Source: a virus
Length of the DNA: 39,915 nt
Virus record (IMG/VR): IMGVR_UViG_3300023442_000006
Span: 1-39,915 of that record
Reading direction: 5' to 3' (one strand)
In this document: one piece after another, positions 1 to 39,915 of the stretch
Layout: each line of letters opens with the position of its first letter
Position numbering within the stretch: position 1 is the stretch's first letter
Position numbers and translations under genes: made by a program
Notes under the pieces: generated by a model
Seen by the model: only the letters and a program-made list of their open reading frames with translations
What the model was told of the DNA's origin: nothing
Databases searched by the model: none

Positions 1-128
1 TCTCCGGCCCCCCTGGGATCGGTTGGGTGTTGTTCCGCCCAACGCCCGATGTCTGCCGCCATCTTCCTTGACCGGCGAATCGCCTCCAAAGCAAGGAGAA
101 CTAGGTCTTTCGCTTCGGTTTGGTTCAT
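1..128 (-). CDS. Unknown small protein, 3' end beyond the window
   Basis: The frame opens with ATG at 128 and stays open for 42 codons to the left edge, so the C-terminus lies outside the window. The visible part is a charged, probably helical segment (starts MNQTEAKDLVLLALEAIRR) with no domain I recognise. Its ATG overlaps the TGA of the upstream membrane-protein gene (125-127) in an ATGA, the coupling used throughout this operon. That junction is the main support for its being a gene. Confidence 0.5.
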   Translation of the reverse strand, partial: MNQTEAKDLVLLALEAIRRSRKMAADIGRWAEQHPTDPRGAG

Positions 129-295
129 GGTTTCAGGATTTCGATTGCCGCGTCCGCAATCACCCACAGCGCTAGCCCAAAGCCCACCGTGTAGGTCACG
201 ACGGTCAGGCCGATGAGGGCGGCGGTGATGATCTTGTCCGCCCAGCGAAGGGCTCGGGCGATGGTCCGGGCGAGGTCGGCGTAGGGGTCGCTCAT
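125..295 (-). CDS. Small membrane protein, 56 aa
   Basis: This is a 56-aa protein whose second half is one long hydrophobic stretch (about residues 21-50, IITAALIGLTVVTYTVGFGL and on). It could be one long or two short membrane spans, after a short charged N-terminus. The same frame is open further upstream to 403. I chose the ATG at 295 because a GGAGG-type ribosome site precedes it and because it overlaps the TGA of the upstream gene (292-294) as ATGA. No family is recognised. A small inner-membrane protein is the most that can be said. Confidence 0.6.
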   Translation of the reverse strand: MSDPYADLARTIARALRWADKIITAALIGLTVVTYTVGFGLALWVIADAAIEILKP

Positions 296-651
296 TTCTC
301 CCTCCTCCACGCTGCGCGGAGAGAACATAGGGCGCCTGCCCGCATCCGCTTGAGACGACGGAGATGCCTTAACAACCGCTCGCGGCTCCGGCACGCGGAG
401 CAATAGTCGGTGATGTCTGGATAGAGGTGATCGTGGAATATCCAGACCTTCCGCCAGACCGCGATCTCCCGCCCCTCAGGAATGGGGCCATCAACCACGA
501 CCCACGGGCCGTCTTCATTCCCCCGGTGATGAGCGACCCAGCAAGGCTTCTCCGGGTTGGCGCATGGCAATTTGGCGAAGATCTTCTTGCCCCTGAGGAT
601 CGCTCTATCGCAGCGGAGAAACCACTCGGCAGCTTCTTCGAGCGTCTTCAT
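292..651 (-). CDS. Hypothetical Cys/Trp-rich protein, 119 aa
   Basis: The protein begins MKTLEEAAEWFLRCDRAILR and ends in a strongly basic tail rich in Arg and Leu. Cysteines occur at LPCANPEKPCW and in a CSAC pair near DYCSACRS, so metal binding is possible but unproven. The frame is open to 741, but the ATG at 651 has a good GGAGGAGAA ribosome site and overlaps the TGA of the upstream gene (648-650). I do not recognise the family. The basic tail could contact nucleic acid, which is inference only. Confidence 0.6.
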   Translation of the reverse strand: MKTLEEAAEWFLRCDRAILRGKKIFAKLPCANPEKPCWVAHHRGNEDGPWVVVDGPIPEGREIAVWRKVWIFHDHLYPDITDYCSACRSRERLLRHLRRLKRMRAGALCSLRAAWRREK

Positions 652-860
652 TTCTCCTCCTGCTCCCGATAATAGTCGGCCTCTGCGATCAACGAAATCC
701 AGTCTCGTGCGGACATGGGAATCCGAGCAATAGTCTCCCATTTTCCACAGCAGGGGCCGCGCAGTCCTGCCACCCTAATTCTGGAGCGCTTAGCGGAAAA
801 CGACACGGCCAAGGAATCGTGATGATTCGGGCAGCGAAGGATCTCGACGTAGGTCTTCAT
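648..860 (-). CDS. Hypothetical 70-aa protein, possible zinc knuckle
   Basis: This short protein has C10, H13 and H14 in RCPNHHDS and C37-C38 in GPCCGKWE. The spacing would suit a small zinc-binding fold, but the motif is not one I can name. The C-terminus is acidic and probably helical (SARDWISLIAEADYYREQEE). Start and stop both lie in ATGA overlaps with the neighbouring genes, and the gene has no spare bases on either side. That compact packing is the main reason for accepting it. Confidence 0.6.
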   Translation of the reverse strand: MKTYVEILRCPNHHDSLAVSFSAKRSRIRVAGLRGPCCGKWETIARIPMSARDWISLIAEADYYREQEEK

Positions 861-1150
861 TTCTTACCCTCCTTCTTCTTCGCCCGACCGCGCCCATACC
901 TGCCGAGCAGGCGGTCGAGTTCGTCACAGCGCTTCGAGCATCCGGTGTGGACGGTCTGGCGGCCGTAATAGTCGTCCACCCTCCCCGCGCAGGAGTGGAG
1001 TTCGCGGTAGTCTTCCGCGATTTCGAGCAACCGCTCGAAGTCGTCCAGTTCCTGAGCCAGCGACTTCTCCATCTGCTCGGCAGAGTAGAGATACTGGTGC
1101 GCCTCGCTCAGCCGTCGCTTGGCCTCGGTCAGTTTGTCGAGCCAGTTCAT
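857..1150 (-). CDS. Hypothetical coiled-coil protein, 97 aa
   Basis: The sequence from MNWLDKLTEAKRRLSEAHQY onward is rich in Leu, Glu, Lys and Arg with heptad-like spacing, followed by HSCAGRVDDYYGRQ and a CSKRC pair. It ends in a very basic tail (RGRAKKKEGKK). A helical coiled coil with a basic tail is the likely structure. The frame is open to 1180, but the ATG at 1150 overlaps the TGA of the repeat-protein gene (1147-1149), as at most junctions here. No family or role is recognised. Confidence 0.6.
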   Translation of the reverse strand: MNWLDKLTEAKRRLSEAHQYLYSAEQMEKSLAQELDDFERLLEIAEDYRELHSCAGRVDDYYGRQTVHTGCSKRCDELDRLLGRYGRGRAKKKEGKK

Positions 1151-1875
1151 CGGGAAACCTCCTCGATGTGCGCCTCGCACAGGTCGAGGATGATAGAAAG
1201 GATGCGCTGGTATTTCTCACACTCATTGCGCGCATACTCCTCGCACAGCTCCTTCAGCTTCTCCCGCCACTCATCAAGCAGGAGCGGACCCACGCAGCCA
1301 TATCTCAAACTCCATGCCCCATCTGCCTGATGGGTGAGGGTGGCTTGGTAGTCACCCATACCAGACAGATAGAGGATGTCCGAGTTGTTGCGGATCAAGG
1401 TGCCGCCAAAGACCTCTCCGCCAAGGATCTCTCCACGGCAGATTGTGCCGCCGTAGATGGTGCCGCCGTAGATGATGCCGCCACGGATCTCTCCACCGCA
1501 GATTGTGCCGCCGTAGATTGCGCCACCGCGAATCGCGCCCCCGCGAATCGTTCCGCCGCAGATGGAGCCGCCGCATATTGTGCCACCAAGGATCTCTCCG
1601 CCGCAGACTGCGCCACCGCAGATGGAGCCCCCAAAGACCTCTCCGCCACGGATCTCTCCACCGCAGATTGTGCCGCCGTAGATGATGCCGCCGTAGATGA
1701 TGCCGCCAAGGATCTCTCCACGGCAGATTGTGCCGCCGTAGATGGAGCCGCGGTAGATGGTGCCTCCCTTGATGGTGGCCAGCGTGCCGACATAAACGCT
1801 CTCCGGCACCTCCACACCGTTCCTCACCATCCCTCCTCCGTTGGGGTGGCGATGGTAGCCCTCGGGAATGGTCAT
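1147..1875 (-). CDS. Pentapeptide-like (GGxIx) repeat protein with conserved C-terminal domain
   Basis: This is a 242-aa protein in three parts. Residues 1-36 are a short lead-in. Residues 37-161 are 25 consecutive five-residue units of the form (G/R)G(T/S/E/I/A)(I/V)(Y/C/R/L/F), for example GGTIC GGSIC GGTIR. Five-residue periodicity with a central Ile/Val matches the geometry of pentapeptide-repeat right-handed quadrilateral beta-helices, although the usual A(D/N)Lxx consensus is replaced by Gly-Gly. Eight units end in Cys. Residues from about 163 (NSDILYLSGMG, then a GC pair and LDEW) resemble a short phage/bacterial domain often written GPIGSR...GCF.GTLDEF in its relatives, which I recall from memory. 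Function is unknown; a structural or DNA-mimic role is speculative. Start and stop are both in ATGA overlaps. Confidence 0.8.
   Translation of the reverse strand: MTIPEGYHRHPNGGGMVRNGVEVPESVYVGTLATIKGGTIYRGSIYGGTICRGEILGGIIYGGIIYGGTICGGEIRGGEVFGGSICGGAVCGGEILGGTICGGSICGGTIRGGAIRGGAIYGGTICGGEIRGGIIYGGTIYGGTICRGEILGGEVFGGTLIRNNSDILYLSGMGDYQATLTHQADGAWSLRYGCVGPLLLDEWREKLKELCEEYARNECEKYQRILSIILDLCEAHIEEVSR
1393..1767 (-). repeat. Tandem 15-bp coding repeats, 25 units
   Basis: This is the DNA of the five-residue repeats: 25 in-phase 15-bp units, related but not identical. Longer blocks recur. The units reading IYGGTICRGEILGG occur near both ends of the array, and GGTICGGEIRGG occurs twice internally. 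This suggests growth by segmental duplication or slippage of several units at once. Confidence 0.85.
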
Positions 1876-2054
1876 CGCGCCACCTCCGCGGTCCCGTCCT
1901 CGTCGTCGTCTTCGGTATCCAGATTGGCCCCCAAGTAATTCTTGAAGATTGCTTTGAACATCTCCTCTTCGGCGTCAAGTTCAGCGTTCATTTTTTCCTC
2001 ATCAACTTCCACCCAAATCGGCCACTCATCAAGGGGACCAGCGGCATCGGTCAC
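1872..2054 (-). CDS. Hypothetical acidic protein, 60 aa
   Basis: The protein is strongly acidic (VEVDEEKMNAELDAEEEMFK, and a run of Asp/Glu near its end) with a likely central helix. I place the start at a GTG (2054) because it overlaps the TGA of the upstream small membrane gene as GTGA and has a G-rich ribosome site before it. The frame is open as far as 2069 with another GTG. The stop overlaps the repeat-protein start. There is no recognised family. An acidic small phage protein may be a host-directed inhibitor or DNA mimic, but nothing here shows it. Confidence 0.5.
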   Translation of the reverse strand: MTDAAGPLDEWPIWVEVDEEKMNAELDAEEEMFKAIFKNYLGANLDTEDDDEDGTAEVAR

Positions 2055-2188
2055 GCCCACACCCCCCACGCCAGCAGCAGCACGAGAACGAGGATCGTCG
2101 CCAGGGCGACATACTGGCGATGCTCGGAGGGGGAGAGGGGGCGCGCCATCCCGCGGTAGCGGTGGGCAAGAGATCGGTCAGTCTTCAT
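2051..2188 (-). CDS. Small single-span membrane protein, 45 aa
   Basis: This 45-codon frame starts at ATG 2188 (MKTDRSLAHRYRGMARPLSP) and ends with one clear transmembrane segment of Val, Leu, Ala and Trp (residues about 27-45) that reaches the stop. It has a basic N-terminus and a hydrophobic C-terminus, so a tail-anchored topology with the N-terminus inside is likely. The start overlaps the end of the upstream 56-aa gene by 11 bases, and the TGA overlaps the next gene's GTG as GTGA. It is shorter than usual gene-finder cut-offs. Hydrophobicity and tight packing support it. Confidence 0.5.
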   Translation of the reverse strand: MKTDRSLAHRYRGMARPLSPSEHRQYVALATILVLVLLLAWGVWA

Positions 2189-2348
2189 CGAAGTAGGTCG
2201 GGTCAAGCCAAAGGGCAAGGGTCAGAGAGATCAGGGACGCTGCGAACAGCAACGCCCCAACCGGGTCAGGGACCAACGCCGAGAAGATCAGCGTCACCAT
2301 CCCGACCGAAGCACAAGTTACCGTCGAGGGGTAAGGAAACACCTCCAT
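2178..2348 (-). CDS. Small membrane protein with two hydrophobic segments, 56 aa
   Basis: The frame starts at ATG 2348, which shares one base with the TGA of the preceding gene (TGATG), and ends at TGA 2178-2180. The protein begins MEVFPYPSTVTCASVGMVTL. It has two hydrophobic stretches, residues about 10-27 and 31-48, split by VPDPV, and ends acidic (LDPTYFDED). A hairpin of two membrane helices is likely. Together with the genes on either side it forms a run of three very small membrane proteins. No family is recognised. Confidence 0.5.
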   Translation of the reverse strand: MEVFPYPSTVTCASVGMVTLIFSALVPDPVGALLFAASLISLTLALWLDPTYFDED

Positions 2349-2542
2349 CAGTCCACCAGGCGATCAGCCAGGAAGTTCGTCAAAGCCTCCACCTTCCATG
2401 ATGAAGGGACTTTCGGATCCCGAAGCTTGCGCACAAGCGAGCCAGGAATCACCAGAGAATCGCCAGGAGACAGGTAAAGCAGCAGCCCACCACAACCAAG
2501 GCAAATCCCAGCAAGGAACGACAGGACCATCGGAATATCCAT
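2348..2542 (-). CDS. Small membrane protein, 64 aa
   Basis: An N-terminal transmembrane helix (MDIPMVLSFLAGICLGCGGL and on, residues about 4-24) is followed by a soluble tail with an amphipathic helix (KVEALTNFLADRL). The ATG at 2542 shares one base with the upstream TGA (TGATG coupling), which decides this frame over another open frame on the same strand (2364-2573). The topology resembles small phage inner-membrane proteins, but no specific family is recognised. Confidence 0.55.
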   Translation of the reverse strand: MDIPMVLSFLAGICLGCGGLLLYLSPGDSLVIPGSLVRKLRDPKVPSSWKVEALTNFLADRLVD

Positions 2543-2793
2543 CAGTTCCCCTCAGGAAGGCTGCGGGAGACAACCGTGGTCGTTACCAGACGGGCCGCCC
2601 CAATCACATCCAGGGCAACCAAGCACGCCCCAGGGGTCCGAGAAAGCGTCTCAGACAGAGCCGTCACCGACTCCTCCAACACGCGATCAACATCCTCCAG
2701 GGCGACATTCTCACAAACCAGCTTGGGGGCTCCTGATTGGAAGGACACTCCACCATTGGTGCCTACGCTTGCCACAGCAAGGTAGATCCCCAC
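2542..2793 (-). CDS. Hypothetical protein, about 83 aa
   Basis: The frame is open to 3015, but ATG starts at 2946 or above would overlap the upstream gene by more than 140 bases. A GTG at 2793 lies 10 bases after that gene's stop and has AAGG seven bases before it, so I prefer it. The product (from GIYLAVASVGTNGGVSFQSG) looks like an alternating beta-strand and helix fold with AxVGTNGG and CLVALDV segments. No family is recognised. The longer version would add a Lys- and Pro-rich N-terminus. Confidence 0.5.
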   Translation of the reverse strand: MGIYLAVASVGTNGGVSFQSGAPKLVCENVALEDVDRVLEESVTALSETLSRTPGACLVALDVIGAARLVTTTVVSRSLPEGN

Positions 2794-2803
2794 ACGGCGA
2801 ACC

Positions 2804-3238
2804 TTAGAGGGGAGGGGCGGAGGCCCCGCCTTCTTCGGAACCAGGTCCGGGGTCGGGGGAGCTGCCTTTTCCAAAGAGGGTTTCGTGAAGGTCGAGGGGT
2901 CGAGGATCCTCTTCCTTCCGGGTCGGTTCTTCTTCTTTTTCTTCATGGGGAATGGGGGTTGACGGGGAGAGACTGCCAGGAATCGAAGCCTGGGCAGCAT
3001 CCGCGAGCCGGGCAACGTGGCCGACCAAATGAGCGATCACGCACCCAAAGTCTTCCTCCGGGTCGTAATCAGACCACCGCTCTTCCGCCGGCACCTGGCG
3101 TGCGAACTTACATTCTGGACGGCAAAGGGCGGGGGCCATGCTGATTTCACCAGAGGCAAGCCTCATAATCCCAAACGGACAGGTGTGGCTCTTGTTACCG
3201 GGATTGTCTGTTTTCTTCTCTTCTTTTTTCTTCGTCAT
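2804..3238 (-). CDS. Hypothetical Cys-containing protein, 144 aa
   Basis: Residues about 19-45 contain C20 in CPFG, then LCRPEC and KFAR, which is three closely spaced cysteines plus nearby His. A small metal site is possible. The second half is low-complexity (EEKEEEPTRKEEDPRP) and likely disordered. The ATG at 3238 overlaps the upstream nuclease gene by 44 bases with a weak ribosome site. A second in-frame ATG at 3166 would avoid the overlap and would remove the first cysteine. I cannot assign a function. Confidence 0.5.
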   Translation of the reverse strand: MTKKKEEKKTDNPGNKSHTCPFGIMRLASGEISMAPALCRPECKFARQVPAEERWSDYDPEEDFGCVIAHLVGHVARLADAAQASIPGSLSPSTPIPHEEKEEEPTRKEEDPRPLDLHETLFGKGSSPDPGPGSEEGGASAPPL

Positions 3239-3602
3239 GGTTCAGGATCTTGAGGAAGTCGGACAGTAGCAAGTAAACCCTGGGCTTACCGCCGTCAGAT
3301 CGGGTGATGACGGCCACGGGGCGGTGATCCATTCGTTCCATCGCTTCCCAAATGGCCTGGTCCAGGATGGCATCCAGCCGCCTGGATATGGGGGCGCGAG
3401 TCCGCTTCAGTTCCGCGGCAATGGGCACCCCGATCAGATCAGCCCCTTCGGAGATGGCTCCACGGGCCTGGATGTTGCGCTTGGCGTCCGGGAATCCCTG
3501 CTCCCGAAACGCTTGGGCGACTTCGTTCTCGAACTCCTTTCCACGCCGACGGGCCTGGCGACCGACGCGAACCTTTTCTGGATCCTTAGGGCGCTCGCTC
3601 AT
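3195..3602 (-). CDS. PDDEXK-type nuclease, Holliday-junction-resolvase-like
   Basis: This 135-aa basic protein has the pattern of archaeal Hjc-type and phage PDDEXK nucleases: an N-terminal helix with Glu (RGKEFENEVAQAFREQGF), then the beta-hairpin catalytic block GADLIGVPIAAELKRTRA, whose D and ExK supply the metal-binding residues. It continues with a helix (LDAILDQAIWEAM) and strands ending in PRVYLLLSDFL. Proteins like this cut branched DNA and in phages act in recombination or in debranching before packaging. The start overlaps the exonuclease stop as ATGA, placing it in the recombination operon. Specific resolvase activity is inferred from the fold pattern. Confidence 0.7.
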   Translation of the reverse strand: MSERPKDPEKVRVGRQARRRGKEFENEVAQAFREQGFPDAKRNIQARGAISEGADLIGVPIAAELKRTRAPISRRLDAILDQAIWEAMERMDHRPVAVITRSDGGKPRVYLLLSDFLKILNHDEEKRREENRQSR

Positions 3603-4651
3603 ACCAGGAAAGGCCGGAAGGGCCGGGTCTTGATGGTCTTCAGGTACTGAGCCGCCAGATCAGGGTGATCCTTCTTGAGCCGGGTGGTGTCAAGCCGCTG
3701 GGACTCCTGATGACGCCACAACACCTTGATTCCGCCGCCAATCACCCCCTCCCGGTCCCCGATCAGGGCCTTCATGCGCTCGTAGAGGTCTTCCTTCTCC
3801 GCCTTCAGGTCGTCCTCCCGCTCCTTCAGGAACTTCCACTCAGACGCCACAGAAAGCCACTCAGGGCTTTCCGAGAAATCAGCCACCCCGGAATCCACCG
3901 AGCCAACGAAGTCCCGCCAGGCGTCCCCGTGGCACGTCTGGTGCCACGCACAGGAAGCACACGCCTTCGACTTGATGTCCCGGCGGGGAAAACGCTCCAG
4001 AATCCACTCCTTCTGCCCTGGATCGCCCTCCCGATAGGACATCGCAGCCGCCCAAATCCTGTCCCCCTGAACAAGCATCTCGTCTTGTGTAACCGAGGTG
4101 TCGGGGTAGATCAGGAAGTGGCGAAACTCCCAGCTATTCGGGTGGCAGAAAACCAGGTCGGCCCACTTCCAGCCCGTGAAAAGAAGCTGGTGCTGGACCT
4201 GGAGGTACCAGTGATCCGGCAACTCGTGACTCTTCAGGATCGGCTTGGCCGTGGAATCCCCGCCCGTCTTCACTTCTCCCACACCAGGGCCTTCCAGGGA
4301 ATCATCGGGACTCTTCAACCGCCGGTCCAGGTTGCTCTTCAGCCAAGGGTGTTCCTTGCGGATCTCCTTCGCCTCCGCCGTCCCGATCGCCTCTCGATCA
4401 AGCACCCGAAAAACGGACATGTCCTTCTGCGCGAAACCTTCCCGCGCAACCACATCCTCAAGGGCTGTTCCCCTCTTCATGTAGCGGTTCGGCAGTTCCT
4501 CCCAATCCGTAGGCTCCAGCCCCTTGTCGTAGATCAGCTTCCGCCGACAACCGTAGGGGTCCACTTGAAAGAGGTCAGCCGCATCGGAGGAACCGATTGC
4601 CTCTTTTCTGGCCTCAAGCCATTCTTTCGTTCCAGGTTCAGGATCTTTCAT
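3599..4651 (-). CDS. YqaJ/lambda-exonuclease-family recombination nuclease with Cas4-like cysteines
   Basis: The N-terminus (GTKEWLEARKEAIGSSDAAD) is the typical opening of YqaJ viral-recombinase exonucleases. Catalytic residues fall where expected: E65 (GTALED), D109 (SNLDRRL), and E126/K128 (GEVKTG), followed by the QVQHQL helix (151-156) of the family. Such enzymes resect 5' ends for single-strand annealing. Unusually, C35 (YGCRRKL) together with C231, C234 and C240 (CASCAWHQTC) reproduces the one-plus-three cysteine layout of Cas4 and AddB nucleases, which hold a 4Fe-4S cluster. A coiled coil follows (about 265-295). Of 350 aa, it sits between the DUF3987 ATPase and the resolvase-like gene. 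Confidence 0.85.
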   Translation of the reverse strand: MKDPEPGTKEWLEARKEAIGSSDAADLFQVDPYGCRRKLIYDKGLEPTDWEELPNRYMKRGTALEDVVAREGFAQKDMSVFRVLDREAIGTAEAKEIRKEHPWLKSNLDRRLKSPDDSLEGPGVGEVKTGGDSTAKPILKSHELPDHWYLQVQHQLLFTGWKWADLVFCHPNSWEFRHFLIYPDTSVTQDEMLVQGDRIWAAAMSYREGDPGQKEWILERFPRRDIKSKACASCAWHQTCHGDAWRDFVGSVDSGVADFSESPEWLSVASEWKFLKEREDDLKAEKEDLYERMKALIGDREGVIGGGIKVLWRHQESQRLDTTRLKKDHPDLAAQYLKTIKTRPFRPFLV

Positions 4652-4655
4652 TTGC

Positions 4656-5969
4656 TTAGAAGGGAATCTCCTCCGGGGGAGGAATCAACACTTGAGGGTC
4701 AGGGGGCTGGACAACGAAATCCGCCTTCTCCTTGTCTCCCTCGGGGACGGTACGGGCCTCTTGGTCCATCACCAACGACAGAAACTCCGTCTTCCGCTTG
4801 GCGCCCTTGCTCGCCATCTTGAAGATACGCTGGACCCGTCCCATCTCCACCAGCGTATTCACGATCTCGTCCAGCACTTTCCGCGGCATTTTCGTTCGGC
4901 GAAGAACGTCTGTTCGCTTTGCCGGATTCCCAAAATGGGCGATTGCCTGGACAACGGACTCCATCTGCTTGGAATACTTGGTGGAAACAACAGAACTCTC
5001 GGCGTATGCCTTGAGCTGCTTCCCACTCACTTCATCGCACAGGTCTATCGCTTCCATGAGCGATTGCTGGGAAATCTTGATCTTGCCCACCTTCCCGGAA
5101 AGGAAAGCCTCCCTGCTGTCCGGTTTCGGCATCCCGTGATCCCAAAGGGCCGTCCAGTGAGCGATCTCGATAATCATGGCAATCTTCACGACATAATCCC
5201 GGACCCGCGCCGACCATGCTCGTTCCAGAGAAGGCCGTCTCCGAAGATCCTTCCATTGCCGGGTTGCCCAATCCGCGTACATGTCCGGCTCCTCGAAGAC
5301 GGCGATCCCCCGAACTGTCTGCGCGTTCCGCAGGAAACAAGCCAGCTTGTTCCGCTTCCGCTCATCACTGGGAGGGGGAATGGGAATGAACCGGGTGGCC
5401 TCGTCAGCGATCAGTAGGAATCGCGGCCCGAATCCACTCATCCATTCATCTTCGTTCGCGCTCATATAGTCCGGCGTGGAACAAGCCAGGATATTCACGC
5501 ATGGACGCACCAGGTTGAACTCTCCCTTCTGTAGAACCCGCCGATAGGTCTCAGGGACATCGTAAATATCGGTCAGGAAGCCCAGCACCCCCTCGTTGTA
5601 CCCAGCCCTCGTCAACCCCATGAACTGCGAGAACTCGGAAATGAGGAAGGTGCCGGACTTGTGTTCCTCCAGGAGCTTGACCAGGCCCTCACGGGAAAAC
5701 TCGTTGGGGAACATGTTCATGCCGGGAACCTGGCTCATGATTCTGCTCGAAATCTTCATTGCGGTCGTCTTTGCTGAAATCGAACTCTCTGCTAGGAGAA
5801 GGAGCCAAAGGTTCGGATAGATCCAATTGTCTCCCCAGGCCATTCTCACACGGGAACCTAGCGCGGTGGACAGGGCGTTCATCGCGGCAAACCGGTGGAA
5901 CTGGCCTGGAGCATGGCAGAACTCTTGTGCGTATTCGACATACGCGCTCAAGAAATCAAGGGTTTCCAT
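4656..5969 (-). CDS. DUF3987-like replication/recombination ATPase
   Basis: This 437-aa P-loop ATPase resembles the DUF3987 group, found in phage and element primase/helicase proteins. Residues 60-69 form a Walker A variant (AESSISAKTT), with K67 and T68 for nucleotide binding and Ser/Ala in place of the usual Gly. FLISEF (108-113) is the Walker B strand and NILACSTPDY (159-168) a sensor-like strand. The C-terminal third has a winged-helix-like stretch (GNPAKRTDVLRRTKMPRKVL) followed by a proline-rich tail. No primase domain is visible. It lies between the annealing-protein candidate and the exonuclease, so a role in phage DNA replication or recombination is likely. Confidence 0.75.
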   Translation of the reverse strand: METLDFLSAYVEYAQEFCHAPGQFHRFAAMNALSTALGSRVRMAWGDNWIYPNLWLLLLAESSISAKTTAMKISSRIMSQVPGMNMFPNEFSREGLVKLLEEHKSGTFLISEFSQFMGLTRAGYNEGVLGFLTDIYDVPETYRRVLQKGEFNLVRPCVNILACSTPDYMSANEDEWMSGFGPRFLLIADEATRFIPIPPPSDERKRNKLACFLRNAQTVRGIAVFEEPDMYADWATRQWKDLRRRPSLERAWSARVRDYVVKIAMIIEIAHWTALWDHGMPKPDSREAFLSGKVGKIKISQQSLMEAIDLCDEVSGKQLKAYAESSVVSTKYSKQMESVVQAIAHFGNPAKRTDVLRRTKMPRKVLDEIVNTLVEMGRVQRIFKMASKGAKRKTEFLSLVMDQEARTVPEGDKEKADFVVQPPDPQVLIPPPEEIPF

Positions 5970-5987
5970 CCCTCGAGATCCAAGCTA

Positions 5988-6944
5988 CTACGCCTCGACG
6001 ACAGAAACCTTACCTTCCTTCAGGTGGTCGATGAGCTTGGATGCGTCCTTGGACAACAGAGAGAGGTACCAGTTGCCATCGGGCGTCACGATGTAACCCT
6101 TCTTGCTCAACGATTCGGCGGTCTGCCCGGACGACTCCACAGAGCTTGCGTAGGCCACCCCGAAAGTCGAGACGCAGTATTGATTCAGGGTGGAACTATC
6201 TACCCCCTGCCGCTCACACACCGACTTGATGAACTCCCGCTGCTTCTCGCTCATCGGGCGGGGGCCTTGAGCGGGAGCCTTGGCCGAGGAGGGAGCGGAA
6301 GAGGAACGTGACTTCGGAGCGGTGGTCCCGCGGATGGCCTCGACCATGTCCGGGTCCATCGTGAAGAGTCCAGAGCAAGCGGAGTATCCTCGAGTCGCGG
6401 CAACGTAAGCACGCTTGGACGCCATCGCAAAGAGGGTCTGGATGATCTCCCAGGGGTCGATCTGGACAAGCCATTCTGTCCAAGTGTTCCGCCCCTTGGT
6501 CTTCTTGACCTCGGAATCAGGGACCATGTTCTCACGATCACCAGGCTTGGCGTTGAAGCTGCGTACCGTGCGGTAACGGTACTTCCGCTCCCGACTGGAA
6601 CAGGCGCCAAGTCCTGAACCCATGACCTTGTCCGTGTTTCTGTTTACGATGTCGCATTTGACAACTACGGTCACGGACTCGAAAGGCTCGGTGGTGACGA
6701 CGAGGGGTTCCGTGGTGTACTCCGGTCGTCCGTTGAACATCAGGTTGATCTTCTCGGCGCCGGGCTGGAACAGGAAGGGGCGATCCACGCCGGGGACTTC
6801 GCCATAATCCCGATCCTTCTTCAGTTCCTTCTCGAGGAGTTGTTCCACCATTGCGCAGCGTTTCCGCACCGCCATGGGGGAAAGGACCTCCTCGGTCCGG
6901 GTTGCCAGAGATTGCGAGCTTTCTTGGGGTTTCTCTTGGGGCAT
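5988..6944 (-). CDS. Candidate single-strand annealing / recombination protein
   Basis: Residues about 47-65 (DYGEVPGVDRPFLFQPGAEK) and the later blocks GSGLGACSSRERKYRYRT and NTWTEWL...AMASKRAYVAATR match a widespread phage family with a (D/H)YG.IPG...L.KPGAEK signature, usually in recombination modules. A Ser/Ala/Pro linker leads to a C-terminal domain with MSEKQREFIKSVCER, like tails of phage recombination proteins. Placement two genes before a YqaJ exonuclease suggests the annealing partner; this is inference. The ATG at 6944 lies just after a promoter and would be nearly leaderless. An in-frame ATG at 6875 has GAGGAGGT ten bases before it and may be the real start (295 aa). Confidence 0.65.
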   Translation of the reverse strand: MPQEKPQESSQSLATRTEEVLSPMAVRKRCAMVEQLLEKELKKDRDYGEVPGVDRPFLFQPGAEKINLMFNGRPEYTTEPLVVTTEPFESVTVVVKCDIVNRNTDKVMGSGLGACSSRERKYRYRTVRSFNAKPGDRENMVPDSEVKKTKGRNTWTEWLVQIDPWEIIQTLFAMASKRAYVAATRGYSACSGLFTMDPDMVEAIRGTTAPKSRSSSAPSSAKAPAQGPRPMSEKQREFIKSVCERQGVDSSTLNQYCVSTFGVAYASSVESSGQTAESLSKKGYIVTPDGNWYLSLLSKDASKLIDHLKEGKVSVVEA

Positions 6945-6950
6945 GAAAGG

Positions 6951-6979
6951 ACACTATAACCGCCGCAACAGTCCGTCAA
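6951..6979 (-). promoter_or_regulatory. Sigma70-like promoter for the recombination operon
   Basis: On the minus strand, TTGACG (6974-6979) is followed by TATAGT (6953-6958, spacer 15) or TAGTGT (6951-6956, spacer 17). Predicted transcription would start near 6944, at or next to the first ATG of the annealing-protein candidate. It lies in one of the few intergenic gaps, exactly where the gene content changes from virion and lysis genes to replication genes. Confidence 0.6.
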
Positions 6980-6998
6980 GCCCCTTCCCGACTTTTTT

Positions 6999-7316
6999 TC
7001 AGAGTTCGTACATGCCCTTTACCAACAGAGGGAAGGCGTCTCCGAACAGAACCAGGGACGGGCTGGTAACTTTGGGGCGGATGACCCACAACCCGGACTG
7101 GTCCAAGTCACCGGAGGCAAGGGTGTAAGAGATGGAAGAGTGACCTTCTGCTACTTCTAGGACAGATGCCGACCAGGAGACGGTTGTCCCATCCGGCTTC
7201 TGCGCTTCGTAGGAAACCGACATCCCGCCGATGGCCGACAGATCAAGGCGTAGGTCTTTCCTGATTTCCCGACCGTACTCCCCGAGGGCGAAGGTGAGCG
7301 GAGCGGCTTCAGCCAT
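6999..7316 (-). CDS. Small Ig-like/beta-sandwich phage protein, 105 aa
   Basis: The pattern APLTFALGEYGREIRKDLRL, then a GG, VSYEAQKPDGTTVSW, SYTLASGDLDQSGLW and IRPKV is that of small beta-sandwich phage proteins related to the N-terminal domain of baseplate-upper-protein (BppU) families. These contain a KPDGT segment and a GDL..xGxW turn. They are structural or receptor-side accessory proteins. The frame is open to 7367, but the ATG at 7316 has AAAGGAG before it. It follows the lysis-type cluster and precedes the recombination promoter. Virion attachment is inferred. Confidence 0.6.
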   Translation of the reverse strand: MAEAAPLTFALGEYGREIRKDLRLDLSAIGGMSVSYEAQKPDGTTVSWSASVLEVAEGHSSISYTLASGDLDQSGLWVIRPKVTSPSLVLFGDAFPLLVKGMYEL

Positions 7317-7369
7317 GATTCGGAAGTCTCCTTTGGGGTACTTGCTGGTCCCAGGGCCAAGGGGCACGG

Positions 7370-7840
7370 CTACAGGACATCGAAGAACTGTTCCACCAGC
7401 ATCCCGATGAGGATCAGGGCGGCGGCGGTCAGGGTGTGTTTGGTCACGACCAGGAGGAGGTCAGCTTTGAGGTTCGTCATTTCTTTGCGTGCGACTGATG
7501 ATTTTGCGAGTAGCTTGGCCGCCTCCGAAGGAAAGGAGACAGGCGAGGAGGCCAATTGCGAGAGCTTCTCGGCCTTTTTGCTTCGAGGGCGCGCCCCGAA
7601 CAGGAAGAGAGCCAACGCCCCCGCCAGAATCGACCGAGACCAGTCCTTCGGCTCCCCATTGGGCGAGTTTGGCCCCTCCGGGGACGGCAACGGCTCCGGC
7701 TGGACCCGCGAGGAGGAAACCGGCTCCTGCTTCGATGGTGAAGCGGGCGGCTTCGCCGGCGGCGGAACGGATCTGGCTTGCGGAACAGCCCCACAGGAGA
7801 AGCACCAGGAGGCCAGGAGAAAGGCGCAGAGCCATTTCAT
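7370..7840 (-). CDS. Alternative overlapping frame: lipoprotein-like start and C-terminal membrane helix
   Basis: This frame (156 aa from ATG 7840) begins with a signal-peptide-like MKWLCAFLLASWCFSC, runs through Pro/Ser-rich sequence, has a hydrophobic segment near SILAGALALFLFGA and ends in a membrane helix (HTLTAAALILIGMLVEQFF). It overlaps the 7461-7835 gene out of frame. The Pro/Ser/Lys-rich middle looks like an out-of-frame reading of that gene. The end looks genuine and may be its own 36-aa gene from ATG 7480. A full nested pair would recall Rz/Rz1 spanins. It starts two bases after the holin-like stop. Confidence 0.4.
   Translation of the reverse strand: MKWLCAFLLASWCFSCGAVPQARSVPPPAKPPASPSKQEPVSSSRVQPEPLPSPEGPNSPNGEPKDWSRSILAGALALFLFGARPRSKKAEKLSQLASSPVSFPSEAAKLLAKSSVARKEMTNLKADLLLVVTKHTLTAAALILIGMLVEQFFDVL
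7461..7835 (-). CDS. Predicted phage lipoprotein, 124 aa
   Basis: The N-terminus MALRLSPGLLVLLLWGCSAS is a clear lipoprotein signal peptide with cleavage before C17. It continues with SASQIRSAAGEAARF and Ala/Gly-rich stretches, and a second hydrophobic segment near residues 90-105 (EALAIGLLACLLSFGG). Small lipoproteins with a GCSASQIR-like start often follow holins in phages. Its composition (Ala, Gly, Val, Leu) and G/C-ending codons look more like true coding than the overlapping frame from 7840. A role in lysis or in the outer envelope is inferred from position only. The start lies just after the holin-like stop at 7843. Confidence 0.5.
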   Translation of the reverse strand: MALRLSPGLLVLLLWGCSASQIRSAAGEAARFTIEAGAGFLLAGPAGAVAVPGGAKLAQWGAEGLVSVDSGGGVGSLPVRGAPSKQKGREALAIGLLACLLSFGGGQATRKIISRTQRNDEPQS

Positions 7841-7842
7841 AC

Positions 7843-8031
7843 CTACATGGTACGGACCGACTGGATCAGCCCGAGAACGGCCTCCAGGGCCGTTGGAAGA
7901 AGAAGGAGAAAGATCACCTTCAGCCACACACCATGCTTGATGGCCTGCTCGACCAGTCCGGGATGACCATTCCCGAAGACCGTCTTTTCCATTCTACGAA
8001 GTCGCATTTCAAGGTTCTCCTGGTTCGTCAT
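7843..8031 (-). CDS. Holin-like small membrane protein, 62 aa
   Basis: A charged helical N-terminus (MTNQENLEMRLRRMEKTVFG) leads through NGHPGLVEQAIKHG to one transmembrane helix (KVIFLLLLPTALEAVLGLI). This resembles small phage holin or haemolysin-XhlA-like proteins, which have a short coiled coil before a single span. The frame is open to 8049. I prefer ATG 8031 because it overlaps the giant gene's TGA (8028-8030) as ATGA and has AGGAG upstream. Lysis function is inferred; no endolysin gene is recognised nearby. Confidence 0.6.
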   Translation of the reverse strand: MTNQENLEMRLRRMEKTVFGNGHPGLVEQAIKHGVWLKVIFLLLLPTALEAVLGLIQSVRTM

Positions 8032-11000
8032 TCGTTCGTCTCCTGCCATTGGCGAACAGCGCCGTAGAACCCCTTGAGGACATCCGGCGTCACTTTGAGG
8101 GTTCCGTTCGGGTAAAGGTACCAGTCTGGATCGTTGGCCCCCAGCAGGTAGAAGGCCTGCCTGAGTTCCTTTCGGTCGTAGCCTGGAATGAGTTTGGTTG
8201 CGATTCTCACCATGCCGTTCTTGTCTCCACCGGTGAGGATCTGGCGAACACTTGCGGGGAATTCGTACAGGATGGTCCGGCGCTGAAGGGAGTCGAAATC
8301 GGGCAGGATTCCGTACTTCTGGCTCATGGCGACCGCCTTCTGAACATCCGCAGGATCGTCAGAAGTGATCAGCCTGTTGAACGAGAGACGGCGATTCGCC
8401 CCCAGCGTGGACTCTGCGTAGGCCGAGTCCCGAGCATCCCATTGTTGCTTCTCTTCCACAGGAACACCGGGGACAAAGGCCCCCTCGATCAAGTGGAGCT
8501 TGGTCGTCTTGAAGTTCGCTTGCGGGCCTCGACGGAGCAACACCTTCCCGTCTCCGACATCCTCAGCGGTCAACATATCGTGGATCCACCGGCCCGTGCG
8601 TGTGAGGATCGAGTTCATGTTCTGATTGTAGAAATCAGTGATGGCGTACTCTTGTCCGTTCAGGCGGTCCAGCATGGCTTTACCGGCCTCGAATGCTACT
8701 TTCCCTTGAACGGGAAGGGCCTCGAAAGGACCGGTCAGCCCATAGATCGGGGCATGGAACATGGCCTTGATCGGTCCGTTCTTCTCCTCCACCCATCCCG
8801 GAGTGCCGATCACATCGTTGATGCTGGCGGAGACCTGGAACGACGGGTCGCGTCCGATCCACTTCCGCGAAATCTCCTTGATGAGGGCCCCCATGATGAT
8901 GAACCTCGCCAGCCTGGCGGAGTTGTGGAAGTTCTCATACTTGTAACGCTTGGCGAGGATGGCATGGTAGACCTTCTTTTCCTCCGTGGTCATGGAAGTC
9001 CCGCGCAATAGGGATGCCGGCGTCTTGCCGAGCTTCTTGTAGACCTCAGCTTTGACCATCTCCGCGCCCTGGGAGTAGCCTCGGAATGCCTGTCGAGCCA
9101 GGGAAAGCCCATATCTGCGGAGCATGAGGAAGGGATACCCTAGCGGGTGATCGACCATTGCCGGAGCAGCATAGGTGCCCATATCGAACTGTGTCCGGGC
9201 AACCACTTCCCTACCGAAGTCAATCGCTTCTTGCTTGGACGCACCGGCGGCCTCTGCCATGCGGTAGCCACCAAGGAAAGAGGCAACCCGAATGAATCCT
9301 TCCGATCCTCGGAACAGAGAGAAGGAGACCTTGTTGGCCCCGACCTGGATCTTCTGCTTGAGGGACCGTGGTCTCCCCAGCCCCCGTTCGCCCTCCGACG
9401 CGAACCCCACAAGGGATTCCAGATGCGGGGCAGCTTCACGAATGATCCTGAAATAGTGATAGGCAACACGATCGCTCCGGTCCGGCCCCTTGCGCAGAAT
9501 CTTCGCAGCGAGAGCAAGGCCACTCATGGCGTGGGACACCCCAACCTCGCTCGCAAGCTGGTGGATCCCAAACATGACATTGACCACGCCCGCCTTCGGA
9601 TAGAGAGCGCCAATATAGGCATGGTACTCCGCTTCGGTCAGGATCCTGGTTCCTGCCTGGATCCTCTTCATCACCTTGCCGTAATCGGGGTGATGGCCCA
9701 GGGATCGACGGACCCACTTCTCCATGTATTCCAGGTTCTCGTAGGCTCTCGCCGGATCGGTCGATGCCTGGATCACTCCTCCGCTACGATAGAAGAAGTC
9801 CCTCGGGGTGAAGGGGTTATCCACTCCTTCCGCCTTCGCCGTTTTCTTGTTCCGGTACACGACGAAGACCTCTCCGGTACTCGCATCCTTGACCTTGATG
9901 GAAAGGATCCTCTGGCCGTCCTTGGAGTAGGTTCTGCTTCCAGGAATGACGAACACCCGCTTGGTCATCCCCTCGCCCTCACGCAGCTTCAGAGCCATGT
10001 CAAGGCGTTGCCCACGGTTCAGACGATGCCAGGACACGTCCAGGTCCGTTAGCCTCGTGGCACGCCCCCAGGTGCCGTAGAGAGTGTCGTAGCCCATGTC
10101 CAGAACCTTGTCTGCGGCAACCTTCATTTCCGCAGCGGGGATGTAAATGTCTAAGGCACGGTGAAGGTTGAGAGACCATCCCATCCGCCCTTTTCGGCGG
10201 AGGAGACTGGGATGGAATGCCCCCTTGGGGATGTCTTCCTGGACCACCGCAGGAAGCCTCTTGTGGTCGTCAGCGAAGTGTTCCGGTCCAGAGTCCCATA
10301 GGTGCGGAAAGTAATCGTCGAAGCCCCACTTCCGACCAGTGTTCGGATCTCGAAGCTGGTCCAGAAGGTTGAGCTGGCTTTGGCGAAACTCCGCCTGTTC
10401 GTCGTAAAGGTCTGCCTTCTCGGGATCCTTCTCCCGGACTCTATCGGCCTTCTTGGTCAGACGTTCTACTTCCGCCTGGAAGAACGCCCGATCATGCCGG
10501 TGAATGTGGTCGAACATCCGCTTTCGGAACCTGGACCAGATCACCTTCACTTGGTCGTAGATCTTCTTCTCCTTCTCGTTCAGAACGGAAACCATCGAGG
10601 TCTTGGGGTGAAGACCTTCGATCTCCCCGCCCTTCTTGACGGCATCCGCGGAGGCATTCCAGTCCCCAACCGTCCCCCCATCAAGGGCAAGGGCGATTCT
10701 CCAGGCTTCCTTGCTGTTCTCCTTGATGCGATTCAAGGGTGCGTTGGCGGCTCCCTCTCCCCCATAACGGACCCTCTGGAACCAGGTCCGGCCCCATAGC
10801 TTCCGCTGGTAGAGGTCCACACGCTTGCGGATCTCCGTCATCTGCCTGCGCATATAGGAATAGAGACGGGGATGGATGGAATAGAACGGAAGTTCTGCGG
10901 CCTTGGCGAAGAACCCGCGAGGAACCCGCGTCGAGTGGCTTTCGTAGGCTCTCCGAACGGTCTCGTAGTCAGGAAGAATGAGACTTCTCAACCAGTGCTT

Positions 11001-14000
11001 CCAACTCAAATCACTGGGAGCCGCCTCAAGGATGGCCTTGGCAATTGCGGAATCTTGTTCTCGCTGCTCCTTCTCCTTGACCGCACGAACAGGGTTTCCT
11101 TTGGGCGCGATACCTGCCCCTTCATCGAGTTCCTGAGCCTGGGCGCGGGCAATCGCAGCCCGGACCCTGAGATTGGCCGACTTCGCCGGATCGCTTTCGT
11201 TCCTCGCAGCTTCTTCCAGTCGTTCGTATTCATTGGAAAGACTGTCGTAGGTTCTGGCGTGAGCCATGAACAGAGTCTCCACCTTGGCGTCCCGGTTCAT
11301 GGTTGTTACGGAGGGCTCCCCAGTGGGTCCGATAGGAGGACCGCCAACGGCAGCCATCATCTTGTCGAAGATCACCTTGGCACTCGGGTCAATACCCTTT
11401 TTCAAAAAATAAAGAGGATATACGACCTTTGCGAAGATCGCCTTGATCTTCTCGAACAAGGATGCCACTTCCTTAGTAGGTGCTTCTCCCTTGCGGAGAT
11501 AGCGTTCCCATGACAATGCCGCCTTCTCTTCGCCTTTCCCCGTCCACTTTGGCGACTTGCCATTCATGGCTTTCTTGAAGGACTGATATTCCTCCTCCGT
11601 AATACCGATCCGTTCCCGAAACTTATTGCTTGTCCCGTCATCCGAGAAATACACACTATGAAGAACATGGTAGATCTCATGGAATCCGATTGCTCCACTA
11701 TCCTTGGCATATTTCATTCCCATGACAATCGCCCACTTCTTCGGCGATCCAGAATAGTTGATATACGAAGTATTGCCTAAAACATCTTGATCGGAAGTAT
11801 CGCTATCCTCGCCCACCAGCACGAACACCCTTTCCGTGTTTGGATGGAGCTTGGAGAGAATCTTGTAAATCAGCTTGGTCTCATCCTCGGGACGGCCAAA
11901 TGTTTCAGCCAACCGCTTCACGGAAACCCGGTAAATCTTCCCGTTTTTCTTGAAGGAATGAATCTTTTTGAGAAAATTAGGAACCTTTTTCAGGTTTACT
12001 TCCAACGCATTCTTTTCCTCCGTCGTCTTGGCCTCACCGTGGACCAGGTCAATGACCTTCTTGATCGTCTCTTTGTTGAGGTCTCCGATGAATTCGCCCG
12101 GCTTGAATGAAGACTCGTCCGGGACGGGCTGATTGAACAATTCCCCAGGGCCTTGCTGCTCAATATCATCGCCGAACAGTCCACCCTGCCGAGGATTCTC
12201 TTCGTATTTCTTGAGAGTGTGTCCAATCTCACCTGAGAAGAAGCTTCCCTCCAGAGCCCGCAGGCGCGAAAGCTCTTCATCCGGGATGTCAATGAGCCCA
12301 TTCTCCGCCTGGAAAAGGCGCAGTCTGCGCCCCGCCCTCTCTGCGAGATCCTTCGCCGACTGAACAAGTCGAATCTCGCTTGCCGTCTTCGGATTGGAAT
12401 AGAGTTTACTAATGGACTCCAGCTTCGACTTTTCCTTCTGGAGGTTTTCCAGAAGGTTGGAGTACTCCTCGGCCACTTGGAATGATTTCTTGGCAATCTC
12501 CTCTGGCGTCATCTTCATATAACCAAACCCAGTGATATAATCCTGCTTGTACTTGTTTTGGATGGCTTTGTAGGTGTTCTGAATATTCTCGATGTAAGCC
12601 TTGAACTGGCTTACACTCATATCCTTGATTTTGTCGAAATTGCTGACCAGGTACCGCTGAATCGGCGAGGTGTCGTAATAATACTCGTCCTCCGTTCCCT
12701 TGACCTTCTTCTTGATCGCCCACAGATTCTTGAACTCTCGGAACGAAAAGGCAATCGTCTGAATCTTCTCCGAACCAAGCTCTTCCGCCATTGCCAATAC
12801 GGACTTGGGAAGCTTTGAAAGAGCGAGGATGTGGGCTACCTTTTCCGGGGTACCATTGATCTTCTTGGCGATAGCAACATTCGTCAACCCTCTTTCCTTG
12901 AGAGCGACGACGGTATCAACAAGGTCGAACTTGGAAAGTTGCTTCCTTCCGGTATTGGTCTTGAGAGCGAGATCAGAGGCAACCTTCTCGACATCTTCTT
13001 TGGAGACTCCCTTTTCCGCCCGAATTACCCGCACCAGGATCTTCCCTTCCGGGGTATCCGGTGATCCGTGTAGCCCGAGAGCCCTGGCTCTCCGGTGATG
13101 CCCAGCCACGACGACAAACTTTCCGTTCTCTTCCAGGGCAATGATCGGATCAGCCAAATAAGCGGAATCATCCCACGGCTTCTTGAAGATGTCGTGTTCG
13201 GGGTTGACCTGATTTTTTTCGTCTTTGATGTCTCTCCGTTCTCTCTGGAAGCGGCTGGCATCGACAACCAGGTCTTCAGGATCGACCATTTCAGCCGTCA
13301 GCTTGACTCCGGGAAGGAGTTCGGCCTCGGCCTGCTCCGATTTCTTGGTCTCCTTGTTGCTCTTCTTCTTCTTCTTGGGCTTGGGTGCCGGGGTGGGCTT
13401 CTCCTCCTCCTTCTTCGTCTCAGGCTCCTTCGGCTCCTCCTTCTTCGGCTTCGGCGCGGGCTTTTCTTCCTTCGGCTTCTCAGCCTTCTCCGGTTTCTGC
13501 TTAGGTTCCGGTTTGGGTTCCGGTTTCTTCTCCGGCTCGTTCTCCTTGGCTCCTTCCGGGGCCTTGGGGGGCGGTCCTCCGCCACCCTTGCCAGGGGCAG
13601 TGCCACCATCTTCCGGGGGCTCAGGGCCTTCCTTGGGCGGTTCAGGGGGCGGCTCTTCCCCCTTGTCCAGCACCTTCGCCATGACCAATTCAGAGATCGT
13701 GAGATTGGTCTCCCGACCAGACGGTCCCTTGACTCGAAGGAGGTTTCCATTCCGGCCAATCACCGTCACGCGAGTACCACCACGGGTCAATTCGATCACG
13801 TCTCCCGGTCGAAGCTGATCCAGGATGTCCGCAACCTGGCTCCATAAGCGGTCGATCAAGGGATCGTCACCGTAGTAGTAAGACGATCCTCTTTCTCTGG
13901 CGTATTCCTTTTCCCTGTCCTCGGCTTCCCGTGCTCTTCTACCGGCCAATTTCAGGTCCGGCAGACCTTCCCGGTCTCCTTCTGCGAAACCAGACGCCCG

Positions 14001-16910
14001 GAACGGAGACTCCTTCCGAAGTTTCTGACCCTTCTTCGGAGTCTTCGGTGGCTCCTCCTGGGCCGCCGTCTTATCGCCAACGAACTTGACCTCGGGGCGC
14101 TTGGACTTCACCAAGGCGACGGCAACCCCAACGTCTGACTCTTTCAGGCCCCAATCCTTCGCCACTTCTTCCGTCGTGGCCTTCTCCGCAGCAGCTTCGA
14201 CGGCCATTCTCTCGCTCTTGGAAAAGAACGCCTTCTCTGCCTTCTCCGGGTCGGCTCCAGCCTCCTTGGCAGCCTTCCTGATGAGATCCTTTACCGCTTC
14301 CCGCTCTTCCCTGACGAATCTCGCCATCCGAACGGAGAAACCGCGAAGCGGATCGACGGACTTGATGAACTTCTTGCCCTCCTCCTCAACGATCCGGTCC
14401 AGAACCTTATCCTCGAGGGTGTTCTGGGCGTGGTCGATGGCGGCCTTGAGCCGAACAGCCTCTTGCCGTTCCAGATAGTCCTCCACCGCAATCTTGATCT
14501 TGGCAAGCCTCTTCTCCTTCTGGACCGCCTTCCATCGTTCCCGCTCGTTGGCGTTCGCTTCGTTCGCCTTCTCGATCCTGGGCAGGATCACCTTCTCGAA
14601 CTCGGCCTTCTTCTGCGCCAGCTTCTTGCGGAACTGATCCCTGGATAGACGGGAGATCGCCTCCTTGCCGACCAGCCCCTTGTAGCGGAACTTCCGCTTG
14701 TTGTATTCGTCCAGGGCCATCCTGAACTCTTCCGAGGAAAGCCGCTCCCGAACGGGCACCTGGTTGCCGGCCTTGACCCGCTTCTCCCTCTCCGCCATGG
14801 ACTCGGCAGGTCTGGAGCTTTCCCCCATCGCCCGAATGCCGGCAATCTCTGCCTTGAGACTCTGATTGACCCACTCGTTGAGCCGATCCAGTCTCCTCTC
14901 GACCCGCGCAGTACTGGCCTCGATGTCCCGAATGACGGAAGTAGGGATGTTGCTTTTCCCTGTCAGTGTGCGATACCGCTCGCCGAGCTTGCCTTCCCAG
15001 TCCTTGACGAAGCCTCTGGTGGCCCCGACGTAGGCACCGAGGGCTCCCTGAAGTCCGAAAATGGTCCCAGAGATCATCCAGTCGGAAACGACTTCGTTCC
15101 AGGTCTTCTCGGAATCATCCCCGTGGAGCCACTTCAGGAGGGATTCCCTGGCCTTGGGGTCGATCCCTGCCAATCCGGCACCCAGGCCCACCCCATGAAG
15201 GGCTCCGGCAATCGTCTGCTGCGCCCTGGCCTCGAGAACTCCCTTCCAGGCGGATTCCGCCGCCCCAGGAGCGGCCTCCTCGGCTTTCCCTAGTCTCCTG
15301 GCGGCTGCTCCTAAAGTCTTCTTAGAAGCGGCGAGAATGCCTCTGGCGGAAAGGTTGGAGAGGAAGGCTAGAGCGGGGCTGATGGCCTCGATGGTGCCGA
15401 CCATCTTGAGGGCCCCCTCCATCATGGCGGCGGAATAGTTGGACTCCGCCAGGACTCCGGCAGCTTCCCGTGAAACACCGGAAGCGATGTAGGCGTCCTT
15501 GATCATGTCCACGGAAGCCTTCTCCGCTCCGGTCTGCGGGCGGATCTTCTCGTAGGCCATGAACCCGGCCACCCGACTCGAGGCCTTCCCAAGGAAATGG
15601 GCCGTTCTGCCGACCAGGGTCTTCTTGAACGCCTGCTCCGAGACCTTCAGGACCGCCTTCTTGGTGGCTTCTTCCGATAGGTTCTTCACCCCTCTGGCCC
15701 CAAGGGTTTCCAGCCTGTCAACGACCGCCTTCTCGACCTTCTTGGCAATCGTGACCCGAAGAGCTGCGGTACCCGCATTGGCAACCGCCTTCTCGGCAAC
15801 CTTCGTCCCTGCCCCCACGATCTTGCTGGGGCCACCCATCGGGGTCACGAAGGCCGCCAGCCCCCCAGCGGTGTGGAGGTTCCTCTCCGCCGGCGTCCCC
15901 AGCATGGCAATACCCCGGTCCTCCTGCTCTTGGTGAAACGCTCCAGGCCCCCCCAGGAGACGGGTCATCAGATAGGTCGAGGCGAAGGACCGCAGCCCCT
16001 CCATGATGGCCGATCCTCCTGCCTGCTTCTTGGCTACTTCTGGAGAACCCGTCTGCCAGAACGCCTGGCGGCGCTTTGCCCAAGGGCTGTCCAGAAAATC
16101 AACCGGAATCGCCCCATCAGAAAAAAGGACCAGATCAGGGCGTCCGGGTGAGGTATCGAACGGGCGCTGATAATGGAGGTCCACGCTCTCTTTCAGGATA
16201 GCGTTCCACTTCTCCTTTGCGTCCTTGTCCCCTGACTGAGCCCGTTGGTAAAGATCCCACGCCTTAGGCGACACGCCCCGCAGGTATCCGCCTTGATCAG
16301 AATCAAGGTAATAGATCTCCCCCTTCTTCTTCTCCAGACGGTCCGTAAACTCCTGAAGGGGGATCCTGACGACCGGCACCCCGTTCTTCTCGCCGACGAC
16401 CTTGAAGGACTCCTTCGGAAGCCCGTAGTGCTTGCTCCATTCCCTCACATCCCGACCGATCGAGGTTCTGATGGCCTCCATCATCACGGCAGGGAATTCC
16501 CCACCAGACTTGAGGGCACCCTCCGCTTCTCCGATGACTCCTGAAACCGAATCCTCGTGCCCGATCACGGGGGCTCCGTGGACCCCTCTCTGGATGAAGT
16601 CTGCCCAGGAAGCGTAAGCATCCTGCCACTCGTTCGTAGGATTGGGATCTTGCCCGGCCAGGATCCTGGAATACTCCTGAGCGATTTTGACTGTTTTCGG
16701 ATCAGGGTTGAATCCTGGCTGGTTGGCTCCGGCAAAGTAGTACCCCGGACTGGGGACGGAGGGAGCGGGGGATTGGGCTACCTGAGCCTGGGAGCTAGCC
16801 CCCCCTTGCGGTTGGACAAAGGAGTACCGCTTCGGATTCGTCTTTCCCTGCGGAGACGGATCCTGGTTCTCTAGGCTGGCCTCGTTCCCCTGCTCCCCCT
16901 GTCTTGCCAT
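8028..16910 (-). CDS. Giant polyvalent/internal virion protein with ParB-like and zincin domains, 2960 aa
   Basis: This single ORF takes up more than a fifth of the window. Regions seen: residues 1-300 low complexity then helical; about 300-650 Ala/Gly-rich helices; about 650-1000 highly charged coiled coil; 1026-1078 an SH3/KOW-like beta unit (LRPGDVIELTRGGTRVTVIG); 1079-1197 Pro/Glu/Lys linker; about 1205-1310 a ParB/Srx-like domain with AGHHRRARAL (G1270, R1273); about 1335-1370 a helix-turn-helix (NVAIAKKINGTPEKV) as in ParB/KorB; HEIYH at 1744-1748, a zincin metallopeptidase signature. About 2450-2620 resembles polyvalent-protein-associated domains (RTQFDMGTYAAPA). This matches the published concept of phage polyvalent proteins. 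Its place after the nozzle and internal-protein genes suggests it is ejected with DNA. Cleavage, protease and nuclease activities are untested. Confidence 0.8.
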   Translation of the reverse strand: MARQGEQGNEASLENQDPSPQGKTNPKRYSFVQPQGGASSQAQVAQSPAPSVPSPGYYFAGANQPGFNPDPKTVKIAQEYSRILAGQDPNPTNEWQDAYASWADFIQRGVHGAPVIGHEDSVSGVIGEAEGALKSGGEFPAVMMEAIRTSIGRDVREWSKHYGLPKESFKVVGEKNGVPVVRIPLQEFTDRLEKKKGEIYYLDSDQGGYLRGVSPKAWDLYQRAQSGDKDAKEKWNAILKESVDLHYQRPFDTSPGRPDLVLFSDGAIPVDFLDSPWAKRRQAFWQTGSPEVAKKQAGGSAIMEGLRSFASTYLMTRLLGGPGAFHQEQEDRGIAMLGTPAERNLHTAGGLAAFVTPMGGPSKIVGAGTKVAEKAVANAGTAALRVTIAKKVEKAVVDRLETLGARGVKNLSEEATKKAVLKVSEQAFKKTLVGRTAHFLGKASSRVAGFMAYEKIRPQTGAEKASVDMIKDAYIASGVSREAAGVLAESNYSAAMMEGALKMVGTIEAISPALAFLSNLSARGILAASKKTLGAAARRLGKAEEAAPGAAESAWKGVLEARAQQTIAGALHGVGLGAGLAGIDPKARESLLKWLHGDDSEKTWNEVVSDWMISGTIFGLQGALGAYVGATRGFVKDWEGKLGERYRTLTGKSNIPTSVIRDIEASTARVERRLDRLNEWVNQSLKAEIAGIRAMGESSRPAESMAEREKRVKAGNQVPVRERLSSEEFRMALDEYNKRKFRYKGLVGKEAISRLSRDQFRKKLAQKKAEFEKVILPRIEKANEANANERERWKAVQKEKRLAKIKIAVEDYLERQEAVRLKAAIDHAQNTLEDKVLDRIVEEEGKKFIKSVDPLRGFSVRMARFVREEREAVKDLIRKAAKEAGADPEKAEKAFFSKSERMAVEAAAEKATTEEVAKDWGLKESDVGVAVALVKSKRPEVKFVGDKTAAQEEPPKTPKKGQKLRKESPFRASGFAEGDREGLPDLKLAGRRAREAEDREKEYARERGSSYYYGDDPLIDRLWSQVADILDQLRPGDVIELTRGGTRVTVIGRNGNLLRVKGPSGRETNLTISELVMAKVLDKGEEPPPEPPKEGPEPPEDGGTAPGKGGGGPPPKAPEGAKENEPEKKPEPKPEPKQKPEKAEKPKEEKPAPKPKKEEPKEPETKKEEEKPTPAPKPKKKKKSNKETKKSEQAEAELLPGVKLTAEMVDPEDLVVDASRFQRERRDIKDEKNQVNPEHDIFKKPWDDSAYLADPIIALEENGKFVVVAGHHRRARALGLHGSPDTPEGKILVRVIRAEKGVSKEDVEKVASDLALKTNTGRKQLSKFDLVDTVVALKERGLTNVAIAKKINGTPEKVAHILALSKLPKSVLAMAEELGSEKIQTIAFSFREFKNLWAIKKKVKGTEDEYYYDTSPIQRYLVSNFDKIKDMSVSQFKAYIENIQNTYKAIQNKYKQDYITGFGYMKMTPEEIAKKSFQVAEEYSNLLENLQKEKSKLESISKLYSNPKTASEIRLVQSAKDLAERAGRRLRLFQAENGLIDIPDEELSRLRALEGSFFSGEIGHTLKKYEENPRQGGLFGDDIEQQGPGELFNQPVPDESSFKPGEFIGDLNKETIKKVIDLVHGEAKTTEEKNALEVNLKKVPNFLKKIHSFKKNGKIYRVSVKRLAETFGRPEDETKLIYKILSKLHPNTERVFVLVGEDSDTSDQDVLGNTSYINYSGSPKKWAIVMGMKYAKDSGAIGFHEIYHVLHSVYFSDDGTSNKFRERIGITEEEYQSFKKAMNGKSPKWTGKGEEKAALSWERYLRKGEAPTKEVASLFEKIKAIFAKVVYPLYFLKKGIDPSAKVIFDKMMAAVGGPPIGPTGEPSVTTMNRDAKVETLFMAHARTYDSLSNEYERLEEAARNESDPAKSANLRVRAAIARAQAQELDEGAGIAPKGNPVRAVKEKEQREQDSAIAKAILEAAPSDLSWKHWLRSLILPDYETVRRAYESHSTRVPRGFFAKAAELPFYSIHPRLYSYMRRQMTEIRKRVDLYQRKLWGRTWFQRVRYGGEGAANAPLNRIKENSKEAWRIALALDGGTVGDWNASADAVKKGGEIEGLHPKTSMVSVLNEKEKKIYDQVKVIWSRFRKRMFDHIHRHDRAFFQAEVERLTKKADRVREKDPEKADLYDEQAEFRQSQLNLLDQLRDPNTGRKWGFDDYFPHLWDSGPEHFADDHKRLPAVVQEDIPKGAFHPSLLRRKGRMGWSLNLHRALDIYIPAAEMKVAADKVLDMGYDTLYGTWGRATRLTDLDVSWHRLNRGQRLDMALKLREGEGMTKRVFVIPGSRTYSKDGQRILSIKVKDASTGEVFVVYRNKKTAKAEGVDNPFTPRDFFYRSGGVIQASTDPARAYENLEYMEKWVRRSLGHHPDYGKVMKRIQAGTRILTEAEYHAYIGALYPKAGVVNVMFGIHQLASEVGVSHAMSGLALAAKILRKGPDRSDRVAYHYFRIIREAAPHLESLVGFASEGERGLGRPRSLKQKIQVGANKVSFSLFRGSEGFIRVASFLGGYRMAEAAGASKQEAIDFGREVVARTQFDMGTYAAPAMVDHPLGYPFLMLRRYGLSLARQAFRGYSQGAEMVKAEVYKKLGKTPASLLRGTSMTTEEKKVYHAILAKRYKYENFHNSARLARFIIMGALIKEISRKWIGRDPSFQVSASINDVIGTPGWVEEKNGPIKAMFHAPIYGLTGPFEALPVQGKVAFEAGKAMLDRLNGQEYAITDFYNQNMNSILTRTGRWIHDMLTAEDVGDGKVLLRRGPQANFKTTKLHLIEGAFVPGVPVEEKQQWDARDSAYAESTLGANRRLSFNRLITSDDPADVQKAVAMSQKYGILPDFDSLQRRTILYEFPASVRQILTGGDKNGMVRIATKLIPGYDRKELRQAFYLLGANDPDWYLYPNGTLKVTPDVLKGFYGAVRQWQETNE

Positions 16911-16912
16911 GA

Positions 16913-17875
16913 CTACCAGTTACCCGGCAAATCGGTGCCACCGGGGTTTTGCTGCTGGATCCCGTTCTTGGAGGGACTTCCATACCCAGGAGGAAGCGAA
17001 GGGGCCGGCGGCGGAGCCAGATTGGTCTGGCCTCCCTGACTCGGAACCCCGTTCGATCCGATGATCGCCGGGATGAGCGATTCCACAAGCTGTTTCTGGC
17101 TCGGGTTGTCCCCTGCCGCGGCTCGGAGCATCTGAATCAATCCACGGACCTGTCCTCGCTCCATGCCATTGGTCTGGTTGAGACGACGTACCGCTTCCTG
17201 CTGAGTCCTGGAATAAACGCTGTTGAGGAACGCCTTTGCCTCCTTTGGGTCACGCCCCCGGTACCCGTAGGACTGGGCCTCATTGACTGCTTGAGCATCA
17301 TCCATCCATAAGAGATCGCTTTTCCCCTTGGTGGAGATCTGAAAAAGTAGCTTGGCGACAGGAGTCGAGGAAGTGCCCGAACCCTTGGTAACGATCTTGC
17401 CGAAGAGGTCCATCAGGTTGCCGGTGAAAGACCGTTCTGCGGTCGCCTTCTGAGCCTGTCTAGAAAGGGCGGTCTCGTGGGCGTATCGAACAACGTCCCG
17501 GATCATCGAGACCATTCCTTGTCTCTGCGCAGCCCCCATTTCATCCTCGTGGAAGGCTTCCCGCTGCTGGTAATCAGCGTTCCACCGTCTTTCGGCGGCC
17601 TGAAGCTGCTTGCTGGAAACTTGCTCGTAGCTCTTCAGGGATTTCTTCTGACGGGCAGTTGCCCCTGCTTCTCCGAGTAGGGCTCTCATGTCGGCCCTTG
17701 CCATGCCCTCTTTGGCGAGACTGGTCTGGTCGGCCTGGGATTTCTGGCGAAGGGCGAGATCCTTCTCCTGGATCCTCATTCCGCGTTGCGCCCGAACGTT
17801 GGTCGCCGAAGAGAAGATTTCCGAGGGGCCAACGGTCCCTTCGGCCTTGTGGGTATCGAACTGGATGCCGGCCAT
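16913..17875 (-). CDS. Internal virion / ejection protein candidate, 320 aa
   Basis: This mostly helical protein is rich in Gln, Ala, Arg and Lys (LALRQKSQADQTSLAKEG, then long charged helices), ending in a Pro/Gly/Asn-rich disordered tail (APPPAPSLPPGYGSPS). No enzymatic motif is visible. In podoviruses, two or three helical internal proteins lie between the tail nozzle and the largest ejection protein, and this gene is the second such. Its stop is two bases before the giant gene's ATG. The assignment rests on composition and position; sequence similarity to T7 gp14/15 or P22 gp7/16 cannot be judged by eye. Confidence 0.5.
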   Translation of the reverse strand: MAGIQFDTHKAEGTVGPSEIFSSATNVRAQRGMRIQEKDLALRQKSQADQTSLAKEGMARADMRALLGEAGATARQKKSLKSYEQVSSKQLQAAERRWNADYQQREAFHEDEMGAAQRQGMVSMIRDVVRYAHETALSRQAQKATAERSFTGNLMDLFGKIVTKGSGTSSTPVAKLLFQISTKGKSDLLWMDDAQAVNEAQSYGYRGRDPKEAKAFLNSVYSRTQQEAVRRLNQTNGMERGQVRGLIQMLRAAAGDNPSQKQLVESLIPAIIGSNGVPSQGGQTNLAPPPAPSLPPGYGSPSKNGIQQQNPGGTDLPGNW

Positions 17876-17877
17876 GC

Positions 17878-18681
17878 CTACTTTGCTCCTCCGAACATGC
17901 CCATGAACTGCGAGAACATGGCGAGAAGCGGGCTACTTCCCGTTGATTCTGGTACCTTCTGTCCGCCACCGTTCGAGAAAATGGCGGCAAAGTCCTTCAC
18001 GGGGGAATACGCACCCTGAATGTCTCCTCGCCCGAGGGATCTTCCAGCCATCATTCCTGCGAATGCGCCAGGGAATCCCCCTCCTGCGGCCCCTCCAATT
18101 GCCGCCATTGCGGTTCCGAGCGTGTTTCCGAACTGTTCTTTGATGCGCTGCCCTCTCCAGTCGTTGTACTGGCTCAAGCTGCCGTGTTCGACGGCGAGGC
18201 GGTTGGCGGCGAGGTTTCGGTCCAGCTCCTTGAGATTGGCCTTGCCCTGTCGATACCCCTGCTCCCGCTGTGACCCGACGACCTGACGTTGGACTTCCTG
18301 TTGTCGGCGGACCTGGGCCACTGCCGCGGAGCCAGCCACGTCTGCCACGAGTCCCTGATTGGCGGCAAATGCCTTGCCGAGGTTCCCCCGGCCAGCCACT
18401 TCCCCAATCTTCCGCTTGGTGTCCGCGACGCCGGCCTGAACGCCCTCCTGGGCCGCGGCGACGGCCCTGGAAGCGTAGGCTGGAGAGATCAACTCCTTGA
18501 GGTAGGGATTCTGGTACCACGCCTCGAGATCGCCCCGGAGGCCCTTCAGTAGCTTCTGGTCTTCGCGGGTCAGTCCAGCGATGAACTGTTGGTCGATCCC
18601 GCGTTGCCAGCGGCCCCGGTTGTATCCCGTGCCGAAAAGGGCACCCTTGGCTCCACCGAGAAGGTTCTTGAAGAAGCTCAT
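17878..18681 (-). CDS. Internal virion / DNA-ejection protein candidate, 267 aa
   Basis: The protein starts MSFFKNLLGGAKGALFGTGY, continues with Ala/Gln-rich helices (AAAQEGVQAGVADTKRKIGE, VRRQQEVQRQVVGSQREQGY) and then a glycine-zipper-like membrane-active segment (AMAAIGGAAGGGFPGAFAGM). Such hydrophobic Gly/Ala segments next to long helices are common in podovirus ejection proteins that form the trans-envelope channel. The ATG overlaps the upstream TGA (18678-18680). No exact family is recognised. An ejection role is inferred from gene order and composition. Confidence 0.55.
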   Translation of the reverse strand: MSFFKNLLGGAKGALFGTGYNRGRWQRGIDQQFIAGLTREDQKLLKGLRGDLEAWYQNPYLKELISPAYASRAVAAAQEGVQAGVADTKRKIGEVAGRGNLGKAFAANQGLVADVAGSAAVAQVRRQQEVQRQVVGSQREQGYRQGKANLKELDRNLAANRLAVEHGSLSQYNDWRGQRIKEQFGNTLGTAMAAIGGAAGGGFPGAFAGMMAGRSLGRGDIQGAYSPVKDFAAIFSNGGGQKVPESTGSSPLLAMFSQFMGMFGGAK

Positions 18682-18950
18682 GGCTGTCTCCTGAGCAGGT
18701 TGTTCACGGAATGCTGGACGGCCTGCCCGATCCCGTCCGCATCATACTCGGAAGCTGGCACCCACAGGGCACCAACGGCCTTTCTGAAGGCAAGGTTGAC
18801 CGCTTCCAGGTCTCCTGCCGCCACAACGGGGGGAAGGAGGGGGTGAGAATGATCCTGGCGGTACCGAGAAAGGGCGGACCCGACGAGGCTGATGGCATCT
18901 TCCTCGGCGTCTTCCAGGTTCATCCGGTCGAATCTATCGTCCAGGGCCAC
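18678..18950 (-). CDS. Hypothetical protein, 90 aa
   Basis: The gene lies between the tail nozzle-like gene and the internal virion genes. The start is a GTG with GAGAGGAG two bases before it, overlapping the end of the 1895-aa gene by 17 bases. The product is acidic at the N-terminus (MNLEDAEEDAISLVGSALSR) and probably helical, ending VQHSVNNLLRRQP. No family or motif is recognised. By position it may be a minor virion protein or a chaperone for one. Confidence 0.5.
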   Translation of the reverse strand: MALDDRFDRMNLEDAEEDAISLVGSALSRYRQDHSHPLLPPVVAAGDLEAVNLAFRKAVGALWVPASEYDADGIGQAVQHSVNNLLRRQP

Positions 18951-21900
18951 TTCTCCTCTCTCCTACGGTGTAATCGTACAAGAAGAACGGGTGTCGGCAA
19001 GAGAACTCCAACTGGAGGAACTTCCCCCGCGGGGCACTGGGCTGATAGTCCTTACCGCCGAAGAGGGAGACCTGGGCCCACCCCTTGTCCATTGGAACAT
19101 CGGCCACTTTGAAGGCGGTGGACTGATCGAAGTCCACCCATGCCGTCACCGTCATCAAGCCCTGGTTCCGCGGCTCGAACGACAAGTAGAGCCAGCCCCA
19201 CTTCTTCATCTCATCCTGATTGCCATAGGGAATGGCCCCAGTCCTCCAGAAGCGCCGGAAGGCTCCAATGGCCCAAATGTCCCCTGACACTGGGACGAAG
19301 GACAAGGGAGTGTTGAGAGTGAAGGAAGACCCGGTGTTGGAAATGATGATAGCGGAGGACTCCTGCCCCGTTGCCGCCTGGATTACCGTCAAGGTTTCCC
19401 CACGGTGCCCCTCCTGAACCGTGGCAACGTCCGTCTCCTGGACATTGACCAGGGCGGTTCCGCTCCCGGCCCCGACCTTCCCATTGACGGACCCATAACC
19501 AGGACGGGGACCGTCCAGCTCTTGACCAGCAGAATCCAGGATGTAGACCATTCCAAGGTGATCGGCTCCCCACAACTCCCTCTTGTTGTTGAAGTCTTCC
19601 GCAATCCCAAGGGTGGCGATATTGGGGCCGTCCGAGGTCGTGAAGACATGGGGGGGGTTGTTCTTGAACTCTCCTGCGACGCCGGTAGTGAGATCCAGGG
19701 CGATTCTGGTCCTGGCTCGCGGATCGGATTTCCGTTTGGCGACCCAAATGACTTGATCTCGGTCCCTCCAGTAGACACCGGACATGAGGCCGAGCCTGGC
19801 GGGGTCGATGCTTCCCCAGGTTCCGTTCGGCTCCTTGATGGGTCCACCGAGGAAGGTATCGGAGACGCCGTTGAAGGCGTAGATACCCTGTTCAGCGGGC
19901 CGGAAAAGCCTCCGCTGGGCGGAGACCACCCCGATCGGACTGACGCAACCTGCGTCCGTTTCTACCACGCTCACGGAGAAGCCTACGGAAGCCGGAGAAG
20001 CCACGAAAATAGCGTCCCGAAGGAAGAACACCCGTTGGCCGAAGATCGTCGCAATCGCCACGACAGCGCCCCCTTCCTTCGAGTCCAGGGGGATCAAGTT
20101 CGTGGCGGGCATGGATTCCGGAGCAAAGGGTTCGGAATAGAGAACGCCAGCCCCCCCCTCCTCCTTGCGGACCTCCATCTTCCCCACGAAGATCCTGGAC
20201 TCATCGGCTCCGATGGCCGTGAACCGGGGCGGGAAGGAGTTCTGGAACGAAAGGACCGCCTTGGTCGTTAGAACCTCGTCCCTGATGTTGATGACGGCAG
20301 AGCGGGAGAGATTGTCCTGGACCTCCAAGGCAAGGTGATAGGTCGATCCATCTGCGGCGGTCTTGTAGATCCGTCGGTAGATCTTCTCCCTGGTATCCTC
20401 ACTCACCGGCAAGGAAGAGAGGGTGAAACTCCCGTCTACGATCAGGTCCGACTGTCCAGGCGCGATCAGTTCCTTGACCGATTCTGGACCAGGGTTGGAC
20501 TCCACGAAGGTATCCGGGTCGTAGAAGGTGACTCGGAAACGATGCTTCCCAGCAATCGTAGGGATGCTCTGAACGCTCTCCAAAGACCCGGTAAGGGGGT
20601 TGGCGGTATTGAAGTCTTCGGGGCTGGTTCCTTCCCCCTCGTTGAGACGGAAGACATAGGCTGCGGTCTGATAACGACCGGCCGAGTAGAAGTTCGTCGA
20701 TGCCCCGTTGTTCCACCTGGAAGTTCCCAAGGGTTCCTTGAAGTCCGCAGTAGAGCTTCCTGGGTCACGCGGAAAGTTGACTGTCGGGGCAGTCGTCATG
20801 GGCGGGGTGTGCGGATGGTTCACGTCCCGGTCCGTATCGGTCACTTGTCGAACACTATGGATCAGCCCCTCGAACCCGAAGAACGACTTGTCCGCGACCG
20901 TGATTCCAGAGTTTCCCCACAGAACATCGCCCCCCGTATCGTCTGGATTGTCGTCGCTCGAGGGGTGGTCTGCGCTATAGACCAGGGCATTGCCGGCGGC
21001 TCCTCCTTCCTGCCAGATATTGAGTGCCCCACCGGGGGAAGAAGCCATCACCACATAGTCATATCGGCTCCCTGAGGCCCTTCCGAAAACCGTACTCACG
21101 AGGAGATAGAACCAGGTGGAAGTGCTGTTGATGGGGTAATTGTCGGTCTCAAACCAACGCTCTGCTTTGGCATTGAGATCCCACCACCCGAAACGGACCT
21201 TCAGGGCGTTTCCGTCGCTGTTGGGAATGAGGACGATCCAGTAGTTTCCGCTGTTCTTCGTCCAGTTCTTGCCCATGAAGGTCATTTTCCGGTCCAGCCT
21301 GGAGGGCTTGAACCATGCCTCGAAAGCGCCGGCGTCCCCTCTTGCTCCAGAGGTCGTTCCACTATCCCCGTCCTTGGTGTTCCCTGACAAGTCCAGTCCG
21401 TAGGTGGAGACGTAACCGATCCGAAGCTGTTGCTGTCCCTTGAAAACCGCGGAGAAGTTTACTTCTGGATCATCTTGGTCGTGGGTTCCGGTAACGAACG
21501 CAGGGGCGTCCGTACTCCACAACGAGGTCGTGACGGCTTCCACGTCGGACTTGTATCCAGGGGGGACGATCCCCATTCTCCTGGAGGTCTTCCCGTCATA
21601 GACGACAGGAGGTCCGTTTCCGGTACACAGGTAGAGCCGTTCATTGAAGAGAACTCCACTTGGGGGCCGCTCATCGTCTGGGACTCCGATACCGGTCATT
21701 ACCGGAACGAAGGGGAACGACTCCACCTTCCCGTTCTGGCTCTCTCCAAGTGATCCCTGGTTGAACGCGATGGCATCTTCCCCATCGTTGAAGGGGAAGA
21801 GAACCTTGGTCTCTGTTGATGCCGATACGCGAGAGGATGGAGAGAGATAGTCCGCGGTGTGGAAGGCGGACGTGGAGGATGCGTTCGACACGATCTCGAA

Positions 21901-24621
21901 GTCTGCCATTTGTCCACTGAACGGTTCATAGTCGTTGCGGTGGATCTCGGCCACATTCCCGATCAGTATGTCATCCGTGACGGAAGGAATTGCGGATCCT
22001 CCTCCCCCGATAGGTGTACTGGTGGTTGCCTCCTTGACGCCATCAATGAAGAGGGCGAAAGAGGGGCTTGCGGTGAACTCGATATAGTGCCACCGATCCT
22101 TCTCCAGTGGGGCGTTCACGGTGGAGTAGAGGGTTCCGTTTCCGGTCTTGGCGAAACTGACCTTCAATCGGCCAGCTTCGGTGTAGACCATATAGGCCAC
22201 ATCTCCGGGAGAAGTCCAGCTTCCCAGGAACGCGAGTACCCGTTTTCCGCTTGTCTTGTCGAACTTGAACCATCCCCGGATTGCGAAATACTGTGTGGCA
22301 CTCGATCCCTCGCGGAGGGAGGAATCGAAGGGGATCGACACGAAGTCATCATCGTCCAGGAAGGCCAGGCATCCCTTATCTCCTTCGTAGGGAGAATCGG
22401 GTCTCCAACGAGGGTCGATCCGGTACCCATTGGAGTGGTGGATCAGGATTTGTGAGGTTCCGAGAGAAGGGGTCTCGAACTTGATGATGGAGCGACCAGG
22501 GTTGTCCTGGTCGTCTGGCTCGAGGCCGTCCACCCAAACCGGAAGGGTAAGCCCAGGAGCGGTATTGTCTTCGTAAGGATCCAGGCAGTAATAGAGGGGA
22601 GTCTTGGCAGGCCCCCGGTCGTCCAGGATCTTGATTGCCCCGATCTGGCTTCCGTTCGTAGTCTCTACCAGGTCTCCCTCGGCGTCCGGCATCGGCTTCG
22701 GGGCAATGTCTTCCCAAAGTCGAATCTCTGCCGTGTCTTCGACTACCTGTCTTGATGTCGGAGAATCGAAGTACCAGCATCCACCAAGCCTCGTCCCGAG
22801 AAGCCCCTTCCCGCTCACGGTCTTCCCTTCATAGGCAGAAGAGAGGGTGATGGTCGTCCCTACGATGTTGGAAATATGGTGGATCTTGGGAGTAGTCAGG
22901 ACTTCCCCGTTGTCTTCGTTGGGAGCATCTACGGAATCTCCGGTCAGGAGATAGGCGTTGATGAATCCTGTATCGGGAGACTCATTCGCAATAACGGTTG
23001 TGCTTCCTTCCGTGAAATCCCCGAAGGCAGCGCCCATGTTCTCAATTAGCTGATCCTTCGAGAGCGTCTTCTCCCATCGTTCTGAGACTCCAGAGGCGTC
23101 CAGGAAGGAGATCCACAAACGGACTTCCTCTACCAGTAGGGGGACTGGCTTCTGCCCGGACACGTTGTTGTAGCTGCTCCAGGGGGTCTGCTCGTCAGTC
23201 GAGTAGTTTGCGCTTGATCCGATTCGGAGTTGCTTGGGAATATCGGCATGCGGCCCTGTAGTGGGAACGGGAGACGAAGCGGAAGCCTCAAGGTTTCCGT
23301 CGATATAGAAGTCCATGACCGGAGTCGTGTCCAGGTCAAGGAAGGTCTCCCACATTTTTACCTTCCCTGGTTCAATGGACAAGGAAGAGGTCAAGGTTCT
23401 GGATGCTCCTTGCCAGTAGTAGGAGGATACGGGGTTCCCTGAAGCGTTGTATCCGAAGGATAGGGCCGGTCGGTCTCTTTTGTCTCCGCCAGACAGTTCA
23501 GCCCACCGGCACCCTGCCGCTCCTGCTCCTGAATAGGAGAGGTCCAGGATTGCTGCGCGAACACTGATCCCGAATCGGATTTTCGGTGAAGCTGCGGTGG
23601 TGTCGAAGTTGAAGGAATCGAACTCGTTCCGAAAGAGGTCAGCCCATCTCAGGTCTGCCTGGAGGAACGAAGTATGACCATCCAGGAAGACTGCTCCATC
23701 TGCGGCCCGTTTCCCGTTGGTGACGACAATCGCCCCAGGTCCCATGTAGCCATGATTTCCCCAACGGCTATGGTCCTTGACGATCCGTCCAGCCCCATCG
23801 TCCATCCGCCACCACCCTTCCAGTTGCTCTTCGTACTGATGACCAACAGGATCGAGCATTCTCCCCGTGAACTTGGCAACGTCGGAATCGTTCGCATTGA
23901 GGACGGCGGACCAGACACGAAAATCGGAGATCTTGAAGTGAAGTGCCTTGTCGTCGGTCTGTGACCCTTCTCCGCCGATATAGATCGGCGCGTTCAGTGC
24001 GTTGAGGAATCGCTTGGTCCCTACGGTGTTGTCGATGGTGGAATGGAAAACATTGTCCACATAGAGGTCGAACTCGTCCGGTGATCCGAAGCGGAAAACG
24101 ATGCGAATCTGGCTCGTTGTTCTCTTGAAGAACTTTCTGGACCAAGTTTTCGAGAGAAGAGATCCGGTTGTGTCTTCTTGCCAAACGAACTGGAGGTAAT
24201 AGTCCCCTCCGTTCTCGAGGATGTTCAACCCCCACGAAATATCACCAGAAGTGTAGGGTGCCCCGTGGACAAGGATGCTTCTGGCAAATCCTGTCGGCGG
24301 GAAGTCGATGATTCTGAGATTGAACTCGACGGTGAAATCCGTCGAATTGTTCACGAGGTCATAATATCTGGTTTGGGCAGGGATCAGGAGATAGGCCCCT
24401 TTCCCGTTCCTGTAGTTGTTCTTTCCGAACTCGAGGGCGCCAGTGCGAGGGCCGGAGAGAGTGACTTTCTTCGCTCCGAGTCCACCCTCCACGGCCCCGT
24501 TGTTCAATTCGATCCTGCTCATGGCAGCCGCCTGACCGGGACCGATCAGGCGTTGCGCAACACCATCCTGAAGGCCGCCCGTAAGCGGGAATACGCGCCC
24601 TTCAGACTCGTTCCTGGGCAT
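18934..24621 (-). CDS. Large tail protein: LamG-like domains fused to a nozzle-like beta-propeller, 1895 aa
   Basis: At least four segments have the look of LamG/concanavalin-like jelly rolls: about 70-240 (FTVEFNLRI...FDLYVDNV...FKISDFRVW), 320-500 (FYIDGNLEA), 765-900 (IRGWFKFDK...HYIEFTASPSFALFIDG) and 1090-1290 (AFEAWFKPSRL). Segments like these bind glycans or proteins. From about 1350 the sequence changes to FRVTFYDPDTFVESNPGPES, then repeated blades (VVAIATIFGQRVFFLRDAIF, RRLFRPAEQGIYAFNG, YWRDRDQVIWVAKRK). This is reminiscent of the beta-propeller tail nozzle (T7 gp12 type). It lies downstream of the connector genes, where a nozzle is expected. The fusion would put adhesion domains on the tail tip. 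Domain borders are estimates. Confidence 0.7.
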   Translation of the reverse strand: MPRNESEGRVFPLTGGLQDGVAQRLIGPGQAAAMSRIELNNGAVEGGLGAKKVTLSGPRTGALEFGKNNYRNGKGAYLLIPAQTRYYDLVNNSTDFTVEFNLRIIDFPPTGFARSILVHGAPYTSGDISWGLNILENGGDYYLQFVWQEDTTGSLLSKTWSRKFFKRTTSQIRIVFRFGSPDEFDLYVDNVFHSTIDNTVGTKRFLNALNAPIYIGGEGSQTDDKALHFKISDFRVWSAVLNANDSDVAKFTGRMLDPVGHQYEEQLEGWWRMDDGAGRIVKDHSRWGNHGYMGPGAIVVTNGKRAADGAVFLDGHTSFLQADLRWADLFRNEFDSFNFDTTAASPKIRFGISVRAAILDLSYSGAGAAGCRWAELSGGDKRDRPALSFGYNASGNPVSSYYWQGASRTLTSSLSIEPGKVKMWETFLDLDTTPVMDFYIDGNLEASASSPVPTTGPHADIPKQLRIGSSANYSTDEQTPWSSYNNVSGQKPVPLLVEEVRLWISFLDASGVSERWEKTLSKDQLIENMGAAFGDFTEGSTTVIANESPDTGFINAYLLTGDSVDAPNEDNGEVLTTPKIHHISNIVGTTITLSSAYEGKTVSGKGLLGTRLGGCWYFDSPTSRQVVEDTAEIRLWEDIAPKPMPDAEGDLVETTNGSQIGAIKILDDRGPAKTPLYYCLDPYEDNTAPGLTLPVWVDGLEPDDQDNPGRSIIKFETPSLGTSQILIHHSNGYRIDPRWRPDSPYEGDKGCLAFLDDDDFVSIPFDSSLREGSSATQYFAIRGWFKFDKTSGKRVLAFLGSWTSPGDVAYMVYTEAGRLKVSFAKTGNGTLYSTVNAPLEKDRWHYIEFTASPSFALFIDGVKEATTSTPIGGGGSAIPSVTDDILIGNVAEIHRNDYEPFSGQMADFEIVSNASSTSAFHTADYLSPSSRVSASTETKVLFPFNDGEDAIAFNQGSLGESQNGKVESFPFVPVMTGIGVPDDERPPSGVLFNERLYLCTGNGPPVVYDGKTSRRMGIVPPGYKSDVEAVTTSLWSTDAPAFVTGTHDQDDPEVNFSAVFKGQQQLRIGYVSTYGLDLSGNTKDGDSGTTSGARGDAGAFEAWFKPSRLDRKMTFMGKNWTKNSGNYWIVLIPNSDGNALKVRFGWWDLNAKAERWFETDNYPINSTSTWFYLLVSTVFGRASGSRYDYVVMASSPGGALNIWQEGGAAGNALVYSADHPSSDDNPDDTGGDVLWGNSGITVADKSFFGFEGLIHSVRQVTDTDRDVNHPHTPPMTTAPTVNFPRDPGSSTADFKEPLGTSRWNNGASTNFYSAGRYQTAAYVFRLNEGEGTSPEDFNTANPLTGSLESVQSIPTIAGKHRFRVTFYDPDTFVESNPGPESVKELIAPGQSDLIVDGSFTLSSLPVSEDTREKIYRRIYKTAADGSTYHLALEVQDNLSRSAVINIRDEVLTTKAVLSFQNSFPPRFTAIGADESRIFVGKMEVRKEEGGAGVLYSEPFAPESMPATNLIPLDSKEGGAVVAIATIFGQRVFFLRDAIFVASPASVGFSVSVVETDAGCVSPIGVVSAQRRLFRPAEQGIYAFNGVSDTFLGGPIKEPNGTWGSIDPARLGLMSGVYWRDRDQVIWVAKRKSDPRARTRIALDLTTGVAGEFKNNPPHVFTTSDGPNIATLGIAEDFNNKRELWGADHLGMVYILDSAGQELDGPRPGYGSVNGKVGAGSGTALVNVQETDVATVQEGHRGETLTVIQAATGQESSAIIISNTGSSFTLNTPLSFVPVSGDIWAIGAFRRFWRTGAIPYGNQDEMKKWGWLYLSFEPRNQGLMTVTAWVDFDQSTAFKVADVPMDKGWAQVSLFGGKDYQPSAPRGKFLQLEFSCRHPFFLYDYTVGERRSGPGR

Positions 24622-24622
24622 C

Positions 24623-25051
24623 CTACTGGTACTGGGCCTTCATCTGGTAGGGGACGATGACCAGGACGCGAAGAGCCCCTGACGTGTCTCCAGAGGATGC
24701 TACGACCAAGCCTTCGCGGAACCGGAAGAAGGTATCAATCGTTTGCCCAACGGTGCTACTTCCTGCTGGGGATCCTCCTCCGATCTCGATGTACCGCTTG
24801 TTTGCGACGGCGGCGGGATCATTGGAATCGTAGAGGGTGATCTTTGCTCCGTTGGACCCTCCAGCAAGGATCGTGACCTTGGCAACGCAGCCCTCCCAGT
24901 GTTCGTTCGCCTTGCCGATGACCTGGACCGCTGAGAGGTTCCCCTCGAAGTAGAAGGTTCCCTTGAAGTCCGAGGGGAGGGTGTTGGAGCTTTCGTATCC
25001 AGCGATGTTGGCGGGATCGACAGCCGGGGTGTATCCAGTTTCGGGGATCAT
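24623..25051 (-). CDS. Small beta-rich virion protein, 142 aa
   Basis: The sequence alternates short strands and turns (GTFYFEGNLSAVQVIGKANE, KVTILAGGSNGAKITLYDS, RYIEIGGGSPAG), the look of a beta-sandwich of the kind found in phage head or tail accessory proteins. There is no enzymatic motif. The start overlaps the upstream stop by one base (TGATG-like), and its stop lies one base before the large tail gene. A decoration or tail-tip adaptor role is inferred from position. Confidence 0.6.
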   Translation of the reverse strand: MIPETGYTPAVDPANIAGYESSNTLPSDFKGTFYFEGNLSAVQVIGKANEHWEGCVAKVTILAGGSNGAKITLYDSNDPAAVANKRYIEIGGGSPAGSSTVGQTIDTFFRFREGLVVASSGDTSGALRVLVIVPYQMKAQYQ

Positions 25052-25950
25052 TATTCAGCCTCAAGGTTCGTGATCCGTTGATTCATTTGTACTTGCCGGA
25101 CGGACAGAGTCTTGTCGATGTCTGCCCATCGTTCTTGCCGTTCTGCCTGGAGGAGGATGGCTGCCGCTTGGTTCTCTTCGATTCTGGCACCATCCAGGGC
25201 GGTTTCGTAGGCGATCAGGGCGTGCGCTCGCCTTGGTATGGCGGGAACTGCTGCGACGATGCTATTCCCGTCCGGGATTGGGTTCAGGGAATACCCATCG
25301 GTCAAGGTTCCAACACGAGAAGAGCCCACGAAAGACCCGATCTCGAACATTTGTCCCTGACCCTTGCCGCTGACGACTTCCCATTGAGAACCGTCATACC
25401 ATCCATCCATCGGAACGATCTTCCCCATTTCTTCGTAGGGTTCTGTAGGGAAGGTTACGGTGGTAGCCGTTGCTCCAGAAGGCTGGAAGACCAGCAAACC
25501 AGACGGGCTACGGTAGAACCACACCCTGATCGTGGTCGGGATTGGCGCACCGTAAGCCCAAGTGGTATCGATCGTAAGGGTGTTGTTTCGGATCCAGTAG
25601 ACGTACCCCAGGAAGTCGTTGAAGCCAGGAAAGAGGATTCTCACCTGATCGGCGGGCCATGCCGTGTACTCCATGCGGTTGCCGTTCGTGTCCAGCATCT
25701 CGACCACCTTGACCTGCTCGAAGTGCTTGGGCAGGAGAAAGGAGATCTGATTCACTCCACTGGCCGGCTTCGTGTAGGTGAAGTCCTGATAGACCTCTCC
25801 GATTCCGATGTCGAAGGAAGCGAACCTTCCGTGGATCTTCTCATAGGCCACATCAAGGTGTTCGATGATGGCGGAGTCCCCCCCCCATACCTGAAGGCCC
25901 TGGTCGGAGATGATCCGCCTGGCAAAGGACATGAGTTCCAGCGTGTTCAT
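25051..25950 (-). CDS. Head-to-tail adaptor (tail tubular A-like) protein, 299 aa
   Basis: The N-terminal half has the helical start (TLELMSFARRIISDQG, DVAYEKIHGRF) of head-completion adaptors, then a beta-rich middle (WFYRSPSGLLVFQPSG, VVSGKGQGQMFEIGSF) and a C-terminal helix pair ending MNQRITNLEAE. Length and position between the major capsid and nozzle genes match the T7 gp11-like adaptor. The ATG overlaps the upstream stop as ATGA. Identification is by position and pattern, not by a diagnostic motif. Confidence 0.6.
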   Translation of the reverse strand: MNTLELMSFARRIISDQGLQVWGGDSAIIEHLDVAYEKIHGRFASFDIGIGEVYQDFTYTKPASGVNQISFLLPKHFEQVKVVEMLDTNGNRMEYTAWPADQVRILFPGFNDFLGYVYWIRNNTLTIDTTWAYGAPIPTTIRVWFYRSPSGLLVFQPSGATATTVTFPTEPYEEMGKIVPMDGWYDGSQWEVVSGKGQGQMFEIGSFVGSSRVGTLTDGYSLNPIPDGNSIVAAVPAIPRRAHALIAYETALDGARIEENQAAAILLQAERQERWADIDKTLSVRQVQMNQRITNLEAE

Positions 25951-26441
25951 GGCGACACCGGATCAACACCACGGAGGATCCGATTCTTCTCCGTCCTGGT
26001 GGCGTCGTACTCCTTCATCCGTTCGGAGTCCTTTCTGACGTGGCGCTTGATGGAATCAAGGTCGTTCCCGAACCGCCTTGCGGCTTCCCGGTATTCCTGG
26101 AACCGGTCGAATCGTTCCGAGAGTCCTTCCCTCCGAGCCCGTTCCTTGACTTCCTGGTTGTGGCGGTTCTTCCAGCGGAGGAAGTTTTCCATCTTCTTCT
26201 GCGGAGTATCCCCTCTCCAGTTCGCCAGGTCGTAGGTCTTCAGGTACTCGATAACCCGATTGTCCGGTTCGCGGTAGGAGCCGTCGGCGTTCTGTACGGT
26301 CATCACCCACACATACTTGCCGATGGCCCCCTCGATGAAGCGTACCAAGTCCCAACGCTGGATCTTTTGGTTCCAGATGAAGACCAGGTTCTTGTCAATT
26401 CTCTTGACCTGATCCTGGATCGACTTGGTGACGGTCGGCAT
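25947..26441 (-). CDS. Hypothetical virion-region protein, 164 aa
   Basis: The first half has strands and Trp (NLVFIWNQKIQRWDLVRFIE, YVWVMTVQNADGSY). The second half is a long charged helix (RWKNRHNQEVKERARREGLS, RRFGNDLDSIKRHVRKDSER). The C-terminal coiled helix suggests an assembly or connector partner. It sits between the decoration-like and adaptor genes, with a TGATG overlap at its start and ATGA at its end. No family is recognised. Confidence 0.55.
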   Translation of the reverse strand: MPTVTKSIQDQVKRIDKNLVFIWNQKIQRWDLVRFIEGAIGKYVWVMTVQNADGSYREPDNRVIEYLKTYDLANWRGDTPQKKMENFLRWKNRHNQEVKERARREGLSERFDRFQEYREAARRFGNDLDSIKRHVRKDSERMKEYDATRTEKNRILRGVDPVSP

Positions 26442-27079
26442 CAGTCCGCGAACGGTGCCCCGAACCGGAAAGTGAACTCATCCCCGACAGCCATCGTCCC
26501 GTAGGTGAACGAAGACGTTGCCGGGTCTACCACCTGGCCGCTTGCGAGGATGGTATTTCCGCGAAGAACCACCTTCACGGTGTTGTTGTTGCCGAGAGCG
26601 GAAGCATCGACGCCAGTCGTGGAGTTCTTCAGAACGTGGATCGGCAACCCGATCTTGGTACTGCTGCCGGTGATCTGAGGTCCGACATCCAGAGTCGCTC
26701 CAGCAGCGATTCCGGTCAACGACGTGATCTTCACTTCCTGGACCAGCGAGTAGATTTCGTTGGTGAAGGTGGAAGCGGGAGACCCGCCAGTCGTGTCGAT
26801 GGTGATTTCGCTGGTCACTCGTTCACCGAACTGATTGATGCCAGTGATCTTCAAGCCGACAATGGCGTTGGTCGCGGCATCCGTGACACGGGCGGCCATG
26901 TTGAGGTCGGCAGGCATCACGTTCCGCTTGAGGGTCAGCACATCCCCGACGGCGACGGTAGTCAGGTCGAGGGCGGTCACGAAGTAGTCCGTGCCAGTGT
27001 TGGGGAGGGTGATTCTCCAGGCCCGCAGGTGGGCCGTGATGGAATCGTAAGGGTCGCAGTTTCGTCTTTTGATCGTCAT
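26441..27079 (-). CDS. Probable capsid decoration-like protein, 212 aa
   Basis: This is a beta-rich protein with repeated Thr/Gly/Val strands (YFVTALDLTTVAVGDVLTLK, VGLKITGINQFGERVTSEIT, GAAGATL-type turns), no Cys clusters and no catalytic motif, directly downstream of the major capsid gene. That is the usual place for an auxiliary capsid or Ig-like protein. Upstream are two hairpins and a GGAG site 12 bases before the ATG, so it may be expressed separately from the capsid gene. Confidence 0.6.
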   Translation of the reverse strand: MTIKRRNCDPYDSITAHLRAWRITLPNTGTDYFVTALDLTTVAVGDVLTLKRNVMPADLNMAARVTDAATNAIVGLKITGINQFGERVTSEITIDTTGGSPASTFTNEIYSLVQEVKITSLTGIAAGATLDVGPQITGSSTKIGLPIHVLKNSTTGVDASALGNNNTVKVVLRGNTILASGQVVDPATSSFTYGTMAVGDEFTFRFGAPFAD

Positions 27080-27104
27080 TGGTTTGCCACTCCACAGTTT
27101 GCCC

Positions 27105-27120
27105 CCTCCAGAAGGAGGGA
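27105..27120 (-). other. Short perfect hairpin before the decoration-like gene
   Basis: CCCTCC pairs with GGAGGG around a four-base loop (27111-27114). On the minus-strand mRNA it lies between the major capsid gene's downstream hairpin and the next gene's ribosome site. It could stabilise the processed mRNA end or tune translation; no U-run follows. Confidence 0.5.
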
Positions 27121-27139
27121 TACTCAGCGAAGGAAGTTG

Positions 27140-27168
27140 CTCAGGGGGCCGGGTGAAGGCCCCCCGAG
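27140..27168 (-). terminator. Strong stem-loop after the major capsid gene
   Basis: Arms 27140-27150 and 27158-27168 pair at 10 of 11 positions around a seven-base loop, starting 12 bases after the capsid stop. The trailing sequence has only short T-runs on the minus strand, so it is more likely a partial terminator, attenuator or mRNA-protecting hairpin than a full stop. Such an element would raise capsid transcript levels over downstream genes. Confidence 0.6.
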
Positions 27169-27180
27169 CGTTTCAGAGGA

Positions 27181-28509
27181 TTAGTTGAACTGATCCACGC
27201 GGTAGGGCTCCTGGAGTCCTCGGATCACGCCGTGGAGGTTTCTCCGCGGGGTGCCCATGTTCGAGAAGAAGAGCAGGGTCGCTTCCCAGCCCATCTTGTT
27301 GGGGATTCGCGAGAACATGTTGTCGCGATCCATCCAGTAGAACCCGCCCTGGTTGTAGCAGTAGATCTCGGGCATCGTGAGCATGAACCAGTGACCGGGC
27401 AAGCAATCCTTGTCCACCATGATCGGGCGACCGGCGAAGGTCAAGGCGGTGTAACCACCAGCCAGAACGGTGGTGTTGGGGAACCGCTTCTCGGGAGAAA
27501 GAACGGTGGTGCCGTAGTAGTTCTCCAGAGCGTAGGTGGTCCAGTGAGCCAGCCCCTGATTCGCGGCCTGGCCGCCACGACGGCGGATCAGGCTTTGAAG
27601 CTGGTGGAGCATGGTATCGGTGAGGGGCACCGGTGCGGCGCTGTTGTCGATGACGGTTGCGGCCCACCGTTCGTTACCTGCGACCGAGGGGTCGATGTTG
27701 GCAACGGTTCCGGTGTCGTCCACCCACTTCAGAAGTCCCTCGACTTCGTTGTTGTAGGCGTCGTCGTCGGCAGTGGCGATCCCCGATTCCCCGGCCTTGA
27801 CCAGAACGTCGGTAGCGATGGTGCCTCCAGGTGCGGCGTTCAGGGTGATCTTGTTGGGGGTCGTGGAGTAATCCACCGCGGTGACGGTGGCAGTACCACG
27901 AAACGCCCCTGGGGCGGAGTAAACCGCGAGAACGTCCCCTTCTTCGATGAACTTCGCCCCGTCGGGGTCCGACCCTCCGGGCCAACACGCTTGGCCGCCA
28001 GGCTGTTCGACCGAAAGGATGTTTCCGGCGACGATCGTGATCCGACACAATATCCCGGAGCCGTCTCCAGAGATATGTTGTCGGTTCAGGTCGTTTGCCA
28101 TGTCCATCGTCAGGCCCTTCATTTCGACTTCCAGGCCGCTCTCGAAGGCGCCCTCCGAGGTTGCGGAAGCCTGAATGGCGGGTTCAGTGATGGCGAATCG
28201 GCCCGTGTTGAAGAAGATGCTGATTTGACCGGCAATCCGGTTGGATCCGTCGGTTGCGGTCTGCTGGAACGCCGGGGGCGGCAGCTCGTAGAGTTCGCTA
28301 CGGGCACCCACCGCATTCCGGTTTCCCTTGAGGAATACGGGGATGACCCCATACTTTCCTCGGATTTCCTTCGACGACCGGCGAATCCGGCCAAAGAATT
28401 CCGCTTCACGGTTGATCTGATCGGTCAGTCCGTGAATCGTGTAGTCCTCTTTCAAGTATCCAGCCAGAGCCGCGAGATTGGCGGCAAGGCTCAGGTTGGC
28501 AGCAGCCAT
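27181..28509 (-). CDS. Major capsid protein (HK97-fold type), 442 aa
   Basis: The N-terminus has the Ala/Leu-rich helix (MAAANLSLAANLAALAGYLK) followed by an E-loop-like region (FFGRIRRSSKEIRGKYGVIP). Later segments have the P-domain look (LHWTTY-like ALENYYGTTVL, GGYTALTFAGRPIMVDKDCL, FYWMDRDNMFSRIPN). A centre-of-protein insertion (about 175-235) with DGAKFIEEGDVLAVYSAPGA is beta-rich. Size, position after a scaffold-like gene and a strong downstream hairpin support the call. A weak TAGGT ribosome site precedes the ATG, ten bases after the scaffold stop. Confidence 0.8.
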   Translation of the reverse strand: MAAANLSLAANLAALAGYLKEDYTIHGLTDQINREAEFFGRIRRSSKEIRGKYGVIPVFLKGNRNAVGARSELYELPPPAFQQTATDGSNRIAGQISIFFNTGRFAITEPAIQASATSEGAFESGLEVEMKGLTMDMANDLNRQHISGDGSGILCRITIVAGNILSVEQPGGQACWPGGSDPDGAKFIEEGDVLAVYSAPGAFRGTATVTAVDYSTTPNKITLNAAPGGTIATDVLVKAGESGIATADDDAYNNEVEGLLKWVDDTGTVANIDPSVAGNERWAATVIDNSAAPVPLTDTMLHQLQSLIRRRGGQAANQGLAHWTTYALENYYGTTVLSPEKRFPNTTVLAGGYTALTFAGRPIMVDKDCLPGHWFMLTMPEIYCYNQGGFYWMDRDNMFSRIPNKMGWEATLLFFSNMGTPRRNLHGVIRGLQEPYRVDQFN

Positions 28510-28519
28510 GATTGGTTAC

Positions 28520-29605
28520 CTACTGGTTTTCTCCTCTCTGGAGTTTTTCCCTGGCGGACAGCAATGCTTGTCTGATCCCGTTTCTGAACATACCCGAGTC
28601 GAAGAATCCGCCTTTTGCCTGGGAAGGCGGGGGCGGGGCGGGCCGAGGGACGACGACGCCAGGACCAGGTTCCGGGGGAACACCGGGCCGATTCTGTGCT
28701 TCTTGGTATCGTTCGGTCAGGGATGCTCGACGCATTTTCTCAAAGTGGTTGGCCCACTTCGTGACCGCCTTTTCGTGAGTGACCCCTTCGTTTTCGTACC
28801 GCCTCACGTCGATGAGAGCGAGTTCGGCAATCGCTTTCTTGGTTTCCTCGTCAGCGGCCTTCGCAAACGGATGGCTGTTGATCGCATTCTCCAAGCGTTG
28901 ATTGACCTGATCCAGCATCATTCTGTCGGCTCGTTCTTGTTCCAATCGTTGAATCTCCTGGAGAGACATCGAGAGTTCGTTGACCTTGTTCTTGAGTTCA
29001 ACGACTTCTCTTGATTCTCCGGGTTCTCCGAAAAGATCATCGCCCAACCCCAGGTCGTCACCGCCGGGGGTCTCCGACGGTCGATTGCTGGGAGTCGAAG
29101 GGCCTTCGACATGCTGTCCTTGGATGATCGCAGTGACCTTTTGAGCCTCAGCGGGATGGGATCGACTCCATTCCAGGAAAGACTCGAAGGACTGCGCCTT
29201 CTCTTGAAGTTCCTTGTTCTCCAGGTAGGTCCGCTGGATCTCTTCTGGAGACATTTCCACCTCGTACCCGCTCGGCAACTTGACTTTCAGGACATTGGGC
29301 TGTTCGCCGCCTTGTCCTTCTGTCGGCGGAGGAGTGGGAACAGGTTGATTTTCTTGTGAGATGGGATTCCCAAACTGGTCCAGGTCGGGATACTTGACGA
29401 CCGGGGCGGGGGACTGGCTGGGAGTGGGGGCAGGAGGAAGATTGGGGCTCTGAACGAATCGCTGCGAGGCGTTCTGAATAGCGTTCTGGTTCGTCATTTG
29501 CTCCTGCGGGGTTTGGAATCCCTGCGTCTGGTCTCCGAAGAACGCCTCATAGTAGCTCGGGGCAGGGCCTTCCGAAGCAGGCAGATCGTAGTCTTGTCTC
29601 GTCAT
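28520..29605 (-). CDS. Scaffold protein, 361 aa
   Basis: This is an acidic, Pro/Gln-rich, mostly disordered protein with a central coiled coil (REVVELKNKVNELSMSLQEI, RLEQERADRMMLDQVNQRLE) and a short basic C-terminal helix (RNGIRQALLSAREKLQRGEN). These are hallmarks of phage scaffolds, whose C-terminus contacts the capsid protein. It lies directly before the major capsid gene and after the portal block. Its start shares one base with the upstream stop (TGATG). Confidence 0.75.
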   Translation of the reverse strand: MTRQDYDLPASEGPAPSYYEAFFGDQTQGFQTPQEQMTNQNAIQNASQRFVQSPNLPPAPTPSQSPAPVVKYPDLDQFGNPISQENQPVPTPPPTEGQGGEQPNVLKVKLPSGYEVEMSPEEIQRTYLENKELQEKAQSFESFLEWSRSHPAEAQKVTAIIQGQHVEGPSTPSNRPSETPGGDDLGLGDDLFGEPGESREVVELKNKVNELSMSLQEIQRLEQERADRMMLDQVNQRLENAINSHPFAKAADEETKKAIAELALIDVRRYENEGVTHEKAVTKWANHFEKMRRASLTERYQEAQNRPGVPPEPGPGVVVPRPAPPPPSQAKGGFFDSGMFRNGIRQALLSAREKLQRGENQ

Positions 29606-30144
29606 CAGTCAATCTCCACAAGGGCGCGTCCCAGGACGGCGTATCCACCGGTTCGGAGCGGAAGCTCTTTTTCGCACCGGGGGCACCGCGGCTTTTCCTT
29701 GGACCTGTTTTCGAGTTCCTCTTTCTTCATCGTCGGTGGCCCAACGAACTTTGAGGGCCATCTCCAGAACGGCATTTGGGTTCCGGCAGGATCGACAGGC
29801 GTTCGGGGGTCGAATCCGCGTTCGAACTCGACGGCAATCCGACCGCAACGAACGCAGCGAATCCCAAACTTCGGCCCTTTTCCCTGATCTCTTTCCTTGT
29901 CCAGTTGTCCGAGTCTCTTCTTCATCATTTCGATGGCGGTTGCCTTACGAAACCCGGAAACGTCGATATTCAGGTGTTGGAGGGCCAGGCGGTCAAGCTC
30001 TTGCCGGTTGAAGTTGCCCTTGATGGACTCAACGCTCCAGCGAGCGATGTCCTTGAGGGCCTTGGTATCTCCAGAGACCTTGACGTGGCTCTTGTCGTCC
30101 TCGTCGATGAGTTCAGGTTCTTTGAGTTCTTCGGGATCGCTCAT
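29605..30144 (-). CDS. Zinc-ribbon protein with SAP-like helical segment, 179 aa
   Basis: The acidic N-terminus is followed by a helix-turn-helix-like stretch (NRQELDRLALQHLNIDVSGF, then KATAIEMMKKRL) that looks like a SAP/HeH DNA-binding motif. Two CxxC pairs follow, C97/C100 (CVRCGR) and C154/C157 (CPRCEK), which form a zinc ribbon. It lies between portal and scaffold, an unusual place for a DNA-binding protein. It may link DNA to the portal or act in packaging. That role is inferred. Confidence 0.65.
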   Translation of the reverse strand: MSDPEELKEPELIDEDDKSHVKVSGDTKALKDIARWSVESIKGNFNRQELDRLALQHLNIDVSGFRKATAIEMMKKRLGQLDKERDQGKGPKFGIRCVRCGRIAVEFERGFDPRTPVDPAGTQMPFWRWPSKFVGPPTMKKEELENRSKEKPRCPRCEKELPLRTGGYAVLGRALVEID

Positions 30145-32288
30145 TGAGTGACGGCCTCCTGCCGCGCTTGTTCTTTCTCTTTCCCTTCATCGTCTCCCTT
30201 CTGTCCCCCTCCAGCCTGGTTGGTGAAAGCATTTTCCAGGGCGACGGCAGCGATGAGGGCTTCGTTCTGTCCTTGTGCGTACCTTTGAATCCGTAGGATG
30301 GTTTCCGGTGGCAGACTCATGTAGTAGGCGGTCTTCTGGAACTGTCTCACCACCTGAAGGATGGTCTGGTGGTCGTCGATTCCAGGTCGAACGGGGACAT
30401 CATATCCAGGGATTCCTCGTTCTGGATCTCCGATCATGGTTTCGAGGGCGTATTCTGCCCATCGCACATCAAGCTCGAAGATTTCCTTCACCTTGCTGTC
30501 GTCCCCGATCTCCATCGTCTCGAGGATTGCGGCTCTCAACATCGGCGGGAAGGTCATCAGGTTCGGCCCGTACTGAAGGAACTCACCGGCAAAGGCTTGC
30601 TTGGCTGCTGTGGACTTCGGCATCATTTCTGCGGCATCCACGACCACCTTGGCGTCTTCTGCGAGGTCTTCCCCGGAGATCCATCCAGACCATACCAGCT
30701 CGGTTCTGGCAAGCTCTTGAACCATCATGGGGCTCGTCCACGTTCTCTTGATGAGTTGATGAACGTGGCTCCAAAGCACCTGATACGATTCTGCGTGGGA
30801 TTCGATGATTGGCTGATAGAAGTCCAGGTCTCTTTCTCGGAGAAGACCGATGGAGTATCCAGCACGGACGCCGGAAGGGTTCTGTCCCTGCATCGCCTCA
30901 TGTTGAGCGGAGAGGTCTCGCAAGGACTGAAGGTGGAGTTCGTGAGTTCCGAAGAGTCCATTCGGGATATTCGGGAAGGGTTGCCAGGTAGGCACTCCCT
31001 TCTCGGGATCATATTCGTAAACGTCTGCGGAAACGTTCGTGAAGGCGGTCTTGGCGATTGCGGATCCTCTTGGAGAGAGGAGTTTCGGCTTGAGTACGGA
31101 CTTGCGAATATCGGTCAGTTGCCCCTCATTGCTGTTGAGAAGTCTCTGCGGGGAGATCATGTTCTCGACCAGGGACATGGGCCAGAAGGATCCGGGTCGT
31201 TCGATGAAATCGAACTTGACGAGATCGCACCCGTTCAGCCCGAAGGTATAGGAGGGGGAGTCTCCGCTTTCGAGTAGGATTCCGCCGGCTACGACGGCGT
31301 ACACGCCTCGAGGATGTTCTGTTGAAGGAGGTTCGACGTAGGTCTTGAGGATTGCGCTCTTGTCATCGTCGTAGGCCATGACACCTGCGAACCCTTCGTA
31401 TCCAGCTTCAGCAGCCCCACCGGCCATCGAAAGGATCCTGGCCTCGAAGCTGTTCCGTTCCCAAGCGGAGAAGGTTTCCGCGGGGACATAAACTCCCATC
31501 TTGGGCCACCGCTGCCGGATCCAGTTGAGGGATCTTCGTTGAGCGATTAGGTACCACTGAAGGTCGTCGGTGTCCTCTGCGGTGTCAGGGACATAGACCT
31601 CGAAGGGCGAATGGACGGAAATATCCACTTCGCCGCGTCGGACCTTCTTGGAAAGGCCGGCTTTCCGTAGAGACTCCTTGGTCTGTTCGGAGATGGATTC
31701 CGGGGGGATGGTCTCTCCAGATTGGGGGTCGATGAAGAATTCTTCTTCTGGTCCTGCGTTGGGGTTCCAGTAGGGTCGTAGGAACCCGCACCCGGTAATA
31801 GCTGCCCACCGAGCCATTTTCCTGATCTTTCTGGCCCATCGCTTGGTTCGGTAGAGATGCCGGATTGCCCTATCCCCGGCCCTTGCTTCAGCCTTGCTCT
31901 TGTAGTCGCTGTTCTTTGGGCGGACGGTGAAGTCGATTTTCCCGGTGAGGATCTTCACTGCCCGCTGAACGGCGGGCATGATCTTGTTGTCGGTTACGCG
32001 GGTGAGGTTTCGATTGACCGGGATCTGTCCGATCCGGTGTCTTCGGTAGTCCCAATAAATGTGCTGGAACCCGTTGTAATAGGCGAGGTCGAGGAACGCC
32101 CTCCGCATGACGTGATACTTGAGCCCGAAGAGGAGTTCGTTGTTGGCCCTGGTTTCGATTCTGGATAGGAGGAGTCGTTCTTGTTCGGAGAGGTTCTGAT
32201 CGAAGATGGCGGATCTTGACCGTTGCGCTGCGTTGGAGTCGTAACTTTCCAGCAGCCCGAAGCTCGACTGATCTCCTGTGTTGACCAT
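30141..32288 (-). CDS. Portal protein, 715 aa
   Basis: Size and position (after the terminase nuclease, before scaffold and capsid) match podovirus portals. Recognisable features are the N-terminal helices and wing (YYNGFQHIYWDYRRHRIGQI), VNRNLTRVTDNKIMPAVQRA, and later MSLVENMISPQRLLNSNEGQ, plus an acidic stretch and long C-terminal helices. The C-terminus is low complexity (QAGGGQKGDDEGKEKEQARQ). The portal forms the dodecameric ring through which DNA is packaged. ATGA coupling joins it to the next gene. Confidence 0.85.
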   Translation of the reverse strand: MVNTGDQSSFGLLESYDSNAAQRSRSAIFDQNLSEQERLLLSRIETRANNELLFGLKYHVMRRAFLDLAYYNGFQHIYWDYRRHRIGQIPVNRNLTRVTDNKIMPAVQRAVKILTGKIDFTVRPKNSDYKSKAEARAGDRAIRHLYRTKRWARKIRKMARWAAITGCGFLRPYWNPNAGPEEEFFIDPQSGETIPPESISEQTKESLRKAGLSKKVRRGEVDISVHSPFEVYVPDTAEDTDDLQWYLIAQRRSLNWIRQRWPKMGVYVPAETFSAWERNSFEARILSMAGGAAEAGYEGFAGVMAYDDDKSAILKTYVEPPSTEHPRGVYAVVAGGILLESGDSPSYTFGLNGCDLVKFDFIERPGSFWPMSLVENMISPQRLLNSNEGQLTDIRKSVLKPKLLSPRGSAIAKTAFTNVSADVYEYDPEKGVPTWQPFPNIPNGLFGTHELHLQSLRDLSAQHEAMQGQNPSGVRAGYSIGLLRERDLDFYQPIIESHAESYQVLWSHVHQLIKRTWTSPMMVQELARTELVWSGWISGEDLAEDAKVVVDAAEMMPKSTAAKQAFAGEFLQYGPNLMTFPPMLRAAILETMEIGDDSKVKEIFELDVRWAEYALETMIGDPERGIPGYDVPVRPGIDDHQTILQVVRQFQKTAYYMSLPPETILRIQRYAQGQNEALIAAVALENAFTNQAGGGQKGDDEGKEKEQARQEAVTQ

Positions 32289-32289
32289 T

Positions 32290-32547
32290 TCAGTTGATGA
32301 TCATTCCGCCGTCTGGGACGTAGTTTGGGTCATAGACGCCGGAAAGCTCATCGGGCGGTCCGACTCCCCTTTCGCGCCCGTCCGAATCACTCTCCGGCTT
32401 ATGGTTGCGAAGTTCAGAAACTTTCTTCGCAAGGATGAGTTTCATGGCGGTTTCCGACTGTTTTCGCGCTTGGACTGCGGTAAATGCCATGACCAGCGAC
32501 TGAAGGACCGCCATGACTGCGACGATGATGAGGGGGAGTTCTGTCAT
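32290..32547 (-). CDS. Small membrane-anchored protein, 85 aa
   Basis: An N-terminal transmembrane helix (LPLIIVAVMAVLQSLVMAFT) is followed by a helix (KQSETAMKLILAKKVSELRN) and a hydrophilic acidic tail ending GGMIIN. It is unusual to find a membrane protein between the terminase nuclease and portal genes. Its ATG overlaps the nuclease stop as ATGA, and its TGA lies one base before the portal ATG. A holin or superinfection-exclusion role is possible, but nothing shows it. Confidence 0.6.
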   Translation of the reverse strand: MTELPLIIVAVMAVLQSLVMAFTAVQARKQSETAMKLILAKKVSELRNHKPESDSDGRERGVGPPDELSGVYDPNYVPDGGMIIN

Positions 32548-33338
32548 TGGTACAGCGAGAATACCGAATCAGGTACTTCCTCCCAAGGGTCTTTTGGTCT
32601 TCCAACTTCGTTGGTTCTCTGGATGATCTTCCTCCAGGTCTCCGCTCTCCTGGCTTTCTTCCTATCAGGAGGAGGGATTTCCTTCGGATCCTTTCCTGTG
32701 AACCGAATTCCGAAGGTTTCCCTTGCGGCGTAGAAGGCGAAGGCGGCAGCCATGAGAACGTCGTCGTGGGCACCCTCGTTCGTCTTCGGTCTTCCTCGAT
32801 CATCCAGCACCCAAGTAAGCCCCTCGTTACAGAAGAGGCTGTCGTGGATTGGGGTTACCTGGGTGACGGCAGCGCGAAGGATATCGACCAGCATGGCCTT
32901 CGACCCGCCGCCCATCGTTGCGGAAGAGGTCGTGATGCCGTACTCATACCTGGGTTTGCTGGCGACTTTCCGTTTGTCTGGTGCGTATCTCTGCTGGAAG
33001 ATGTTGGAGTATTCGAAGTCGTGGAGGAGTCGTTTGATGACGACTAGGCCGTGGTTGTTCTTCTCAGGGGCGAGGAGTGCGTTGTTGTAGTACTGCCCGA
33101 GGACGGCCATTTCTTCAGCGAAGGGCCACGGGTCGATGCGTCCATGCCAGGTAGCAACATGCTCCATGGTTCTACCGTTGATGACGAATCCAACGGAGAA
33201 GTCTCCTCCGCCCCTGGATCCTTCGGTGACCTTTCCTTCAGCCACGTCGATTCCGATGACATAGAGTTCATGCGGTTCAGGCCCTTTCCAGATCCTCAGA
33301 TCCCCTCTCGGATCGGGCTCGAACTTGAATCTACTCAT
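32544..33338 (-). CDS. Terminase large subunit, nuclease half (separate ORF)
   Basis: This is the RNase H-like headful nuclease domain of the large terminase. It has D31 in VIGIDVAEGK, E92 in APEKNNHG and D192/D193 in GAHDDVLMAAAFAF, the three metal-binding acidic positions of terminase nucleases. It starts MSRFKFEPDPRGDLRIWKGP, which is the linker that normally follows the ATPase domain. There is no Walker motif. Together with the 34282-35052 gene it makes one complete large terminase in two polypeptides. It overlaps the end of the small-terminase gene by 8 bases. Confidence 0.85.
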   Translation of the reverse strand: MSRFKFEPDPRGDLRIWKGPEPHELYVIGIDVAEGKVTEGSRGGGDFSVGFVINGRTMEHVATWHGRIDPWPFAEEMAVLGQYYNNALLAPEKNNHGLVVIKRLLHDFEYSNIFQQRYAPDKRKVASKPRYEYGITTSSATMGGGSKAMLVDILRAAVTQVTPIHDSLFCNEGLTWVLDDRGRPKTNEGAHDDVLMAAAFAFYAARETFGIRFTGKDPKEIPPPDRKKARRAETWRKIIQRTNEVGRPKDPWEEVPDSVFSLYQ

Positions 33339-33831
33339 CGACTTCCCTGATCTTCGCCTTTCCGGCGATCAAGCGAACGGCTTCGGTCTTCGTACAACGT
33401 GCCCGCTTCATCAGGAACATGAGGAGATCATGTTCGGAGGGGTCGTTCTTGCCGGCGTTCTTCCGTCCTTGCTGGGAGAACAGAGGATCGAATCGTTCGC
33501 AGAACATCTTCATGTGAGGAGCGGACCCATCGAGGGCCTTCTCCAGCATGGTGGAATAGACGTTCTGGAGTTGAGACCGAAGGAATCGGTTTCGATTCTT
33601 GGCGATCCAGTCCTGGAATGCTGGATCCTGAAGCCAGTCGAAGATCGTCTCGAAGGGAACGTCGATGGCCTTGCTGATGGTCCGCAGTGATTGCGGCTTC
33701 TCCTGTGTGGAGACATATCGGAGGTAACGGTAGTGTCCCTCCTTCGGTCGGAATCCGAGTTCCCCGATGGTGACATCCTGAGGGAAAAGGATTTCCTTCA
33801 TGTTCATGCTCTTGGGGTCATTCAGGGCCAT
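33331..33831 (-). CDS. Terminase small subunit candidate, 166 aa
   Basis: Residues about 48-69 (SLRTISKAIDVPFETIFDWL) form a helix-turn-helix, followed by DPAFQDWIAKNRNRF and a helical region with EKALDGSAPHMKMFCERFDP. This is the usual arrangement of TerS/phBC6A51-like small terminase proteins, which recognise phage DNA and stimulate the ATPase. It lies between the ATPase and nuclease halves of the large terminase. The start is inside the end of the zinc-finger gene (14-base overlap). Confidence 0.7.
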   Translation of the reverse strand: MALNDPKSMNMKEILFPQDVTIGELGFRPKEGHYRYLRYVSTQEKPQSLRTISKAIDVPFETIFDWLQDPAFQDWIAKNRNRFLRSQLQNVYSTMLEKALDGSAPHMKMFCERFDPLFSQQGRKNAGKNDPSEHDLLMFLMKRARCTKTEAVRLIAGKAKIREVDE

Positions 33832-34048
33832 AGATGGTTCTTTCCTCCCGGATCATCTGTTTCATCTGATTGATGAGGCCTTCCGTGAAGAAGACTTCGC
33901 CGTCTTGCGCGATGGCGGACTTCATCTGACAGTCTGGACATTCGATGGGGCCACCATCGAAGGTTCTGCTGATGGAGAAGAAGTTCCTCCCGCAGAACCA
34001 GCATTCTGCTTTCCTCAGCCAGAGTCGTGCCCCGGCGTCGTAGTCCAT
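33818..34048 (-). CDS. Zinc-finger protein, 76 aa
   Basis: Two CxxC pairs (C16/C19 in ECWFCGR, C37/C40 in ECPDCQ) form a zinc ribbon, followed by a helix (FFTEGLINQMKQMIREERTI). The frame is open to 34165, but ATG 34048 lies one base after the upstream stop. The protein could bind DNA or mediate protein contacts in packaging, given its position between the terminase halves. No family is recognised. Confidence 0.6.
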   Translation of the reverse strand: MDYDAGARLWLRKAECWFCGRNFFSISRTFDGGPIECPDCQMKSAIAQDGEVFFTEGLINQMKQMIREERTIYGPE

Positions 34049-34049
34049 T

Positions 34050-34268
34050 TCAGCCCTTCTTGGGCGTCCCGTCCATCTTCTGGATCGGGGCTCCGGCCAC
34101 GCCGGAGGTAGAGATCGGGGCACTGGGTGCGCTTCCGGGGTTCGCCGCGGGATTGACGCCGCCAACCCACCGGACGTTTCCGTGCGCTCCTCCAGTTCCG
34201 GCGATGCTCTGCGTCTCGAAGCACTTGTTCGGTCCGTTCTCGCCTTGATTCCCGTCCTTCAACATCAT
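34050..34268 (-). CDS. Hypothetical Gly/Ala/Pro-rich protein, 72 aa
   Basis: The first two codons are ATG ATG, preceded by AGGAGGGGGCAGAGG, a clear ribosome site that overlaps the stop of the ATPase gene. The product (MMLKDGNQGENGPNKCFETQ, then GGAHGNVRWVGGVNPAANPG) is low-complexity, with no recognisable fold. It is the first of three genes between the two halves of the large terminase. It may encode a small structural or disordered protein. Confidence 0.45.
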   Translation of the reverse strand: MMLKDGNQGENGPNKCFETQSIAGTGGAHGNVRWVGGVNPAANPGSAPSAPISTSGVAGAPIQKMDGTPKKG

Positions 34269-34281
34269 CCTCTGCCCCCTC

Positions 34282-35052
34282 CTAGAGGCTGGTTTTCAGT
34301 AGCCTACCGCGGAAGCGTGGTCGGCAAACATGACTTTTCTGGATTTTCTGAAGGGATGGGATGTTCAACACCGGTCTTCCCAGCATCAAACGGAACTCTC
34401 CCTTCACTCTGACCGCGACTTCCGCGTCGTCACGGTACAAGGAAGCTGCCTTCTTGATCTCTTCCCTGGGCAGGTACTTGTTGTCCGTCATAGACATGGT
34501 GACGATCTCGAAATCCGGGTCGTCCGTGCGGTAAACCCTCTGATAGAGCCAAGCAGAGCCATTTACGGGAGTGAGAGTCCCCCACACCTGCCCGGCATGG
34601 TCGATACAACGAGTCCAGGTCTCCTTGAAGACATCGAAAGGCGGCTCCTCATCGAACCAAGCCCCGTCCAGGTCTTCCCCCTGGAACTTCTTCCGCTTGC
34701 TGTCACAGCTCTTGAGCCAACAACGACTCCCCGTTGGCAAATATGTGAACACCGCCTTCCCCCCGTTGTAGACCCAGTCCCGATGCTCCTGGCCCAGGTA
34801 CTTCATCATCTTCTCCTTGAGGATCACCGCAAGCGGGAAGTCCAGAGCCACCGCCCAATACTTGCCCTTGTCAGGAAACACCCGGCCAAAGAGCGGGTCA
34901 TAACCGATCAGACGACTCGCCATCTTCCACGAACCACACTCCGTCTTCCCAGAACGGTTCGCTCCAATCGCCCAAGGGCTCTTCCGATCACTCGCCAGAA
35001 ACCGCTCCTGCCACTTCAAAGGCCGAAAGTCCAGGAACGCGCTCGACTCCAT
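34282..35052 (-). CDS. Terminase large subunit, ATPase half (separate ORF)
   Basis: This is the packaging-motor ATPase: Walker A GANRSGKTE (residues 30-38), Walker B LDGAWFDEE (128-136, D134 with E135 catalytic) and the coupling motif GTLTP (158-162). It ends after KGEFRLMLGRP and a short basic tail, at 256 aa. Whole large terminases are 400-600 aa and carry a C-terminal nuclease; here that domain is a separate gene at 32544-33338. The ATG lies 13 bases after GGAGG, about 95 bases downstream of a sigma70-like promoter. Confidence 0.9.
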   Translation of the reverse strand: MESSAFLDFRPLKWQERFLASDRKSPWAIGANRSGKTECGSWKMASRLIGYDPLFGRVFPDKGKYWAVALDFPLAVILKEKMMKYLGQEHRDWVYNGGKAVFTYLPTGSRCWLKSCDSKRKKFQGEDLDGAWFDEEPPFDVFKETWTRCIDHAGQVWGTLTPVNGSAWLYQRVYRTDDPDFEIVTMSMTDNKYLPREEIKKAASLYRDDAEVAVRVKGEFRLMLGRPVLNIPSLQKIQKSHVCRPRFRGRLLKTSL

Positions 35053-35154
35053 GAGAACTCAGAGACCTCCACAGAGAAACGGGCGACGCCAGGCTCGCTC
35101 TCCAGCGCCGCCCTCTCGATTCCTCTTCCCCGTTCCCGGTTCGGACATGAACAC

Positions 35155-35184
35155 AGAATAGAACCTTCCCACCACCACCGTCAA
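35155..35184 (-). promoter_or_regulatory. Sigma70-like promoter nearest the terminase
   Basis: On the minus strand, TTGACG (35179-35184), an 18-base spacer and TATTCT (35155-35160). Transcription would begin near 35148, giving a leader of about 95 bases before the ATPase ATG. The TTGACGG core is shared with the promoter at 6951-6979. Confidence 0.5.
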
Positions 35185-35402
35185 CCACAACTTCCCACCA
35201 GAAGCACAGAAACATGCCTAGAAGACACGATCAGATTCAACCTGACCCAAACCACTCCTAGACCAAGAAATCCCCTACAAGACAGCGAAATCAAGCCTCA
35301 GAGATAAACAAGAGAAATACCAAGACCCAACTCAACCAGACCTGATATACCCCACAACATCTACGATTATCCATATATCCATACCTGACTAAAAAGAGAA
35401 TA

Positions 35403-35438
35403 CCCCCCTTTCCCCCCCCACACCCCCCCTATACCCCC
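35403..35438 (-). other. Potential G-quadruplex (four G-runs on the minus strand)
   Basis: The plus strand has C-runs of 6, 8, 7 and 5 (35403-35408, 35412-35419, 35423-35429, 35434-35438), so the minus strand reads four G-runs separated by loops of 3-4 bases. This exceeds the usual G4 rule (four runs of at least three G, loops 1-7). It lies in the likely leader of the packaging mRNA and in an otherwise AT-rich island. Confidence 0.6.
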
Positions 35439-35481
35439 TAAGAGAAAATTCAGAATTGAAGGGTGTAGACTAAATCATGTC

Positions 35482-35502
35482 TCAATAAGACCTCCTTATT
35501 GA
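35482..35502. repeat. Perfect 8-bp inverted repeat with 5-base spacer
   Basis: TCAATAAG and CTTATTGA (35482-35489 and 35495-35502) flank ACCTC. It could be an operator for a dimeric regulator or an RNA hairpin whose loop on the minus strand (GAGGT) resembles a ribosome site. It lies eight bases from the first of the three spaced repeats. Confidence 0.55.
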
Positions 35503-35509
35503 TATGTTG

Positions 35510-35656
35510 TAGGTGAATTTTAGACCTCTTATAGACGTATCTCCTTACTACATAATGCCTATATAGAAAATCATATAGGTGAATCCTAGCAATTACTCTA
35601 CTCATACCCACTACACTTTCAAACTCTAAGTACCGTTATAGGTGAAGTTTTAGACC
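35510..35656. repeat. Three iteron-like repeats spaced 66 and 63 bp
   Basis: TAGGTGAA occurs at 35510, 35576 and 35639. Copies 1 and 3 continue as TAGGTGAATTTTAGACC and TAGGTGAAGTTTTAGACC; copy 2 continues with TCCTAG. The spacing of 63-66 bp is close to six helical turns, so the copies would lie on the same DNA face. On the minus strand each contains TTCACCTA(T/C)A, which gives a -10-like box. Confidence 0.6.
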
Positions 35657-35734
35657 AGTTTAGTAGAAACTCACAAATCCGTGGTATTCTAAACCCCCTA
35701 ATAGAAAGGAAATATATAAAACTTTAAAAGGTCC

Positions 35735-35763
35735 GGGAACTTTTGGGACTTTTTGGGAAACTT
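35735..35763. repeat. Three short tandem copies of a GGGA(A)CTTTT-like motif
   Basis: The plus strand reads GGGAACTTTT, GGGACTTTTT and GGGAAACTT in direct succession. The cores resemble the GGAACTT -35 element of many ECF sigma promoters, but they point away from the late genes, so that reading is weak. Confidence 0.4.
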
Positions 35764-35776
35764 ACACTAAATCCAA

Positions 35777-35805
35777 CTCATACACACACAATATCACCAT
35801 GTCAA
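35777..35805 (-). promoter_or_regulatory. Sigma70-like promoter at the upstream end of the island
   Basis: On the minus strand, a perfect TTGACA (35800-35805), a 17-base spacer and TATGAG (35777-35782). Transcription would start near 35770 and run through the repeats and G-runs to the terminase, a leader of about 700 bases. Confidence 0.5.
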
Positions 35806-35856
35806 ATTCCAATAAATCAACGTTCTAAAAAGAAATCTCCTAAACTCTCTATGTAT

Positions 35857-36342
35857 TTATACCACTTCAAGAACTTGTAAATCAACACAGCGCCGGATAT
35901 CTCCATATGAACTCCAATTCCATACCCTCAAGAGATGACGGTAGGGACTCCAAGAGGGAGACGCCCGCCCGCGCGGAACCGCACCCCCCCCCTCGCGTTT
36001 TCTTGCGGGTGGCGGCCGGGTCAACCGCTCCAGCGCATCCTCGTGACGGGCCTGCTCCGGGGCCTGCTCCGCCTGCTCCCGCGCCTGCTCCGGGGCGGGT
36101 CCGGGCCCTCGCCTCCAGGTCGCCGCCTGCTCCTGCTCCTGCCGGCGAGCCTGCTCCGGGGACGGGCCCGGGCCGGGTGACGGGCCGCGACTGCTACGCC
36201 TCCGGGCCCGGGTCTCCGGGTCTCCGGGTGACGGGTCTCCGGGTGACGGGTCTCCGGGTGACGGGGGACGGGCCGACCAGTCCTCGATGCTGGGGCTCCA
36301 GGCCGGGCCGCCCGAGCTCCAGCGGAGGGCCCCCGTAGGCAT
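35857..36342 (-). CDS. Low-complexity ORF of doubtful coding status, 161 aa
   Basis: The frame reads Pro/Gly/Asp repeats (three SPGDP units), then Glu/Gln/Ala-rich sequence (PEQAREQAEQAPEQA) and an Arg/Pro-rich region. It ends in AT-rich DNA. High G/C at codon third positions is compatible with coding, and the 15-bp repeats keep the frame. Against this, no ribosome site precedes ATG 36342, a strong hairpin lies just upstream, and the opposite strand is also open. It may be a disordered protein or a non-coding GC-rich spacer. Confidence 0.25.
   Translation of the reverse strand: MPTGALRWSSGGPAWSPSIEDWSARPPSPGDPSPGDPSPGDPETRARRRSSRGPSPGPGPSPEQARRQEQEQAATWRRGPGPAPEQAREQAEQAPEQARHEDALERLTRPPPARKREGGGAVPRGRASPSWSPYRHLLRVWNWSSYGDIRRCVDLQVLEVV
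36221..36265. repeat. Perfect 15-bp tandem triplication
   Basis: Three identical, adjacent copies of TCTCCGGGTGACGGG (36221-36235, 36236-36250, 36251-36265), with a partial copy (TCTCCGGG) at 36213-36220. A 15-bp unit keeps the frame and would encode SPGDP repeats on the minus strand. It is a likely site of slippage variation. Confidence 0.85.
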
Positions 36343-36347
36343 GGCAC

Positions 36348-36380
36348 GGCCCCGCGTTGCGGTAACGCTGACGCGGGGCC
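36348..36380 (-). terminator. Strong GC hairpin after the sigma factor gene
   Basis: GGCCCCGCGT (36348-36357) pairs perfectly with ACGCGGGGCC (36371-36380) around a 13-base loop that can itself pair (GCG with CGC). It begins 16 bases downstream of the sigma stop. No T-run follows on the minus strand, so it may be a Rho-dependent, attenuating or mRNA-stabilising structure rather than an intrinsic terminator. Confidence 0.5.
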
Positions 36381-36396
36381 GACGGGGGGGGCTGAA

Positions 36397-36831
36397 TCAG
36401 CCGGACACACCCAGAGCAGCGCGGAGCTTGCTAATGGCGCGGTGTCGGCGGACGCGGACGCGTGAGGGATCGCCGGTCCGAGGATGGAAGACTGCGGCGA
36501 TCTCAGCGGGTGAGAGGATGTCGGCGGCTATCTGCCGGATTTCCCGGACGCGATCGGCGGCCTCCTGCCGTCGGCACCGGACATCCTCGATGTCGGCTTG
36601 ATGCTGGACGGCCTCTGGGTAGCGGCGGACCGCCACGACATGGCGGCGGTGCCGGTCAGCGCAAATCCGCCGAGCGACAACCGCCACCCAGGCGCGAGGC
36701 CGGGAGGGCGGCGAGGGCCGGTCGAGGAGCCTGGAGACGGCTTCGGCGGCCGCGTCCTCGGGGTCCGCCGCGTCAGGGTAGGAGGCGAGGGCGGACCTGG
36801 CCGCGGCGAGGAGAGCGGCGTAATCCATCAT
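36397..36831 (-). CDS. ECF/sigma-70-like RNA polymerase sigma factor, 144 aa
   Basis: The first half resembles sigma region 2 (ALASYPDAADPEDAAAEAVS, RAWVAVVARRICADRHRRH, compare PRAWL..VARN..RDHLRR in ECF factors). The C-terminal part has a region-4 helix-turn-helix pattern (LSPAEIAAVFHPRTGDPSRV, then RRHRAISKLRAAL, compare LSYAEIA...GTVKSRLHRAR..LR). ECF factors have these two regions joined by a short linker. It would redirect host RNA polymerase. The ATG overlaps the upstream TGA, with GGAGGAAGA before it. It lies just upstream of the AT-rich island and late genes. At 144 aa it is shorter than the usual 170-200 aa. Confidence 0.6.
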   Translation of the reverse strand: MMDYAALLAAARSALASYPDAADPEDAAAEAVSRLLDRPSPPSRPRAWVAVVARRICADRHRRHVVAVRRYPEAVQHQADIEDVRCRRQEAADRVREIRQIAADILSPAEIAAVFHPRTGDPSRVRVRRHRAISKLRAALGVSG

Positions 36832-37040
36832 TCTTCCTCCTTGGTCTGGGTGGCCTCGTACAGGATGGAGGAGACATCCTGCGGTGAGAGGCTATCTGTC
36901 AGGGCCTCCCAGACATAGGCCAGGGCGGGAGAGCGTCGAAGGCGGCCCTCCAGCATGGCCGCGGTATCGCCGAGTCGCGCTATCTCTACAGCGAAGGCCC
37001 AAGCGAGGGCGAAGGCACGCGCTCTTTCGGCGGCATTCAT
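36828..37040 (-). CDS. Hypothetical helical protein, 70 aa
   Basis: An Ala/Arg/Leu-rich helical protein (MNAAERARAFALAWAFAVEI, then MLEGRLRRSPALAYVWEALT) that ends acidic. Its start overlaps the upstream TGA and its stop overlaps the sigma ATG, so the three genes are translationally coupled. A partner of the sigma factor (for example an anti-sigma) is possible by position only; no such domain is visible. Confidence 0.5.
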   Translation of the reverse strand: MNAAERARAFALAWAFAVEIARLGDTAAMLEGRLRRSPALAYVWEALTDSLSPQDVSSILYEATQTKEEE

Positions 37041-37294
37041 GCTTCCTCCTCCTCGGCCGCCAAGTCGGCGGTCATCATGCCGTCGTTGACGGCGGCCCAG
37101 ATCTCTTCCTCGGAAAGGGGCTCGATCGCGTCAAGGTAATAAGTGTAATGTCGAAGCCAGGGGAGAAGGGCATCGACAGTGGGGCACCGGCGCTTGGCCT
37201 GGCAATCCTCGGCAATCTCCCGCAGGAGAGCGGCCATCGCTTCTTTGTTGGTATTCATGGGGTTCTGGGGTTGGGTCCGCACCATCGCGGACAC
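37037..37294 (-). CDS. Hypothetical protein, 85 aa or shorter
   Basis: Possible starts are GTG 37294, ATG 37285 and ATG 37258 (MNTNKEAMAALLREIAEDCQ, which looks like a natural N-terminus). AGGATAGG lies about ten bases before the first. The product is acidic and helical, with LPWLRHYTYYLDAIEPLSEE. It is the first gene after the terminator at 37385-37412, so it probably begins a transcription unit that includes the sigma factor. No family is recognised. Confidence 0.55.
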   Translation of the reverse strand: MSAMVRTQPQNPMNTNKEAMAALLREIAEDCQAKRRCPTVDALLPWLRHYTYYLDAIEPLSEEEIWAAVNDGMMTADLAAEEEEA

Positions 37295-37384
37295 CTATCC
37301 TATCGGCTCTCTCTCACTGCCGTAACACCCTTTTTCTGGGTTTTTTTCTGCGTTATCCTAGGCCATATCAGAGCATAAGAAAAT

Positions 37385-37412
37385 CCCCGCTATCCTGGAG
37401 AGGAGAGCGGGG
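37385..37412 (-). terminator. Intrinsic terminator after the early gene block
   Basis: On the minus strand, CCCCGCT pairs with AGCGGGG (arms 37406-37412 and 37385-37391) around a 14-base loop with inner TCC/GGA pairing, followed by ATTTTCTT. Position, 43 bases after the stop of the 37456 gene, and the T-rich tail fit Rho-independent termination of the early operon. Confidence 0.7.
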
Positions 37413-37455
37413 AGGAGAGCGGGGGAAGTGGTAGGGGAGGGGAGGGGAGGGCCGG

Positions 37456-37881
37456 TCAGTCGGTGGACGCCTCCTCCGCCACCAGGTAGCGGATGGCGCG
37501 GATCCGTGAGCCGTCCCCCGCCTCGTGCCAGGTGTCGGACTCGCGGACGATGCCGCAGTCCCGGCACCGCTGGGAGGAGATCAGGCCGGGGCCATGCCCC
37601 CAGTCCGACTGAGGTCCCCAGTCGTGGATTTGCGCGCCGTCTACACAGGCGGGGGTGTCGGCGTCTAAGATGACCCAGACGCACTCCCATGCGTCCGGAT
37701 CGTCCGCATCGTCGGCGAAGGCCACATGGACCCGCCACAGGTCCGACCATTGACCGATGCCGGGCCGCGTATCGGCCTCCTCCGACTCCGCCTCGATGGC
37801 CTGTCGGGCCGCCGAGTAGGTGGTGAGGGCCTCGATTTCATAGGGGTCGCCGTCCCCTGTCAGTACGAGATAGCGGTTCAT
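37456..37881 (-). CDS. CxxC protein, paralogue of the 38548-38925 gene
   Basis: The 141-aa product (from MNRYLVLTGDGDPYEIEALT) shares with its upstream paralogue RPG(I/L)GQWS, PACVDG, H.W, WGHG, CR.CG and (A)(V/I)RYL(V/A)AEE. C79, H86, C106 and C109 are placed as in a zinc-binding site. The family looks like Cys/His proteins seen in phages and cyanobacteria, of unknown function. The frame is open to 38007; ATG 37881 overlaps the upstream TGA as ATGA. Confidence 0.7.
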   Translation of the reverse strand: MNRYLVLTGDGDPYEIEALTTYSAARQAIEAESEEADTRPGIGQWSDLWRVHVAFADDADDPDAWECVWVILDADTPACVDGAQIHDWGPQSDWGHGPGLISSQRCRDCGIVRESDTWHEAGDGSRIRAIRYLVAEEASTD

Positions 37882-38057
37882 CGGGCCTCCTCCTGCTCCT
37901 GGGCCTGGGCCTCCTGGGCGGCCCGTCGGGCCTCCTCTCGGGTCATGTGCCCGCCGTCGGCGGGCTGGTGGTGGTATCCGTCTGCGTCCTCTACAGCGAT
38001 GTACCATCCGTTAGGGCCCTGGAAGGCGCGCCATCGTCCTCTCGTGGGTGTATCCAT
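37878..38057 (-). CDS. Small phage protein, 59 aa
   Basis: The frame starts MDTPTRGRWRAFQGPNGWYI, then VEDADGYHHQPADGGHMTRE and a tail of Glu/Ala/Gln. The pattern of W..F.GPNGWY followed by G..MTREEAR..A is that of small conserved phage proteins of unknown function. It is too short for many gene finders. ATG 38057 lies four bases after the upstream stop, and the TGA overlaps the next ATG. The family match is from memory. Confidence 0.6.
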   Translation of the reverse strand: MDTPTRGRWRAFQGPNGWYIAVEDADGYHHQPADGGHMTREEARRAAQEAQAQEQEEAR

Positions 38058-38061
38058 GCCC

Positions 38062-38406
38062 TTAAGACGGATGGGCAGGGGTCGAGTTACGGAGTCTCAA
38101 TCCGGTCTCGTACTCCAGAACGGATATTAGCTGATCAGAGTAAATTCCCTCCCTGGTGACGAGGAGGGAAGCGGAGTCTTGCCCAGCGCGCCAAAGCTCT
38201 ACCGTATAGGTGTCGCTAGGATCCAGGATGATCCGCGCCATATTGGCCCGTTTCGCGGCCCGAGCGCGGAACCGGAAGGATAGGGCAGGTTGTACCCGGT
38301 CCACTAATCCGCAGAGGAACGGACCGGCGCCGATCATGGCACGCAGCGAATCCGCCCCTCCAAGCTGCTGGAGGATGATTTCTGCGACGTGAGAGGCGTA
38401 GCTCAT
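38062..38406 (-). CDS. Conserved phage hypothetical protein, 114 aa
   Basis: The sequence ILQQLGGADSLRAMIGAGPF, then LSFRFRARAAKRANMARIIL, DPSDTYTVELW and VTREGIYSDQLISVLEYETG matches a family widespread in phages and phage-like islands (ILEQLGG..F..MTGAKNF...LSF......N.VKI.LN..D.Y.V.F....G......EGVY...L...F...TGL). Its function is unknown. Here most family landmarks are kept. The ribosome site is weak (TTAGGGC before the ATG). It lies between the two CxxC paralogues. Confidence 0.8.
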   Translation of the reverse strand: MSYASHVAEIILQQLGGADSLRAMIGAGPFLCGLVDRVQPALSFRFRARAAKRANMARIILDPSDTYTVELWRAGQDSASLLVTREGIYSDQLISVLEYETGLRLRNSTPAHPS

Positions 38407-38547
38407 GCCCTAAGGACGGCTCAGGGGGCCGGGGTGTTACTCCTCGGCATAGTCCAGGGGAGACCAGGGAGTCCGCGGCCATCCTCCGGGGGCCGGTCGC
38501 AGAGCGATGGAGCGGGGTACCACGCAGCACCGGGAGGGTGGGGGCGG
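38407..38547 (-). other. Gap without a confident gene
   Basis: A frame starting at ATG 38551 overlaps the upstream TGA and has AGGAGG in front. It encodes Pro/Arg/Ser-rich sequence (MTAPTLPVLRGTPLHRSATG) and runs 190 bases into the well-supported 38062-38406 gene in another frame. It may be a decayed small gene. I see no hairpin or promoter here. Confidence 0.3.
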
Positions 38548-38925
38548 TCATCGGGAGGCCTCCTCCTCCGCCGCCAGATAACGGACGGCGCTAAAGCGGC
38601 GGCCATCATCCGCGAGGCGCTGGCCGTCGCATTCGCGGATTGCCCCGCACCGGCGGCACCGGTGACGGTAGTACGCTGCGGATCCGTGACCCCACGCATC
38701 GGCATGTTCCCAATGATGGACCCCATCTACGCAGGCGGGTGGAACCGGGTCCAGCACTGCGCAAATCTCATACTGCTGGCCCAAGCCATCGACTAGGGAG
38801 ACCTGGACGCGACAGATGGTAGACCACTGGCCCAGTCCTGGGCGCGAAACCCGGTCAAGCATGTCATCTATGACTCGCCAGGCCGCAGCGGCTCTAGTAT
38901 CAAGGAGAGTATCAGCCATGCCCAT
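38548..38925 (-). CDS. CxxC protein, paralogue of the 37456-37881 gene
   Basis: The 125-aa product has RPGLGQWSTICRVQVSLVDG, PPACVDGVHHW, AWGHG and CRRCGAIRECD, then FSAVRYLAAEEE, aligning with its paralogue. C65, H70 or H71, C90 and C93 form a possible zinc site. Candidate starts are ATG 38925 and 38919; I use 38925, with GGAGGAGGG 11 bases before it. It overlaps the upstream gene by 14 bases. The longer open frame (to 39060) is a shadow of that gene. Confidence 0.65.
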   Translation of the reverse strand: MGMADTLLDTRAAAAWRVIDDMLDRVSRPGLGQWSTICRVQVSLVDGLGQQYEICAVLDPVPPACVDGVHHWEHADAWGHGSAAYYRHRCRRCGAIRECDGQRLADDGRRFSAVRYLAAEEEASR

Positions 38926-39205
38926 AAGACGCGGAACCCTCCTCCGCGTTACGGATGGCCTCCCAGATCCGTTCCATGTCCACAGGTGACCCGGTCTCCT
39001 CCGCCCGACGCAGATAGCCGAAGACGCGGGAAGGTGGACGCAGATCAGCGCGGTAGGCAAACTCCCGGATCCTCTGTCGCTCTAGGATCCCTGCGAAGGA
39101 ATCAGGCGGCGGAAGAGTAAGACACGGGCTACCGGCTTTCCGCCAGGCCGACAAGATGACGCGGGCTCGATGCTCGGCGCGGCGCAAACGATGAACGCTT
39201 AGCAT
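38912..39205 (-). CDS. Hypothetical basic protein, 97 aa
   Basis: The Arg-rich N-terminus (MLSVHRLRRAEHRARVILSA) includes WRKAGSPCL, which recalls AWRKAGKPS in the adjoining DUF3560 gene. A middle segment (DSFAGILERQRIREFAYRAD) and helical acidic tail (MERIWEAIRNAEEG) follow. The start overlaps the DUF3560 stop by 7 bases. No family is recognised. The small shared WRKAGxP motif may be coincidence. Confidence 0.5.
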   Translation of the reverse strand: MLSVHRLRRAEHRARVILSAWRKAGSPCLTLPPPDSFAGILERQRIREFAYRADLRPPSRVFGYLRRAEETGSPVDMERIWEAIRNAEEGSASYGHG

Positions 39206-39915
39206 TGCTCCTCCGCCAACCCCAGGGATTCAGCGATCCACGACACATGAGGCCACGCCGACGGGGTCAACATCCGCTGCCACCGCTGGGCACGACGCGA
39301 CCAGCGCCAACCGCAAGCCTTGAGCTTCTTCCGGTCCTCCTCCTCCGGGATCGCGTCGAAGTAGAGGCAAATCCGGTTATCCTCCCGGTCTTCGGAGGCC
39401 ACCACGCGCAGCCCCTCACGGCAGAACACCCGGTCATCCTGCCCCCCAGTGGCGCGGCGCTCCGACTCCTTCAGGAGATCCGCCTCCCGCTTCCTGAGCC
39501 GCCGAATCTCCGTCGAGTATCGGGAAGGGTTACCCGGCTTGTCCCAGGAGTAACAGCAGGCGGAAGCAAGACGCATTGCCTTTGCCGGCTTGATCTTGGC
39601 AAGCTCCGCAAACCGTTCTACCTGGACCTTCAGGGCTTCCGCTTCCTCGGCGGTCATCTCCCGGCGCTGAAAGTCCACGAAGGAGGGCTTCCCAGCCTTG
39701 CGCCAAGCTGCGTTTAGCGCCTTGTCGCGGTCGCGCAGGCGCTCACAATCGGCGATCTTTGCCCGGATCTGCTCCAGGGCATCGGGAGCGTCCGAAGAGA
39801 TCACACCCGACCGGTGGGCGGGCTTGTGGCTCCGGAGCCTTTCCGCTTCGCGTCGGTTCTCGGAGGCTTTCCGCCGCCAGTCCCAAACGCGGTCAATATC
39901 CCGACGGTGCCGCTT
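39199..39915 (-). CDS. DUF3560-family protein, N-terminus beyond the window
   Basis: The open frame runs through the right edge. The visible part (238 aa) begins KRHRRDIDRVWDWRRKASEN, the block that follows GHHSE in DUF3560 proteins, continues with ISSDAPDALEQIRAKIADCE and helical sequence, and ends in the typical C-terminus NRICLYFDAIPEEEDRKKLK, then GWRWSRRAQRWQRMLT. DUF3560 proteins are common on plasmids, integrative elements and phages; their activity is not established. An internal GTG at 39804 would give 201 aa, but conserved sequence upstream shows the gene extends further. The preceding GQP-type N-terminus is cut off. Confidence 0.85.
   Translation of the reverse strand, partial: KRHRRDIDRVWDWRRKASENRREAERLRSHKPAHRSGVISSDAPDALEQIRAKIADCERLRDRDKALNAAWRKAGKPSFVDFQRREMTAEEAEALKVQVERFAELAKIKPAKAMRLASACCYSWDKPGNPSRYSTEIRRLRKREADLLKESERRATGGQDDRVFCREGLRVVASEDREDNRICLYFDAIPEEEDRKKLKACGWRWSRRAQRWQRMLTPSAWPHVSWIAESLGLAEEQC

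Follow-up and report, generated by a model that had tools for sequence, protein, structure and literature searches.

The window, which is the complete IMG/VR virus record of 39,915 bases (a linear contig of uncertain completeness), probably encodes a natural two-gene hybrid large terminase (TerL). One gene specifies an A-type ATPase without a nuclease domain, and another a nuclease of the B lineage, which would cut in trans. Both genes are intact and three others lie between them, as the preliminary description had reported; the frames are open and the layout is repeated in a second genome, L002. Probably, however, the two genes are not a single TerL divided at the linker, as profiles and trees place them in different TerL lineages.

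Late-block layout and its recurrence in L002

The late block lies on the minus strand in the order ATPase, 72-aa protein, 76-aa zinc ribbon, TerS-like protein, nuclease, 85-aa protein, portal, a further conserved protein, a protein in scaffold position and the major capsid protein (Table 1). The two TerL domains are not on one polypeptide but in separate frames with three genes in between, and the same is found in L002. Directly after the portal gene, a second protein with CxxC pairs (zinc-ribbon-like) is conserved in the window (29605-30144, minus strand) and in L002 (6342-6857). Three other minus-strand ORFs of the window were noted. The 1895-aa ORF at 18934-24621 contains a concanavalin A-like lectin (LamG) domain and is probably a tail or host-binding protein, and the 2960-aa ORF at 8028-16910 has no Pfam match and is very large for a 40-kb phage. 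The 144-aa ORF at 36397-36831 gives a sub-threshold match to sigma-70 region 2 (Pfam, 6e-5) and lies in a block with a G+C content of about 0.6-0.76, above that of the late genes.

Table 1. Late-block features of the window and their counterparts in L002
Feature	Window positions	Strand	Basis	L002 positions	Identity, L002 to window
TerL ATPase gene, 256 aa, group A type (LUZ24/P22/Jasmine), opens late block	34282..35052	-	Pfam, group A profile, fold search, L002 homologue	1364-2128	70%
ATPase C-terminal tail, residues 224-256	34282..34383	-	pLDDT, dN/dS, shuffle test		
72-aa protein, function unassigned, conserved motif I[AS]GTG..HG[NS]V[RK]W	34050..34268	-	L002 homologue, E=1e-6	2125-2304	
76-aa zinc-ribbon-like protein (CWFC...CPDC)	33818..34048	-	L002 homologue, E=1e-13	2495-2704	
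TerS-like helix-turn-helix protein, 166 aa	33331..33831	-	PF13022, 7.6e-7; PHROG terminase small subunit, 4.2e-5	2691-3194	
TerL nuclease gene, 264 aa, group B type	32544..33338	-	PHROG, 4.1e-18; group B profile, 159 bits	3187-3966	54%
85-aa protein, nuclease-portal interval	32290..32547	-	ORF only; weak spanin-like PHROG match, not significant		
Small ORF between nuclease and portal of L002					
Portal protein (P22-like)	30141..32288	-	PF16510, 1.2e-13; tblastn relatives Jasmine/Shocker/DS1	4172-6268	about 70%
Protein in scaffold position	28520-29605	-	Position only, without family match		
Major capsid protein	27181..28509	-	PHROG 14242, 1.8e-50; tblastn relatives Jasmine/Shocker/DS1		

The preliminary description had suggested looking for the same split in related genomes, and it was found in L002, a separate IMG/VR record and independent contig. 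Gene order is identical in the two genomes and the three intervening genes are held in common. In both, the start of the nuclease gene overlaps the stop of TerS by 8 bases (ATGAGTAG in the window and GTGAGTAG in L002), pointing to translational coupling and to an independently started nuclease. An extra 54-aa ORF is located between the 72-aa homologue and the zinc ribbon in L002 (2329-2493) and is absent in the window, indicating that the cassette in the gap can change. Between the window and L002, NG86 gives a dN/dS of about 0.23 in the main part of the ATPase, about 0.20 in its tail and about 0.29 in the core of the nuclease, which indicates purifying selection, although the values are approximate as dS is about 1-2. 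Close relatives are very rare: a search of 2.9 million viral contigs, and also of genome contigs, with both halves, their alignments and the portal found only L002 (1 in 2.9 million viral contigs), and the whole case is built on two genomes, one of which is a 7.7-kb fragment.

The ATPase contains the Walker A motif GANRSGKT (residues 30-37), the Walker B motif GAWFDEE (130-136) including the catalytic glutamate and the coupling motif TLTP (159-162), all three of which the preliminary description had assigned to this open frame. The protein passes two Pfam terminase cut-offs (Terminase_6N, PF03237, E=2.4e-9; Terminase_3, E=1.5e-7), and its predicted fold matches the terminase ATPases of D6E, P74-26, Sf6, HK97 and T4, with E values down to 3e-11. 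Motifs, family matches and fold together identify it as an ASCE ATPase of the TerL kind. However, it does not end after KGEFRLMLGRP, as previously described, but is 29 residues longer and terminates in ...RPRFRGRLLKTSL. In the structural model residues 1-223 are well folded, whereas residues 224-256 are poorly folded in isolation (pLDDT < 50); this tail is still conserved in L002, with 62% identity and a dN/dS of about 0.2. Three viral proteins of 195-225 aa in BFVD (A0A514AB09, A0A5Q2W6R2 and A0A8F3EBT8) match the ATPase model over nearly the full length and may be more ATPase-only terminase genes. The minus strand is strongly enriched in G+T at 34400-35860, where the GC skew reaches values of up to +0.58 in non-coding DNA ahead of the ATPase gene and fades across the first part of the gene; the fading part is also seen in L002 (1200-1800). 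Since this gradient begins upstream of the gene and recurs in L002, it looks positional, possibly tied to the start of transcription or replication, and a recent transfer of the ATPase gene, considered from base composition, was rejected.

The residues D31, E92 and D192/D193 of the nuclease, pointed out in the preliminary description, are invariant across 19 aligned nucleases, and the frame is open. Three significant PHROG matches, shared with terminases, were obtained (E=4.1e-18 to 2e-6), and no Pfam match was found for this protein. The region aligns with the nuclease of T4 gp17, of which the catalytic triad is D401/E458/D542 (PMC3012670), and gives a weak PDB profile match to a T4-family gp17 nuclease (9e-4). 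The triad, the PHROG matches and the PDB profile thus predict an RNase H-like nuclease. Among the three genes that separate it from the ATPase, the one adjoining the nuclease encodes a putative TerS, which combines a helix-turn-helix DNA-binding domain with a modest similarity to small terminases (PHROG E value of 2.9e-7 in L002). The zinc-ribbon protein has no Pfam match above the cut-off and is one of the less conserved proteins of the set, with 46% identity to its L002 homologue over only 39 residues. The suggestion in the preliminary description that it bridges the two halves gained no support from these results, which do not speak against it either.

Lineages of the ATPase and the nuclease

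Separate searches with the two halves led to two different sets of phages. The ATPase retrieved Arthrobacter phage Jasmine and its kin together with LUZ24-like and P22-like phages, and the nuclease retrieved phiARM81mr-like, Vibrio and spring-water podoviruses and about 80 IMG/VR contigs. Profiles of full-length TerLs of the two groups, termed A and B, were run on both halves with filters off. The group A profile matched the ATPase with 160 bits and gave no match to the nuclease, whereas the group B profile matched the nuclease with 159 bits and gave no match to the ATPase; the same pattern was obtained with the halves of L002. The pair is therefore neither an A-type TerL of the LUZ24, P22 and Jasmine kind, of which it has the ATPase but not the nuclease, nor a B-type TerL as in phiARM81mr and L013, of which it has the nuclease but not the ATPase. 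In domain trees built on the same 28 taxa, the ATPases of the window and L002 group with A and their nucleases with B, each across a 100/100 branch, and as the branches are long the claim is limited to the A/B split. The independent PHROG assignments give the same picture.

Relatives of the nuclease were also inspected for their upstream domains. All 74 B-type relatives with at least 80 upstream in-frame residues carry a B-type ATPase in the same frame, and further loci agree; the distant relatives with a complete frame are all fused as well. As the two halves themselves were the queries from which reference sets A and B were compiled, a one-piece TerL with an A-type ATPase and a B-type nuclease could exist unseen. 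The earlier account of one TerL cut at its linker without decay thus holds for the natural two-gene state, the intact frames, the position of the cut and the lack of a detectable intron. It is not supported in taking the genes as halves of one TerL, as profiles and trees place them in two lineages and one-piece A-type TerLs are carried by the phages nearest in portal and capsid protein.

Working and history of the two-gene terminase

In TerLs the ATPase domains drive translocation and the nuclease domains cut the DNA at its start and end. In the window, ATPase subunits would dock on the portal and pump DNA, and the nuclease subunit, made beside TerS, would make the initiation and termination cuts. 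The nuclease would be held to the motor non-covalently, perhaps via TerS or because the conserved ATPase tail pairs with the N-terminal strand of the nuclease. In the model of the fused B-type TerL L013 (pLDDT of 72-77 locally in the linker, 46 overall), the homologous cut falls at a turn between two predicted strands (FVGDVV and VFRP), which would allow pairing across chains, although a model of such low confidence gives a hint only. We infer that a two-chain motor is likely. The fuller proposal is that two TerL domains of different lineages, each encoded by its own gene, form the packaging motor as a natural heteromer, and hence a working terminase needing no covalent link between ATPase and nuclease; it stands at about even chances. 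The function of a split motor is not self-evident, as T4 gp17 no longer translocated when it was divided at the linker, although both activities were retained (PMC3012670). The P22 nuclease domain has poor activity when isolated from the ATPase domain (review PMC7617512).

The main mechanistic rival, which is compatible with the hybrid origin, is that the ATPase needs no partner for pumping, like that of phi29, and a TerS-guided free-standing nuclease only cuts concatemers. The nuclease appears to be translationally coupled to TerS and not to the ATPase, the two lineages did not co-evolve, and the phi29 ATPase has only a vestigial nuclease domain (PMC7672431), all of which agree with a free cutter. 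However, the ATPase tail is conserved yet poorly folded alone, which suggests a binding partner, and the nuclease domain of T4 carries a translocation groove (PMC3012670). We therefore regard a free cutter as possible but doubtful.

As to the history of the hybrid terminase, tblastn with the portal and major capsid proteins matched only Jasmine-type phages, Shocker, DS1 and a few spring-water phages, and one-piece A-type TerLs of 504-537 aa are present in Jasmine, Shocker, DS1 and MW202795. The link between portal and TerL type is not perfect, as a B-type TerL is present in ctsm1931, another and weaker match to the portal. The simplest history, and the most likely one, is loss of the nuclease domain from an A-type TerL in the window/L002 lineage and its replacement by a B-type nuclease gene. 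An A-type ancestor (LUZ24, P22, Jasmine type), travelling with the portal and capsid genes, would have given rise to the ATPase gene, and the nuclease domain of a B-type TerL lineage would have become a separate gene, coupled in translation to TerS and cutting in trans.

An unlikely alternative is simple fission, in which the 72-aa, zinc-ribbon and TerS cassette inserted into the linker of one ancestral, already chimeric TerL and so cut it in two, and the chains re-associate as a split protein. The concatenated length of 520 aa is that of a normal TerL, and the window ATPase tail shows a weak likeness, in register, to the group B linker (+4.2 bits, reached in 1 of 500 shuffles); the partly confident L013 model, with the cut at a turn, fits as well. 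However, the L002 tail shows no such signal (68 of 500 shuffles), the L013 model is poor overall, an A-type nuclease is part of a one-piece TerL in the phages nearest in portal, capsid and ATPase, and no fused A-ATPase/B-nuclease TerL occurs among the 74 B-type relatives. Because the likeness of the tail to the B linker is seen in the window but not in L002, some room is left for a route through a fused hybrid that was later cut.

Decay, assembly error or chance is very unlikely and splicing is unlikely, because L002 has the same layout, both halves are under purifying selection and no intron was found. Intron-split terL genes with splicing reads are documented (PMC12363816), but the joining of the halves by RNA splicing, as in the Jug phages, or their reading as one polypeptide by other means is highly improbable here, as no Rfam group I or II intron was matched at the gathering threshold or at E <= 1 in the window, L002 or the gap (the scan covers classified introns), the gap consists of three conserved genes with tight overlaps, and the position of the nuclease start codon is conserved. 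A linear contig of uncertain completeness might hide decay, misassembly or a complete TerL elsewhere in the genome, yet this is equally improbable, as a second independent contig has the identical layout, selection acts on both halves, and portal, capsid, tail and replication genes are present in the record without any further TerL-like frame. A whole TerL elsewhere, named in the preliminary description as evidence against the split, was thus sought and not found within the 39,915 bases.

Relation to known terminases

The nearest ATPase domain, portal and capsid protein found are those of the phages Jasmine (Arthrobacter), Shocker (Microbacterium) and DS1 (Cellulosimicrobium), in which TerL also closely precedes the portal, with small genes in the interval. 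Their TerL is a single polypeptide of 526-537 aa with an A-type nuclease, whereas the nuclease of the window is a separate gene of the other lineage. One-piece B-type TerLs (IMG/VR L012-L090, Aeromonas phage phiARM81mr, Vibrio phage 1.205.O) are homologous to the window nuclease over the whole RNase H core and share the acidic triad, but there the nuclease is fused behind a B-type ATPase with an ARQTGIS-type P-loop, which the window ATPase does not match. The terL frame of the Jug phages is likewise broken by intervening sequence; however, these are group I introns and splicing restores one polypeptide (PMC12363816), whereas the window has an independent start codon, conserved genes in the gap and no intron found.

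Different origins of the two domains have been suggested for one-piece TerLs (PMC10975493; PMC12846349). Similar to the window, the ATPase and nuclease domains of Xanthomonas phage PBR31 TerL are suspected of different origins, but they form one polypeptide, and its authors leave domain transfer or fast nuclease evolution as options (PMC10975493). T4 gp17 split at the linker also has separate ATPase and nuclease chains, but it is a laboratory construct without translocation (PMC3012670), whereas the split in the window is a natural state. The phi29 packaging ATPase likewise has no working nuclease domain, but keeps a vestigial one in its chain (PMC7672431), whereas the window encodes an intact nuclease nearby. 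Intron-split terL genes and chimeric one-piece TerLs are thus already known; a natural unspliced two-gene TerL, hybrid or other, was not found described in a literature search of partial coverage.

PHROG contains half-length TerL families (phrog_31467, 261 aa; phrog_24361, 162 aa; phrog_38407, 370 aa), a hint of known splits. The sole case examined from these families, Salmonella phage 34, was rejected as a natural split, as its P22-type TerL is broken into two overlapping frames, probably by a frameshift. Streptomyces phage Jay2Jay was also rejected, its terminase gene being 606 aa. Annotators of actinobacteriophages have separate labels for terminase ATPase and nuclease domains, which would mean that some split TerLs have been annotated.

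Translocation models differ as to whether the power stroke moves the nuclease domain, as in the T4 model, or this domain is a cutter only. If the two-gene hybrid terminase is real, a covalent link and long co-evolution of the domains would be dispensable for the motor, and the phage would offer a natural test of how the motor works, as well as a system where either chain can be removed or exchanged singly. It would also be a caution for the use of TerL as a phylogenetic marker, which would not always be one gene with one history.
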